In this document: piece after piece, positions 1 to 54,251 of the stretch | Numbering within the stretch: position 1 is the stretch's first letter | Layout of the letters: every line of letters begins with the position of its first letter | Origin: an uncultured Prevotellaceae bacterium | Lineage (GTDB): Bacteria; Bacteroidota; Bacteroidia; Bacteroidales; Bacteroidaceae | Assembly (NCBI GenBank): GCA_900318995.1 | Contig: ONMR01000020.1 | Location: 1-54,251, forward strand | Direction: 5' to 3' | DNA length: 54,251 nt | Notes under the pieces: generated by a model | Databases searched by the model: none | What the model saw: the letters and a program-made list of their open reading frames with translations, nothing else | Told to the model about the DNA's origin: nothing | Made by a program: the position numbers and the translations under genes

Positions 1-99
1 TACACCGATATGTTCAGCCAGATTCTGGTAACCGAGCAGAATGAAGTTGCCATGAACAGCATATCAATGGATTACTTCAACAACCGCATAGCAAAGTAA
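1..99 (+). CDS. C-terminal fragment of an unidentified protein
   Basis: An open frame runs in from the window edge and ends at TAA 97-99, giving 32 residues that finish in FNNRIAK. The start is outside the window. A strong intrinsic terminator follows at 146-183, which supports this being the real 3' end of a plus-strand gene. The fragment is too short to assign to a family; no function is proposed. Confidence 0.6.
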   Translation, partial: YTDMFSQILVTEQNEVAMNSISMDYFNNRIAK

Positions 100-145
100 A
101 AAGCAAAGCAATATAGATTTTCATAAGTTTAGGGTTATAAAATTA

Positions 146-183
146 CAGACAGCCAGACCGTGAGGTTTGGCTGTCTGGTTTTT
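146..183 (+). terminator. Intrinsic terminator of the left-edge gene
   Basis: A 14-bp stem (CAGACAGCCAGACC pairing with GGTTTGGCTGTCTG, one G-T pair) closes a GTGA loop and is followed by GTTTTT. It sits 46 nt after the stop of the partial gene and just before the nuclease gene, so it separates two transcription units. Confidence 0.85.
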
Positions 184-216
184 CTGCGACACAATAAGAT
201 TATTATAACTTTATCT

Positions 217-224
217 TATCTTTG
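217..224 (+). promoter_or_regulatory. Candidate -7 element for the nuclease gene
   Basis: TATCTTTG matches the Bacteroidetes -7 consensus TAnnTTTG. It lies only 5 nt before the ATG at 230, so a transcript from it would be leaderless or nearly so. No clear TTTG -33 box is seen at the usual distance, which keeps the confidence modest. Confidence 0.45.
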
Positions 225-229
225 TCATT

Positions 230-997
230 ATGAAGCAACTACAAATCATACTGTCAGCCCTGATCTGCCTTACTCAGGTTGCGTGCAGCCAGAGCATAAG
301 CACCCGCCCTATGGAGTGGCCGGAGGCATCGGACGATTCACAGGTTTTTGTTCATACCGGTTACGCCACCTTGTACAACCGCGAGACCATGATTCCGGAC
401 TGGGTAGCATGGGAACTTACGGCCGATGAGGTTAATCCCCCGGAGAAACTGCGCGGCGAAGAGTTATTCCGCTTTGACCCCAACACCAAGGGCAAGCGCA
501 CGGCATACCGCGAGGACTACAGAAACAATGACGGCTGGCAACGCGGTCACATGGCTCCCAAGGCCGATATGCGCTGGTCAACAGAAGCCTATGAAGAGAG
601 TTTCTACATGAGCAACATCTGCCCGCAGAACGGCACCCTGAACAGCGGCGATTGGGCCAACACCGAGAGCCTGGCGCGCCGTATGGCTACCCGCTACGGG
701 AGCGTCTATGTAGTGTGCGGTCCTATTATTGGCACCAACAGATACGGCACCTTGGGAGAGCACAAAGTGGTTATTCCCGACGCATTCTTCAAAGCCATGC
801 TGCTTAAGGCCGGAGGCCGATGGCAAAGCATTGCCATGGTTTTGCCCAACGAGTCCACCCATCACGAACCCGACTACTACTGGTGCACAGTCAACGAGCT
901 GGAGTCTTTGATAGTTATGGATCTCTTCCCTGCCCTGGACGACGCCATTGAAGAGACTGTCGAAGGAACCATCAACAAATCCATCTGGTCCCGATAA
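230..997 (+). CDS. Secreted DNA/RNA non-specific endonuclease (NUC family)
   Basis: This 255-aa protein belongs to the beta-beta-alpha-metal endonuclease family (Serratia nuclease/NucA type), which cuts DNA and RNA with a catalytic His and a metal-binding Asn. The signature is visible as QRGHMAPKADM (residues about 104-114, His of RGH as general base) and, further on, SNICPQNGTLNSGDW, which carries the expected metal-ligand Asn. The N-terminus is a hydrophobic signal ending in QVACSQ, a plausible though imperfect lipobox, so it is probably exported or outer-membrane anchored. The gene stands alone after a terminator and converges on carB, whose end is only 13 nt away. A scavenging or nutrient role is inferred, not shown. 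Confidence 0.88.
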   Translation: MKQLQIILSALICLTQVACSQSISTRPMEWPEASDDSQVFVHTGYATLYNRETMIPDWVAWELTADEVNPPEKLRGEELFRFDPNTKGKRTAYREDYRNNDGWQRGHMAPKADMRWSTEAYEESFYMSNICPQNGTLNSGDWANTESLARRMATRYGSVYVVCGPIIGTNRYGTLGEHKVVIPDAFFKAMLLKAGGRWQSIAMVLPNESTHHEPDYYWCTVNELESLIVMDLFPALDDAIEETVEGTINKSIWSR

Positions 998-1010
998 ACA
1001 CAGGACAGCG

Positions 1011-4000
1011 TCAGATATACTCGTCAATGCGCTTTATAGCCAAGCCATCTACCCCAATCTTACAGAAAGCGTAGATGAATGCGCTGGCCTGACGCGCGTT
1101 TGTTATGAGCGGTATGTTGAAATCAACCGCCGTACGACGTATCTTGTAACCGTTCTCAAGCTCACGCGGAGTGTTGTTCTTGGGAATGTTTATGGCCAAG
1201 TCTATTCTGCCGCTGCGCATATAGTCAATAACATTGGGCTTCTCATCCGAATCCGGCCAGTGCAGCACCTCCTTAACCTTTATGCCGTTCTCCTCAAGGA
1301 AATGTGCCGTACCGCTGGTGGCGTAAATGTTATAGCCGTAGTCATGCAGTATGCGTGCGGCATCCAGCAGGTCAATCTTGGACTTGGTGGGGCCCGATGA
1401 CAGCAGTACGCCCTTGTCCTTGGACGGAACGCGTGTGCCTACCGATATCATGCTCTTGAGCAGAGCCTCATGATAGTTATCACCTATGCAGGCAACCTCA
1501 CCCGTCGATGCCATATCAACACCCAGTATGGGATCGGCCTTAAGCAGACGGGCAAATGAGAACTGTGAGCACTTTACACCCACATAGTCAATATCGGCAA
1601 AGGTCTTGCCGAAAGGCTCAACCTCCTTGCCAAGCATTATCTCTGTAGCCATGCCTATAAAGTTGAACTTGGTTATCTTGCTTACGAACGGGAAGCTTCT
1701 GGAAGCGCGAAGGTTGCATTCGATGACCTTGATGCTGTTCTCCTTGGCCAGGAACTGTATATTGAAGGGTCCCGATATGTTCAGGGCCGATGCAATCTTC
1801 CTGGAAATCTTCTTTATCTGACGGATGGTCTCGTAGTATAGTTTCTGGGCCGGGAACACCACTGTTGCGTCACCTGAGTGTACGCCGGCAAACTCAATAT
1901 GCTCGCTTATGGCGTAGCACTTGATCACGCCGTTCTGAGCTACGGCATCAATCTCAACCTCCTTGGCTCGCTGCAGGAATTCGGTTACAACCACCGGGTG
2001 CTCCTGGCTTACCACAGCGGCGTTGTTCAGGGCAGTCTCCAGCTCCGCACGGTCGCTGACCACACGCATGGCGGCACCGGAAAGTACGTATGACGGACGG
2101 ATAAGCACGGGCAGACCCACCTCATCCACAAAACTCCAGATATCGTCCATGCTGGTCAGCTCTTTCCAGCGTGGCTGGTCAATGCCAAGCGAGTCACACA
2201 TCTCCGAGAACTTCTGACGGTCCTCGGCCATATCAATGCTCTTGGCCGATGTACCCAGAATATTGATACCCTCATGATCCAGCAGCAGTGCCAGATTGTT
2301 GGGAATCTGTCCGCCGGTGGATACTATCACGCCCTTGGGAGCCTCCATATCACATATATCAAGTACACGCTCAAGGGTAAGTTCATCAAAGAACAGACGG
2401 TCACAGGTATCGTAATCGGTACTTACGGTCTCGGGGTTGTAGTTTATCATCACGGCGCGGTAACCCATCTCCTGAATCTTCTTTACGGCAGCCACACCGC
2501 ACCAGTCAAACTCCACGCTGGAGCCAATGCGGTAGGCACCGCTGCCCAGCACAATAACCGACTTGCCGTCCTGCTCAAACGTGACATCGTTCTCCGTTCC
2601 GTTATATGTGATATAGAGGTAGTTGGTGAATGCGGGATACTCGCAAGCCAGCGTATCTATCTGCTTGACCACAGGCAGTATGCCCAGACCCTTGCGATAC
2701 TTGCGTACTGAGGCCTGTTTCTCATGCTGATTCAGTTTATCGCCCTTGATTGTCAGTTTACCAATCTGGTAGTCGCTGAATCCCATGCACTTGGCCTCAC
2801 GGAGCAGGTCTTCACTTACGCTATTTATGTCAGCAGCCTCAGAGAGCTGCTCCTTGATGCGGTGAATGTTATAGAGGCGCCACAGGAACCACTTGTCTAT
2901 CTTGGTCAGGTCATGCAGCTTATCTACGGTATAACCCTGAGCGAAAGCCTGCTCTATGGCCGGCAGACGGCGGTCGGTTGGATTCAGCAGCTCAGTCTCG
3001 ATATCGGGCACATGCACGTTGTTGCACACAAATCCGTGGAGTCCCTGTCCAATCATACGCATACCTTTCTGGATAGCCTCCTCAAAGGTACGTCCTATGG
3101 ACATTATCTCGCCTACTGACTTCATGCTGGAGCCTATAAGACGTGATACGCCCTCAAACTTACCCAGGTCCCAGCGCGGTATCTTGCACACCACATAGTC
3201 CAGGGCAGGCTCAAAGCAGGCCGAAGTTACTTTGGTCACGGAGTTGGGAATCTCATCCAGACCGTAGCCCAGACCCAGTTTGGCAGCCACAAATGCCAGC
3301 GGATAACCAGTAGCCTTTGATGCCAAGGCCGATGAGCGGCTCAGGCGGGCATTGACCTCAATCACGCGGTAGTCATCGGAGTTGGGGTCCAGTGCATACT
3401 GTACGTTGCACTCTCCCACTATACCCACATGACGTATTATGTCGATTGCTATGCGGCGAAGCTTGTGATACTCATGGTCACTCAGGGTCTGTGACGGAGC
3501 CACAACCACGCTCTCGCCCGTATGGATGCCTAATGGGTCAAAGTTCTCCATGTTGCACACGGTGATACAGTTGTCATAGCGGTCACGCACCACCTCGTAC
3601 TCAATCTCCTTCCATCCCTTGAGTGACTCCTCTACCAGTATCTGCGGGGAGTATGAGAATGCCGATGCGGCCACCTTACGGAGTTCATCATCATTGGAGC
3701 AGAATCCGGAACCCAGTCCGCCCAGCGTATAGGCTGCTCGTACTATAACCGGATAACCTATCTCCTTTACTACCTTAAGAGCCTCCTCCATATTGTTTAC
3801 AGCCTCGCTGCGCGGGGTCTTGACACCTATGGAGCGCATCATATCGGCAAACAGCTCGCGGTCCTCGGTATTGATTATGGCCTGAACAGGCGTACCCAGC
3901 ACCTTGATTCCGTATTTGTCCAGTATGCCGCTCTTGTAGAGCTCAACACCGCAATTCAACGCTGTCTGACCGCCGAATGCCAGCATAATGCCGTCAGGGT

Positions 4001-4247
4001 GTTCCTTCTGTATAACCTTCTCCACAAATGCGGGGGTGATGGGCAGGTAATAGATGGCATCGGCCACACCCTCGGATGTCTGGACCGTTGCCACATTTGG
4101 GTTTATAAGTATGGTGAACTTGCCGTCCTCACGCAGTGCCTTCAGGGCCTGTGATCCTGAGTAGTCAAACTCACCTGACTGACCTATCTTGAGTGCCCCT
4201 GATCCAAGCACAAGTACTCTATTTACATCTTCCATAGCATCATTCAT
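1011..4247 (-). CDS. carB: Carbamoyl-phosphate synthase large subunit
   Basis: CarB (1078 aa) makes carbamoyl phosphate from bicarbonate, two ATP and ammonia delivered by CarA, feeding pyrimidine and arginine synthesis. The internal duplication is clear: LGSGALKIGQSGEFDYSG near residue 14 and LGSGAYRIGSSVEFDWCG near 570 begin the two synthetase halves, each with an ATP-grasp domain. About residues 940-1078 form the MGS-like allosteric domain (SSGPTKSKIDLLD...). Length fits the family. The ATG overlaps the carA stop as ATGA (4244-4247), the usual sign of translational coupling. An in-frame ATG four codons on (MEDVNRV) could be the real start. No terminator is seen in the 13 nt separating it from the convergent nuclease gene. 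Confidence 0.97.
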   Translation of the reverse strand: MNDAMEDVNRVLVLGSGALKIGQSGEFDYSGSQALKALREDGKFTILINPNVATVQTSEGVADAIYYLPITPAFVEKVIQKEHPDGIMLAFGGQTALNCGVELYKSGILDKYGIKVLGTPVQAIINTEDRELFADMMRSIGVKTPRSEAVNNMEEALKVVKEIGYPVIVRAAYTLGGLGSGFCSNDDELRKVAASAFSYSPQILVEESLKGWKEIEYEVVRDRYDNCITVCNMENFDPLGIHTGESVVVAPSQTLSDHEYHKLRRIAIDIIRHVGIVGECNVQYALDPNSDDYRVIEVNARLSRSSALASKATGYPLAFVAAKLGLGYGLDEIPNSVTKVTSACFEPALDYVVCKIPRWDLGKFEGVSRLIGSSMKSVGEIMSIGRTFEEAIQKGMRMIGQGLHGFVCNNVHVPDIETELLNPTDRRLPAIEQAFAQGYTVDKLHDLTKIDKWFLWRLYNIHRIKEQLSEAADINSVSEDLLREAKCMGFSDYQIGKLTIKGDKLNQHEKQASVRKYRKGLGILPVVKQIDTLACEYPAFTNYLYITYNGTENDVTFEQDGKSVIVLGSGAYRIGSSVEFDWCGVAAVKKIQEMGYRAVMINYNPETVSTDYDTCDRLFFDELTLERVLDICDMEAPKGVIVSTGGQIPNNLALLLDHEGINILGTSAKSIDMAEDRQKFSEMCDSLGIDQPRWKELTSMDDIWSFVDEVGLPVLIRPSYVLSGAAMRVVSDRAELETALNNAAVVSQEHPVVVTEFLQRAKEVEIDAVAQNGVIKCYAISEHIEFAGVHSGDATVVFPAQKLYYETIRQIKKISRKIASALNISGPFNIQFLAKENSIKVIECNLRASRSFPFVSKITKFNFIGMATEIMLGKEVEPFGKTFADIDYVGVKCSQFSFARLLKADPILGVDMASTGEVACIGDNYHEALLKSMISVGTRVPSKDKGVLLSSGPTKSKIDLLDAARILHDYGYNIYATSGTAHFLEENGIKVKEVLHWPDSDEKPNVIDYMRSGRIDLAINIPKNNTPRELENGYKIRRTAVDFNIPLITNARQASAFIYAFCKIGVDGLAIKRIDEYI

Positions 4248-5323
4248 TTCTTAGAATACTTAATCATGTTTTCAACAAACATACCGAACAGATTACCCGT
4301 ATCGGTAGGTCCGCTCGATGCCTCGGGGTGGAACTGGGTTGAGAAAAAGGGCTTGGTCTTGTGCCTTATACCCTCATTTGTGCCGTCGTTAAGGTTCTCG
4401 AACATACGTTCCCAATCAGCGGGCAGAGTGCTGTCATCGATAGCAAAACCGTGGTTCTGAGATGTCACAAAGCACTTATGGGTGCCGGGAATGCGTACGG
4501 TCTGGTTGTGTCCGCGGTGTCCGTACTTCAACTTATATGTCTTGGCTCCTGCGGCAAGTGCCAGTAGCTGGTTGCCAAGGCAGATTCCCATTATGGGTTT
4601 GTCCTGCTGCAGTGCCTTACGCAGATGCTCTATTGTTTCGGTGCACATTGCGGGGTCGCCGGGGCCGTTTGATATGAACAGACCGTCATAATCCTCATGG
4701 CTGAAATCGTAGTTCCAGGGCACGCGCTTTATCTGTACGTCATACTGGAGCAGGCAGCGCAGGATGTTGTTCTTCATTCCGCAATCCACCATCAGGACCT
4801 TGTAACGGCCGTTTCCGTATTGCTTTATCTCTTGGCATAATACCTGGGCTACCAGATTGTCTTTGTTGGGGTCATAGAAAGGTATATCCTCATCGCCGAA
4901 CACTATCTTGCCCAGCATTGCTCCTTTCTCTCTCAGACGCTTGGTCAGCGCACGGGTATCTATTCCGTATATACCGGGTACCTGCCATTTCTTGAGCCAC
5001 TCGCCCAGACTCTTCTCCGAGTCCCAGTGGCTGTATTCGGCCGAGTACTGAGATATGACAAGAGCCGAACACTGTATTCTGTCCGACTCATAAAACTTTG
5101 ATATTCCGTTTACTGTCTCGTCTCCCGGCACTCCGTAGTTTCCTATTAGGGGGAATGTAGGGACTAGGATCTGACCCTTGTATGACGGATCGCTCAGACT
5201 CTCGGGGTAGCCGGTCATGGCTGTGTAGAACACGAGTTCTCCCGATACGGATTTCTCGTATCCGAATGAGCGGCCTTTGTACCTTGTTCCGTCTGCTAAT
5301 ATTAGTACGGCTTCTCTCTCCAT
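4244..5323 (-). CDS. carA: Carbamoyl-phosphate synthase small (glutaminase) subunit
   Basis: CarA hydrolyses glutamine and channels ammonia to CarB. The N-terminal half is the CPSase small-chain domain and the C-terminal half a class I glutamine amidotransferase. The nucleophile is in GICLGNQLLA (Cys248 with this start), and the His and Glu are in FHPEASSGP. The frame is open upstream to an ATG at 5350, but that codon and the next few lie inside the arm of a 24-bp inverted repeat. MEREAVLILADGTRYKG is the natural family start, so 5323 (359 aa) was chosen. It is followed by carB with a 4-nt overlap. Upstream, the inverted-repeat element separates it from dapL, and no separate carA promoter was recognised. 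Confidence 0.96.
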   Translation of the reverse strand: MEREAVLILADGTRYKGRSFGYEKSVSGELVFYTAMTGYPESLSDPSYKGQILVPTFPLIGNYGVPGDETVNGISKFYESDRIQCSALVISQYSAEYSHWDSEKSLGEWLKKWQVPGIYGIDTRALTKRLREKGAMLGKIVFGDEDIPFYDPNKDNLVAQVLCQEIKQYGNGRYKVLMVDCGMKNNILRCLLQYDVQIKRVPWNYDFSHEDYDGLFISNGPGDPAMCTETIEHLRKALQQDKPIMGICLGNQLLALAAGAKTYKLKYGHRGHNQTVRIPGTHKCFVTSQNHGFAIDDSTLPADWERMFENLNDGTNEGIRHKTKPFFSTQFHPEASSGPTDTGNLFGMFVENMIKYSKK

Positions 5324-5340
5324 TTTTTTAGTTTTATCAG

Positions 5341-5475
5341 ATAAGAACATATATAGGGGTCTCCCAACCTACGGCCCTGCGGGCCTATCCCTCCCACGTC
5401 CTTACGGCCGTGGGCCCCTCCCTCTGACGCGCCGAGGGTGGCGACGGGTTTGGAGACCCCTATATATGTTCTTAT
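5341..5475. repeat. Long inverted-repeat intergenic element A (24-bp perfect arms)
   Basis: The arms at 5341-5364 and 5452-5475 are perfect inverted copies of 24 bp. They enclose an 87-bp G+C-rich core with its own small hairpin (GGCCCTGCGGGCC). The right arm overlaps the last Ala codon and stop of dapL, and the left arm carries a spurious upstream ATG for carA. The core shares a pattern with element B at 45716-45907: GGGCCCCTCCC, then CTG, CGCG, GGGTG and CGA in the same order, plus a separate CCCTCCCAC. The arms of the two elements differ. It could be a MITE-like insertion, or an RNA hairpin acting as terminator or attenuator between dapL and carAB. Confidence 0.75.
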
Positions 5476-6677
5476 GCTGGCTTTATCATGTTTTTTATTC
5501 TTTGCATTGCTTCAATTGTACGCTGACGGGCGGCAAAAGAGGTAATTCTAAAATAGCCTTGACCAGCGGGACCGAATCCGCTTCCGGGGGTTACCACTAC
5601 CTGGGCTTTCTCCAACAGGAGGTCGAAGAAATCCCATGAGTCCATTCCGCCTGGGGTTTGGGCCCAGATGTAGGGGGCGTTTTCTCCTCCTTGGGGGTTC
5701 AGACCCACCTCCTGCATGCTCTCGCGGATTATTCGGGCGGTTTCAAGATAGTAGTCTATGGTTTCTTTTGTCTGGGCTCGGCCCTGGTCTGAATAGACAG
5801 CCAAGGCACCGCGCTGGGATATGTAGGAAGCTCCGTTGAACTTGCAGCTTTGGCGGCGCTCCCAGAGGGCGTTCAGATTCACCGTCCTGCCACTTTCATC
5901 CTTAACCATAAGTTCTTGTGGGATAACGGTGTAACCGCAACGTACTCCAGTAAAACCGGCGGTCTTGCTGAAGCTGCGGAACTCTATTGCGCAGTCTCTG
6001 GCTCCCTCAATCTCGTAGATGGAATGAGGTATCTCAGGGTCGCGTATGAATGCCTCGTAGGCTGAGTCGTACATGATCAGCGCACCGGCCTCAAGAGCGT
6101 AATCAACCCATTGCTTGAGCTTGCTGCGGGTTATTACGGCACCTGTGGGGTTATTGGGGTAACAGAGATAGATTACATCCAGTTTCTCCTTAGGTATATC
6201 GCCTGTAAAACCGTTCTCCGCGCTGCATGTTATGTACTTGATTACATTGCCGCGCATAAGGTTGGTGTCAACATATACCGGATATACAGGGTCTGTAATG
6301 CCTACCACTGTTCCGGGGGCAAGTATGTCGCCTATATTGCCGGTATCACTCTTGGCGCCGTCATTGATGAAAATATCATCGGGGTTCATTTGAACTCCAA
6401 GCGGAGCGTAGTCACCCTTGACTATTGCCTCCCTGAGCCACTGGTAACCGCGCTCGGGGCCGTAACCGTGAAATGTATCCTTTGCAGCGCAGTCATCTAC
6501 CGCTTTGTGCATGGCTTCTATTACGGCAGGAGCCAGCGGACGGGTCACATCGCCTATTCCCATGCGGATTATGTCGGCATCGGGGTGTTTCCCACTATAA
6601 GCCGCTACCCTCTTGGCAATGTCCAGAAAGAGGTATCTCTGCGGCAGTTTTGAAAAGTTCAGATTAGCTTTAACCAT
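5472..6677 (-). CDS. dapL: LL-diaminopimelate aminotransferase
   Basis: DapL (401 aa) is a PLP fold-type I aminotransferase. It converts tetrahydrodipicolinate directly to LL-diaminopimelate with glutamate as amino donor, bypassing the succinylase/acetylase routes. The start matches the family (KANLNFSKLPQRYLF). GIGDVTRPLAP and FHGYGPERGYQWLREAI are characteristic, and the PLP lysine is in SFSKTAGFTGVRCGY. The ATG shares one base with the dapF stop (TAATG), so the two consecutive DAP-pathway enzymes are coupled. The stop codon lies in the arm of the inverted-repeat element. Placement after gltBD fits its use of glutamate. Confidence 0.96.
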   Translation of the reverse strand: MVKANLNFSKLPQRYLFLDIAKRVAAYSGKHPDADIIRMGIGDVTRPLAPAVIEAMHKAVDDCAAKDTFHGYGPERGYQWLREAIVKGDYAPLGVQMNPDDIFINDGAKSDTGNIGDILAPGTVVGITDPVYPVYVDTNLMRGNVIKYITCSAENGFTGDIPKEKLDVIYLCYPNNPTGAVITRSKLKQWVDYALEAGALIMYDSAYEAFIRDPEIPHSIYEIEGARDCAIEFRSFSKTAGFTGVRCGYTVIPQELMVKDESGRTVNLNALWERRQSCKFNGASYISQRGALAVYSDQGRAQTKETIDYYLETARIIRESMQEVGLNPQGGENAPYIWAQTPGGMDSWDFFDLLLEKAQVVVTPGSGFGPAGQGYFRITSFAARQRTIEAMQRIKNMIKPA

Positions 6678-7513
6678 TATTCCGTAACTATTCCGTCAAA
6701 TACAAATTCGGCAGCACCGGTCATAAGAACCTCCTTTGTCTGGGGATCCCACTGGACCGTAAGCGTACCACCGTCCATTATCACATCACAACCGTCAGCA
6801 TCAGTATATCCCTGCATGGCCGATGCAACCGCCGTAGCGCAAGCACCCGTACCGCAGGCAAACGTAATGCCACTGCCGCGCTCCCATACACGCATACGAA
6901 TATGCTTGCGGTCCAGCACCTGGGCAAACTCAATGTTTGCACGGTCCGGAAACATTTTATGGTGCTCCATAAGCGGGCCTACTTCTGATACACGAGCCTT
7001 CTCAGCATCTTTTACGAACATTACCAGATGCGGATTGCCCATATCTATTGCTGAGCATACGGTAGGACCTTCTCCCACATTGAGAGTCTGACCTACCAGT
7101 GTGCCGGATCCGTGATTCACCTTAAGCGGCAGACCCTGGCCCATATTCACAGTAACAGTATCAACAGTTCCGTCCTGACCCAGGTGCAATTTGAGCACCT
7201 TTATTCCGGAAAGGGTCTCCAGACGGATTTCTGTCTTATCGGTCAACCCCTTGTCATGCAGATACTTACCTACGCAACGCGCTCCGTTGCCGCACATGCG
7301 TGCCTCGGAGCCGTCGGCATTGAAAATTCTCATGCTGAAATCGGCAATGTCCGACCGGCCTATCATGATAAGTCCATCCGATCCTATTCCTTTGCGGCGG
7401 TCACTCCAGCGTATGGAGAACTGCTCCGGATTGGCTATGGGGCACTCCATGACATTGACGTAGATATAGTCATTGCCAAGGCCCTGCATCTTTGTGAATC
7501 GAATCACACTCAT
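6677..7513 (-). CDS. dapF: Diaminopimelate epimerase
   Basis: DapF (278 aa) epimerises LL-DAP to meso-DAP, the lysine precursor and peptidoglycan cross-linker, with a two-cysteine mechanism. Both cysteines are visible: [10 protein letters not shown] in the N-terminal lobe and [11 protein letters not shown] in the C-terminal lobe. The N-terminal [14 protein letters not shown] is typical. The start overlaps the gltD stop by ATGA (7510-7513) and the stop overlaps dapL, so gltD-dapF-dapL are read as one coupled unit. Confidence 0.97.
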
Positions 7514-8856
7514 TTACCTGCTAAATACTTATCAACCTGGGCGGCAACTTCGCGGCCGCTGGCAAGAGCGCGTACCACAAGGCTGGCTCCGTTCTTGGCG
7601 TCACCTGCCAGGAATACGTTAGGAGCATACTGCGGATGCTCAGGCTTTAGGAATCCCATAGCCAGCAGCACCATATCGCACTCAATTATCTCCTTGTTTC
7701 CGGTAGGTTTCATCTGGGGACGGCCTCCGTTAGGATCCGGCACCCAATCCACAGTCTCAACCTCAACGCCCTTAAGGTTGCCCTTGCCGTCATCTATGAA
7801 CTTGTTTGAAGTAAGGCACCAGCGGCGCTCGCAACCCTCCTCATGGCTGGTTGTGGTCTTGAGAATGTTGGGCCACTGCGGCCACGGTGTGGCGGGGTTG
7901 TAACCTACAGGAGGCTTGGGCATGATCTCAATCTGGGTAACGCTCTTGGCACCCTGACGGTGGCATGTTCCTATGCAGTCACTGCCGGTATCACCACCAC
8001 CTATCACCAGCACCTTCTTACCCTTGGCCGATACTGTCTCCTCAGGGCTGAACTCCTTACCTGCCAGACGCAGGTTCTGCTGGGTGAGCATCTGCAGGGC
8101 AAAATATACGCCCTTGAGTTCACGTCCGGGAATCTTAAGGTCACGTGCAGTAGGAGTACCGTTTGATATGATGTATGCGTCAAAGCCTTTGGGTAGGTCG
8201 TTAAGGTCAACCATGGTGTTGAACTTGAACTTGATACCCTCCTGCTCCATGATGGCCATACGGCGGTCAATCACGTACTTGTCCAGCTTGAAGTTGGGTA
8301 TTCCGTAACGTACCAGTCCGCCGGCCGACGGCATCTTGTCAAAGAGGGTTACCTCATAACCAAGCGCGTTGAGACGCACCGCGGCACTCAGGCCAGAAGG
8401 ACCTGCACCTATGATGGCAACCTTCTTTCCGTTACGCTCATAAGTATGAACCTTGACAAAACCCTCGCGGAAAGCATGTTCAATTATGGAGCACTCGTTC
8501 TCACGGATGGTTACGGGAGCATCGATACAGAGGTTCAGGGCACAACTCTTCTCGCAGAGTGCGGGGCAGATACGGCCCGTAAACTCGGGGAAGTCATTTG
8601 TGGCTGAGAGCAACTTGTATGCAAGTTCCCACTTGCCTTTATATACTGCATCCTGCCACTCCGGCTGTTTGTTGCCTAACGGACATGCCCAGTGGCAGAA
8701 CGGTACGCCGCAGTCCATGCAGCGTGAAGCCTGCTGCTGACGGCTGCTGTCGTTCAGGGTCTGCTCCACCTCACTGAAATCAGCTATTCTCTCATGTATC
8801 GGCCTATGACCGGCTTCCTGTCTGGGAACGGTCAGAAAAGCTCTTGGATTTCCCAT
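7510..8856 (-). CDS. gltD: Glutamate synthase (NADPH) small subunit
   Basis: GltD (448 aa) passes electrons from NADPH through FAD to GltB. The N-terminal Fe-S region shows [17 protein letters not shown] and [15 protein letters not shown]. The FAD dinucleotide fold starts at [14 protein letters not shown] (about residue 147) and the NADPH fold at [13 protein letters not shown] (about 285). The C-terminus [23 protein letters not shown] is the usual FAD-binding end. It lies 20 nt after gltB and overlaps dapF. Confidence 0.96.
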
Positions 8857-8876
8857 AGTAGTGTCACTTTTAAGAT

Positions 8877-11800
8877 TTAATAATCACGCTGTACATTGTC
8901 AATCTTCTGCTGCAGCGCTTTCATCCTCTCCTCCTGCAGGATACGGCGGTACTCGATAGGAGTAACCTGTATGAATTCACCTACGTACTGACTCCAGTTG
9001 TCCAGCATCTCTTTAGCCAGAGCCGAGCCGGTATATTTGTAGTGCTTCTCTATCAATCCACGCAACTCGTCACGACCGGCCTTGTCTTCAATAAGGTCAA
9101 GCTCAATCATATCCATGTTGCAGTAGTAGTCAAAGTTGTGGTTCTTGTCCCACACATAGGCAAGACCGCCCGACATACCGGCTGCAAAGTTCCTGCCTGT
9201 TGTACCAAGCACAACCACACGTCCGCCTGTCATATACTCGCAGCAGTGGTCTCCTGCGCCCTCCACAACGGCTGTGGCACCCGAGTTACGTACAGCAAAG
9301 CGCTCGCCTGCACGGCCGTTTATGAATATCTCACCGCTTGTGGCACCGTACAGGATGGTGTTACCTGCTATGATGTTTTGGGATGCGTCAAACTTGGATT
9401 CAGCGGGCGGACATATGGCGATACGGCCACCAGAGAGGCCCTTGCCTACATAGTCATTGGCCTCACCTTCCAGCCTGAAGTTAACACCCTTCATCAGGAA
9501 TGCGCCAAAACTCTGTCCTGCAGATCCCTTGAACCGTACGTTGATGGTATCATCGGCCAGACCGTCGTGTCCGTAACGGCTTGCTATCTCACCCGAGAGC
9601 ATTGCGCCTGCGGCACGGTCAGTGTTGATTATATCGTATGAGAGTTCAACCTTGCTGCCGCTCTCAATAGCCTTGGCGGACTCCTTTATGATCTTCTGGT
9701 CCAGTACCTGACTCAGGTCATGTATCTGATCCTTAACCTTGTAGAGGTCACCGTCAATCTTTGTAAGCAGGCGGCTGAAATCAAGGCCCTTGGTCTTTTC
9801 GGTAAACTTGGCGGTATCAATCTCTATAAGATCCGTACGGCCTATGATATCCTCAAACTTACGGAATCCCATCTGAGCCAGCAACTCCCTTACGCCCTGA
9901 GCCATAAACATATAGTAGTTGATAAGGTACTGGCTGTGACCGCGGAACTTGGCCCTCAATGCGGGATCCTGTGTAGCAACACCTACAGGGCAGGCGTTGG
10001 TATGGCACTTACGCATAAGCAGGCATCCCAGAACGATCAACTGACCTGTTCCGAATCCGAACTCGCCGGCACCCAGCAGAGCCATTGAAATGACGTCACG
10101 CGGGGTCTTTAACTGACCATCCACCTGAACCTCAATCTCACCGCGCAGACCGTTCAGTACCAGGGTCTGCTGTGTCTCGGCCAGACCTATCTCAGGTGAT
10201 ATACCTGCATAACGGATTGATGATGCGGGTGATGCACCTGTACCGCCCTCGGCTCCTGATATTACAACCAGGTCAGCCTTGGCCTTGGCTACACCGGCTG
10301 CGATGGTACCAACTCCGCTCTCGGCCACCAACTTGACGCTGATCTTGGCCTTGGGGTTGACATTGCGCAGGTCATAGATGAGCTGTGCCAGGTCCTCGAT
10401 CGAGTAGATGTCGTGATGAGGCGGAGGTGATATGAGTGATATTCCGGGAATTGAGTTACGTGTACGGGCAATGATCTCGTTCACCTTAAATCCCGGAAGC
10501 TGACCGCCCTCTCCAGGTTTTGCGCCCTGGGCCACCTTGATCTGAATCTCCTGTGCGTTGACCAGATACTCGGCAGTGACACCGAATCGGCCCGATGCCA
10601 CCTGCTTGATGCGGCTGCTCAATGATACTCCGTCCACACACTCGTGGAAACGGCTGCTGTCCTCGCCGCCCTCACCGGTATTGCTGCGTGAATCAAGAGT
10701 ATTCAGGGCAATTGCTATAGCCTCATGAGCCTCCTTGCTGATGGCGCCGAATGACATTGCGGCACCTATAAAGCGCTTTACAATGTTCTCTGCCGGCTCT
10801 ACCTCATCAATGGATATCGGATTGCTCTTGAACTTGAAGAAGTTACGCAGGAACAGCGGCTCCGGGCGATTGTCAACGATTGAGCAGAACTCCTGGAATT
10901 TCTTGTAACTGCCCAGTCTGGTAGCAAGTTGCAATGTTGAAATGGCCTCGGGTGTCCATGCATGACGTATGCCGTCCTTGCGGAATGCATACTGGCCTAT
11001 GAACGGAAGTACATCATCCGGCTCAGTCTTGCCGAATCCCTGCTCCTGAAGGCGTACTGCATCACGGCAGATGCCGTCAAAACCTACACCACCCACTGTC
11101 GATGAAGCGGTACCGAAGTACTTGGCCAGAACCTCCTGACCTATACCGATAGACTCGAATATCTTGGCACCGCGGTATGAACGTATGGTGCTGATACCCA
11201 TCTTGCTGAGTATCTTCTTGAGTCCCTTATCGACTGCCTTGATATAGTTATGCTGGGCGGTCTCATAGTCAAGTTGTATCTCACCCTTCTTAACCAGGTC
11301 ATCGATGACTGCAAATGCCATATACGGGTTCACGGCACTTGCACCGTAGCCCATGAGCAGAGCCACATGCATCACCTCACGGATCTCGCCGCTCTCAACA
11401 ATCAGGGCGGTCTGGACACGTTTCCGGATTGATACCAGATAGTGGTGTATGGCGCTTACAGCAAGCAATGAAGGAATGGCGGCGTGTGTATCATCAATGC
11501 CGCGGTCGCTCAGAATGATGTAGTTGATACCTGCATCGACCGATTTCTCAGCTTCCTTGCAGAGGTTCTCTATGGCATCGGCCATACCCTTGGCCCCCTT
11601 TGATTTCTCAAACAGTATGGGCAGTACTTCAGTGTTGAATCCCTTGTAGCGGATGTTGCAAAGGGTGTCCAGTTCAGTGTTGGTAAGTACCGGCTGCGGC
11701 AGGCGTACCATCTTGCAGTGCTCGCCGCTGGGGGTAAGGATGTTCATGCCTACGGCACCGATGTACTCGGTCAGTGACATTACAAGCTCCTCGCGTATAG

Positions 11801-13340
11801 GGTCTATAGGCGGGTTGGTAACCTGCGCAAACTGCTGACGGAAATAGTTGAACAGCAGCTGGGGACGGTCCGACAGGACTGCCAGCTGGGTATCGTTACC
11901 CATTGACGAGAGCGGCTCCTGAGCCGTCTGGCACATAGGCACAATCACGCGGTCAATATCCTCGCGGGTATAGTCAAACGCCCTCAGACGACGGGTGTAG
12001 TCCTTGATATCATTGGGTGCCTTGCGGCCGCTCTTTAACTTACCCAGTTCCACACGGCCTGCACTGAGCCAATCAGCGTAGCTGTACTCGCTGGCCAGTG
12101 CATCCTTAACCTCGTCATTGCGGAATATCTGACCGTTGTCGGTATCAATAAGCAGAATCTTGCCGGGCTGCAGTTTGCCTTTCTCCATGATGCTGGCGGC
12201 ATCCACATGTATGCATCCGGCCTCGGATGCCATGATAAGCATTCCGTCATTGGTAATAAGGTAACGTGCGGGACGCAGACCGTTACGGTCCAGCATACCT
12301 CCGGCATACCGGCCATCGGTAAAGAGCATGGCGGCAGGACCGTCCCAAGGCTCCATAAGTATTGAATGGTACTCATAGAATGCCTTGAGTTTGTCGCTTA
12401 TAGGGTTCTTCTCATTGAAAGACTCAGGGATCATCATGGCCATTGCATGCGGCAGGGACATACCGGAGCGTACAAAAAACTCCAGCACATTGTCAAACGA
12501 TGCACTGTCGCTCATATTGGGCTGTACGATTGGATGAATGTCCTGCACCTCACCAAGTGCCTCCGATGACAGCACGCTCTCACGCGCCTCCATCCAGCCG
12601 CGGTTGCCGCGAATGGTGTTAATCTCACCGTTGTGAGCCAGCATTCTGAAAGGCTGGGCCAATGACCATGTAGGGAATGTGTTGGTGCTGAATCTGGAAT
12701 GCACCATCGCAATGCCGCTGGTAAAGTTGGGACTGCTCAGGTCCGGATAGTACTCACGGAGCTGTGTCGATGTGAGCATACCTTTATATACCATGATGCG
12801 GCTTGACAGTGACACGATATAGAAATCACGGTTGTCAATACGCTGCTCCACATGTTTGCGTATCTTATACAACTTGGTCTCAAGACCGTCAATCTGGGCG
12901 GCTCCGGTCACGAATATCTGGACTGTGGCAGGCTCGGTTGCCAGCGCTGCATCACCCAGGATATTGCTGTTTACGGGAACGTCACGGGTATTTGACAACT
13001 GCAGTCCCATCTTCTCGGTCTCCTGACGGATAATATCCAGGTACTGCTCACGCAATTTGCCGTCCTTGGGCAGGAACACCAGTCCGGTACCGTAGTGCAG
13101 ACGCTCGGGTACAGGAATACCCTGAAGCAGAATGAACTCATGCGGTATCTGGACCATTATTCCGGCACCATCACCACTCTTGTTATCGGCAGCCTCGGCT
13201 CCGCGGTGCTTCATGTTCTCAAGCAGCGTCAGCGCCTCATCCACCAGCTGGTGCGTCTTGTTTCCCTTCAGGTTGACCATCATGCCTATTCCGCAGGCAT
13301 CATGCTCGTTCTGAGGATCATATAATGATGGCTGCGCCAT
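8877..13340 (-). CDS. gltB: Glutamate synthase large subunit
   Basis: GltB converts glutamine plus 2-oxoglutarate to two glutamates. Layout: class II amidotransferase domain (Cys in NEHDACGIG, exposed after propeptide removal), a central linker domain, the FMN/2-oxoglutarate synthase domain (GEGGEDSSRF, GAKPGEGGQLPGFKV), the 3Fe-4S cysteines CLLMRKCHTNACPVG, and a C-terminal GXGXG beta-helix. The frame is open upstream to a TTG at 13406 and an ATG at 13394. That extra stretch is an AGCCAA tandem repeat translating to SQQPIANSQ, so the ATG at 13340 (MAQPSLYDPQNEHDACG, 1487 aa) was preferred; 13394 remains possible. The gene follows glnN directly, forming the GS-GOGAT pair. Confidence 0.94.
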   Translation of the reverse strand: MAQPSLYDPQNEHDACGIGMMVNLKGNKTHQLVDEALTLLENMKHRGAEAADNKSGDGAGIMVQIPHEFILLQGIPVPERLHYGTGLVFLPKDGKLREQYLDIIRQETEKMGLQLSNTRDVPVNSNILGDAALATEPATVQIFVTGAAQIDGLETKLYKIRKHVEQRIDNRDFYIVSLSSRIMVYKGMLTSTQLREYYPDLSSPNFTSGIAMVHSRFSTNTFPTWSLAQPFRMLAHNGEINTIRGNRGWMEARESVLSSEALGEVQDIHPIVQPNMSDSASFDNVLEFFVRSGMSLPHAMAMMIPESFNEKNPISDKLKAFYEYHSILMEPWDGPAAMLFTDGRYAGGMLDRNGLRPARYLITNDGMLIMASEAGCIHVDAASIMEKGKLQPGKILLIDTDNGQIFRNDEVKDALASEYSYADWLSAGRVELGKLKSGRKAPNDIKDYTRRLRAFDYTREDIDRVIVPMCQTAQEPLSSMGNDTQLAVLSDRPQLLFNYFRQQFAQVTNPPIDPIREELVMSLTEYIGAVGMNILTPSGEHCKMVRLPQPVLTNTELDTLCNIRYKGFNTEVLPILFEKSKGAKGMADAIENLCKEAEKSVDAGINYIILSDRGIDDTHAAIPSLLAVSAIHHYLVSIRKRVQTALIVESGEIREVMHVALLMGYGASAVNPYMAFAVIDDLVKKGEIQLDYETAQHNYIKAVDKGLKKILSKMGISTIRSYRGAKIFESIGIGQEVLAKYFGTASSTVGGVGFDGICRDAVRLQEQGFGKTEPDDVLPFIGQYAFRKDGIRHAWTPEAISTLQLATRLGSYKKFQEFCSIVDNRPEPLFLRNFFKFKSNPISIDEVEPAENIVKRFIGAAMSFGAISKEAHEAIAIALNTLDSRSNTGEGGEDSSRFHECVDGVSLSSRIKQVASGRFGVTAEYLVNAQEIQIKVAQGAKPGEGGQLPGFKVNEIIARTRNSIPGISLISPPPHHDIYSIEDLAQLIYDLRNVNPKAKISVKLVAESGVGTIAAGVAKAKADLVVISGAEGGTGASPASSIRYAGISPEIGLAETQQTLVLNGLRGEIEVQVDGQLKTPRDVISMALLGAGEFGFGTGQLIVLGCLLMRKCHTNACPVGVATQDPALRAKFRGHSQYLINYYMFMAQGVRELLAQMGFRKFEDIIGRTDLIEIDTAKFTEKTKGLDFSRLLTKIDGDLYKVKDQIHDLSQVLDQKIIKESAKAIESGSKVELSYDIINTDRAAGAMLSGEIASRYGHDGLADDTINVRFKGSAGQSFGAFLMKGVNFRLEGEANDYVGKGLSGGRIAICPPAESKFDASQNIIAGNTILYGATSGEIFINGRAGERFAVRNSGATAVVEGAGDHCCEYMTGGRVVVLGTTGRNFAAGMSGGLAYVWDKNHNFDYYCNMDMIELDLIEDKAGRDELRGLIEKHYKYTGSALAKEMLDNWSQYVGEFIQVTPIEYRRILQEERMKALQQKIDNVQRDY

Positions 13341-13342
13341 CA

Positions 13343-13373
13343 GCTTTTGGCTATTGGCTATTGGCTGTTGGCT
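13343..13373 (-). repeat. Short AGCCAA-type tandem repeat between glnN and gltB
   Basis: On the minus strand there are four successive near-copies of AGCCAA(T/C), immediately before the preferred gltB ATG. The AT-rich tract on its upstream side (AATTGAAAATTGATAG) is also simple sequence. It looks like non-coding spacer; if the 13394 ATG is used it is translated as SQQPIANSQK. Confidence 0.5.
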
Positions 13374-13416
13374 TCTTGTTATTGAGTCTTTCATCTGAAC
13401 TATCAATTTTCAATTA

Positions 13417-15603
13417 TCAGTTGATAAACAGAAGCTCACGATACTTGGGCAACGGCCACATATCGTTGTCCACAATCTCCTCAAGCTTATCGATGGTCTT
13501 GCGGAGCGGGAACAGACTCTCTGCAATCTCGTGGTAAGCCAGAGCTTTCTCGTACTCATCCTCGATGACGTTGGCCTTCTTGCGGGCCTCTACCATGCTG
13601 TCAACCTGCTGACGCAGATCCGTAACAAGTTCCGATATGCGGGTAACGATACCCATGCTTACACCGGCCATAGCTGAATACTGCTCACCAAACACATCTT
13701 TCATAAGGTCAATGTTCTTGAGCAGTTTGGTCTGATAAGCCAGAGCTGCGGGGATGATATGGTTGATAGCCATACGGCCTATCACGCGGCCCTCAATCTG
13801 TACCTTCTTGGTATATGTCTCCCACTTGACCTCGTTGCGGGCCTCAAGCTCCTTCTCTGAATACACGCCCAGTTTGGTAAAGAGTTCTATAGCCTTGGGG
13901 GTTGTGAATGCCTTGAACATCTTGGGGACGTTGGTCTCAACATCCAGACCGCGTTTCTTGGCCTCAGCCTTCCACTCATCGGTATAACCGTTACCGTCAA
14001 AGCAAACCACATCGATTATGCTCTTGATGATAGGCTTAAGGGTATCCATGAAAGCGATGTTCATTGGCTTGCCGGCCTTCATGGCCTTATCTACATCCTT
14101 CTTGAATGCTATCAGCTGCTCGGCTACGGCTGCGTTCAGGGTTGTCATGGCACCAGCGCAGTTGGCGCTCGAACCTACGGCACGGAACTCAAAGCGGTTA
14201 CCGGTGAATGCAAACGGCGATGTACGGTTGCGGTCGGTGTTATCCACGAATATCTCAGGTATCTCAACCAGGCCAAGAGACTTGCCCTTCTTGCCGGCAA
14301 TCTCGATGGGAGTATCGGACGGAACCTCAAGCAGTTTCTTGAGCACAGCAGTCATGGTACGGCCCAGGAAAGCCGATACTATTGCGGGAGGTGCTTCGTT
14401 GGCGCCCAGACGGTGTGCGTTGGTAGCGGTTGCGATAGATGCCTTGAGCAGGTCATTGTGCTTCTGTACGGCAGCCAGAACGTTTACAAAGAATGTAACG
14501 AACTGCAGGTTACCCATGGCATCCTTACCGGGAGCCAGAAGCAGTGTGCCGGTATCTGTACCCAATGACCAGTTGTTGTGCTTACCTGATCCGTTGATGC
14601 CGTCAAAAGGCTTCTCATGGAACAGAACCACGAACCCGTGCTTGCGGGCAATGCTGTTCATCACGTTCATCATCTGCTGGTTCTGGTCGTTTGAAAGGTT
14701 GGTCTCACCGTATATGGGAGCCAGCTCAAACTGGTTGGGAGCGACCTCGTTGTGACGGGTCTTAAGCGGAATACCCAGCTTGTAACCTGCTATCTCTATA
14801 TCGCGCATGAAAGCTGCCACACGTGAAGGAATGGCACCAAAGTAGTGGTCATCCAGCTGCTGGTTCTTGGATGAGGCGTGTCCCATCAGGGTGCGGCCTG
14901 TAAGCATCAGGTCGGGACGGGCTGCGTAGAGGTCCTCATCAACCAGGAAATACTCCTGCTCCCAACCCAGGTAAGACATAACCTTGTTTACCTTGGGGTC
15001 AAACATACGGCAGATAGGCAGGGCTGCGTCATTGACAGCCTTAAGAGCCTTCTTGAGCGGTGTCTTGTAATCAAGAGCCTCGCCGGTATATGATATGAAT
15101 ACGGTAGGTATGCAGAGTGTATCATCCTGAATGAACACAGGCGATGTGGGATCCCATGCAGTATAGCCACGGGCCTCGAATGTGGCGCGGATACCGCCGC
15201 TGGGGAATGATGAAGCATCGGGTTCCTGCTGAACGAGTGCCTTGCCATCGAAAGTCTCAATCATTCCGCCCTTTCCGTCATACTCCATGAATGAATCGTG
15301 TTTTTCGGCTGTACCGTCGGTAAGAGGCTGGAACCAGTGAGTAATGTGTGTAACGCCGTGCTCCAGAGCCCAGGTTTTCATTCCTGCGGCAACGCCGTCG
15401 GCTGTGGCGGCATCCAGATGAGCACCGTTGTCGATGCAGTTCACCAGAGCATTGAAAGTCTTGGCATCAAGATACTTGTGCATCTTGTCACGGTTGAATA
15501 CCAACTCTCCGAAATAGTCGGAAATCTTTCCTGCAGGTGTCTCCACAGCAGCTGCCTTCTTCTTGAAAGCATCCTGCACCACATCAAATCTAAGTTTACT
15601 CAT
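13417..15603 (-). CDS. glnN: Glutamine synthetase type III
   Basis: GSIII (728 aa with this start) makes glutamine from glutamate, ammonia and ATP. It is the large dodecameric form common in Bacteroidetes, far longer than GSI. Recognisable parts are SKLRFDVVQDAFKKK at the N-terminus, SSFPSGGIRATFEARGYTAW, the active-site block KTRHNEVAPNQFELAP, GSGKHNNWSLGT and RNRTSPFAFTGNRFEFR. The frame is open to 15684, but that extension lies over the promoter, so ATG 15603 (MSKLRF) was chosen. It is the first gene of the glnN-gltB-gltD-dapF-dapL run. Confidence 0.97.
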   Translation of the reverse strand: MSKLRFDVVQDAFKKKAAAVETPAGKISDYFGELVFNRDKMHKYLDAKTFNALVNCIDNGAHLDAATADGVAAGMKTWALEHGVTHITHWFQPLTDGTAEKHDSFMEYDGKGGMIETFDGKALVQQEPDASSFPSGGIRATFEARGYTAWDPTSPVFIQDDTLCIPTVFISYTGEALDYKTPLKKALKAVNDAALPICRMFDPKVNKVMSYLGWEQEYFLVDEDLYAARPDLMLTGRTLMGHASSKNQQLDDHYFGAIPSRVAAFMRDIEIAGYKLGIPLKTRHNEVAPNQFELAPIYGETNLSNDQNQQMMNVMNSIARKHGFVVLFHEKPFDGINGSGKHNNWSLGTDTGTLLLAPGKDAMGNLQFVTFFVNVLAAVQKHNDLLKASIATATNAHRLGANEAPPAIVSAFLGRTMTAVLKKLLEVPSDTPIEIAGKKGKSLGLVEIPEIFVDNTDRNRTSPFAFTGNRFEFRAVGSSANCAGAMTTLNAAVAEQLIAFKKDVDKAMKAGKPMNIAFMDTLKPIIKSIIDVVCFDGNGYTDEWKAEAKKRGLDVETNVPKMFKAFTTPKAIELFTKLGVYSEKELEARNEVKWETYTKKVQIEGRVIGRMAINHIIPAALAYQTKLLKNIDLMKDVFGEQYSAMAGVSMGIVTRISELVTDLRQQVDSMVEARKKANVIEDEYEKALAYHEIAESLFPLRKTIDKLEEIVDNDMWPLPKYRELLFIN

Positions 15604-15636
15604 AGCTTTATGTTTTTGGTGTTTGTATTTGTCTGC

Positions 15637-15680
15637 GTACAAAACGATGCAAAAATAAGCATTATTACTACTTTTTGTAC
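15637..15680 (-). promoter_or_regulatory. glnN promoter with flanking GTACAAAA inverted repeat
   Basis: The minus strand shows TATTTTTG (15650-15657), matching TAnnTTTG, about 40-50 nt before the glnN ATG. It is flanked by a perfect 8-bp inverted repeat, GTACAAAA at 15637-15644 and TTTTGTAC at 15673-15680. The outer half is part of the small palindrome TTTTGT-AC-ACAAAA. A TTTG lies 24 nt upstream of the -7 box, longer than the usual 19. The -7 call is good; the operator reading is inference. Confidence 0.55.
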
Positions 15681-15752
15681 ACAAAACGTTAATTATATTC
15701 TCAAATTGACACTTAAAATATGTTTAAATCAAAATATTGTCACTTTATGCGC

Positions 15753-17447
15753 TTATTTATAGGCATTTTCATGCACACCCTTTACCGCACGTCCGCTGGG
15801 ATCGTTCAGTTTACTGAAACTTGCATCCCATTTGAGGGCCTCTGCAGTTGAGCAGGCTACGCTTGGAACACTGGGTACGCAGCGTGCGGCAGACTCACTT
15901 GGAAAATGCTCCTCAAATATCGTGCGGTAGTAGTATTCCTCCTTGTTCATTGGGGTGTTTATGGGGAAACGCTCTGCCGCATGAGCCATCTGCTCATCAG
16001 TAACTGCCGCCGATGTAATCTCCTTGAGCGAATCTATCCAACTGTAACCTACTCCGTCGCTGAACTGCTCTTTCTGACGCCATGCAACGCTCTCGGGCAG
16101 CATATCGGCAAATGCCTCTCGCACAACACGTTTCTCAATCTCATGGCCAGGACACATCTTGGCCGCAGGGTTCAGGCGCATTGCCACATCCAGGAACTCC
16201 TTGTCTAAGAACGGAACGCGTCCCTCAACGCCCCATGCTGCAAGTGACTTGTTTGCACGCAGGCAGTCATAAAGGTGCAGTTTTGATATTTTGCGCACTG
16301 TCTCATCGTGGAATGCCTGTGCATCGGGTGCCTTATGGAAATAGAGATATCCTCCAAACACCTCATCGGCACCCTCACCGCTCAGTACCATTTTGATACC
16401 CATGCTGCGTATAACGCGGGCAAGCAGGTACATCGGCGTGCTGGCGCGTACAGTTGTAACATCGTATGTCTCAATGAAATAGATTACATCTCTTAAAGCA
16501 TCCAATCCCTCCTGCACCGTGTAGTTTATCTCATGGTGTACGGTACCTATATGCTCGGCCACCTCACGCGCCTTGGCCAGATCCGGAGCACCCTTAAGGC
16601 CCACAGCAAACGAGTGCAGACGCGGCCACCAAGCCTCCTGCTGGTCATCGGTCTCAACACGGCGAGCGGCGTTTTTCTTGGCAATGGCCGATATCACCGA
16701 ACTGTCCAGACCACCTGACAGAAGCACTCCGTAAGGAACATCGCACATAAGCTGACGCTTTACTGCAGCCTCAAGGGCATCGTGAAGATCCTGTATATCG
16801 GCCTTGTTATCCTTGACGGCATCATACTTGAACCAGTCACGGGTATACCAGCGCTCCACCATTCCGGTGCGGCTGCTCAGGAAATGCCCCGGCAGGAAGG
16901 GCTCGTACTCAGTGCAGATACCCTCAAGAGCCTTTAGTTCACTGGCTACGCAGATATGGCCTGCGGCATCTTTTCCTATATATAGAGGTATTACACCTAT
17001 CGGGTCTCGGGCAACCAGATACTCGTCACGTTCGGCATCATAAAGCGCAAAAGCAAATATGCCGTTCAGACGCTCCAGCATGCGGATAAAGTCCTCCTGA
17101 CTGCCGCCTGCACGCACGGCATCGCGGTAAAGTGCCAGGATAACCTCACAGTCGCTTCCGGTACTGAATGTGTATCGGCCCTCATACTCGCGGCGTATAG
17201 CCTGATGGTTGTAAATCTCACCGTTGACGGCCAGCACCTGCAGACGGTCCTCGCTGAAAAGGGGCTGACCGCCCGACTGGGGATCTACGATACTCAAGCG
17301 CTCGTGAGCCAGTATGGCTGATCCTCCGCACCAGATTCCGCTCCAGTCCGGACCGCGGTGACGTATACGGCGGCTCATCTCAAGAGCCTGCTGACGTAAC
17401 TGCTCCGACTGCTGCTTAATCCTGAAGATTGAAACTATTCCACACAT
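15753..17447 (-). CDS. asnB: Asparagine synthase (glutamine-hydrolysing)
   Basis: AsnB (564 aa) makes asparagine from aspartate, ATP and glutamine. It begins MCGIVSIF, exposing the class II amidotransferase Cys1 after Met removal. The glutaminase domain covers about residues 1-190. The synthetase domain begins around 225 with the PP-loop SGGLDSSVIS and continues with MVLSGEGADEVFGGY. Length is close to the E. coli enzyme. It is preceded by an Asn/Gln-rich leader peptide and a terminator hairpin (17492-17661), so expression is probably attenuated by Asn/Gln supply. The next gene, glnN, has its own promoter in the 149-nt gap. Confidence 0.97.
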   Translation of the reverse strand: MCGIVSIFRIKQQSEQLRQQALEMSRRIRHRGPDWSGIWCGGSAILAHERLSIVDPQSGGQPLFSEDRLQVLAVNGEIYNHQAIRREYEGRYTFSTGSDCEVILALYRDAVRAGGSQEDFIRMLERLNGIFAFALYDAERDEYLVARDPIGVIPLYIGKDAAGHICVASELKALEGICTEYEPFLPGHFLSSRTGMVERWYTRDWFKYDAVKDNKADIQDLHDALEAAVKRQLMCDVPYGVLLSGGLDSSVISAIAKKNAARRVETDDQQEAWWPRLHSFAVGLKGAPDLAKAREVAEHIGTVHHEINYTVQEGLDALRDVIYFIETYDVTTVRASTPMYLLARVIRSMGIKMVLSGEGADEVFGGYLYFHKAPDAQAFHDETVRKISKLHLYDCLRANKSLAAWGVEGRVPFLDKEFLDVAMRLNPAAKMCPGHEIEKRVVREAFADMLPESVAWRQKEQFSDGVGYSWIDSLKEITSAAVTDEQMAHAAERFPINTPMNKEEYYYRTIFEEHFPSESAARCVPSVPSVACSTAEALKWDASFSKLNDPSGRAVKGVHENAYK

Positions 17448-17491
17448 ATCATTTATTGTTTTTGTTATTTATTCGGCTTACCGTTTTGAAC

Positions 17492-17523
17492 AAAAAAAAG
17501 ACTGATCAGATTGACCAGTCTTT
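17492..17523 (-). terminator. Attenuator hairpin in the asnB leader
   Basis: On the minus strand AAAGACTGGTCA pairs with TGATCAGTCTTT (12 bp, one G-T) around an ATC loop, followed by a T run. It lies 30 nt after the leader-peptide stop and 44 nt before the asnB ATG, so it would stop transcription before asnB. Its 5' arm CTGGTC (17513-17518) is exactly complementary to GACCAG (17566-17571) in the last codons of the leader ORF, giving a competing antiterminator pairing. Confidence 0.85.
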
Positions 17524-17553
17524 ATTATGTTTTATGTTTGTTATCTACAATGA

Positions 17554-17661
17554 TTATCTTTCCCGCTGGTCTAAAGGAGTAACCATCAAAACCTGATTAT
17601 TATTCTGGTTCTGATTATTCTGCTGATTATTATTGGTTACAAAGACCAAACCTTTAGACAT
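17554..17661 (-). CDS. Asn/Gln-rich leader peptide of asnB
   Basis: A 35-codon ORF starting at ATG 17661, about 17 nt after the predicted transcription start. Residues 10-23 are NNNQQNNQNQNNNQ (9 Asn, 5 Gln; codons almost all AAT and CAG). The tail is VLMVTPLDQRER, closely resembling the glnK leader tail (VPMVIPFDR). After the last Gln of the run come seven codons, then GAC CAG, which can pair with the terminator 5' arm; the stop codon follows 9 nt later. The likely role is to stall the ribosome when charged tRNA-Asn or tRNA-Gln is scarce, freeing the antiterminator and permitting asnB transcription. Translation and function are inferred from architecture. An in-frame GTG at 17673 is an alternative start. 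Confidence 0.8.
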   Translation of the reverse strand: MSKGLVFVTNNNQQNNQNQNNNQVLMVTPLDQRER

Positions 17662-17684
17662 AACTCGCTTCACTAATTTGATTG

Positions 17685-17715
17685 CAAATTTAAGCACTAT
17701 TTTCTATCCGCCAAA
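17685..17715 (-). promoter_or_regulatory. Promoter of the asnB leader transcript
   Basis: The minus strand carries TTTG (17712-17715), exactly 19 nt, then TAAATTTG (17685-17692), a full match to the Bacteroidetes consensus TTTG-N19-TAnnTTTG. The predicted start is near 17678, just upstream of the leader ATG, so peptide, hairpin and asnB are on one transcript. Confidence 0.8.
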
Positions 17716-17815
17716 CAAAATTCTTGAAAAATATCATTTTATCACAAATAATTCATCAAATCCGATAAATAGTCAAGAATTATTCATTTTTGCATATCAT
17801 TTAGTCATGTATTGT

Positions 17816-18790
17816 TCAATATTTCCTGCGCAAAAGATTTCGGAGCGGAATCAGCAGCTTTGGCTTAAGTGTCTTGACGTGACGTTCTATCTTATCATCG
17901 GTGATATATTTAAAAGGTATCAGGATTCCGGAATCATAGATATCTCCGAATTCATCATTTATGCCGGTCCCGAAATACTGCATCTTGGGCGACAGGTTCA
18001 TATATGAGTTGACCAGAGGCGGTATGCTGACACCAAAATCCGATACAAACGCCTTGAGATTCCGGTAATCCTCCTTGAATGTCAGTCCCTTAAGCACTTT
18101 CATGTATTTGATGGGGCGTTTTACCCTGGCGGGTTTGACCAGTTTTACGCGCCGCATCTTGGCCGCACCGAACCATTTGTTAAGGAACACCTGAATCATC
18201 TCACGCGCCGGTGCGGGATACTGGCGGTATATGGTCATCTTGCCAAAGAAGTATTTCATCCTACCCTTATACATTACCATAAGCGCTCCTAATCCATCAA
18301 ACAGATTGTCAAGGGCAAATATGCTCTTGGCTCCGCCCTTGCTGCTCTGGTAGTCTATGGTTACAAACGAGCGGCCCAGTTCAATTGTATGCTGGAGATC
18401 GTTCTTTATGAATTTCTTTGAGAAACGGAACATGTGCGATGACGTAAGTATGGGCTGACCGTATTTATCATAGACTATATCATCACACAGCACATAACGG
18501 TATCCGCCGATGATACGTTCCGCCTCAGGATCCCAAAGGACCAGCTGCTTGTATCCGTATGCGGCATCGGTATCAAACTTGTCTATGTCAAGTTCACGTC
18601 CGGTGCCTCCGCCTCCCGCACGGAATGCCTCCTCGCGCAGACGGCCAATCTCGCGGATTACATCCGGAGCATTGGTGTTATCAACCACGTAAATCTCGTT
18701 ACCTCCGTGGTTGGTTGTACGCAAAAACCTGTCTTTGGTCAGTTGAGACTTAAGTATTTCCGTGCTGACAGGATCAATTATCTTCTTCAT
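17816..18790 (-). CDS. GlsB-like N-acyltransferase (GNAT fold, hemolysin-annotated family)
   Basis: A 324-aa protein of the family that includes OlsB and the Bacteroides glycine N-acyltransferase GlsB, which N-acylates an amino acid with a 3-hydroxy fatty acid to make amino-lipids. Supporting stretches are DVIREIGRLREEAFRAGGGGTG near residue 64, ERIIGGYRYVLCDD, IELGRSFV and KYFFGKMTIYRQYPAPAREMI. The family match is from memory of conserved blocks; substrate (glycine, serine or other) is not determined. GlsB is often beside a PlsC-type acyltransferase (GlsA), but no such gene is adjacent. It lies between the porin and asnB on the same strand with its own candidate promoter. Confidence 0.7.
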   Translation of the reverse strand: MKKIIDPVSTEILKSQLTKDRFLRTTNHGGNEIYVVDNTNAPDVIREIGRLREEAFRAGGGGTGRELDIDKFDTDAAYGYKQLVLWDPEAERIIGGYRYVLCDDIVYDKYGQPILTSSHMFRFSKKFIKNDLQHTIELGRSFVTIDYQSSKGGAKSIFALDNLFDGLGALMVMYKGRMKYFFGKMTIYRQYPAPAREMIQVFLNKWFGAAKMRRVKLVKPARVKRPIKYMKVLKGLTFKEDYRNLKAFVSDFGVSIPPLVNSYMNLSPKMQYFGTGINDEFGDIYDSGILIPFKYITDDKIERHVKTLKPKLLIPLRNLLRRKY

Positions 18791-18844
18791 AGCAAGTATG
18801 TTATGTGTTAATTATTTTCTACCGGCCGTCCGGTATTGCCGATG

Positions 18845-18852
18845 CTAAGGTA
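18845..18852 (-). promoter_or_regulatory. Candidate -7 element for the acyltransferase gene
   Basis: The minus strand reads TACCTTAG, one mismatch from TAnnTTTG, about 55 nt upstream of the ATG at 18790 and downstream of the porin terminator. No consensus -33 box at 19 nt is evident. Confidence 0.35.
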
Positions 18853-18910
18853 TGAACGAAGATTTACCATTCCAACCAAAAAGATTTTTATGGAAAATAT
18901 TACCACAAAC

Positions 18911-18949
18911 AAAAAGGCGCGCAGAATCTGGTTCTTCTGCCACGCCTTT
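18911..18949 (-). terminator. Terminator after the TorF-type porin
   Basis: On the minus strand AAGGCGTGGCAGAA pairs with TTCTGCGCGCCTT (13 bp with one bulged base) and is followed by TTTTTGTTTG. It lies about 30 nt after the porin stop and ends the glnK-amtB-porin run. Confidence 0.75.
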
Positions 18950-18979
18950 AAGCCGGACATTACCGAATGAATGCTCTTT

Positions 18980-19672
18980 TCAGAACGATATGCCCACGGT
19001 AAGATAACTCATCTCTGAACACGGGTTAACTGTCAGTCCGGCCGATAAAGGCAAACTGAAACTCTCTGTTATCTCAAGTTCTTTTGAAGCAGTCAGTGAT
19101 ATGTTGGTTACCGCAAAGCCATCGGTTCCATAGAACGGACTCTCAAATGGGACAAAGCCCAATGCTGCAGTCCAGTCCGCCCCGCCCAGGCTGAAGGGAG
19201 CAGCCAGTTCACAATAGGAACTGAAAGCACTGCCTCCATCGGCCTTTAGGTCATTGCCTGCAAAGTTTGTATACCAGCTTATTGATGCAAACCCCAAGTC
19301 ATAACCTGCAAATGCCTCAAACACATGGTTTGTGCTTTCCTTTGCATACTTGAAATAACGTCCGTAAGGCTCCGGTCCGGCATTGAACCAATAATCGGTA
19401 ACTCCAACGCTCAATCCGGCAACACTGTAACTGAGAGTGATATCAAACTCTTTTGTATCGGTCCAGTTGACTATTCCGGTGCTACCCCAGAATGTCAGGT
19501 CAAAACCGGCTGCACTTACGCCAAGTGTGGGTTGTATGGCAGCCTCACCAAGATCACATCCACGCCATATATATCGGCTTACGATATCGGCGCCAACTGT
19601 TGTTTCAATCTCTGCGTGCAACGGGCAGACCGTTGCTATCAATGTCAATGCTATTGAGAAAAACTTTTTCAT
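18980..19672 (-). CDS. TorF-family putative outer-membrane porin
   Basis: A 230-aa protein with a clear signal peptide (MKKFFSIALTLIATVCPLHA). The alternating beta-strand pattern is typical of the Gcw_chp/TorF putative porins: VGADIVSRYIWRGCDLGEAA at the start of the mature chain, repeated GFDLTFWGST and GYDLGFASISWYTN strands, and a terminal Phe (YLTVGISF) as in many barrel proteins. It sits immediately downstream of amtB, so an outer-membrane path for ammonium or small nitrogen compounds is a reasonable inference. The unusual inverted repeat 19711-19837 separates it from amtB. Confidence 0.75.
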   Translation of the reverse strand: MKKFFSIALTLIATVCPLHAEIETTVGADIVSRYIWRGCDLGEAAIQPTLGVSAAGFDLTFWGSTGIVNWTDTKEFDITLSYSVAGLSVGVTDYWFNAGPEPYGRYFKYAKESTNHVFEAFAGYDLGFASISWYTNFAGNDLKADGGSAFSSYCELAAPFSLGGADWTAALGFVPFESPFYGTDGFAVTNISLTASKELEITESFSLPLSAGLTVNPCSEMSYLTVGISF

Positions 19673-19698
19673 AGTGATAATTATTTATGGTTATTGAT

Positions 19699-19767
19699 TT
19701 AATTGTAAATAATTGAAAGCCGGACCCCAAGAACCGGGAATTCATTCTCCCCATTCATTATGGACAT
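19699..19767 (-). CDS. Tiny ORF upstream of the porin (possible leader)
   Basis: A 22-codon ATG ORF ending 26 nt before the porin ATG. It contains NGENEFPVLGV, faintly like the (N)NQVPMVIP tail of the asnB and glnK leaders, but it lacks their Asn/Gln run. Its middle overlaps the 3' arm of the inverted repeat 19711-19837. It may be a chance ORF; no homology can be established. Confidence 0.2.
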   Translation of the reverse strand: MSIMNGENEFPVLGVRLSIIYN

Positions 19768-19837
19768 AGTAAAGATTTTAAATACGAATCAAATACAGGT
19801 TGAACAAATCCCGTATCCCGCGATCCGGCTTTCAATT
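19711..19837. repeat. 14-bp inverted repeat enclosing the amtB-porin gap
   Basis: AATTGAAAGCCGGA at 19711-19724 and its perfect reverse complement at 19824-19837 enclose 99 nt, from just after the amtB stop to shortly before the porin ATG. In RNA this would be a long-range closing stem. No T run follows, so it is not a standard terminator. It could be a processing site, a regulatory fold or the ends of a small insertion. Confidence 0.55.
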
Positions 19838-19844
19838 AAAGGAA

Positions 19845-21089
19845 TCAGATGTTGTAGGCGGTTTCTCCGTGCTCGTAGATATCAAGACCCTCCTCCTCAA
19901 CTCTGGGTTCAACGCGGATTCCGTGAACCTTCTTGAGGATTATGAATGTAAGCATTCCAAGACCGAATGACCATGCACATGTTACAAGCGAACCAAGAGC
20001 CTCAACACACACGAAGTGCCAGCCACCACCATAGAACAGGCCGCCTTCAACGGCAAACATACCAGTCATGAGTGTACCCAGGATACCGCATACTCCGTGA
20101 ACCGATACAGCACCAACGGGATCATCAATCTTGCAGACCTTATCTATCAGGGCAACTGAACCAACCATTGCAACACCGCATACAGCACCAATGATTGCTG
20201 CACCGCCTATTGATACCAGGTCGCAACCGGCTGTGATACCTACCAGACCCGCCAGGATGCCGTTGCATACCAGCGAGAGTGAAGGCTTGCCGTAAACCAG
20301 CCAAGTAAGGAACAGCACAGAAAGTCCGCCTGTAGCAGCAGCCATGTTGGTTGTGCACATAACGTGTGAGATAGCGATTGCGTTCTCAGCACCGCTGGCA
20401 GCCAGCTGTGAGCCCGGGTTGAAACCGAACCAGCCAAACCAGAGGATGAACACACCCAGAGCGCCGAATGTCAGGTTGTGGCCGGGGATAGCACGGGATT
20501 CGCCCGTCTTTGAGTATTTACCGATACGGGGACCAAGCACCATGGCACCGGCCAGCGCAATCACACCACCGCAGGAATGAACGACTGTCGAACCGGCAAA
20601 ATCATGGAATCCAAGCTCGCTCAGCCAGCCGCCGCCCCATGTCCAATGGCCCTCAATGGGATAAATGACCACCGAAATAATGATTGAAATCAGAATATAC
20701 ATAGAGAACTTGGTCCTCTCGGCCATACCGCCCGATACTATAGTGGCGGCAGTGGCGCAGAATACGGTCTGAAAGATCAGCGTGCACTCTGCAGGAACAT
20801 TGCTGTCGCCTATGAACGTCCAGTCAAACAGATGCAGACCGCCAATGAATCCGTTGTTTACGCCATGCATCAGCCCAAAGCCTATCATCCAGAAAAGGAA
20901 TGATCCCACCATGAAATCCACAAAGTTTTTCATAAGTATGTTGGCGGTGTTCTTGGAGCGGGTAAAACCAGCCTCCACCAGCGCGAAACCGGGCTGCATA
21001 AAGAACACCAGCATTGCTGCTATCAATACCCAGACTGTATCCAGTCCGCTTATACTACTCTCACTTACTGTTGTGATAATGTCTTCCAT
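19845..21089 (-). CDS. amtB: Ammonium transporter
   Basis: AmtB/Amt family (414 aa), an inner-membrane trimeric channel with about eleven transmembrane helices, conducting ammonium/ammonia. Hallmarks are MLVFFMQPGFALVEAGFTRSKN near the N-terminus, WTWGGGWLSELGFHDFAGST, the pore histidines in VVHSCGG and SVHGVCGILG, and LWFGWFGFNPGS. It lies 22 nt downstream of glnK, the conserved glnK-amtB pair in which P-II plugs the channel when nitrogen is plentiful. The leader attenuator upstream of glnK should control both genes. Confidence 0.97.
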   Translation of the reverse strand: MEDIITTVSESSISGLDTVWVLIAAMLVFFMQPGFALVEAGFTRSKNTANILMKNFVDFMVGSFLFWMIGFGLMHGVNNGFIGGLHLFDWTFIGDSNVPAECTLIFQTVFCATAATIVSGGMAERTKFSMYILISIIISVVIYPIEGHWTWGGGWLSELGFHDFAGSTVVHSCGGVIALAGAMVLGPRIGKYSKTGESRAIPGHNLTFGALGVFILWFGWFGFNPGSQLAASGAENAIAISHVMCTTNMAAATGGLSVLFLTWLVYGKPSLSLVCNGILAGLVGITAGCDLVSIGGAAIIGAVCGVAMVGSVALIDKVCKIDDPVGAVSVHGVCGILGTLMTGMFAVEGGLFYGGGWHFVCVEALGSLVTCAWSFGLGMLTFIILKKVHGIRVEPRVEEEGLDIYEHGETAYNI

Positions 21090-21111
21090 AACTTGATTGA
21101 TTTAATTGTTT

Positions 21112-21459
21112 TTACTTCTTGTCGGCCAGAACCGTATCACCGTGTTCTCCGGTACGGATTGACCAAGTGTCATCTACAGGACTCACGAATATTCTGCCAT
21201 CACCCACCTGACCGGTGCGGGCTGCTCCCATTATGGCATCGATGGCGGGCTGTACAAACTGATCACGGCATATAATGGTTATCTCTATACGTGAAATAAT
21301 ATCAGTGCTGTACATGACGCCACGGTATATGCGGTCCTGACGGGCCTGGCCGATGGCATGGACCTCGGCGTATGAGAACCAGTTGATGTCGGCCTCAAAA
21401 AGAGCCTCCTTGACATCTTCAAACCGGGTTTTCCGGATGATTGCTTCAATCTTTTTCAT
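21112..21459 (-). CDS. glnK: Nitrogen regulatory protein P-II
   Basis: A 115-aa P-II signalling protein that binds ATP/ADP and 2-oxoglutarate and controls AmtB. MKKIEAIIRKTRFEDVKEAL is the standard first strand and helix. The T-loop region reads WFSYAEVHAIGQARQDRIYRG, keeping the tyrosine equivalent to Tyr51 but otherwise divergent from the enterobacterial KGFGRQKGHTELYRG. KIFVSPVDD-type sequence near the end is present as RIFVSPVDDTWSIRTGEHGD. Whether the tyrosine is uridylylated cannot be told. It is the first gene after the Asn/Gln leader peptide and attenuator. Confidence 0.95.
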   Translation of the reverse strand: MKKIEAIIRKTRFEDVKEALFEADINWFSYAEVHAIGQARQDRIYRGVMYSTDIISRIEITIICRDQFVQPAIDAIMGAARTGQVGDGRIFVSPVDDTWSIRTGEHGDTVLADKK

Positions 21460-21504
21460 TTGTGTTTTGTTTTGAGGTTAATTATTGTGTTTTGATGCAT
21501 CGTA

Positions 21505-21540
21505 AAAACAAAAAAGGCCGGTCTCAATAAGACCAGCCTT
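21505..21540 (-). terminator. Attenuator hairpin in the glnK-amtB leader
   Basis: On the minus strand AAGGCTGGTCT pairs with AGACCGGCCTT (11 bp, one G-T) around TATTG, followed by TTTTTGTTTTT. It lies 28 nt after the leader-peptide stop and 45 nt before glnK. Its 5' arm GGCTGGTC (21531-21538) can pair over 8 bp with GACCGGTC (21579-21586) at the end of the leader ORF. Confidence 0.88.
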
Positions 21541-21568
21541 AAATTATTCCTTATTAAAAATACAACAG

Positions 21569-21688
21569 TTACATACCTGACCGGTCAAAAGGTATAACCA
21601 TCGGAACCTGATTATTCTGGTTCTGATTATTCTGCTGCTGATTATTATTCAGCTGAACAGTGGTTATATTCTTAAAACCGATAAACAT
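21569..21688 (-). CDS. Asn/Gln-rich leader peptide of glnK-amtB
   Basis: A 39-codon ORF from ATG 21688. The open frame extends to 21754, but that part covers the promoter. Residues 14-27 are NNNQQQNNQNQNNQ (8 Asn, 6 Gln). Seven codons later GAC CGG TC begins the antiterminator, and the stop follows 7 nt after it. The tail VPMVIPFDRSGM matches the asnB leader tail, and the DNA around it is also similar (CAGGTT, ATGGTTA, CCTTT, GACC). Proposed role: the ribosome stalls on Asn/Gln codons during nitrogen starvation, the antiterminator forms and glnK-amtB is transcribed. The peptide itself is probably only a sensor. Confidence 0.82.
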   Translation of the reverse strand: MFIGFKNITTVQLNNNQQQNNQNQNNQVPMVIPFDRSGM

Positions 21689-21719
21689 AAAAATGTATTG
21701 TTGTTTCTGATTTCTGGTG

Positions 21720-21727
21720 CAAAGGTA
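21720..21727 (-). promoter_or_regulatory. -7 element of the glnK leader transcript
   Basis: The minus strand reads TACCTTTG, a full TAnnTTTG match, placing the start near 21713, about 25 nt before the leader ATG at 21688. A TTTG lies 24 nt upstream rather than 19, the same spacing as at glnN. GTACAA occurs at 21725-21730 and again at 21813-21818, recalling the GTACAAAA motif at glnN. Confidence 0.6.
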
Positions 21728-21855
21728 CAACGCATTCTGATACATTGTTCTCAAAAAGACGAAAATTTTTACCTTATTCTATCAAATTTCCAAAATTTCT
21801 GACATTTAGTAAGTACAACTAACAAATTTGCAACATCTTGATATACAACATCACA

Positions 21856-21886
21856 TTTGTCATCTCTATGAAAATGAGTATATTTA
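21856..21886 (+). promoter_or_regulatory. Promoter of the CotH/lamin-tail surface protein
   Basis: TTTG at 21856-21859, exactly 19 nt, then TATATTTA at 21879-21886 (one mismatch from TAnnTTTG). The ATG is 28 nt downstream. It is divergent from the glnK leader promoter. Confidence 0.65.
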
Positions 21887-21914
21887 CATCCAATAAAAAG
21901 GAACTGACCTGATT

Positions 21915-24900
21915 ATGAAACTCTCAAACTACCTTTCGGTCATGGCCGTGCTGACCATAATGGCAGCAATGCCCGCTAAAGCACAGATTATAATAAATGA
22001 GGTACTGGCATCAAACGGCAGCACCAATACGGATCCTGATTACGGGGCAAACGCTGACTGGATAGAACTGCACAATGCCGGACAGGCCGATGTAAACCTG
22101 CGCGGATGGTCAATCACAGACAACCTGAACAAACCCGCCAAGTTCGTTCTGCCCGACACAACCGTCAATGCCGGAGGCTTTCTGCTGATATGGTGCGATG
22201 ACTTGGGTACCGGACTACACGCCGGATTCAAGTTGAGTGCCGACGGTGAGGAGGTGGGTCTTTTTGATGCTGACGGCAAGATGGTTGACAGCATGTCATT
22301 CGGACCGCAATACGGCGATGTGAGTTTTGGCCGTTCCTTAGATAATGCCGGATTGCCGGTCTTCTTCATGATCCCCACTCCCGGTGCCGCCAACACCACT
22401 CAGGGGTATACAGGCAGATCCAACCAGCCGGTTATACTGACACAGGGCGGAGCCTATGCGGGATCCGTTACGGTAACCGTCACCAATGATCAGGGAGGTG
22501 TGGTTTATTATACCACTGACGGTTCAGAGCCTACCAAAGAGTCAAATGTATATACTTCTCCCCTCACCTTCACCCAGACTACGGTATTCAGGGCACGCAT
22601 ACTGGAGGACGGCAAGATGCCCGGTCTGACCAAGACCATGACATATTTCCTTAATGATGAGTTCCAGGGCCACAGTCTGCCCATAGTATCGCTGGCAACT
22701 GAGAGCGGCAACTTCTGGGACTCCCAGCATGGAATTTACGGTTGGACCAACGCACATAACGAAAAGGCCGATTTTGAGATTCCGGTAAACATAGAACTCT
22801 ATGAGAACAACGGCAGCGACAGGGCTGCGTTCAACGAGCCTGCAGGCGTAAAGATAAACGGCCTGTATGCATGGCAACTGCCGCAGAAGATGCTTGGAGT
22901 ATATTTCAAGAAGAAATACGGCGAGAGCAAACTGTCATACCAGCTGTTCCATGACGACGGGCGCAACGAGTTTGATGATTTTGCGCTGCGCGCATCGGGC
23001 AACGACTGGAACTACACCATGTTCCGTGACGGCCTGCTCCAGCAGGCATGCCGCAGGGGCGGGCTCAATCTCGCCCTGCAGGCGTTCCGTCCTTCGGTAG
23101 TATATCTTAACGGAGAACTCCTGGGAATCCACAATATTCGCGAAAAGGTCAACGAGGAGTATATAGAAACCCGTTACGGCCTTGAAGCCGGTACATTTGA
23201 CATGATTGAAGGCGACCAGAACGTCGAGGCCGGCGATTGGGAAGAGTGGAACCATTACAAGGAACTGTGGCAGAAAGACCTGAGCGTACAGAGCAATTAT
23301 GACGCTCTGGCTGCCATTATGGACGTGGAGAACTACACCGATTTCATGGTTGCACAGATTTGGAGCCACAACACATCGGTCAACCACAACCCTATGGCCT
23401 GGAAGCCTAAGGAAGGAGGCGTATGGCGCTGGATATTTACTGACGGCGACCGTGGTTTCAACAATTATGCCGATGACTATGCCGACTGGTATGCCGGTAA
23501 GGCCAACATGCCTTTCGGATCAATGCTCAAGAATGAAGGTTACCGCAACTATTTCTGCAAACGTGCCGCCGACCTCCTGTTTACGGCGTGCAATCCGGAG
23601 GAGATACAGCGCCAGGTGACGGAGCACAGCAAGGATATAGAGCCGCTTATGGAACAGCAGGTTCAGAGATGGCTTGGCACCAGCAGTTCCTACAGCGGCA
23701 ATGCCCTTACATCGACCCGTCAATGGCGCAGCCGTATCAGTTATCTGCGTGATTTCTGCAACGGCCGCCCGATAGTGCTGCTTTGGGATATGTATGAGAA
23801 CTACGGTACCGGAGCTCCAGCCCTGCTCACCCTTACCGGCAAGAATGGTTTTGAGTTCAACGGCCTGGCTATCAACAAGGACAAGTGGTGCGGATCATAC
23901 CCCACCGATATGGAGATAACCCTTACCGCCCGACAGCGTGTAGGTTACACGTTCAAGGGTTGGCGTGAGAATGCAGTTAAAAAACTGATTTCCACCGGCA
24001 ACGAATGGAAATATCTTGATGACGGAAGCACCCCCGCATCATGGTATACCACCTCTTTTGATGACTCCGGATGGAAAGCGGGAGCATCACCATTAGGATA
24101 TGATACCGACAACAAGATGACAGGCCTGATAAAAACCACCGTGAACTACGGATCGGAAAACTCCAAATATGTCATCACATATTTCCGCCGCAAATTCACG
24201 GTTGAGGATGATCCCGCATCTTACCTGCAGATTAAGCTCCGCCTTCTGCGCGATGACGGAGCGGTTGTATTCATCAACGGCAAGCAGATTATCCGAAGCA
24301 ACCTCAGGGAGAACTTTGAATCCAATCCGCTGGCTGACAATTACGCCATTCCCAAGCGTGCCGCCATAAGATATGTCACGTACGATATCGACCCGTCCTG
24401 GCTGCATCAGGGAGAAAACACCATAGCAGTGGAGGTACACCAGACATCAAGGAGCAGTTCCGATATCATTATGGACGTTGAACTTCTTGCGGTGCTTAAC
24501 CAGACTGCATCACAGAACCGGCTGAGCGGACAAAACAGCCCCACAATCAAGTTATCCATTGATTCCGATATAGCAGTGGAGGCCATGTATGAGCCATCCG
24601 GCCTTAACATGCTTCCCGATACCATATTCACCGATATCACCCTGCAAAAGTCCAAGTCCCCCTATTATACCGCGGCCGATGTCACCATCGTCAAAGGCGC
24701 ACGCCTTACCGTCGAGCCGGGTGTAGAGATCCGGTTTGCACCAAACTCATGCATGATCGTGCATGGAGGCCTTACCGCACAGGGCACCAGCTCGGACAGC
24801 ATACGTTTTGTACTCAACCCGCAATATGCCGGACAGTCCTGGGGAGCCGTCTGCTTCATAAACAGCGATTCCAAGTCAACGCTCAGCTATGCCACCATGC

Positions 24901-26246
24901 GGGATGCCTGTCAGGGTCCTCGCCTTTACAACTGTGTGGCAGCCATATCGGCCTACAACTGCCGGCAACTGGTGCTTGACCATCTGAACATAACGGATGT
25001 AACCAGCAATCCCATCGCTGCCCGTTACAGTGACGTGACGCTTACAAACAGCATAATACACAGCCGTGTTACCGGTGACCTGATTAACATCAAGTACGGT
25101 TCCGGACGTGTGGAGCACTGCACTTTCATAGGCAATGACCAGGTTGACACCGATGCCATTGACTTTGACGGCATAAACGGCGGAATAATCAGGGATGTGG
25201 TGGCACACCACTTCCTTGGCGACAACAGTGACGCCGTGGATATAGGCGAGCAGGCCGTGGGTGTGATAATTGACAGCCTGATGGCATACAATATAACCGA
25301 CAAGGGCATAAGCGTAGGCCAGCGCTCAAGCGTAAAGGTGAGCAACTCAACGTTCATTCAGACCAACATGGGCATAGCCGTAAAGGACTCATGTCATGCC
25401 GATGTGGACAAATGCACATTCTTTGCCGTAGCGACTCCGGTGGCCTGCTATGAGAAGGTTGAAGGTCGTCTGGGCGGAAATGCCGTAGTAAATGAATGCA
25501 TACTTTCAAACAGCTATGACCAGACATATCAGTGTGATGAAAGGTCCAGCATCAGGTTCAGCGGTTCGCTATCAGACGGTGACACGCTCTCCATTGGCAA
25601 CCTCTATGGCGACCCGAGGTTTACATCGGCCACGGAGTTCCTGTTAACGCCTGCCGACCTGAAGATTGGCTCTCTGTACATGCCTGAAACCCCGCAGATG
25701 GAGCCCGTGATAAGTGAAATATGCTACCACCCCACGCTTGATTCAGAGTCTGAGTACATAAGGATTTACAATCCTGCCGATGCCCCCTTTGACATAAGCG
25801 GATACGTACTAAGCCAGGCCTTTGACTTTACATTCCCGGACGGAAGCCTGATTCCGGCCCATGCAAGCGCCTATGTTGCGGCCGATGCCTCCAAACTCAC
25901 GCCTAAAGTCAATGGTGCGCAGGTTTGGCAGTGGAGCGATGGGAAACTCTCCAACAACGGAGAGTCGGTGCGTCTCAGCAATGCGGCGGGCATAGTTGTT
26001 GATCAGGTAAGCTACATGAGCGTGGCTCCATGGCCCGTATCGGAACAGTCAGGCACAACGGTACTGCTGCTCCGTGACCTGAGTGCCGATAACCACATGG
26101 CGGCCAACTGGACCCTCAAGCAGTATCCTAATGATGTGGAACTGATACCTGCAGCACCGGGTACGGACATCATCTATGATCTGAACGGCCGTCCTGTAGA
26201 AGGACAGCCCCGTGGCATAGTGATAATCAACGGCAGGCTATACTTT

Positions 26247-26255
<9 letters not shown>
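21915..26255 (+). CDS. Large exported multidomain protein: lamin-tail, CotH-like and beta-helix domains
   Basis: A 1446-aa protein with a signal peptide (residues 1-23). In order: a lamin-tail domain (IIINEVLASNGS ... WIELHNAG ... GWSITDN, about 24-150); a chitobiase-like C-terminal fold (VYYTTDGSEPTKES, about 180-240); a CotH-kinase-like region (LPIVSLATESGNFWD to about 640, with LRASGNDWNYTMFRDGLLQ and WRWIFTDGDRGFNNY); a carbohydrate-binding-like module (LRDDGAVVFINGK, about 790); a right-handed beta-helix (about 900-1230); a second lamin-tail domain (ISEICYHPT ... IRIYNPAD, about 1265-1380); and a C-terminal YDLNGRPV...GIVIINGRLYF tail, common in exported Bacteroidales proteins. CotH domains can phosphorylate proteins, but no activity is claimed. 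It lies alone amid nitrogen genes on the opposite strand. Confidence 0.8.
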
Positions 26256-27890
<1,635 letters not shown>

Positions 27891-29273
27891 TCAGCTTTTG
27901 TGATTGTAAAGGTTTGTCGGATAATCACCGTTAAAGCAGGCGGTACAGAGCTCGCATCGGCCCATATCCCTGCCCGATGCCTTATAGAGCGATTCCAATG
28001 ACAGGTAGTACAACGAGTCGGCACCTATGTACTCACGTATCTCCTCAACGGTATGGCTGGAGCCGATAAGCTCCTCGGATGTACCCGTATCTACCCCGTA
28101 GTAACAGGGATATGCGTATTTTGGACTGGCAATGCAGACATGGACCTCGGTAGCCCCCGCTTCACGCAGCAAGCCCACGATACGGCGTGACGTGGTACCG
28201 CGCACAATCGAATCGTCAATAAGAATAACGCGCTTTCCGTTCACTATGCTGCGCACTGGCGACAGTTTCATACGGACGCCCTTGTCCCGCATCTCCTGCG
28301 TAGGCTGGATGAACGTACGTCCCACGTATTTGTTCTTGAGAAGACCCATCTCATACGGTATTCCGCTGGCCTCGGCATAACCCATGGCGGCACTCAGGCT
28401 TGAATCCGGGACACCAACCACGATATCGGCATCGACCGGATGCTCCTCATATAGCAGACGGCCAGACAGTTTGCGGAACGAGTGCACGTTACAGCCCTCA
28501 ATATCGCTGTCCGGACGCGCAAAGTAGATATACTCCATCACGCACATGCGGTGACTGCGCAGTTTTGAATAGTCATTGGAGCGTATGCCATGATGGTCTA
28601 TAGTAATAATCTCACCCGGATTGACATCACGTATGAACTCTGCACCTATGGCGTCGAATGCGCAGGTCTCACTGGCTACCACATACCCTTCGCCCAACCT
28701 TGCGATCGAAAGCGGATGAAATCCGTACTTGTCACGGCAGGCGTAAATTCTGTTGGGAGTCATAATAACCAGTGAGAATGCCCCTTCTATCATGTTCAGT
28801 GCATTGATAAGATTTATGATACGGTCCTCCTCACTTGGATCCTTCTTGATAAGATGCGCAAAGAGTTCGCTGTCCGATGTGGTCTGCAACAGACTGCCGC
28901 GACGTTCCAGATACATACGCAGTTCACGGGAGTTGATGATGTTTCCGTTATGCGCAATGGCAAAATTCCCGGTATAATGATGGAACGTGAACGGCTGTAT
29001 GTTTTCCAGACCGCCCACATTGGTAGTGGGATAACGCACATGGCCTATAGCAATGTTGCCGGTCAGTTCGTCAAGGTGCTTCTCGCCAAAAATCTCTATC
29101 ACCAGACCGGCACCCTTGTGCAGGTGCATCTGCCCGTCGGCATCGGCCGACACTATTCCGCAACCCTGCTGACCGCGGTGCTGCAGGCTGTGCAACGCAT
29201 AGTAGGCATACTGGGCGGCATTCTCCACACCGTATATCCCAAACACTCCGCATTCGTGATGTAACTCTTCCAT
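27891..29273 (-). CDS. purF: Amidophosphoribosyltransferase
   Basis: PurF commits PRPP and glutamine to purine synthesis. With start 29273 it is 460 aa: MEELHHECGVFGIYG puts the class II amidotransferase Cys at position 8, as expected with a short propeptide. The phosphoribosyltransferase domain has the PRPP loop VILIDDSIVRGTTSRRI. The open frame extends to 29345 over the end of glmS, which is not credible as coding. The C-terminal RCELCTACFNGDYP suggests Fe-S cysteines as in B. subtilis-type PurF. It lies 10 nt after glmS and 3 nt before pyrG. Confidence 0.97.
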   Translation of the reverse strand: MEELHHECGVFGIYGVENAAQYAYYALHSLQHRGQQGCGIVSADADGQMHLHKGAGLVIEIFGEKHLDELTGNIAIGHVRYPTTNVGGLENIQPFTFHHYTGNFAIAHNGNIINSRELRMYLERRGSLLQTTSDSELFAHLIKKDPSEEDRIINLINALNMIEGAFSLVIMTPNRIYACRDKYGFHPLSIARLGEGYVVASETCAFDAIGAEFIRDVNPGEIITIDHHGIRSNDYSKLRSHRMCVMEYIYFARPDSDIEGCNVHSFRKLSGRLLYEEHPVDADIVVGVPDSSLSAAMGYAEASGIPYEMGLLKNKYVGRTFIQPTQEMRDKGVRMKLSPVRSIVNGKRVILIDDSIVRGTTSRRIVGLLREAGATEVHVCIASPKYAYPCYYGVDTGTSEELIGSSHTVEEIREYIGADSLYYLSLESLYKASGRDMGRCELCTACFNGDYPTNLYNHKS

Positions 29274-29283
29274 ATTAGCGGAA

Positions 29284-31128
29284 TTATTCAACGGTAACTG
29301 ATTTGGCCAGGTTACGCGGCTGGTCCACGTCGCGCCCTTTGGCAATGGCTATGTGATATGCCAGCAGCTGCAGCGGAATGACGCTGAGCAGCGGCACCAG
29401 GCACTCCTCGGTGTCCGGTATCTCAAACGAGTAGTCCGATATGCCCTTGACATCCTTATCGCCCTCGGTCACGATGCTTATCACCCTGCCCTTACGAGCC
29501 TTGACTTCCTGAATGTTGCTCAGGATCTTGTCGTAATGGCCACGTTTGGGGGCTATCACCACAACCGGCATCTCATCGTCAATAAGGGCAATTGGACCGT
29601 GTTTCATCTCGGCTGCGGGATAGCCCTCGGCATGTATGTAAGATATCTCCTTGAGTTTTAGCGCACCCTCCAGGGCAATCGGATAGTTGTAGCCGCGTCC
29701 CAGGTAGATGAAGTTGTGCGCGTATGTAAATGTCTTGGCAAGTTCGGAGATTTGCTTGTCATGCTTGAGTATCTTCTCAATCTTGGCAGGAATATGCGGA
29801 AGTTCCGCAATGATGCGTTTCCTTAAATCATCCGATACGGTACCTTTCTCCTGCGCTATATTGAGCGCAAGCAGCAACAGTGTCTCAACCTGAGCAGTAA
29901 ACGCCTTGGTAGACGCCACACCAATTTCAGGGCCGGCATGAGTGTAACAGCCCGTATCGGCGGCACGAGCAATCGATGAGCCCACCACATTGCATATCCC
30001 AAACAAAAACGCACCCGATGCCTTGGCCAGCTGCATGGCTGCCAGAGTATCGGCCGTCTCACCCGACTGCGATATGGCAATCACCACATCATCGGGATAG
30101 ATAACCGGATTGCGGTAACGGAACTCCGATGAGTACTCCACCTCAACCGGAATGCGTGTAAGCTCCTCAATCAAGTATTTGCCTATAAGCGCAGCGTGCC
30201 ACGATGTTCCGCAGGCGCATATTATGATACGGCGGGCCTTGAGCAGACGGTCCTTATGGTCTATCACGCCCGACAGCTTTACAATTCCCAGTTCCGGATG
30301 CAGGCGACCGTTCATAACGGTCCGTGCCGTATCCGGCTGCTCATGAATCTCCTTGAGCATGAAGTGGGCAAAACCGCCCTTCTCTATCTGACTCAGGTTA
30401 AGTTCCAGTTTCTTGATGACTGTTGTCTGCTCAACACTTCGTAAGTCAGTGATTTTAAGATCCTTGCCGCGTTCAATAAAGGCTATCTGCTCCTCACCCA
30501 GATAGACCACGCGGTCCGTGTATTCAATGATCGGGGTGGCATCGGACCCAATCAGAAATTCGTCATCGCCAACTCCTATTATAAGAGGACTTCCCTTGCG
30601 TGCTGCAATCATGCGGTCGGGTTGGGTCTTGTCAACAATAACGATGGCATACGCGCCGATCACACTGTTAAGAGCCAGCGGTACAGCCTCCTCAAGGGTA
30701 ATTGAGTGGCTGTCCATTATGTATTGGATAAGCTGGATTATCACCTCCGTATCGGTCTCACTCTTAAAGTGATAGCCCTGGTTCTGGAGCTCGGTCTTAA
30801 GTGAGCGGTAGTTCTCTATGATACCATTATGGATTAGCGCCAGATTCCCGGATTCCGAGAAATGTGGATGGGCGTTGATGTCATTGGGCTCTCCATGAGT
30901 GGCCCAGCGTGTATGGGCTATGCCCACACTGCCGCTGATATCCTTACCCTCGATGGCACGTTCCAGGTCTGCCACCTTACCCTTGGTCTTGTAAATGACC
31001 AGATTGCCGTTGTCATTGATAAGCGCTACGCCAGCGCTGTCGTAACCGCGATATTCAAGGCGGGAGAGCCCCTTAAGCAGTATCGGGCATGCCTGTCGTT
31101 TACCGATATAACCTACAATTCCGCACAT
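29284..31128 (-). CDS. glmS: Glutamine-fructose-6-phosphate aminotransferase (isomerising)
   Basis: GlmS (614 aa) makes glucosamine-6-phosphate for peptidoglycan and LPS. MCGIVGYIGKRQACPILLKG gives the N-terminal nucleophilic Cys. RLEYRGYDSAG and GIAHTRWATHGEP are in the glutaminase domain. Two SIS sugar-isomerase domains follow (CGTSWHAALIGKYLIEEL; GRGYNYPIALEGALKLKEISY), ending DVDQPRNLAKSVTVE. No glmS-ribozyme-like sequence was recognised upstream; instead there is an Asn/Gln leader peptide and hairpin. It is the first gene of glmS-purF-pyrG, all three glutamine-using. Confidence 0.97.
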   Translation of the reverse strand: MCGIVGYIGKRQACPILLKGLSRLEYRGYDSAGVALINDNGNLVIYKTKGKVADLERAIEGKDISGSVGIAHTRWATHGEPNDINAHPHFSESGNLALIHNGIIENYRSLKTELQNQGYHFKSETDTEVIIQLIQYIMDSHSITLEEAVPLALNSVIGAYAIVIVDKTQPDRMIAARKGSPLIIGVGDDEFLIGSDATPIIEYTDRVVYLGEEQIAFIERGKDLKITDLRSVEQTTVIKKLELNLSQIEKGGFAHFMLKEIHEQPDTARTVMNGRLHPELGIVKLSGVIDHKDRLLKARRIIICACGTSWHAALIGKYLIEELTRIPVEVEYSSEFRYRNPVIYPDDVVIAISQSGETADTLAAMQLAKASGAFLFGICNVVGSSIARAADTGCYTHAGPEIGVASTKAFTAQVETLLLLALNIAQEKGTVSDDLRKRIIAELPHIPAKIEKILKHDKQISELAKTFTYAHNFIYLGRGYNYPIALEGALKLKEISYIHAEGYPAAEMKHGPIALIDDEMPVVVIAPKRGHYDKILSNIQEVKARKGRVISIVTEGDKDVKGISDYSFEIPDTEECLVPLLSVIPLQLLAYHIAIAKGRDVDQPRNLAKSVTVE

Positions 31129-31181
31129 AAAAAAACCTTTAATAAAGGGTGAAGGCTGATTCTAACTGAACCAGCCTTCAC
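31129..31181 (-). terminator. Attenuator hairpin abutting glmS
   Basis: On the minus strand GTGAAGGCTGGTTC pairs with GAATCAGCCTTCAC (14 bp, one G-T) around AGTTA (31149-31181). A second small hairpin, CCTTT/AAAGG, follows, and then seven T residues run directly into the glmS ATG. The 5' arm GGCTGGT (31170-31176) can pair with ACCAGTC (31227-31233) in the leader ORF. Because the T tract touches the start codon, translational control of glmS is an alternative to termination. Confidence 0.7.
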
Positions 31182-31215
31182 TCAAATTATCCAATAAGTA
31201 TTTCCAAAATCTCCG

Positions 31216-31290
31216 TCATATTATCCGACTGGTGAAACAACACGGGGAAACCGGAATCTGATTATTATTCAGATTCTGCTTGTCATTCAT
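31216..31290 (-). CDS. Asn/Gln-rich leader peptide of glmS-purF-pyrG
   Basis: A 24-codon ORF from ATG 31290. Residues 2-11 are NDKQNLNNNQ, then IPVSP, echoing the NNQVPMV(I)P tail of the glnK leader in shorter form. Eight codons after the last Gln comes ACC AGT C, able to pair with the downstream hairpin's 5' arm; the stop follows 8 nt later. A weaker example than the asnB and glnK leaders in Asn/Gln number, but with the same spacing and position. Inferred to sense Asn/Gln charging and tune glutamine-consuming biosynthesis. Confidence 0.65.
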   Translation of the reverse strand: MNDKQNLNNNQIPVSPCCFTSRII

Positions 31291-31347
31291 TTGGTTAGAC
31301 AGACAGTTATATGTAACCTTTCCCTCCATTATCATTTCAAATCGTCG

Positions 31348-31378
31348 CAAAAATACGCAGAAAAATTCAATTTGCAAT
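31348..31378 (-). promoter_or_regulatory. Promoter of the glmS leader transcript
   Basis: The minus strand has ATTG (31375-31378, one mismatch from TTTG), 19 nt, then TATTTTTG (31348-31355), a full TAnnTTTG match. The predicted start is near 31341, about 50 nt before the leader ATG. It lies just after the GH27 gene, for which no strong terminator is seen, so read-through into the leader is possible. Confidence 0.65.
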
Positions 31379-31405
31379 CAAATCAGATAAAAAAGTTTCA
31401 ATGTG

Positions 31406-32629
31406 TCATTTTTTATTGGGAGTGAGACGATACATTGCCACATCATGACCCGGAACTGTAACCTTGAGAGCCTTCTTGGTATTGCCGACCTTAGCTTTTT
31501 TAGCATTCTGTTCCCACAAGTTCTCAATGTTGTAGGTAATGGCATCGAAGGATGTTGACAAGTGACTCACCTCGTCATCTGTCAGGTTGTAGTCCTGCCA
31601 GTTGATGTTGCACTCCACCGGCTCGGTACCGCGGTTGAGCAGGCAGACAGCCCAGTCACCACCCTCCAGAGGCTTGAACCAGTACTCAATATCACCGTCT
31701 GTCTTGTAGCGCAGTCCCTGTACGCCAAGCTTGTCCTGGTCAATTGCTATCACCTTTTTGTTAAGGATTATGGCACGGGTGTCGTCGGTCATCTTGGACA
31801 GGTCGTTTCCAAGTATGAGCGGAGCGGCCATCATGCACCACATGCTGAAATGGGCGCGGTCCTCATTAACGCTCATACCGTTGCCAACCTCAAGCATATC
31901 GGGATCATTCCAGTGTCCCGGGCCTGCATACTTGCGCAGCGGAGCATTCTGGTCAATAATGCTCAATACGGTCTGTCCCCATCCGCGCTGACGCGGGTTG
32001 CCGGCAAAACGGGCAGTGATATCTCCTGTAGTACGCCATGAGTGACCTATGTTCTCAGCCCACTCCCAGGGTTTGTTACTACCCCACTCGCACATGCTGA
32101 AGAATATTGGACGGCCTGCAGCACGCAGAGCATCACGCATCAGGGCATATGCGCCGCGCGGGTTGATGTTCTCGCTTGAACACCAGTCATACTTCAGATA
32201 GTCAATGCCCCAGCGTGCATACTGTATGGCATCCTGATACTCATGACCAAAGCTGCCTGTACGTCCGGCGCAGGTCTTACGGCCGGCATCGGAGTAGATA
32301 CCCAGCTTCATGCCTTTGGAGTGTACGTAATCTGCCAATGCCTCAATTCCTGAAGGAAATGTCTTGGGGTCAGGCTGAACGAATCCGTCGGCATCACGCT
32401 CACCATGCCAGCAGTCATCCATATTCAGATAAATGTAACCTGCATCCACCAGACCTTCGGCCACCATGGCATCGGCCTGCTCACGGATAAGTTTCTCACT
32501 GATGTTCTGTCCGAACTTGTTCCAGCTGTTCCATCCCATCTGAGGGGTATCGGCCAGCCCCTCCCATTTCTGTGCTGTTGCTACAAAAGGAATCAAAGCA
32601 ACAGCTACAAGATACAATAACTTTTTCAT
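31406..32629 (-). CDS. GH27 alpha-galactosidase
   Basis: An exported GH27 retaining alpha-galactosidase (407 aa from MKKLLYL; the frame also offers ATG 32635). A signal peptide ends near VATAQ. Family marks are PQMGWNSWNKFG, YIYLNMDDCWHGERD, GMKLGIYSDAG and the nucleophile in YLKYDWC (Asp148 with this start). The acid/base Asp203 is in SWRTTGDI, followed by DPDMLEVGNG. A small C-terminal beta domain follows. It removes terminal alpha-galactose, possibly also beta-L-arabinopyranose as in some relatives. It is directly downstream of the GH43 gene with stop and start touching, so the pair is one operon. Confidence 0.93.
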   Translation of the reverse strand: MKKLLYLVAVALIPFVATAQKWEGLADTPQMGWNSWNKFGQNISEKLIREQADAMVAEGLVDAGYIYLNMDDCWHGERDADGFVQPDPKTFPSGIEALADYVHSKGMKLGIYSDAGRKTCAGRTGSFGHEYQDAIQYARWGIDYLKYDWCSSENINPRGAYALMRDALRAAGRPIFFSMCEWGSNKPWEWAENIGHSWRTTGDITARFAGNPRQRGWGQTVLSIIDQNAPLRKYAGPGHWNDPDMLEVGNGMSVNEDRAHFSMWCMMAAPLILGNDLSKMTDDTRAIILNKKVIAIDQDKLGVQGLRYKTDGDIEYWFKPLEGGDWAVCLLNRGTEPVECNINWQDYNLTDDEVSHLSTSFDAITYNIENLWEQNAKKAKVGNTKKALKVTVPGHDVAMYRLTPNKK

Positions 32630-32634
32630 TATCA

Positions 32635-33474
32635 TTATTTTACAACTACAATCTTAATGCGTGCCTTCTCCTTGCCGGGGATAACCTGCATCTCCAGGGT
32701 CCCGGTGGTCTTGGCTCCCTCACCCAGCAATGTAAGCTTTGAGGTTACAGTCGGTTTGGGGTTTGACTCGTTTGATATCACCTGGGCATCGGTAAGCTGA
32801 CCTGACCAGAGAACCGGGCCATATGAGTGGCTCAGAGTCCAGGTTCCGGCGGTGATGTCATCAAACCAGTATTCGTTGACGTTCTCCTTGAGCATGATGT
32901 ATCTGGTGCCAGCACCCTGGGCATAGCCGGCATTACCTCCGCCGCCACGCTGTGCTATCTGTAACTCTGCGCCCAGGCCGATGGTCTCACGCGGGTTCTC
33001 GCGATACACAGGCAGACCGCTTGTAAATGCCTCCACATCAAAATAGTACTCCGGCTTGGTATTCATGCTATGCATGTATAGGTCATTCTTGCCATATACT
33101 ATATAGCTGTTGTAGAGTTTGTTCTTCTCAATACCGTAACGTATGATGTAACCGTCAGCACCGGCTACAGGCTCCCATATTACGTTGGCCTCACGACGGT
33201 CCTCCGGATTACGTACAGCCATGAACTTGGTTACCTTCTGGGTCTTCATCTTAGGTGTGGTACCGAATACGCGCAGGTCCTTGATGGAGAACTTGGCATC
33301 ATCGTATGTGGCCACATTCACAACCTTGACATAGCGGGCCTGTACGGGCTTTTCCAGCTCATTGTAGTCATGCTTGAGTTCCATCTTGTTCTGGGGCTTG
33401 CTTATGATCTTGGTCCAGTTGGAGTTATCGTCCGATACGAACACCTCATAGCACTGGTAGGACGGGCAGCACCT
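32635..33474 (-). pseudogene. Out-of-frame C-terminal part of the GH43 protein (discoidin-like and beta domains)
   Basis: This reading frame lacks its own convincing start; its apparent start is an internal GTG. It continues the F5/8-type-C-like domain begun in the upstream frame: YEVFVSDDNSNWTKI, then ARYVKVVNVATYDDAKFSIKDLRVFG. After that come a fibronectin-III-like part (ANVIWEPVAGADGYIIRYG), a Gly-rich loop (RGGGGNAGYAQGAG) and an Ig-like C-terminus. The -1 frame is entered at the six-G run at 33475-33480. A lost G in a homopolymer, assembly error or programmed slippage would all explain it. Its stop touches the GH27 start. Confidence 0.7.
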
Positions 33475-34742
33475 CCCCCCATCATACCGCCACCGAATCC
33501 GCCACGGCCACCGGCACGCTGAGCACCTATATGGTCCCAGTTAAGTTGGATGGCGTTGATGGTAGCCTTGTCGCCCAGGTCAACGGTAAAGAACTCACCG
33601 GCATCACCTGTTGCAGCCGCCCAGCAAGTCTTGAAATCCTCGTCCAAAGCCTGCCCGGGAGCATAGTTCTCAAAAGTTGATGATACAATAGCTTTCTTAT
33701 TGACAGACAGTAGTTTCCAGTTGACGTAATTGTCAACACCTGCTTTACGCTCTGCAGGATAATACTGCGGATAGTCGCCAAGAGCGGTGTTGGAGTACAT
33801 AACGCCCTGCTTATCGACTGCAGTAGGATAAATGGCCAGTTCCGATCCGCGGCCGCCCTCACCATACTGTGCGGGAATCATGCAGATGGTCCAGAAATTG
33901 CCGTTCTTGTCCTTGAAGGTGCTGCCGTGTCCGGCACCAACCTGGAAGCCGCTGGTCTTGAATGTAAGCGGGTTGTGCTCACTGTATGTGAACGGGCCCA
34001 TGGGGCTGTCAGATACATAAACACCGTGTGAATATGAGATGAACTCAAGGCCGATGGCTGCGTACTGAAGATAGTACTTGCCGTTATGCTTGATCATGTA
34101 CGGACCTTCAATCCAAGGCAGTTCCTCCGGACCGTAGTCGCGGCGGCCGTTGAAAATGGAATAGATCACATCCTCGGGCTTGCGGACCTCGAATCCGTGG
34201 TTCTTGATATCGCTCCAGAACAGAGGCTTGGGCTCACCTTTCTCCTTGAATGTGGTCTTGTCCAGCTCAACTACCTGGAACGGCATGATCTGAGACCAGC
34301 CGAAGTACATATACAGGCGGCCGTCATCATCCACAAACATATTGGCATCACCGTATCGGTCGCTTGACAGTTCACCTATCTTCTCCCACTGTCCCTTGTA
34401 CGGGTCAATGGCGCGATAGACGTTGCGGTTGTTCATGGAACAGCCAATCAGTTTGCCGTCCATCTCTACCACCGATACCACACCTGCAGGATAACCGGGA
34501 GCATCAACATAAGTCCAGTTCTGGAAATCGGGAGAATACCAGTATCCGCGTCTGTGGGACACAAAGAGGAAATAATTGTCCTCAAAGATAATAACAACCG
34601 GTTCACCGCCACGGATAGCCGGCTCGTTACCTACAACTACGTCTAGCGGATTACAGAATGTGTGCCTTGTCTGAGCAGGTACATCAATGAATGCCAGCAT
34701 AATAGCCATGCCGGCAACTGTCCATTTAAATAACTTTTTCAT
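33402..34742 (-). CDS. GH43-like glycosidase, N-terminal part, frameshifted
   Basis: A five-bladed-propeller glycosidase of the GH43 type (arabinofuranosidase/xylosidase superfamily). Signal peptide MKKLFKWTVAGMAIMLAFIDVPAQ. HTFCNPLDVVVGNEPAIRGGEPVVI is the first blade, WIEGPYMIKHNGKYYLQYA carries the likely acid Glu, and GAGHGSTFKDKNGNFWTICM is typical. From about residue 370 a discoidin-like domain starts (FTVDLGDKATINAIQLNWDHIG) but enters a Gly-rich loop (RAGGRGGFGGGMMGGG) and loses frame there. The last 20 residues in this frame are spurious. Start 34742 was chosen because the longer frame (34778) overlaps the promoter. Exact GH43 subfamily and substrate are not determined. Confidence 0.8.
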   Translation of the reverse strand: MKKLFKWTVAGMAIMLAFIDVPAQTRHTFCNPLDVVVGNEPAIRGGEPVVIIFEDNYFLFVSHRRGYWYSPDFQNWTYVDAPGYPAGVVSVVEMDGKLIGCSMNNRNVYRAIDPYKGQWEKIGELSSDRYGDANMFVDDDGRLYMYFGWSQIMPFQVVELDKTTFKEKGEPKPLFWSDIKNHGFEVRKPEDVIYSIFNGRRDYGPEELPWIEGPYMIKHNGKYYLQYAAIGLEFISYSHGVYVSDSPMGPFTYSEHNPLTFKTSGFQVGAGHGSTFKDKNGNFWTICMIPAQYGEGGRGSELAIYPTAVDKQGVMYSNTALGDYPQYYPAERKAGVDNYVNWKLLSVNKKAIVSSTFENYAPGQALDEDFKTCWAAATGDAGEFFTVDLGDKATINAIQLNWDHIGAQRAGGRGGFGGGMMGGGAARPTSAMRCSYRTITPTGPRS

Positions 34743-34775
34743 ATTGGTTGTAATTAGGTTAGCAATGCAATAATG

Positions 34776-34783
34776 CAAACTTA
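34776..34783 (-). promoter_or_regulatory. -7 element for the GH43-GH27 operon
   Basis: The minus strand reads TAAGTTTG, a full TAnnTTTG match, 33 nt before the ATG at 34742. No perfect TTTG at 19 nt. It is divergent from the SIMPL-domain gene. Confidence 0.55.
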
Positions 34784-34874
34784 AATAAAAATAGCATTTA
34801 CAAGTTCCTTTTTTTATAAAAAAGTGCCAACTTTACATTTCGTAAAAAGATCGGTAGTTCAAAATAACTCTAAT

Positions 34875-35558
34875 ATGAAGAATTCAACAAATTTCTGGGG
34901 ATTGCTGGCACTGGGTGTCTGCATTATCCTTGCTGTCGGCAAGTTTACCGGCACAAAGCGCGTAGTCAATGTAAAAGGCCTTGCCACTCAGGAGGTTTTG
35001 GCAGACCATGTAATCTGGCCTCTGGTTATTCAGGACGTTGACAATGACCTGATCAAACTCTACTCCACAATGGAGAAAAAGAGCAATGAAATCGTTAAGT
35101 TCCTCAAGGAAGGCGGCATTAAGGACAGTGAGATAAGCACCACTGCACCAACCGTTTATGACCGTACCGCAAACCGTTACTCAAACGAGTACATCGCCAA
35201 CCGCTATCAGATGCAGCAGGTGGTAACCGTAAGTTCGGATAACGTGGATCTGGTACGTCAGCTCATACTCAAGCAGGGTGAGCTTCTGAAGAAAGGAATT
35301 GCCATCGGCGGAAATGACTATGAGCATCAGGTGCAGTATGACTTTAACGGCCTGAACGAGCTCAAGCCCCAGATGGTCGAGGTTGCCACCCGCAACGCCC
35401 GTGAGGTTGCCCAGAAGTTTGCCGATGATTCCGGCTCCAAACTGGGTAAGATACAGACAGCATCACAGGGCCAGTTCTCCATCTATGACCGCGACAGCAA
35501 CACCCCGTGGATAAAGAACGTGAGAGTAGTCACCACGGTTACCTATTACCTTAAGTAA
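34875..35558 (+). CDS. SIMPL-domain (DUF541) membrane-anchored protein
   Basis: A 227-aa protein with one N-terminal transmembrane helix (WGLLALGVCIILAVGKF) and a periplasmic SIMPL domain: RVVNVKGLATQEVLADHVIW, then SNEIVKFLKEGGIKDSEISTTAP and YQMQQVVTVSSDNVDLVRQL. The frame is open to 34824, but MKNSTNFW at 34875 is the natural start. The function of bacterial SIMPL proteins is poorly known (envelope or oxidative stress roles suggested). It is followed without a gap by rsmG. Confidence 0.88.
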   Translation: MKNSTNFWGLLALGVCIILAVGKFTGTKRVVNVKGLATQEVLADHVIWPLVIQDVDNDLIKLYSTMEKKSNEIVKFLKEGGIKDSEISTTAPTVYDRTANRYSNEYIANRYQMQQVVTVSSDNVDLVRQLILKQGELLKKGIAIGGNDYEHQVQYDFNGLNELKPQMVEVATRNAREVAQKFADDSGSKLGKIQTASQGQFSIYDRDSNTPWIKNVRVVTTVTYYLK

Positions 35559-36182
35559 ATGGACCTGATTAGGAAATATTTCCCTGACCTGAGCAGCCTT
35601 CAGTATGAACAACTGGAGGCTCTCGGTCCGTTATATACAGACTGGAACAGCAAGATAAACGTCATATCCCGCAAGGACATTGACAACCTGTATGAGCACC
35701 ATATACTGCACTCCATGGCCATTGCCAAGGTTATAAGGTTTGCCCAAGGCACTCGTCTGGCCGATGTCGGCACCGGCGGCGGACTGCCCGGCATACCGCT
35801 TGCCATACTGTTCCCCGAGTGCAGTTTCACGCTGATAGACAGCATCGGCAAGAAGGTACGTGTGGCACAGGATATTGCATTGCAGATAGGCTTAAAGAAC
35901 GTGATATGCCGTCACGAGCGGGCCGAAGATGATAAGGACAGGTATGAATTCATATTGTCAAGAGGCGTAATGCCGCTGCCCGACCTCTGTTCGGTGGCCG
36001 GCCGCCTGATTGACCGGAAGATACAGCGCAACGCCTACCCCAACGGCGTAATATGCCTTAAGGGAGGCGACCTTACCGCAGAGATTGCCAGGTTCAGGAA
36101 GGTGGCCGAAATCACTGAGATCAGCAAATACTTCCAGGAGGAGTTTTTCAATGACAAGAAAACAGTTTACGTGCAGGTATGA
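35559..36182 (+). CDS. rsmG: 16S rRNA (guanine-527-N7)-methyltransferase
   Basis: RsmG/GidB (207 aa) methylates G527 of 16S rRNA. The SAM-binding motif ADVGTGGGLPGIPLAILFP is clear near residue 68, preceded by NVISRKDIDNLYEHHILHSM and followed by ILSRGVMPLPDL. The ATG comes immediately after the SIMPL stop, and its TGA overlaps the next start (ATGATG), giving a coupled plus-strand operon SIMPL-rsmG-MBL-DUF1573. Confidence 0.96.
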   Translation: MDLIRKYFPDLSSLQYEQLEALGPLYTDWNSKINVISRKDIDNLYEHHILHSMAIAKVIRFAQGTRLADVGTGGGLPGIPLAILFPECSFTLIDSIGKKVRVAQDIALQIGLKNVICRHERAEDDKDRYEFILSRGVMPLPDLCSVAGRLIDRKIQRNAYPNGVICLKGGDLTAEIARFRKVAEITEISKYFQEEFFNDKKTVYVQV

Positions 36183-36814
36183 TGCAGATCAAGTGCTTTG
36201 AGTTCAACTTTCTGCCTGTAAACACATACGTTGCCTGGGATGAGACAAAAGAGTCGGCCATAATCGATCCCGGCTGCTTCTATCCGGGTGAGACCGATAC
36301 ATTGGCCCAATTCATCAAGGATAACGGTCTGGAGGTTAAACTGCTATTGAATACGCATCTGCATTTTGACCACGTCTTCGGCAATACGTTTGTTGAAGAG
36401 ACATATGGTGTCAGGGCCCATGCCAATGACCTGGACACGCCTTGGATCAAAACCATGAGTGCCAGGCTGTCGGTATTCGGAATCAATTACAACGGACATG
36501 TCAATCCGATAGAGCCGCAGAATGTACTGAATGATGGTGACACTGTCAGTTTCGGGAATACAGTTTTCCACGTACTGCATATCCCCGGCCATTCACCCGG
36601 CAGCGTGGTATTCTGGAACAGGGAGCAACAGTGTGTCTTTACCGGCGACGTAATATTCCAGGGCAGCTACGGCCGCACCGATTTTCCCGACGGCAACCAT
36701 CAGGCACTCATGACAGGAATCCGCACAAAACTGCTCACTATGCCCGATGATACTATTCTCTATCCCGGCCACGGACCGTCCACAGTCATAAAACAAGAAA
36801 AAGCATATTACTGA
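36179..36814 (+). CDS. Metallo-beta-lactamase-fold hydrolase (glyoxalase II-like)
   Basis: A 211-aa MBL-fold hydrolase. The metal site is seen as NTHLHFDHVFG (HxHxDH), HIPGHSPGSVVFW, FTGDVIFQGSYGRTDFPDG and LYPGHGPST. This is the short glyoxalase II-like/YcbL type lacking the long C-terminal domain of GloB. The substrate is unknown; hydroxyacylglutathione-like thioesters are a family guess. It overlaps rsmG by 4 nt; a second ATG at 36182 is equally possible. Confidence 0.92.
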   Translation: MMQIKCFEFNFLPVNTYVAWDETKESAIIDPGCFYPGETDTLAQFIKDNGLEVKLLLNTHLHFDHVFGNTFVEETYGVRAHANDLDTPWIKTMSARLSVFGINYNGHVNPIEPQNVLNDGDTVSFGNTVFHVLHIPGHSPGSVVFWNREQQCVFTGDVIFQGSYGRTDFPDGNHQALMTGIRTKLLTMPDDTILYPGHGPSTVIKQEKAYY

Positions 36815-36815
36815 C

Positions 36816-37892
36816 ATGAAAACGAGAGCGATACTAACCTTATCCGCATTATTGGCTTGCGGATATGTCTGCGCGCAGGACCAGCCCACGTCGGCAATGG
36901 TTTTTGAAACATACGAATGGGATTTCGGCACAATAGATGAGGCTGACGGACCTGTATCGCACACATTCCGTTTTGTGAACATATCAAACAACCCTATTCA
37001 GATTGACAACGTGGCCACCAGCTGCGGCTGCACCACAGTACAATATTCCACAGAGCCCATACATGGCGGAGAAGAAGGTGAAATCACCGTAGTCTTTAAC
37101 CCGGCCCGCTACGAGGGCAGTGTGTTCCGTGAGGTTGAGATACTCACCAAAGACCGTCACAATTATGCCAGTCTGACTGTTTATGCCGATGTAAACCCCA
37201 TACCCATGGATATGGAGCACATTTATCCTCATCTGCTGGTCGGAACCATACAGACCAACTCCACGCGCTACCCGTTTGGCTATATAAACCAGGGAGATAG
37301 CGCGACCAAGGTGGTGCGTATAGCCAATGTGGGTGACAAGACCGTGCGATTATCGGTCCAGGCCACAGGAAAAGAACATGGATTGAGTGTGGATTGCCCT
37401 CCGAGCATCGGCCCTAGGGAGACAGCCAGCATACACGTAACATACAACATACCCACAGGTGCGGATTACTTTGGAATGACCCGCGACACCATATGGGTGA
37501 TAGCTGATGGAATAAAACAGGTTCCCATTACCATGAACGCACTCAGGGTTGAAAAGTTTGACCCTGATGACAGCAAAAAACCTGTCATGAGAATAGAACC
37601 ATCGTATGTGGAATTCGGAGAAAAAGCTCCGGGAAAGATATTCAAGAAGACTATTGTAATAGGTAATACAGGTAATGCCGACCTGATATTCCGCGATGTT
37701 GAGCCTATGGAGGGCACAGCTATCAGCATTGAGAGAGGTCAGGTAATCAAGCCCGGCAAGGAACTCAAGGTTAAGGTTGCCGTGACCAACTCCCGCAAGC
37801 CTCACACCACAACAATGGGCTCCATCAACCTCACCACCAACGATCCCACAAGGCCATTCAGGGAATTGAGATTACAAGTGGATACAAAATAA
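36816..37892 (+). CDS. Exported DUF1573 protein
   Basis: A 358-aa protein with a signal peptide (MKTRAILTLSALLACGYVCAQ). The first DUF1573 Ig-like domain shows YEWDFGTIDEADGPVSHTFRF and VATSCGCTTVQYS, and a further Ig-like domain shows PSYVEFGEKAPGKIFKKTI. DUF1573 proteins are very common in Bacteroidetes envelopes, with no firm function. It begins 1 nt after the MBL gene and ends at a strong bidirectional terminator. Confidence 0.9.
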   Translation: MKTRAILTLSALLACGYVCAQDQPTSAMVFETYEWDFGTIDEADGPVSHTFRFVNISNNPIQIDNVATSCGCTTVQYSTEPIHGGEEGEITVVFNPARYEGSVFREVEILTKDRHNYASLTVYADVNPIPMDMEHIYPHLLVGTIQTNSTRYPFGYINQGDSATKVVRIANVGDKTVRLSVQATGKEHGLSVDCPPSIGPRETASIHVTYNIPTGADYFGMTRDTIWVIADGIKQVPITMNALRVEKFDPDDSKKPVMRIEPSYVEFGEKAPGKIFKKTIVIGNTGNADLIFRDVEPMEGTAISIERGQVIKPGKELKVKVAVTNSRKPHTTTMGSINLTTNDPTRPFRELRLQVDTK

Positions 37893-37925
37893 AATGAAGC
37901 CGATTCGTCTGAATCGGCTTCATTT
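37892..37925. terminator. Bidirectional terminator between DUF1573 and GH3 genes
   Basis: A perfect 15-bp stem (AAATGAAGCCGATTC with its reverse complement) around GTCT, A-rich on one side and T-rich on the other. It lies between convergent genes ending at 37892 and 37943. Confidence 0.88.
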
Positions 37926-37942
37926 ATGCTGATTGCAAGCAA

Positions 37943-40588
37943 TTACTTCACCACAAAATCCAGGGACTTGAGGTCCTTGTCAAGTGATGACGGACCGTAC
38001 AGGATCTTGTATCGGCCGGGCATTGCTGCCAGCTCATCAATCTTCTCATCATAGTACTCGAAAGCCTTGGGCTCCAGGGTAATCTTGACCTGTGCAGTCT
38101 GGCCTGCAGGTATGTTCACGCGCTTGAATCCCTTGAGTGACTTGATGGGAGCCTGCGGGTTGTCAAGAGACTTGATGTAGATCTGAACGACCTCATCACC
38201 GTCCATCTTACCGGTATTGGTAACAGGAACAGTAATGTCTACCGTACCGCCGGCCTTGATGCTCTGCTTGGACAGGGTTGCTTCGCCGTATGAGAATGTG
38301 GTGTAGCTCAAGCCGTAACCGAAAGCGTACAGAGGCTCACCCTTGAAGTAGCGGTAGGTAAAGCCATCATCCATGTTATAGTCCTCAACATTGGCGGGCA
38401 GCTGGTCTGTGCTCTTGTAGAAGGTAACCGGCAGACGGCCTGCGGGGTTGTAGTCACCGAACAGTACATCGGCCACAGCCAGACCACCGGCTTGACCGCC
38501 GTACCATGCCTGCAGCAGAGCCTGATACTGGTTCTCAACAGCACCGAATCCGATGGCCGAACCGGAGCAGTTGACCAGGATAACGGGCTTGCCTGTCTTG
38601 TACATAGCCTCCAGCAATTTCAACTGAACATTAGGCAGCTCAATCTTGGTGCGGTCACCGCCCGAGAATCCCTCATAGTTGACGCGCATCTCCTCACCCT
38701 CCAGACGAGCCGATATACCTGATACCATGATGATTACATCGGCATTCTTAACCTTCTGTGCTACTGACTCAAATTCTGCCAGTTTGCGCTGGCTGAGATC
38801 GAATGTCAGGTAAGCCGATCCGCTCTCACCCTTGGTAAAGTCAAGCTGGATATTGTAGGTCTGGCCTTTGACAACCTTGAATGAAGGAGTCTGGCCCTGA
38901 CCGCCACGGCCGCCTCGACCCTGTGCTGGCTGCTTCTGCTCTGCTATCACCTTGCCGTTTACAGTCAGCTTCCAGGTGTCGTTACCACGCAGGTTATAAC
39001 TCAGGTCACCGGTAAAATCAGACTTGTAGGTACCGGTCATGCGGGCAGAGAAGTTGGTGAACTCCACCCCCTCAGCAAAACGGTAGTCACCCATGGTACG
39101 CATGTTGATCTCATTGTAGAAACCGGTATTGACGGGCTTGCCGCTCATGGTGGTGTTGTTCCAGAATTCGGCGTAGAGTCCGCGTCCGTTATTGAGGTCA
39201 CCCAGATGGCTTACGGTAAGATAATCATCGGCCAGCTCACAACCGCGGTCATAAATGATGTTGGCGTTAGGAACCTTGGCCCTGATAGCCTGAAGTATCG
39301 AAATCTGATTCTCGCGTGTGGGAGTACCGTTGTAGTTTCCGTACTGCATCGATACATTATCGGCATTGGGACCAACCACAGCTATTGTCAGACCCTCTTT
39401 CTTAAGAGGAAGTATGTTACCCTGATTCTTGAGCAAAACCATAGCCTCATCGGCAGCCTTATGTGCCAGGGCTGTATGAGCGGGGCTGCTTATGTCATCG
39501 GCACCCAGGTCCTTCCAGGGATCCATCTCAACGGGATCATGCATGCCCAGTTCAAAGCGAGAACGAAGTATGCGGCGCAGGGAAACATCAATGTCGGCTT
39601 CGCTTATCTTTCCCTCCTTCATAGCCTGCACCAGAGCGTTGTAGCTGGTTCCGCACTCAATGTCAGTACCCGACAGAACGGCATCCACACTGGCATCGAC
39701 TGCATTGGCATGTGTCTCGTGCTGGCCGCGGTTATAGAAGTTGTTTATGGCACCGCAGTCCGATACAACCAGAGCCTTGAATCCCCACTTGTTGCGCAGG
39801 ATATCAGTGAGCAGACGGTCACTGCCGCAGCAGGGCTCGCCCTCATAAGCGTTGTAGGCGCACATCACCTCCTGGACATTGGCCTCGGTCACCAGAGTCT
39901 TGAATGCGGGCAGATAGGTCTCCCACAGGTCACGCTGGCTTACGCTTACATTAAAACGGTGACGGTTAGCCTCCAGGCCGCTGTGAACGGCATAGTGCTT
40001 GGCGCACGCATGCGTCTTGTAGTACTTGGGGTTGTCGCCCTGCATACCTTTAACCAGAGCTGTACCCATCTTACCGGTCAGATACGGGTCCTCACCGCTG
40101 GTCTCCTGGCCGCGTCCCCAGCGCGGGTCACGGAAAATGTTGATGTTGGGGCACCAGAATGAGAGTCCCTGATGCCATGCTCCGCCAGTTGCTCTGGTCT
40201 TGCCGAACTGGTTGTGGTCCGATGTATTCCAATGAGCGCGGGCCTCATCGGACACTGCCGTATATACATCAAACTGCTGGGCGTCATCGAAAGTGGCAGC
40301 CAATGCAATTGCCTGCGGGAATACCGTGGCGCCGTTCATGCAGATACCGTGACAGGCCTCCGACCACCAGTTGTAGGCAGGAATGCCCAGACTGTCAATG
40401 GAAATGGAGCCGTTCATCATAAGGCCCACCTTCTCCTCGGGGCTCAACAGCGAGAGCAGGTTCTCAACTCTCTTCTCAATTTTGAGGTTAGGATTCTGGA
40501 ACGGATACTCATACTTGGAGTTTCCGCCTCCGCATGCCGTAAGTGACAGCGCCACTGCCCCCACAGCCAAAGCATTAAAGATTTTCAT
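37943..40588 (-). CDS. GH3 beta-glycosidase lipoprotein with PA14-like insert
   Basis: An 881-aa exported GH3 enzyme (beta-glucosidase/beta-xylosidase class). The lipobox is LSLTACGGG. The N-terminal GH3 barrel shows SEACHGICMNGATVFPQAI, RWGRGQETSGEDPYL, KHYAVHSGLEANRH and the nucleophile Asp277 in ALVVSDCGAIN. A PA14-like module is inserted (GLYAEFWNNTTMSGK ... NDTWKLTVNGKVI) with a Gly-rich loop QPAQGRGGRGGQGQ. The second GH3 domain and a fibronectin-III-like C-terminus follow (SYTTFSYGEATLSK, GDEVVQIYIK). It is 22 nt downstream of the histidine phosphatase gene, same strand. Confidence 0.93.
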   Translation of the reverse strand: MKIFNALAVGAVALSLTACGGGNSKYEYPFQNPNLKIEKRVENLLSLLSPEEKVGLMMNGSISIDSLGIPAYNWWSEACHGICMNGATVFPQAIALAATFDDAQQFDVYTAVSDEARAHWNTSDHNQFGKTRATGGAWHQGLSFWCPNINIFRDPRWGRGQETSGEDPYLTGKMGTALVKGMQGDNPKYYKTHACAKHYAVHSGLEANRHRFNVSVSQRDLWETYLPAFKTLVTEANVQEVMCAYNAYEGEPCCGSDRLLTDILRNKWGFKALVVSDCGAINNFYNRGQHETHANAVDASVDAVLSGTDIECGTSYNALVQAMKEGKISEADIDVSLRRILRSRFELGMHDPVEMDPWKDLGADDISSPAHTALAHKAADEAMVLLKNQGNILPLKKEGLTIAVVGPNADNVSMQYGNYNGTPTRENQISILQAIRAKVPNANIIYDRGCELADDYLTVSHLGDLNNGRGLYAEFWNNTTMSGKPVNTGFYNEINMRTMGDYRFAEGVEFTNFSARMTGTYKSDFTGDLSYNLRGNDTWKLTVNGKVIAEQKQPAQGRGGRGGQGQTPSFKVVKGQTYNIQLDFTKGESGSAYLTFDLSQRKLAEFESVAQKVKNADVIIMVSGISARLEGEEMRVNYEGFSGGDRTKIELPNVQLKLLEAMYKTGKPVILVNCSGSAIGFGAVENQYQALLQAWYGGQAGGLAVADVLFGDYNPAGRLPVTFYKSTDQLPANVEDYNMDDGFTYRYFKGEPLYAFGYGLSYTTFSYGEATLSKQSIKAGGTVDITVPVTNTGKMDGDEVVQIYIKSLDNPQAPIKSLKGFKRVNIPAGQTAQVKITLEPKAFEYYDEKIDELAAMPGRYKILYGPSSLDKDLKSLDFVVK

Positions 40589-40610
40589 AACAGGTTTTAT
40601 ATTGGTTAGT

Positions 40611-41999
40611 TCAGTTAGTTGCGGTATTTATCTCCTGGCGGAAACTGCGGCTTCTTGATGATGACTCCTCTACGGGGGTATCATCATGGGCCTTATAGTC
40701 CTCCCAGTAGTCAATCTTGTCCTGATAGAATTTCCTGACGTCCTCCCAACGGTAGTAGGGTTTCTGTTCCCTACCCTTGGCATCCTTATAGAAAGGTACT
40801 GACTCCGGCAGGGTGGCCTCCTCCTCGTTCATCAGGAACTTGACAATTACATTACCCTTCCTGTCACGGAAAAACACCCATTGTACATTGCCGCCCATAT
40901 GAGCCAGGTCATAAGCTACCCAGTGGTCCGCCACACTCTCCAGGTCATCAGTACTGTATCCCGATCCGTTCAGGTCCAGGAGCGAAAAGAATGACATCAG
41001 GGTGACTTCATGGCCATAGCGGAGCATCACACTCACTCCGTTTCCGGCCAGTGCTTCATCGGCGAAATCAATGAAATTCTGCAGCGTCACGCAGTGTCCG
41101 TAAGGAACGACATTATCTGTAAGCGGTGAATAACCGCCCTGTGAGTACCAGCGCATGTTGTTCATAAGGAACAGGTCATACCACTCATCGTATGTAAAAA
41201 CGTCATTCAAGTCTACACCGGGATCCGATCCCTGCGCATATGATGCCAGGTCATACAAAGACGAATAGAGGCTGCCGCTCTGATCACGTCCCTGGACATC
41301 GGTTATGTATGCCGGATCCTTGAACAGTGCCTTCATAAGGCGCTCCGGGTGAGTATGGCGCTGGTTGAACTCCTGAACTGCGGCATTTATCTTGCGTTTA
41401 TGGGCCGATACCGCCCTGTCCTCGGTATACATCCAGGGCTCATCATGGTTACTGGAGTCATAGTCAATCCTTATCTTGGGGCGCATACGGATAATCTGCA
41501 TCAGGGCCGAATATTCACTGACCAGCACGCGATGGGACGTGGTGGAACGGGCCATGATTGTCTTGCCGTCCTTAAAAAGTTCAGGATAATTCTCCACCAT
41601 ACGGCGTGCTATATCACGATGCTGCTGCATACCTTTGGGAGTAAGGTCACCGGCACGCTGGTCTGCTTCGGCGCGTATTATCCCTACACGGCGCAACACA
41701 TCCTTGCCGAAATCCGTCAATGCACCAGCATCATCGGCTTCCTTAAGTATATTGTAAGGACGGTCATAATTTGAGGCATTGTCCAGGAAACGGGACCCGT
41801 GACGTCCGAAATGTGTCAGATATACCGGTTTAAAACCTTTAGGAGCCGGTGTCAGGGGCTCAGTGGGAGCAATATACTCATATACTGAACCGGCAAACTT
41901 GCCTAAGTTCTCCGCACTCATCTGGTCCTTTTTTATCACTTTGGCATCAGCACTGAAAAACAGAGTAAATACCGAAAGAATAAATATCAATCTTTTCAT
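40611..41999 (-). CDS. Exported histidine phosphatase, MINPP/phytase-like
   Basis: A 462-aa branch-2 histidine acid phosphatase with a signal peptide (MKRLIFILSVFTLFFSADA). The phosphohistidine motif is YLTHFGRHGSRFL, and the distal proton donor is probably in LRYGHEVTLMSF. The His-Glu form resembles the HAE motif of MINPP-type inositol-polyphosphate phosphatases rather than the HD of classical phytases. Role in removing phosphate from phytate or other plant phosphates is inferred. It lies upstream of the GH3 gene in one operon and divergent from mgtC. Confidence 0.8.
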   Translation of the reverse strand: MKRLIFILSVFTLFFSADAKVIKKDQMSAENLGKFAGSVYEYIAPTEPLTPAPKGFKPVYLTHFGRHGSRFLDNASNYDRPYNILKEADDAGALTDFGKDVLRRVGIIRAEADQRAGDLTPKGMQQHRDIARRMVENYPELFKDGKTIMARSTTSHRVLVSEYSALMQIIRMRPKIRIDYDSSNHDEPWMYTEDRAVSAHKRKINAAVQEFNQRHTHPERLMKALFKDPAYITDVQGRDQSGSLYSSLYDLASYAQGSDPGVDLNDVFTYDEWYDLFLMNNMRWYSQGGYSPLTDNVVPYGHCVTLQNFIDFADEALAGNGVSVMLRYGHEVTLMSFFSLLDLNGSGYSTDDLESVADHWVAYDLAHMGGNVQWVFFRDRKGNVIVKFLMNEEEATLPESVPFYKDAKGREQKPYYRWEDVRKFYQDKIDYWEDYKAHDDTPVEESSSRSRSFRQEINTATN

Positions 42000-42018
42000 T
42001 GGAATAGTAATTTGCTCG

Positions 42019-42026
42019 TAAAGATA
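42019..42026 (-). promoter_or_regulatory. Candidate -7 element of the phosphatase-GH3 operon
   Basis: The minus strand reads TATCTTTA, one mismatch from TAnnTTTG, 19 nt before the ATG at 41999. It overlaps the divergent mgtC promoter region. Confidence 0.4.
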
Positions 42027-42036
42027 ATTAATTGAT

Positions 42037-42044
42037 TATTTTTG
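42037..42044 (+). promoter_or_regulatory. -7 element of mgtC-like gene
   Basis: TATTTTTG matches TAnnTTTG fully; a TTTG lies 22 nt upstream at 42011-42014. The ATG at 42067 is 22 nt downstream. Confidence 0.55.
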
Positions 42045-42066
42045 CAGAAAGATTAACCGTTTTTTT

Positions 42067-42561
42067 ATGCTTACTGAGAGTATCGCCATTACAAGGATTC
42101 TGATCAGCGCGCTTTTGGGATGTATCATCGGCCTGGAGCGTTACATACACAAACATCCGGCCGGAGTGAGGACTTTCATGCTCATATGCATGGCCTCTAC
42201 ACTTGCCACGCTGGCATCCATATGGATATGCCAGTCCAACCTCAACCTGATAAACGGTGACCCTGGCCGTATTGCAGCACAAGTGGTAACCGGCATCGGT
42301 TTTATAGGCGCCGGACTTATAATCAAGAACAAATACGATGTATCCGGTCTGACTACGGCTGCCAGTATATTTGCAACCAGTATAATAGGTATTGCGGTCG
42401 GTGTCGGTCTGATCAAAGTATCGGTTGTAGTCACTGTGATAGTGACTCTGGTGCTGGCATCATCTTTCCTTTTCCATGAGGGCAACTCACGTGAGATTGC
42501 GCTCGAAAAGATGGAGCAGGATGAGAAAAGCAGCAAGGATAATTCAGAAAACAAACAATAA
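42067..42561 (+). CDS. MgtC/SapB family membrane protein
   Basis: A 164-aa protein with about five hydrophobic helices. The conserved MgtC signature is LISALLGCIIGLERYIHKHPAGVRTFML, then VVTGIGFIGAGLIIK and VSGLTTAASIFATSIIGIAVG. It is the short form without the C-terminal ACT-like domain. MgtC proteins affect ATP synthase and growth in low Mg or phosphate; the role here is unknown. Its stop is 6 nt before the esterase-GH51 gene, so they are probably cotranscribed. Confidence 0.92.
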   Translation: MLTESIAITRILISALLGCIIGLERYIHKHPAGVRTFMLICMASTLATLASIWICQSNLNLINGDPGRIAAQVVTGIGFIGAGLIIKNKYDVSGLTTAASIFATSIIGIAVGVGLIKVSVVVTVIVTLVLASSFLFHEGNSREIALEKMEQDEKSSKDNSENKQ

Positions 42562-42567
42562 GAATCA

Positions 42568-45500
42568 ATGAAAACAAGATTAATGATTGTTGCAGCGGCA
42601 GTGCTGATGACTCTGTCGCTCAAGGCTCAGCAGCCTGACCCCAATTTCTTTATCTATCTCTGTTTCGGTCAGTCCAATATGGAGGCCGGAGCCACTCCTG
42701 CCGATCAGGACAAGGATTGGAACGACCCGCGTTTCCAGTTCGTGGCAGCAGTGGACATGCCCCGTTTTGACCGCAAGATGGGCCAGTGGTACACCGCAAC
42801 GCCCCCTATCTGCCGCCAGAGCAACAACCTGGGCCCGGTGGATTTCTTCGGACGTAAGATGATTGAGGAACTGCCCAGCCAGTACCGTGTAGGCGTAATC
42901 AACGTATCCGTAGCCGGTGCCAAGCTGGAGCTATGGGACAAGGATGCCTGTGAGGAGTATCTGGCAATGGAGGCTGCCGACCCGTCACGCAGCTGGCTGG
43001 TCAACATGGCCAAGGAGTATGACATGAGTCCCTACCAGCGCATAGTCGATATGGCCCGTATCGCCCAGAAATCGGGTGTAATAAAGGGTATGCTGGTACA
43101 TCAGGGCGAATCCAACCCAGACGATGACCAGTGGTGCGGCCGTCTCAAGAAGATTCACGATGACCTCTGCCATGACCTGGGTCTCAACCCCGATGAGATA
43201 CCTATCCTGGCCGGAGAGCTCAAGCAGGCCGAGCAGGGAGGTGCCTGCGCAGCATTCAATGAGGTTGTCCTGGCCAACCTGCCCAAGACTATGAAGAACG
43301 GATACGTTATCTCATCACTGGGTTGCGAGAGCACCGGCGACCAGTTCCATTTCAGCACCGAAGGTATGCGCCTGATGGGTTACCGCATGGCCGAGAAGAT
43401 GCTCCAGCTGCAGGGATTCAAGCCCGTACAGGAGCGTGAGGTTACACTCAATCTTAAGAAGAAAGGCCTGGGTATAGAAATCAGCCCCACCCTGGCAGGT
43501 ATATTCTTTGAGGATATCAACCAGTCACTTGACGGCGGTATCTGCGCCCAGCTTATACAGAACCACTCCTTCCAGGCATACAATGTACCCGATGCACCAT
43601 CTAACCTGAAAGAGAAGGAGTTTTCATACTCTGACACCGTATTCTTCGGCTGGACAGTGATAAGGAAGGAAGGTGCCAGGGGCCAGGCACATGCCGTAGC
43701 CGACAAGCCTCTGGTAAAGGACCTGAAACGTTACTATGACTACGATCCGGCCGACAGGTATGATGATGAACTGCGCTATGCTCAGTACAGCGTCCGTTTT
43801 GACATTGAGGATGCCGGTCAGGGAATGGGAATAGCCGCCAACGGTTTCGGAACCGCCCCCTACGGCAGCGAGCGTCAGGGCAACTACTACTCAAACAACA
43901 CTCAGAAAGCCTCCATCCCGGCACAGCAGGGAGTAAGCTATGACCTTACGCTTTATCTGGCAGGACAGTCATATCCCGGCACCATAACCGTGCAGCTGGA
44001 GGATGCCAACGGTCAGCCCAACTCAAATGCAATAACCATATCACGCCTTGGAGGTGACTGGAAGAAATACACCGGACAGCTTAAGGCTGAACGCTCAGTC
44101 GACAGCCGCCTGAGTATCATTGCCGATAAGCCCGGAACATTCTGGCTTGACTACGTAACCCTGCTTCCCGAGTCTTCACAACTCTGGCAGGACGGCAAGT
44201 TCGGTCCCTTCCGCAAGGATCTGATGCAGGCTCTCTCAGACCTTCACCCCACATTCATGAGGTTCCCCGGCGGATGCGCCAGCGAGGGTACCAACTACTT
44301 CGGACAGCCTTTCTGGAAGAACTCTGTCGGACCCGAAGAGGAAAGAATAGGATTCCGCAACCACTGGGGATACTGGACTTCGCAATATGTAGGCTTTTAC
44401 GAGTATCTGCTTATGGCAGAATCACTGGGCGCAACTCCGCTGCCCGTGCTCAACAACGGCGTAACCTGCCAGTTTGCAGGCCATCAGTACATAGCACCAC
44501 TTGAAACCGAGGCCGACCGCAAGCGTTTCCATGACATATTCGTGAATGACGCCCTGGATTTCATAGAGTTCTGCAACGGAGGCACCGATACCAAATGGGG
44601 TAAGATGCGTGCCGATATGGGGCACCCCCAGCCTTTCAACCTCAAGTACCTGGGTATAGGTAACGAGAACAAGGGACCGGAGTTCTGGGAGCGTTTTGAC
44701 ATCATATATAAAGAGGTGCAGGCCAAATATCCGGACATCATCATAGTCTCCACCGCAGGCTCCGCCGCCGACGGCCGGGAGTTCAACGAGAACATGCATG
44801 AGATTGACACCAAATATCAGAATACAGTGGTTGATGAGCACTACTACCGCAACAACCAGTGGTTCTACACCAACGGTGACCGCTACAATGCCGATAAGGT
44901 TCGCGGTGCCGACGGCCTGACCTATGACCGCAAGCGCCCCACCCGCGTATTCGTAGGCGAGTTTGCCAACAACAGCAGCAACAACGATTTTGCATCGGCC
45001 ATGGCTGAGGCTGCCTACTGGACCAGCCTGGAGCGCAACAGTGATATGGTAGTGATGGCTGCCTATGCTCCGCTGTTCTGCAAGAAGGGATTCAACAAGT
45101 GGAACTCCAACCTTATCTGGTTCGATAACCGCGGCATGTGGCGCACCACCAACTACTACTACCAGGCTCTATTCAGTGAGGCCGGTAACCGCGCTTTCCA
45201 GATGACCGACGTAATGAACGGCTCTGAGGCCGACAAGAGCATCTACACATCACCCACAGTCGATACCAAGACCGGTGAGGTTTACATCAAGTTCGTCAAC
45301 TCTGAGGCCGTGGATAAGGAGTTGACCATCAACATGGGCAAGGGCCAGAAGCGCAAGAAATACACCGCAACTGTCGACTTTATCTCATCACATGACACCA
45401 AGATCAAGAACCAGGGTGACCAGAACACCTTTGCAGGTGCACAGCCGCAGGCTCAGCAGCTGCAGGGCGGACGTCCCGGACCCTTCGGAGGATTCGGTGG

Positions 45501-45633
45501 CAACCGTAACCGCGTGAGCTATACCGAAGCCGTAGTGCCCCACACCAAGAACTACGGAACCATCCAAAAACAGTTCACCCTAACCCTCCCCGAGAACTCC
45601 ATCGGAATCATCAAACTCACTCCCACTAAGTGA
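42568..45633 (+). CDS. Bifunctional carbohydrate esterase (SGNH/SASA) plus GH51 alpha-L-arabinofuranosidase
   Basis: A 1021-aa exported fusion. After a signal peptide (to about residue 20) comes an SGNH sialate-O-acetylesterase-like/CE6-like esterase domain (about 25-285). Its nucleophile Ser36 is in CFGQSNME, LVHQGESNPDD holds His178, and Asp258/His261 are in GDQFHFS. From about 295 is a GH51 enzyme: GIEISPTLAGIFFEDINQSLDGG, a carbohydrate-binding insert, FMRFPGGC, acid/base Glu700 in GIGNENKG and nucleophile Glu798 in RVFVGEFANN. Near the C-terminus is a Gly-rich loop (GGRPGPFGGFGGNRNR). It should deacetylate and remove arabinose from pectic arabinan or arabinoxylan; substrates are inferred. 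A terminator follows at 45654-45693. Confidence 0.9.
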   Translation: MKTRLMIVAAAVLMTLSLKAQQPDPNFFIYLCFGQSNMEAGATPADQDKDWNDPRFQFVAAVDMPRFDRKMGQWYTATPPICRQSNNLGPVDFFGRKMIEELPSQYRVGVINVSVAGAKLELWDKDACEEYLAMEAADPSRSWLVNMAKEYDMSPYQRIVDMARIAQKSGVIKGMLVHQGESNPDDDQWCGRLKKIHDDLCHDLGLNPDEIPILAGELKQAEQGGACAAFNEVVLANLPKTMKNGYVISSLGCESTGDQFHFSTEGMRLMGYRMAEKMLQLQGFKPVQEREVTLNLKKKGLGIEISPTLAGIFFEDINQSLDGGICAQLIQNHSFQAYNVPDAPSNLKEKEFSYSDTVFFGWTVIRKEGARGQAHAVADKPLVKDLKRYYDYDPADRYDDELRYAQYSVRFDIEDAGQGMGIAANGFGTAPYGSERQGNYYSNNTQKASIPAQQGVSYDLTLYLAGQSYPGTITVQLEDANGQPNSNAITISRLGGDWKKYTGQLKAERSVDSRLSIIADKPGTFWLDYVTLLPESSQLWQDGKFGPFRKDLMQALSDLHPTFMRFPGGCASEGTNYFGQPFWKNSVGPEEERIGFRNHWGYWTSQYVGFYEYLLMAESLGATPLPVLNNGVTCQFAGHQYIAPLETEADRKRFHDIFVNDALDFIEFCNGGTDTKWGKMRADMGHPQPFNLKYLGIGNENKGPEFWERFDIIYKEVQAKYPDIIIVSTAGSAADGREFNENMHEIDTKYQNTVVDEHYYRNNQWFYTNGDRYNADKVRGADGLTYDRKRPTRVFVGEFANNSSNNDFASAMAEAAYWTSLERNSDMVVMAAYAPLFCKKGFNKWNSNLIWFDNRGMWRTTNYYYQALFSEAGNRAFQMTDVMNGSEADKSIYTSPTVDTKTGEVYIKFVNSEAVDKELTINMGKGQKRKKYTATVDFISSHDTKIKNQGDQNTFAGAQPQAQQLQGGRPGPFGGFGGNRNRVSYTEAVVPHTKNYGTIQKQFTLTLPENSIGIIKLTPTK

Positions 45634-45653
45634 ATTGATACAATAAATGATAT

Positions 45654-45693
45654 GAACAGCGCCCGAAATAATCTGGCGCTGTTCTTTTTTTTT
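45654..45693 (+). terminator. Terminator of the esterase-GH51 gene
   Basis: GAACAGCGCC pairs with GGCGCTGTTC (10 bp) across CGAAATAATCT-type loop sequence, followed by nine T residues. It lies 21 nt after the stop. Confidence 0.88.
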
Positions 45694-45715
45694 ATCAGGA
45701 TGGAGAGGTTCCTGT

Positions 45716-45907
45716 TTTGCACAATTAGGAAAAAGGACCTTATGGTATTGGGGAGTCTCGCACCCACGCGTGACCAGTGGGAGGGGCCCGCGACAGGTTG
45801 TAGCTATTCTGGAACTAGGAACTTGTTCATAGTTTCGGAATAGATACAAGATGTTGTGGGAGGGCATTCTCCCCAATACCATAAGGTCCTTTTTCCAATT
45901 GTGCAAA
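45716..45907. repeat. Long inverted-repeat intergenic element B (39/40-bp arms)
   Basis: The arms at 45716-45755 and 45869-45907 are inverted copies identical over 39 positions, with one 1-nt indel. They run from TTTGCACAATT to TATTGGGGAG and enclose 113 bp. The element lies between two complete terminators of convergent genes, so it is not needed as a terminator and looks like an inserted unit. On the minus strand its core contains GGGCCCCTCCC, then CTG, CGCG, GGGTG and CGA, as in element A, plus a separate CCCTCCCAC. No ORF with a recognisable product lies inside. This accounts for most of the gene-free stretch 45634-45982. Confidence 0.78.
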
Positions 45908-45930
45908 TAGCAGACTCTCCCAAGGTGCAC

Positions 45931-45963
45931 AAAAAATCAGGGGACCCGAAAGAGCCCCCTGAT
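45931..45963 (-). terminator. Terminator of the outer-membrane barrel gene
   Basis: On the minus strand ATCAGGGGGCTC pairs with GGGTCCCCTGAT (12 bp, two G-T pairs) around TTTC, followed by six T residues. It lies 19 nt after the stop at 45983. Confidence 0.85.
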
Positions 45964-45982
45964 GTAAGTGTTGTGCAGATGC

Positions 45983-48900
45983 TTAGAACATGCCGCCACC
46001 GAAGCCGCCGCCAAAGCCGCCGCCCATGCCGCCGCCAAAGCCGCCCATGCCGCCGCCAAAGCCGCCCATGCCGCCGCCGAAGCCGCCCATGCCACCGCGC
46101 ATTCCCTGACGGGCACTGCGGTCGCCGAACAATGACAGACGGTAAGTAAGAGTAGCCATGAAGTAGCTGGTGATGTTCTTGCTCTCAGTATCAGTACGTG
46201 AAGTAGCGCTCATTGAACGGCTAACGGTACTGCGCTGATGCAGGATATCGTATGCAGCAAGTGACAAGCTGGCCTTGTTACCCTTGAGGAATGAGAATGA
46301 CAGTGAAGCATTCCAGATAAGCTCATCCCTGTTCATGTCACCATCGTAACCACGACGGCTGTTCATATTGAGGTCAGAACCCAGACGCATGTTTCTCCAG
46401 GGAATGAATGCCATGATACTGGTACCGTAGCTGTAATCATATGTATCCATGTTACGTTTCGGATCAATATCGTTGACTGAATGGTTGTAACGCAGACTTC
46501 CGTCGAGTGAGACTGTCAGGTAATCATCACGATACTCAGCAGACAGGTTCTCATTTGCACCGGTTGTCTTGGTTGTACGCAACTTTGCGTCATCGTTAAG
46601 TTCGGCAGCCCAACCTTCCTGATGACTGAAGTTACCTGATGTACTTGATGTGATTGAGTAACGGTCATCCGGGAATGTATAGTTGTAAGTCAGACTTGCA
46701 CTGGCATTCCAGTTAGCCCAGAAACCATCCATGTTGACAGGCATGCTCTCGTTACCACCGTTCTCCAGAAGGATAGACTTGTTCTGGATCTGACGCATGG
46801 TGTTGCTTATGCTTGTGTTGATATTGAAGCTACCCATTGTAACAGGATTGTACTTTTGATATCCCACACTCAACTGGTTATTGAAGGTAGGCTTCAGACC
46901 AGGATTACCGCTGGATATTCTCAACGGGTTACTGTCATCACGGATAGGAAGCAACTGCTGCATTGAAGGCTGGCTTGAACGTCCGTTATAACGGATATTA
47001 ACCTGTTCCTGACGTGAAACCCTGTAACGGAACTGAACTGTAGGAGTCCAGTTAAATACCGTACGCTCCAGGATAGTATCCTTAAGACCCATACCAGTGT
47101 AGTTCATCTTTGAGTGCTGAGGCAGGATTGACAAACCTACAGTAAAGTTGTATGACTGGTCTGTTGCATTCTTACGGAACTGCAGCTGGATGGTCTGATC
47201 ATAGTTGTAGTAGAAAGTATTAGTACTCTGAAGAGAATCCTTGTCAGCCTCATTCTTTACATACTCCCAGTAGTCATCAAGACCGTAGTTGACATCAGGA
47301 ACATTATATGTAGCACGGTCACTGTTCTGCTCACTGTAAGCATACTGATAGCTTACCTGGAGATAGGTACCTGTTGAAATAGGTTCTGAATAAGTGGCCT
47401 GGATATTGTAGCTGTTACGGTCACTCGGGTTGTCGTTGTACCTTCTGATAAGATTCTGGGTTGGAACAGGTGTGTAATAATAAGTCTGGTCATTACGCTG
47501 CTGCTGCAAGCTCTCAGAATGGCTTAAGTTATAGTTACCACGAACTGAAACGTTACGGCCACGGTTTCCGAAACGTCTTACAAACTGAATGTTACCGCTT
47601 GAAGACTTGCTCTCGCTGCCGCTCTTGTTTGCACTCATCTGTGTATTCCAGATAGCCTTGTTGTAGTAGTCATGCAAAGAATCAACAAAATCAGCAACAG
47701 GGTCAAGGCTGTTGGGATCGATGTCAAAGTCTGCATAAGGATAATTGCTCCTGTCGTAGATAGATGTCGTGTCAAGAGGATCTGACATGATCTTCCAGGG
47801 ATTGCTCCTGAACTGTGCCTGCTGAGACTCGCTCCAGTTGTCTGATTTGCTGTATGAGAACTGAGGTGTAAACAGAAGGCTGGTATAATTGTCCTTGTTC
47901 CACTCGATACGCATATTACCGCTCAGACTGTTGCTGCCGCTTCCGTTGGCACTGACGTTTCTGCTCCATGTCTCTTGGGTATTGTATGCATTCCAGTTGT
48001 TTGTCTTTGAACTTGACTGGTTGTCGCTATGGCTCCAGTTGACGCTACCGCCGACCTCGTACTGATAGTTGTCTGATGACACCTCCTTACCAAGGTTCAT
48101 GGCAAAGTTGAAGCCGCCTGAGTAGCTCTTGCTGACGCCACCGCCGCCGCCCATACCCATGCCGCCGAAACCGCCGCCCATGCCAAAGCCGCCCATGCCC
48201 ATTCCGACACCGCCGCCCATACGCATGCCGCCGAATCCGCCCATGCCGCCCGAAGACTGGCTTGCAGAACCTGTTACGGTAAACTGCTTGTCTTCATCAA
48301 AACGGTTGAGAGAAGCGTTGACCTGATATAGTGCTGCAACATCAAATCCCTCTTTCTCAAGAGGAGCACCGCCACCGAGTGAAAGGTTACCGAACCAACC
48401 CTTGGCCATGCCCTTCTTTACCTGAAGGTCAAGCACCGTCTCCTCCTCACCGTCATCGATACCGGTCTGACGGGCCAGGTCACTCTGCTTGTCATATGCC
48501 TTGACTTTCTCAATCATCTCGGCGGTAAGCTGTGTCAGAGCCATGGTCTTGTCATCATTGAAGAACTCCTTACCGTTGACAAGGATTCTGGATACTGTCT
48601 TACCGTTAACGGTGATATTACCGTCACTGCCAATCTGTACGCCAGGGAGTTTACGGATAAGATCCTCTACCGATGCGCCCTCAGGCAGTTTGAAAGCTGC
48701 ACTGTTGAACATTACGGTATCATTGATCATCTGAACTTTTGCCACAACTGCCGATACTGCAACCTCATCGAGCATCTGGCCACCCCTCAGAGTGATCTTA
48801 CCAAGGTCTGTAACGCCGGAACCTGACCTGAGGGAGAAATTCTTGTAGGCATCATCATAACCTGTAAATGAAACGCGGGCAACATAGTTGCCGGCCTTAA

Positions 48901-49114
48901 GATTACCAACTACGAAAGATCCGTCATCCTCAGTAGCGGCACCACCGATGAAAGTGGAGTCTGTACCGGCAATCTGGATAATCGAAACGTTGGCTGAAGG
49001 CATTGGGTCGGCCGAATCAAAATCATAAACCGTACCCTTGACTGAAAGATTCTGTGCATACATTGCAGTTGCCGACATGGCAACAAATGTTAGCAGAGTG
49101 AAGATTCTTTTCAT
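45983..49114 (-). CDS. TonB-dependent-receptor-like outer-membrane beta-barrel protein with Gly-rich tail
   Basis: A 1043-aa outer-membrane protein. Signal peptide to about residue 20, then a carboxypeptidase-regulatory-like domain (VKGTVYDFDSADPMPSANVS), a plug-like domain (LPEGASVEDLIRKLPGVQI, ILVNGKEFF) and a large barrel of alternating aromatic strands rich in Asn, Ser and Tyr. A Gly/Met/Phe insert sits near residues 285-335. After the last barrel strand (ATLTYRLSLFG) comes a tail of about 40 residues made of GGFGGGM repeats, ending GGGMF. No SusD partner is nearby and no convincing TonB box was seen. Ligand unknown. It is convergent with the GH51 gene and divergent from the esterase. Confidence 0.85.
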   Translation of the reverse strand: MKRIFTLLTFVAMSATAMYAQNLSVKGTVYDFDSADPMPSANVSIIQIAGTDSTFIGGAATEDDGSFVVGNLKAGNYVARVSFTGYDDAYKNFSLRSGSGVTDLGKITLRGGQMLDEVAVSAVVAKVQMINDTVMFNSAAFKLPEGASVEDLIRKLPGVQIGSDGNITVNGKTVSRILVNGKEFFNDDKTMALTQLTAEMIEKVKAYDKQSDLARQTGIDDGEEETVLDLQVKKGMAKGWFGNLSLGGGAPLEKEGFDVAALYQVNASLNRFDEDKQFTVTGSASQSSGGMGGFGGMRMGGGVGMGMGGFGMGGGFGGMGMGGGGGVSKSYSGGFNFAMNLGKEVSSDNYQYEVGGSVNWSHSDNQSSSKTNNWNAYNTQETWSRNVSANGSGSNSLSGNMRIEWNKDNYTSLLFTPQFSYSKSDNWSESQQAQFRSNPWKIMSDPLDTTSIYDRSNYPYADFDIDPNSLDPVADFVDSLHDYYNKAIWNTQMSANKSGSESKSSSGNIQFVRRFGNRGRNVSVRGNYNLSHSESLQQQRNDQTYYYTPVPTQNLIRRYNDNPSDRNSYNIQATYSEPISTGTYLQVSYQYAYSEQNSDRATYNVPDVNYGLDDYWEYVKNEADKDSLQSTNTFYYNYDQTIQLQFRKNATDQSYNFTVGLSILPQHSKMNYTGMGLKDTILERTVFNWTPTVQFRYRVSRQEQVNIRYNGRSSQPSMQQLLPIRDDSNPLRISSGNPGLKPTFNNQLSVGYQKYNPVTMGSFNINTSISNTMRQIQNKSILLENGGNESMPVNMDGFWANWNASASLTYNYTFPDDRYSITSSTSGNFSHQEGWAAELNDDAKLRTTKTTGANENLSAEYRDDYLTVSLDGSLRYNHSVNDIDPKRNMDTYDYSYGTSIMAFIPWRNMRLGSDLNMNSRRGYDGDMNRDELIWNASLSFSFLKGNKASLSLAAYDILHQRSTVSRSMSATSRTDTESKNITSYFMATLTYRLSLFGDRSARQGMRGGMGGFGGGMGGFGGGMGGFGGGMGGGFGGGFGGGMF
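46028..46090 (-). repeat. Three 21-bp coding tandem repeats (GGFGGGM)
   Basis: Three adjacent 21-nt units (46028-46048, 46049-46069, 46070-46090) with only third-base differences encode GGFGGGM in the tail of the barrel protein. Degenerate GGGFGGG units follow to the stop. Such repeats can change copy number by slippage. Confidence 0.75.
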
Positions 49115-49276
49115 TTTGAGTGATGTTATTGTTAGTTTTTGTTGAATGCACTAAAAAAAATACACCTTTACTATAAAGCAGAAGGCGCTTGGTTAAATGT
49201 CAAAATGACGAATTAACAAATAATTCACATTTTGGATAAAAAAAGTGCCCTATGGTTTAATCACAACAATATTTTC

Positions 49277-49284
49277 TATCTTTG
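49277..49284 (+). promoter_or_regulatory. -7 element of the esterase-GH127-GH2 operon
   Basis: TATCTTTG matches TAnnTTTG fully, 40 nt before the ATG at 49325. No exact TTTG at 19 nt. The rest of 49115-49324 is AT-rich spacer between divergent genes; no good promoter for the barrel gene was found in it. Confidence 0.6.
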
Positions 49285-49324
49285 TAAACAATACTGATAA
49301 ATAACATTAACAGTCGTTTTGATT

Positions 49325-50125
49325 ATGAAATTCGCATCCAGACTTCTGGTTTTGTCAATTTGCACTCTATGTCTTTTCAACTCGTGCGTTAAGACTACAG
49401 AAAAACCTGTTTTCAACGAATTTACGTTGAACTCCAAGGATGGAATGGTACGTTCCGGGGCTGTATACATACCTAAGGGAATCAGTTCGGATGAAATGAT
49501 TCCGGTCATCTATATGGGCGACGGTCTTGTATTCAGGGAGACAGGATTCAAGAGCATGATGGATTCGATGATAGAGAACCATACTATCCGTCCCGTTATA
49601 ATTGCATGTTCTTATGAGAACAAGAATCAGATAAGCGGATACAGCATAGCATACCGCAATGCGGAATACGCCGAACTGATAGCCAGGAATGACAACACCC
49701 TGGCCACCCTGTTTGATAACCATCACTCTTTCTTTGTTAATGAGTTTATACCTTATATAGAAAAGATCGCCCCCGTTTCAAAGAATCCTGAAGACCGGAT
49801 TTATTTCGGAACTTCCAACAGTGCCGATTTCGGTATAACACTGAGCCTTCGCAACCCAGGCCTGATGGCTGAATACTGGTGTTTTTCGCCCGTTTGTTCC
49901 GACATAAGTGATTATGGTATGATATCTGCCCCCACATCTTACAGCATCTGCTGGGGAGTGAAAGAAGAGATAGGAAATGATAATTACTTTCCAAACCTGA
50001 TGAAAGATATCCGTAAGCGTGGAGGAGATGTCAAATCATGGGTGTTCAACGGCGGACACGACCGGGAATGGTGGAAATACTGGTTCAGCGAAGAGCTGAA
50101 GCGCCGGTTCCCATACAAGAACTGA
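49325..50125 (+). CDS. Putative alpha/beta-hydrolase esterase lipoprotein
   Basis: A 266-aa protein of the putative esterase (EstD/enterochelin-esterase-like) class. Lipobox in LCLFNSCVKT. An Ig-like N-terminal strand region (FNEFTLNSKDGMVRSGAVYIPKG) is followed by VIYMGDGLVFRE, VNEFIPYIEKI, the nucleophile elbow YFGTSNSADFG and the terminal His in FNGGHDREWW. ATG 49325 was preferred to an upstream TTG. In the same direction 24 nt later is GH127, so it may remove acyl groups (acetyl or feruloyl) from the same glycan; that is inference. Confidence 0.75.
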   Translation: MKFASRLLVLSICTLCLFNSCVKTTEKPVFNEFTLNSKDGMVRSGAVYIPKGISSDEMIPVIYMGDGLVFRETGFKSMMDSMIENHTIRPVIIACSYENKNQISGYSIAYRNAEYAELIARNDNTLATLFDNHHSFFVNEFIPYIEKIAPVSKNPEDRIYFGTSNSADFGITLSLRNPGLMAEYWCFSPVCSDISDYGMISAPTSYSICWGVKEEIGNDNYFPNLMKDIRKRGGDVKSWVFNGGHDREWWKYWFSEELKRRFPYKN

Positions 50126-50149
50126 TAATTCTAATAATTTCAACCAAAT

Positions 50150-52516
50150 ATGAGAAAACTAACCTTATTTTTTGCCTTGGCACTGACTGTGTCTTTTGCC
50201 AATGCTCAGGACAAACTGTATCACAACACTTTCAACCTTAATCAGGTAGAACTGCTTGAAGGACCGTTCAAGCACGCCATGGACCTTAACGTGAAGGTCC
50301 TGCTGGAGTATGACACCGACCGCCTGCTGGCTCCTTTCCTTAAGGAGGCCGGACTGCCCAAGAAGGCGGAGTATTTTCCCAACTGGGCCGGTCTGGACGG
50401 ACATGTGGGCGGACACTACGTATCGGCTCTGGCCATACACTACGCCGCTACCGGCAACAAGGAGTGCTATGACCGCCTGGTCTATATGATCGATGAGCTG
50501 GAGCGCTGCCAGATAGCCAACGGTGACGGCTACATAGGCGGTGTACCCAACAGCAAGCAGCTTTGGGGCAACCTCAAGAAGGGAGACTTCGGGCTGTTCC
50601 GCGGTGCATGGGTGCCCTGGTACAATGTACATAAGATGTACGCGGGCCTGCGCGACGCGTGGCAGTATGCCGGCATTGAGAAGGCCAAGGATATGTTCAT
50701 AAAGTTCTGCGACTGGGGTCTGACCATATTTGCCGATCTGGATGACAACCAGATGGAGCAGATGACCGGCACCGAGTTCGGCGGCATGAACGAGATTTTT
50801 GCCGATGCTTTCCAGATTACCGGTGACCGCAAGTACATTGAGGCCGCCAAGCGTTTCCGCCACAAGGACATTTTTGAGAATATGGCCGACGGCCGCGACA
50901 ACCTGGATAACAAGCATGCCAACACACAAGTGCCCAAGGCCGTAGGTTACGCCCGCGTGGCTGCACTTGACAACGATGCACGCGCCCGCAAGGCTGCCGA
51001 GTTCTTTTGGGACCGCGTAGCCAACCACCGCTCGGTAGTAATTGGCGGAAACAGCCGCAGCGAGCATTTCCCCGCTGCATCGGACTACAAGAGCTACGTT
51101 GAGAACCGTGAGGGACCGGAGTCCTGCAACACCAACAACATGCTCAAGCTGACCGAGTTCCTCTTTGCAATAGACCCCAAGGCCGAGTATGCCGATTTCT
51201 ATGAGAAGGCCATGTACAACCATATCCTCTCAACCCAGCATCCCGAGCACGGAGGTTACGTATATTTCACCCCAATGCGCCCCGCTCACTACCGCGTTTA
51301 CTCCGCAGTTAATCAGGGTATGTGGTGCTGCGTAGGTACCGGAATGGAGAACCACGGTAAATATGGAGAATTCATATACACACATGACGGTGCACAGACA
51401 CTCTGGGTCAACCTGTTCGTGGCATCAAAGCTGAACTGGACCGAGAACAAGGCCACCATCACGCAGGAGACACAGTTCCCCTACTCCGAGTCATCAAAAC
51501 TGACCGTCAACCTTAAGAAGGCCCGCAAGTTCCGCCTTATGGTACGCTGCCCCGAGTGGGTGGCCGGCGGCTACAGCGTAAAGGTGAACGGTAAGGAGTA
51601 TGCCGCAGGCGCACAGCCGTCATCATACGTAGCCATAGAGCGCAAGTGGAAGAACGGTGATGTGGTTGAGATAAGCCTGCCCATGAATACCACTATCGAG
51701 GCTTTGGACAATGAGCCGGAGTATCTGGCAGTAAAGCACGGCCCCATTGTTCTGGCAGCCCGTACAGGCACTGAGGGCATGAGCGGTCTCATAGCCGATG
51801 ACGGCCGTTGGAGCCACATAGCACACGGACCTCTGGTACCCGTTACCGAGACTCCTATTATGATAGGTACACGAGCACAGCTTGACCAGAAGGTGGCAGC
51901 CCTCAAGCCCGTACCGGGCAAGCCCCTGCACTACACCGCATCAGGTCTGTTTGACAGCAGCCGGTTCCCCAATGTCGAACTGGAGCCGTTCTACAGCCTG
52001 CATGACAGCCGTTACGCCATCTACTTCCTGTCACTCAGCCAGAGTGATTACAAGCAGATGCTCGATAAGATCAAGGCCGATGAGGCCGCAATGCTGGAGC
52101 TGGACCGCCGCACTGTGGATGCCATAGTACCCGGCGAGCAGCAGCCCGAGGCTGACCACAAGATTCAGAGCCAGAGCTCAATGACCGGCAACCAGGACAA
52201 CAAGCCCTACCGCACTATCCGCCGTAACGGTTCGTTCAGCTATGACCTTTATACTGAAGGCAACACCAACCTGAGTCTGTGCATAGGCTACTGGGGTGCC
52301 GAAAACAACCAGAACCGTGCCATCGAGATACTGATTGAGGACATGCCGTTCATTACCGAGACCGAATTCCCCGCAAACGGTGAGGCCGGGATTGTACGCA
52401 AGGAGTATGATGTACCTGTAGGATTCTACCTGGGCAAGGAGAAGATACGCGTTACTTTCCGCTCAGTTGAGGGCAAGCAGGCTCCCCGCATTTTTGATAT
52501 CAGATTCCTGAAATAA
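50150..52516 (+). CDS. GH127/GH146 beta-L-arabinofuranosidase
   Basis: A 788-aa exported enzyme of the DUF1680 superfamily (GH127/GH146), which uses a Cys nucleophile on a zinc site. The signal peptide ends near FANAQ. An alpha/alpha barrel follows (YFPNWAGLDGHVGGHYVSAL, RGAWVPWYNVHKMYAGLRDA). The expected Glu-x-Cys and Cys-Cys residues are present: Glu324 and Cys326 in PESCNTNNMLKL, Cys393-Cys394 in MWCCVGTGMENHGKYGEF. Beta domains follow. It should release beta-L-arabinofuranose from hydroxyproline-linked or pectic side chains. Family 127 versus 146 cannot be settled by eye. It is flanked by an esterase and GH2 on one transcript. Confidence 0.92.
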   Translation: MRKLTLFFALALTVSFANAQDKLYHNTFNLNQVELLEGPFKHAMDLNVKVLLEYDTDRLLAPFLKEAGLPKKAEYFPNWAGLDGHVGGHYVSALAIHYAATGNKECYDRLVYMIDELERCQIANGDGYIGGVPNSKQLWGNLKKGDFGLFRGAWVPWYNVHKMYAGLRDAWQYAGIEKAKDMFIKFCDWGLTIFADLDDNQMEQMTGTEFGGMNEIFADAFQITGDRKYIEAAKRFRHKDIFENMADGRDNLDNKHANTQVPKAVGYARVAALDNDARARKAAEFFWDRVANHRSVVIGGNSRSEHFPAASDYKSYVENREGPESCNTNNMLKLTEFLFAIDPKAEYADFYEKAMYNHILSTQHPEHGGYVYFTPMRPAHYRVYSAVNQGMWCCVGTGMENHGKYGEFIYTHDGAQTLWVNLFVASKLNWTENKATITQETQFPYSESSKLTVNLKKARKFRLMVRCPEWVAGGYSVKVNGKEYAAGAQPSSYVAIERKWKNGDVVEISLPMNTTIEALDNEPEYLAVKHGPIVLAARTGTEGMSGLIADDGRWSHIAHGPLVPVTETPIMIGTRAQLDQKVAALKPVPGKPLHYTASGLFDSSRFPNVELEPFYSLHDSRYAIYFLSLSQSDYKQMLDKIKADEAAMLELDRRTVDAIVPGEQQPEADHKIQSQSSMTGNQDNKPYRTIRRNGSFSYDLYTEGNTNLSLCIGYWGAENNQNRAIEILIEDMPFITETEFPANGEAGIVRKEYDVPVGFYLGKEKIRVTFRSVEGKQAPRIFDIRFLK

Positions 52517-52528
52517 TTGTTTACTGAT

Positions 52529-54251
52529 ATGAGATACATTCCTAGTTTTAGCATTGCTGCGTTGGGTCTTGCATTGGCCCTAAACTCATGTGGCACAAAG
52601 GAGCAGGATCCCAAGTTCATGGAGAACCTGCCCTATTATGTTGAGAACCTTGAGGTCTTTGGGCTCAATCAGGAGCCGGGACGCGCATTCCATATTCCGG
52701 AGCGTAACATATCGCTTAACGGAACCTGGAAGTTCAACCTTTATGAGAACCCTCTTGAGGTGCCCAAGAATTTCTTTAAGAGCTCTTTCAATGACCGCAG
52801 TTGGGGAACCATAGAGGTTCCGTCCAACTGGGAGATGCAGGGTTACGGTCAGGCCATGTTCCGCAATGTGGCTGCCCCCTTCCCCAACGGCCAGCCCTTA
52901 TCAATGCTGGAGCGTTACCAGAAGATTCTGGATGACCCGGATGCATCCGAGCAGCAGAAACGTATGGCCCAGAACCGTATGAACCTGTCCAACCCCTTTG
53001 CCGTCCGTGTACCTAATGTTCCGATGGATGTTAACCCCACCGGAGCATACCGCACGGAATTTACCATACCTTCTGACTGGAAGGGCGATGAGGTATTCCT
53101 GCGCTTCGAGAAGGTGGCATCGGGATCGTTCGTATGGGTGAACGGAAAGCAGGTTGGTTACAACGAAGGCGCACAGGAGCCCAGCGAGTACGATATCACA
53201 CCTTATATAAAGAGCGGTAAGAATACTTTGGCTGTGATGGTGCTCAAGTTCTGCGACGGATACTATCTGGAGGGACAGGACTACTGGCGTCTGGCAGGTA
53301 TTTTCGATGACGTTACCATCTACTCCACTCCCAAGGTAAGGATCTATGACTGGTATGTCACCACCGATTTCGGTCCCGACTTTGTTGATTCGGACCTCAA
53401 GCTGGCTATGGACGTACGCTCATACGGACTTGAGGGCAGCGGCTACAAGGTTAAGGCCACGGTTTCAAAGGACGGCCGTGAGGTGGCAAGTATGGAGAAC
53501 GGACCGTTCAACGTAAAGGACGGCACCAGCACCATCAACCTCTCCGCCAAGGTTAAGGCTCCCAAGAAATGGACCTCCGAGACTCCTGAGCTCTATGACC
53601 TAACGATGGACCTCATCGGCCCCGATGGGAAGGCTGTGGATCATATAGTAAAGCGCATGGGATTCAAGAAGACCGAGATTCGTGACGGTGTGTTCTATCT
53701 GAACGGCCAGCCGCTCAAGGTAAACGCGCAGAACTCACACATGCAGCACCCCATACTGGGTCACGCTATGGACGAGGCCACCATACGCCGCGACATGGAG
53801 ATACTCAAGCAGTTCAACTTCAACGGTGTGCGCACATCGCACTATCCTCCTGTAAACGAGTATCTTGACCTGGCCGATGAGTACGGACTCTATATCATAG
53901 ACGAGACCGGTGATGAGGCTCATGCCACTGAGTATGTGAGCAATATGCCGGAGTTTATAGAGATGTACCGCGAGCGCGTGCGCCAGCTGGTGCTGCGTGA
54001 CCGCAACCATGCCTGCGTCCTGTTCTGGAGTGCCGGCAATGAGAGCGGTGAAGGCGACGACATCCGTGAGGTTGTAGAAGAAGGTAAGAGATATGACGCC
54101 ACCCGCTACTGGATGTACGGCGGCAATGCTGCAGTTCATCCGGCCGAGGATATCGTAGGCCCGCGTTACCCATCTCCCGAGGAGCATGAGCGCCGCTACG
54201 GCCGTGACACCCGCGATATGCGTCCATCATTCATGGATGAGTATCTCTCTG
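52529..54251 (+). CDS. GH2 beta-galactosidase-like lipoprotein (truncated by window end)
   Basis: The frame is open from ATG 52529 to the window end (574 codons; no stop). Lipobox in LALALNSCGTK. The sugar-binding domain (LNGTWKFNLYENP, SFNDRSWGTIEVPSNWEMQGYG), an Ig-like domain and the start of the catalytic barrel are present. The acid/base Glu505 is in WSAGNESGEG and the likely nucleophile Glu571 in FMDEYLS, four codons from the edge. Beta-galactosidase is the best family guess; other GH2 activities are possible. It begins 12 nt after GH127. Confidence 0.9.
   Translation, partial: MRYIPSFSIAALGLALALNSCGTKEQDPKFMENLPYYVENLEVFGLNQEPGRAFHIPERNISLNGTWKFNLYENPLEVPKNFFKSSFNDRSWGTIEVPSNWEMQGYGQAMFRNVAAPFPNGQPLSMLERYQKILDDPDASEQQKRMAQNRMNLSNPFAVRVPNVPMDVNPTGAYRTEFTIPSDWKGDEVFLRFEKVASGSFVWVNGKQVGYNEGAQEPSEYDITPYIKSGKNTLAVMVLKFCDGYYLEGQDYWRLAGIFDDVTIYSTPKVRIYDWYVTTDFGPDFVDSDLKLAMDVRSYGLEGSGYKVKATVSKDGREVASMENGPFNVKDGTSTINLSAKVKAPKKWTSETPELYDLTMDLIGPDGKAVDHIVKRMGFKKTEIRDGVFYLNGQPLKVNAQNSHMQHPILGHAMDEATIRRDMEILKQFNFNGVRTSHYPPVNEYLDLADEYGLYIIDETGDEAHATEYVSNMPEFIEMYRERVRQLVLRDRNHACVLFWSAGNESGEGDDIREVVEEGKRYDATRYWMYGGNAAVHPAEDIVGPRYPSPEEHERRYGRDTRDMRPSFMDEYLS

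Follow-up and report, generated by a model that had tools for sequence, protein, structure and literature searches.

Leaders with Asn/Gln-codon runs as candidate transcription attenuators of nitrogen operons in Bacteroidales

In the stretch of DNA analysed here (the window, 54,251 nucleotides from an uncultured Prevotellaceae bacterium), asnB, glnK-amtB and glmS-purF-pyrG, all on the minus strand, are each preceded by a leader that, judged from its sequence, is very probably a ribosome-mediated transcription attenuator reading the charging of tRNA-Asn and tRNA-Gln. Sequence reading and a script showed that the leaders have the same parts. All three have a promoter-like box, a short upstream ORF (uORF) that carries an Asn/Gln run, a segment close to the stop codon assigned as the antiterminator, and a hairpin with a 5′ arm complementary to this segment. 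The −7 like boxes follow the Bacteroidetes promoter consensus TAnnTTTG. The features of the asnB and glnK leaders and of their genes are:

17685..17692, minus strand: promoter −7 like box TAAATTTG of the asnB leader (sequence)
17554..17661, minus strand: asnB leader uORF MSKGLVFVTNNNQQNNQNQNNNQVLMVTPLDQRER, 15 of 35 codons Asn/Gln
17593-17634, minus strand: Asn/Gln run NNNQQNNQNQNNNQ of the asnB leader, 14 codons (sequence, script)
17566..17571, minus strand: antiterminator GACCAG within the end of the asnB uORF, pairing with CTGGTC of the hairpin arm
17497-17523, U-tract to 17492, minus strand: predicted intrinsic terminator hairpin AAAGACTGGTCA/TGATCAGTCTTT of the asnB leader (sequence, script)
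15753..17447, minus strand: asnB, glutamine-hydrolysing asparagine synthase B (Pfam, NCBIfam)
21720..21727, minus strand: promoter −7 like box TACCTTTG of the glnK leader (sequence)
21569..21688, minus strand: glnK leader uORF MFIGFKNITTVQLNNNQQQNNQNQNNQVPMVIPFDRSGM, 16 of 39 codons Asn/Gln, with homologues in congeners
21608-21649, minus strand: Asn/Gln run NNNQQQNNQNQNNQ of the glnK leader (sequence, script)
21579..21586, minus strand: antiterminator GACCGGTC of the glnK leader, 8 bp with GGCTGGTC
21510..21540, minus strand: predicted intrinsic terminator hairpin AAGGCTGGTCT/AGACCGGCCTT and U-tract of the glnK leader (sequence, script)
21112..21459, minus strand: glnK (PII protein), followed by amtB (Pfam P-II)
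19845..21089, minus strand: amtB, ammonium transporter (Pfam Ammonium_transp)

The initial annotation had claimed a fixed geometry for the three leaders (21/21/24, 9/7/8 and 28-34 nt), and measurement by script from the coordinates agrees: in asnB, glnK and glmS, respectively, the last Gln of the run is followed after 21, 21 and 24 nt by the antiterminator, this after 9, 7 and 8 nt by the stop codon, and the stop codon after 30, 28 and 34 nt by the hairpin. The common hairpin 5′ arm AAG(A/G)CTGGT and the asnB and glnK peptide tail QV-MV-P-D-R, both noted at the same time, are present in the sequence. A covariance model (R2), built from 19 leaders with the three of the window among them, was run on the window and four other loci and matched the three at E <= 7e-18, the next-best match (E 0.0021) overlapping the glnK hairpin on the opposite strand. 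When the genome of the window was searched with the pattern (MAN)8, Asn/Gln-only runs were found at the asnB and glnK leaders and at two further places, C39:8247 in a long ORF that we take by eye to be Rho and an Asn tract at C39:44757-44782 in a second long ORF; the remaining matches include Lys or His codons. These scores, the rarity of Asn/Gln-only runs in the genome and the recurrence of the leaders before the same genes in congeners indicate that they are more than chance.

Among 25 genomes of the genus, its own included, the leader lies upstream of glnK in all 16 that carry glnK and upstream of asnB in 16 of the 17 that carry asnB, the remaining one (L065) being frameshifted. Covariance models and scripts yielded further copies before pyrG, OMP-glnK-amtB, a second amtB-asnB (amtB2-asnB) and glnN-gltB, and, outside the genus, leaders in the MAGs L147, L148, L149 and L169 as well as, in another family, in 10 of the 11 genomes of genus g167. 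The label OMP, used for the protein at 18980-19672 and its relatives, is our presumption from a signal-like N-terminus; no Pfam or NCBIfam family was found for the window protein. In the window, glnN and then gltBD follow asnB on the same strand (glnN, gltB and gltD by Pfam), and inspection of the asnB-glnN gap for a fourth leader revealed none.

The attachment to nitrogen genes was followed with a second model (R1), built from 24 glnK and asnB leaders only and run on the 25 genomes. Its 40 matches at E <= 1e-3 are mostly glnK and asnB leaders, the training set included; 38 precede nitrogen genes, and the other two are a glnK-type leader at the end of a contig and a gene-end terminator, a distribution that supports the initial reading of a candidate Asn/Gln-tRNA-sensing regulon made of copies of one module. 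Seven matches are of types on which R1 was not trained (4 pyrG, 2 glmS, 1 OMP-glnK), and the model is weak on glmS, where 2 of 10 peptide leaders reach 1e-3. From 52 new loci, 44 further model matches were taken after omission of seven known leaders (L262, L263, L270, L273, L274, L280, L281) and the ordinary terminator L283; nitrogen genes lie downstream in 33, and the other 11 were without a detected Asn/Gln-rich uORF. The script reported an Asn/Gln-containing uORF in 29 of the 33, those of L303, L304 and L308 were found by a later uORF measurement, and L265 has a GTG start and is the same leader as L149. Scanned Prevotella loci, P. ruminicola 23 not among them, showed no leader in a scan that required ATG starts, which missed the GTG-start L149, so that its negatives are not exhaustive.

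The reading frame itself is kept: in 29 of 30 glnK/asnB homologues it is open between start and stop codons that are themselves homologous, despite varying length of the Asn/Gln run, and the stop-to-hairpin spacers of these homologues differ by single bases. Spacing was measured in 30 of 32 aligned leaders (L309 gave no uORF within limits, and a spurious pick was discarded for L138). Relative to the first base of the stop codon, the 6-nt antiterminator segment ends anywhere from 16 nt downstream to 14 nt upstream, and in 17 of the 30 it ends 7 or 8 nt upstream; the last Asn/Gln pair is 10 to 45 nt upstream of the segment, in 24 leaders 22 to 29 nt, and three pyrG leaders have their last Asn pair as close as 10 to 13 nt. 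The asnB and A-type glnK leaders have a Gln codon inside the segment, and a ribosome stalled at that codon would mask it.

In each of the 32 aligned leaders, the CCRGYC-type segment and the GGCTGG-type arm can form 6 or more contiguous bp, a count that is partly built in, because L066 and L074 were selected by required complementary segments and the model matches by models containing them. Paired cells amount to 85.5% in the antiterminator, versus 7 to 46% in slid registers. Both-side changes occur at two positions of this helix, and a third shows U-A versus C-G through U-G. The initial annotation had held that its reading would fall if homologous leaders lacked compensatory changes in this pairing; the pairing is retained and some both-side changes exist, but the statistic is weak, with 2 both-side pairs reached by 353 of 500 shuffles and 7 both-side cells by 104 of 500. 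The covariation of the terminator is strong, with both-side changes in 5 of 10 pairs (reached by 4 of 500 shuffles) and 23 such cells (0 of 500). When the RNA was cut before the 3′ arm, the minimum free energy (MFE) structure included the antiterminator helix in 15 of 20 representative leaders and 0 or 3 of its base pairs in the other five, the window glmS leader included; the folding energies of the truncated leaders were overall no different from those of shuffles.

Set beside the textbook ribosome-mediated attenuation of the trp, his, leu, ilv, thr and phe operons, the leaders have a uORF with clustered regulating codons, a predicted intrinsic terminator between uORF and gene (for asnB and glnK, by U-tract and covarying hairpins), an antiterminator that would preclude the terminator and is placed where a ribosome halted on the stop codon would mask it, and downstream genes of the metabolism of the amino acids concerned (asnB, glnN, gltB, glmS, pyrG, amtB, glnK; Pfam/NCBIfam, tblastn). 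The likeness would extend to masking of the antiterminator by the translating ribosome. Unlike in those operons, the codons are Asn and Gln together, the targets are spread over separate operons and comprise ammonium uptake, PII, GSIII and several glutamine amidotransferases, and the same antiterminator/terminator frame turns up in different operons and in two Bacteroidales families.

In the mechanism that we propose, RNA polymerase would transcribe the uORF with a ribosome trailing closely. With Asn and Gln tRNAs charged, the ribosome would reach the stop codon and cover the CCRGYC-type segment at or beside it, leaving the GGCTGG-type arm free, so that the terminator could fold and transcription would stop. 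Under shortage of Gln or Asn, the ribosome would stall within the Asn/Gln run, in most leaders about 20 nt short of the segment, which would then pair with the arm; the terminator would be blocked and the nitrogen genes would be transcribed. The stalling, the termination and the role of Asn/Gln starvation as the signal are what we infer. A GlnRS gene was found above the cut-off in the genome of the window and in 14 of 15 congeners searched, the fifteenth (G010) carrying GlnRS in two pieces; because this gene is present, charging of Gln-tRNA can track free glutamine.

The leader of glmS-purF-pyrG, an operon of three glutamine amidotransferases, has these features:

31348..31355, minus strand: promoter −7 like box TATTTTTG (sequence)
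31216..31329, minus strand: glmS leader uORF MEGKVTYNCLSNQMNDKQNLNNNQIPVSPCCFTSRII, 10 of 37 codons Asn/Gln
31273-31278 and 31258-31269, minus strand: runs QN and NNNQ, respectively (sequence, script)
31227..31233, minus strand: antiterminator ACCAGTC, 7 bp with GGCTGGT, absent from the MFE structure of the truncated RNA
31149..31181, minus strand: hairpin GTGAAGGCTGGTTC/GAATCAGCCTTCAC without a clean U-tract
29284..31128, minus strand: glmS, the first gene (Pfam, NCBIfam)
27891..29345, minus strand: purF, amidophosphoribosyltransferase, as the listed ORF; the true start is probably internal (NCBIfam TIGR01134)
26283..27887, minus strand: pyrG, CTP synthase (NCBIfam TIGR00337)

Since the sequence at the hairpin (CACCCTTTATT) offers no clean U-tract, a role as intrinsic terminator is uncertain here. 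For glmS only, it is conceivable, and we put it forward tentatively, that the hairpin affects translation or RNA stability rather than termination and that the Asn/Gln uORF influences translation of glmS. The hairpin is situated 20 nt upstream of the glmS start, as might suit such a role, and at 4 of 19 glmS loci of the genus (L084, L086, L090, L092) it is kept without the full peptide, the peptide leader being found at 10 of the 19. Against this, the antiterminator frame is the same as in the other leaders, and like hairpins in pyrG leaders have U-rich tails in 3 of 4. At four congener loci where glmS follows a gene that we take by eye to be carB-like, there was no R2 match at E <= 1 in 7.9, 8.1, 8.1 and 3.0 kb.

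That a trans-acting RNA-binding protein or antiterminator recognizes CCRGYCGG / GGCTGGT and controls the terminator, with the uORF as an accessory, appears improbable. These segments hardly vary between leaders or between families, and hairpins outlast the loss of the peptide or of the Asn/Gln run, as such a protein would allow; however, it would leave the Asn/Gln runs, the conserved frame and the position of the segment near the stop codon unexplained. The constancy is already accounted for by pairing with two partners, and where leaders depart from CCRGYC (g1 asnB GACCAGCG, A-type glnK), the pairing register shifts and 6 bp are retained. Still more doubtful is an arrest peptide, in which the nascent tail, not codon supply, would stall the ribosome on free glutamine or another ligand. 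The similar tails that asnB and glnK leaders have within the genus would fit, but this likeness is partly explained by RNA pairing, because a portion of the tail coincides with the antiterminator; other tails occur on leaders with the same RNA frame, and nonsynonymous change is frequent (N/S 0.54 and 0.85).

Hairpins of this kind are common in the order: at E <= 0.01, R2 matches 215 of 393 order genomes and is not specific, and among the matches listed outside the genome of the window 27 of 29 loci are plain hairpins, mostly after gene ends. The reading that the leader hairpins are ordinary terminators, which end upstream genes or short non-functional transcripts and have Asn/Gln uORFs by chance, was rejected as scarcely credible, as no Asn/Gln-rich uORF was found by eye or regex at those 27 hairpins, whereas the leaders recur upstream of the same nitrogen genes in two families. 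An equal rate of occurrence before unrelated genes, which had been named at the outset as speaking against a regulon, did not materialize; in the inspected matches before such genes, no Asn/Gln-rich uORF was found.

Asn-tRNA or glutamine is also sensed by RNA in the Asn T-box riboswitches of Firmicutes and the cyanobacterial glutamine riboswitches (glnA RNA, Downstream-peptide), which control asnB- or gln-type genes. The present leaders differ in having no Rfam match and in that sensing would go via a translated uORF. T-boxes and known riboswitches were rejected on the Rfam searches: none matched in the window at the gathering threshold, and at E <= 1 in 17400-31500 there were only four sub-threshold matches, all to other families. 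One of them, L20_leader at 21503-21625 (31.1 bits versus 58.7), was taken as chance.

To our knowledge, it is poorly understood how Bacteroidales control their nitrogen assimilation. The initial annotation knew of no characterized Asn/Gln attenuation of this form, and a literature search likewise found no description of an Asn/Gln leader-peptide attenuation system. Unnamed leader-peptide attenuators, with short ORFs in Bacteroidota 5′ UTRs that suggest attenuation as here, have been described in Flavobacterium psychrophilum (PMC9723704) and Bacteroides thetaiotaomicron (PMC7366714); the accessible parts of these reports name neither Asn/Gln codons nor the present genes. A similar cluster in Prevotella ruminicola 23 (PII, amtB, PRU_1977, asnB) shows ammonium-dependent transcript changes of 38 to 69 fold (PMC5552732). 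The portions available of that paper are inconsistent on the direction (strongly induced under limiting ammonium versus higher on non-limiting ammonium) and name no regulator for the cluster. In some gut and rumen Bacteroidales, the layout found here would permit genes for ammonium uptake and glutamine use to be switched on by a stalled ribosome when nitrogen is scarce. If true, this would provide a direct, testable mechanism of nitrogen control for part of the phylum, link the uptake of ammonium with biosynthesis that consumes glutamine, and extend to Asn and Gln the set of amino acids known to us as read by attenuation.

On balance, we favor a wider reading, in which one duplicated RNA/uORF module (an Asn/Gln run with the CCRGYC/GGCTGG switch) would serve a dispersed nitrogen regulon covering PII, ammonium transport, glutamine synthetase III/GOGAT, asparagine synthase, GlmS, PurF and PyrG, with the ribosome as the nitrogen sensor, putatively in place of an NtrC-like protein. 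The module would have been copied between operons and have persisted in at least two families, its codons shifting from Asn/Gln to Asn/Arg/Lys. Leaders of f19 are rich in Asn plus Arg/Lys, with little Gln. A search of congener glnN leaders by exact motifs, with L072 (no sequence at the locus) and L077 outside it, gave leaders at L063, L065 and L073 that have no Asn run and keep the hairpin and CCAGCC; the glnN leader of G019 (L138) has no Asn/Gln. Finally, YNCLSNQMNDKQN occurs both in glmS leaders and in two of the five pyrG leaders.

In the 2.5-Mb genome G000, of which the window is contig C40, the nitrogen genes occupy the minus strand, and a leader (a promoter-like box, an Asn/Gln-rich uORF, an antiterminator segment and a hairpin) lies directly 5′ of glmS, of glnK and of asnB, respectively:

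Minus strand, in order: glmS-purF-pyrG; glnK-amtB; a protein of 230 aa assigned to no family; an acyltransferase resembling GlsB; asnB; glnN, which encodes glutamine synthetase III; gltB; gltD.
17816-18790, minus strand: GlsB-like glycine N-acyltransferase (NCBIfam NF053696, above cut-off), between amtB and asnB in the nitrogen cluster.
18980-19672, minus strand: the 230-aa protein, of a 230-250 aa type without Pfam family, with relatives at loci L132, L255 and L257.

The initial annotation had claimed that one spacing recurs across the three leaders, and both reading and script measurement of all three distances bore this out: in the order asnB, glnK, glmS, the last Gln codon of the run is separated from the antiterminator by 21, 21 and 24 nt, the antiterminator from the stop codon by 9, 7 and 8 nt, and the stop from the hairpin by 30, 28 and 34 nt. 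Each leader also has a TAnnTTTG-type box, which we take to be a promoter form of Bacteroidetes, 23, 31 or 18 nt ahead of the uORF start. The mode of these leaders is most likely classic ribosome-mediated attenuation governed by Asn/Gln tRNA charging, the stalling, the termination and the signal being what we infer. With charged Asn/Gln tRNAs, the ribosome would get to the stop codon and mask the antiterminator segment, and the terminator would form; upon Asn/Gln starvation, a ribosome stalled upstream would leave the segment free to hold the terminator 5′ arm. G000 and 15/15 congeners searched have a GlnRS gene (split into two pieces in one congener). The targets make physiological sense, comprising ammonium uptake with PII, glutamine synthesis with GOGAT, and enzymes that spend the glutamine amide, and the Asn/Gln regulon originally proposed is supported as a candidate.

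Alignment of 32 leaders (A4) showed an antiterminator of CCRG plus flanks, CCRGYC in most cases, with GRCYGGY as the 5′ arm of the terminator. At least six contiguous standard pairs within an 8-bp frame are formed in 32/32 leaders, a count that is partly built in, since L066 and L074 were chosen by their complementary segments and the model matches came from models containing the segments. The 5′ register GACCAG/CTGGTC is used by the g1 asnB and A-type glnK leaders, and CCRGYC/GGCTGG by most others. In the antiterminator frame 85.5% of 256 cells pair, versus 7 to 46% with the partner slid. Both-side changes in the terminator affect 5 of 10 pairs (reached in 4/500 shuffles) and 23 cells (0/500), in a type of test that sequence relatedness inflates. 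The antiterminator has two such pairs (353/500 shuffles reach this) and seven cells (104/500): the outer pair alternates between A-U and G-C, and L169 has G-C for A-U. Separately, a third position changes from U-A to C-G by way of U-G. The pairing is thus conserved, but the covariation that the initial annotation proposed to test is not strong; the 5′ arm of the terminator has two pairing partners to satisfy. When the RNA was cut before the 3′ arm, the MFE structure contained the antiterminator helix in 15 of 20 representatives, the window's glmS leader being among the other five. Measurement of 30 leaders placed the end of the 6-nt segment 7 or 8 nt 5′ of the stop in 17 and up to 14 nt 5′ of it in others, with the segment just 3′ of the stop in L148 and L149; the last Asn/Gln pair precedes the segment by 22 to 29 nt in 24/30, a distance that shrinks to 10 to 13 nt for three of the pyrG leaders.

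Upstream regions from G000 and 24 congeners were taken via protein searches, the leaders themselves being unused. The glnK leader was present in all 16 genomes having glnK, G000 included (14 by reading; G021, near a contig edge, via the covariance model R1; and the divergent G019, where a glnK-type leader precedes a putative outer-membrane-protein (OMP) gene, itself 5′ of glnK). The asnB leader was found in 16 of the 17 asnB-bearing genomes, frameshifted at L065; asnB is present in G019 but lacks its own leader. Among glnK and asnB uORFs, 29/30 are in frame from homologous start to homologous stop, with Asn/Gln runs of varying length, and the post-stop spacers vary by single bases among homologues, which is compatible with a translated leader. 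The nonsynonymous/synonymous rate ratios of these uORFs, 0.54 and 0.85, indicate that the peptide sequence is kept only loosely. An exact-motif search for CCAGCC with the GGCTGGCC hairpin revealed an additional leader, of glnN, in the asnB-glnN gap of nine congener loci (L063, L064, L065, L066, L069, L070, L071, L073 and L074), and did not find it in G000 or in four other congeners (L062, L067, L068 and L076).

R1, trained on 24 glnK and asnB leaders, gave 40 matches at E ≤ 1e-3 across 25 genomes of the genus. Of these, 38 precede nitrogen genes (by coordinates or reading); another is a glnK-type leader where a contig ends (G020:C35), and the last is a gene-end terminator (G010:C131). Outside the training set, R1 matched the OMP-glnK leader of G019 along with four leaders of pyrG and two of glmS; the remaining glmS peptide leaders had E above 1e-3 (next 0.0027 and 0.00285). 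The YNCLSNQMNDKQN of glmS leaders is exact in two, near in one and absent in two of the five pyrG leaders read (L279 included), and this shared sequence points to a relationship by duplication. This recovery and sharing fit the idea that the leaders are copies of one module, and we lean towards a dispersed nitrogen regulon operating through one duplicated RNA/uORF module in place of an NtrC-like protein. Leaders of glmS and pyrG have one to three Cys codons a short way 5′ of their antiterminator (e.g., window 31237-31242).

Of 32 amtB-centred loci labelled Bacteroidales, or from families placed there, six have leaders (L145 and L146 besides the following):

L147 (UBA1189): leaders at glnK and asnB.
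L148 (horse-faeces MAG): leader at glnK.
L169 (water-buffalo rumen MAG): leader at glnK.
L149 (rumen MAG Tb.RUG.329): leader 5′ of glnN-gltBD-glnK-amtB.

The loci of this set that come from Prevotella, Bacteroides and Tannerella yielded no leader with R1 or with the script, which is blind to GTG starts. A second model, R2, built from 19 diverse leaders, matched 215 of 393 genomes of the order at E ≤ 0.01; among the matches listed outside G000, 29 loci were read, 27 being plain hairpins and two true leaders, of a genus (g167) in another Bacteroidales family. With 20 genomes of that family taken, leaders were found in 10 of 11 g167 genomes, by reading 5′ of OMP-glnK-amtB, of a second amtB (amtB2) then asnB, and of glnN-gltB; the R2 matches read in other genera of this sample were not leaders. 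A further 44 R2 matches include 33 that precede glnK, OMP-glnK, asnB, amtB2, glnN, pyrG or glmS, and at the 11 located elsewhere the script found no Asn/Gln-rich uORF, so the occurrence at unrelated genes that would speak against a regulon was not seen among them.

Several features run counter to the attenuation reading and could alternatively mean that the leader hairpin has a second role. Of 19 glmS loci, 10 have the peptide, four a hairpin without full peptide and five neither. Among the nine congener glnN leaders, six have an Asn-containing peptide and three no Asn run, and the glnN leader of G019 has no Asn/Gln at all; the glmS hairpin of the window lacks a clean U-tract; the f19 leaders have Arg and Lys alongside Asn; and in asnB and A-type glnK leaders a Gln codon lies within the antiterminator itself, so that a stall there would mask the segment. 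All these features look as if copies had decayed or been re-tuned. At L084, L086, L090 and L092, 5′ of glmS, the GGCTGGTTC hairpin is retained with the uORF lost or shortened, and the hairpin may therefore have a role of its own. At L087, L088, L089 and L091, in four congeners, glmS directly follows a gene with a carB-like end (judged by eye), carB being another glutamine-dependent enzyme, and no own glmS leader was found there by reading or R2.

In titles and abstract openings of the open-access literature, no description of such a system, whether as attenuation by Asn/Gln or as leader peptides of Bacteroidetes, was found. Passages in PMC9723704 and PMC7366714 mention unspecified leader-peptide candidates in Bacteroidota, and passages in PMC5552732 report a strong ammonium-dependent change of a similar cluster in P. 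ruminicola 23, with conflicting statements on its direction. Relative to known attenuation, the candidate system is notable for its amino acids, Asn and Gln, for its nitrogen targets and for employing one switch repeatedly.

Elsewhere in G000, the leader codon pattern matched an Asn/Gln-rich region in a long ORF resembling Rho (C39:8247-8287), and an Asn tract lies within a second long ORF (C39:44757-44782); neither is a leader. The 230-250 aa protein encoded at 18980-19672 in the window accompanies glnK-amtB, is placed 5′ of glnK in other lineages, and is probably an outer membrane protein.
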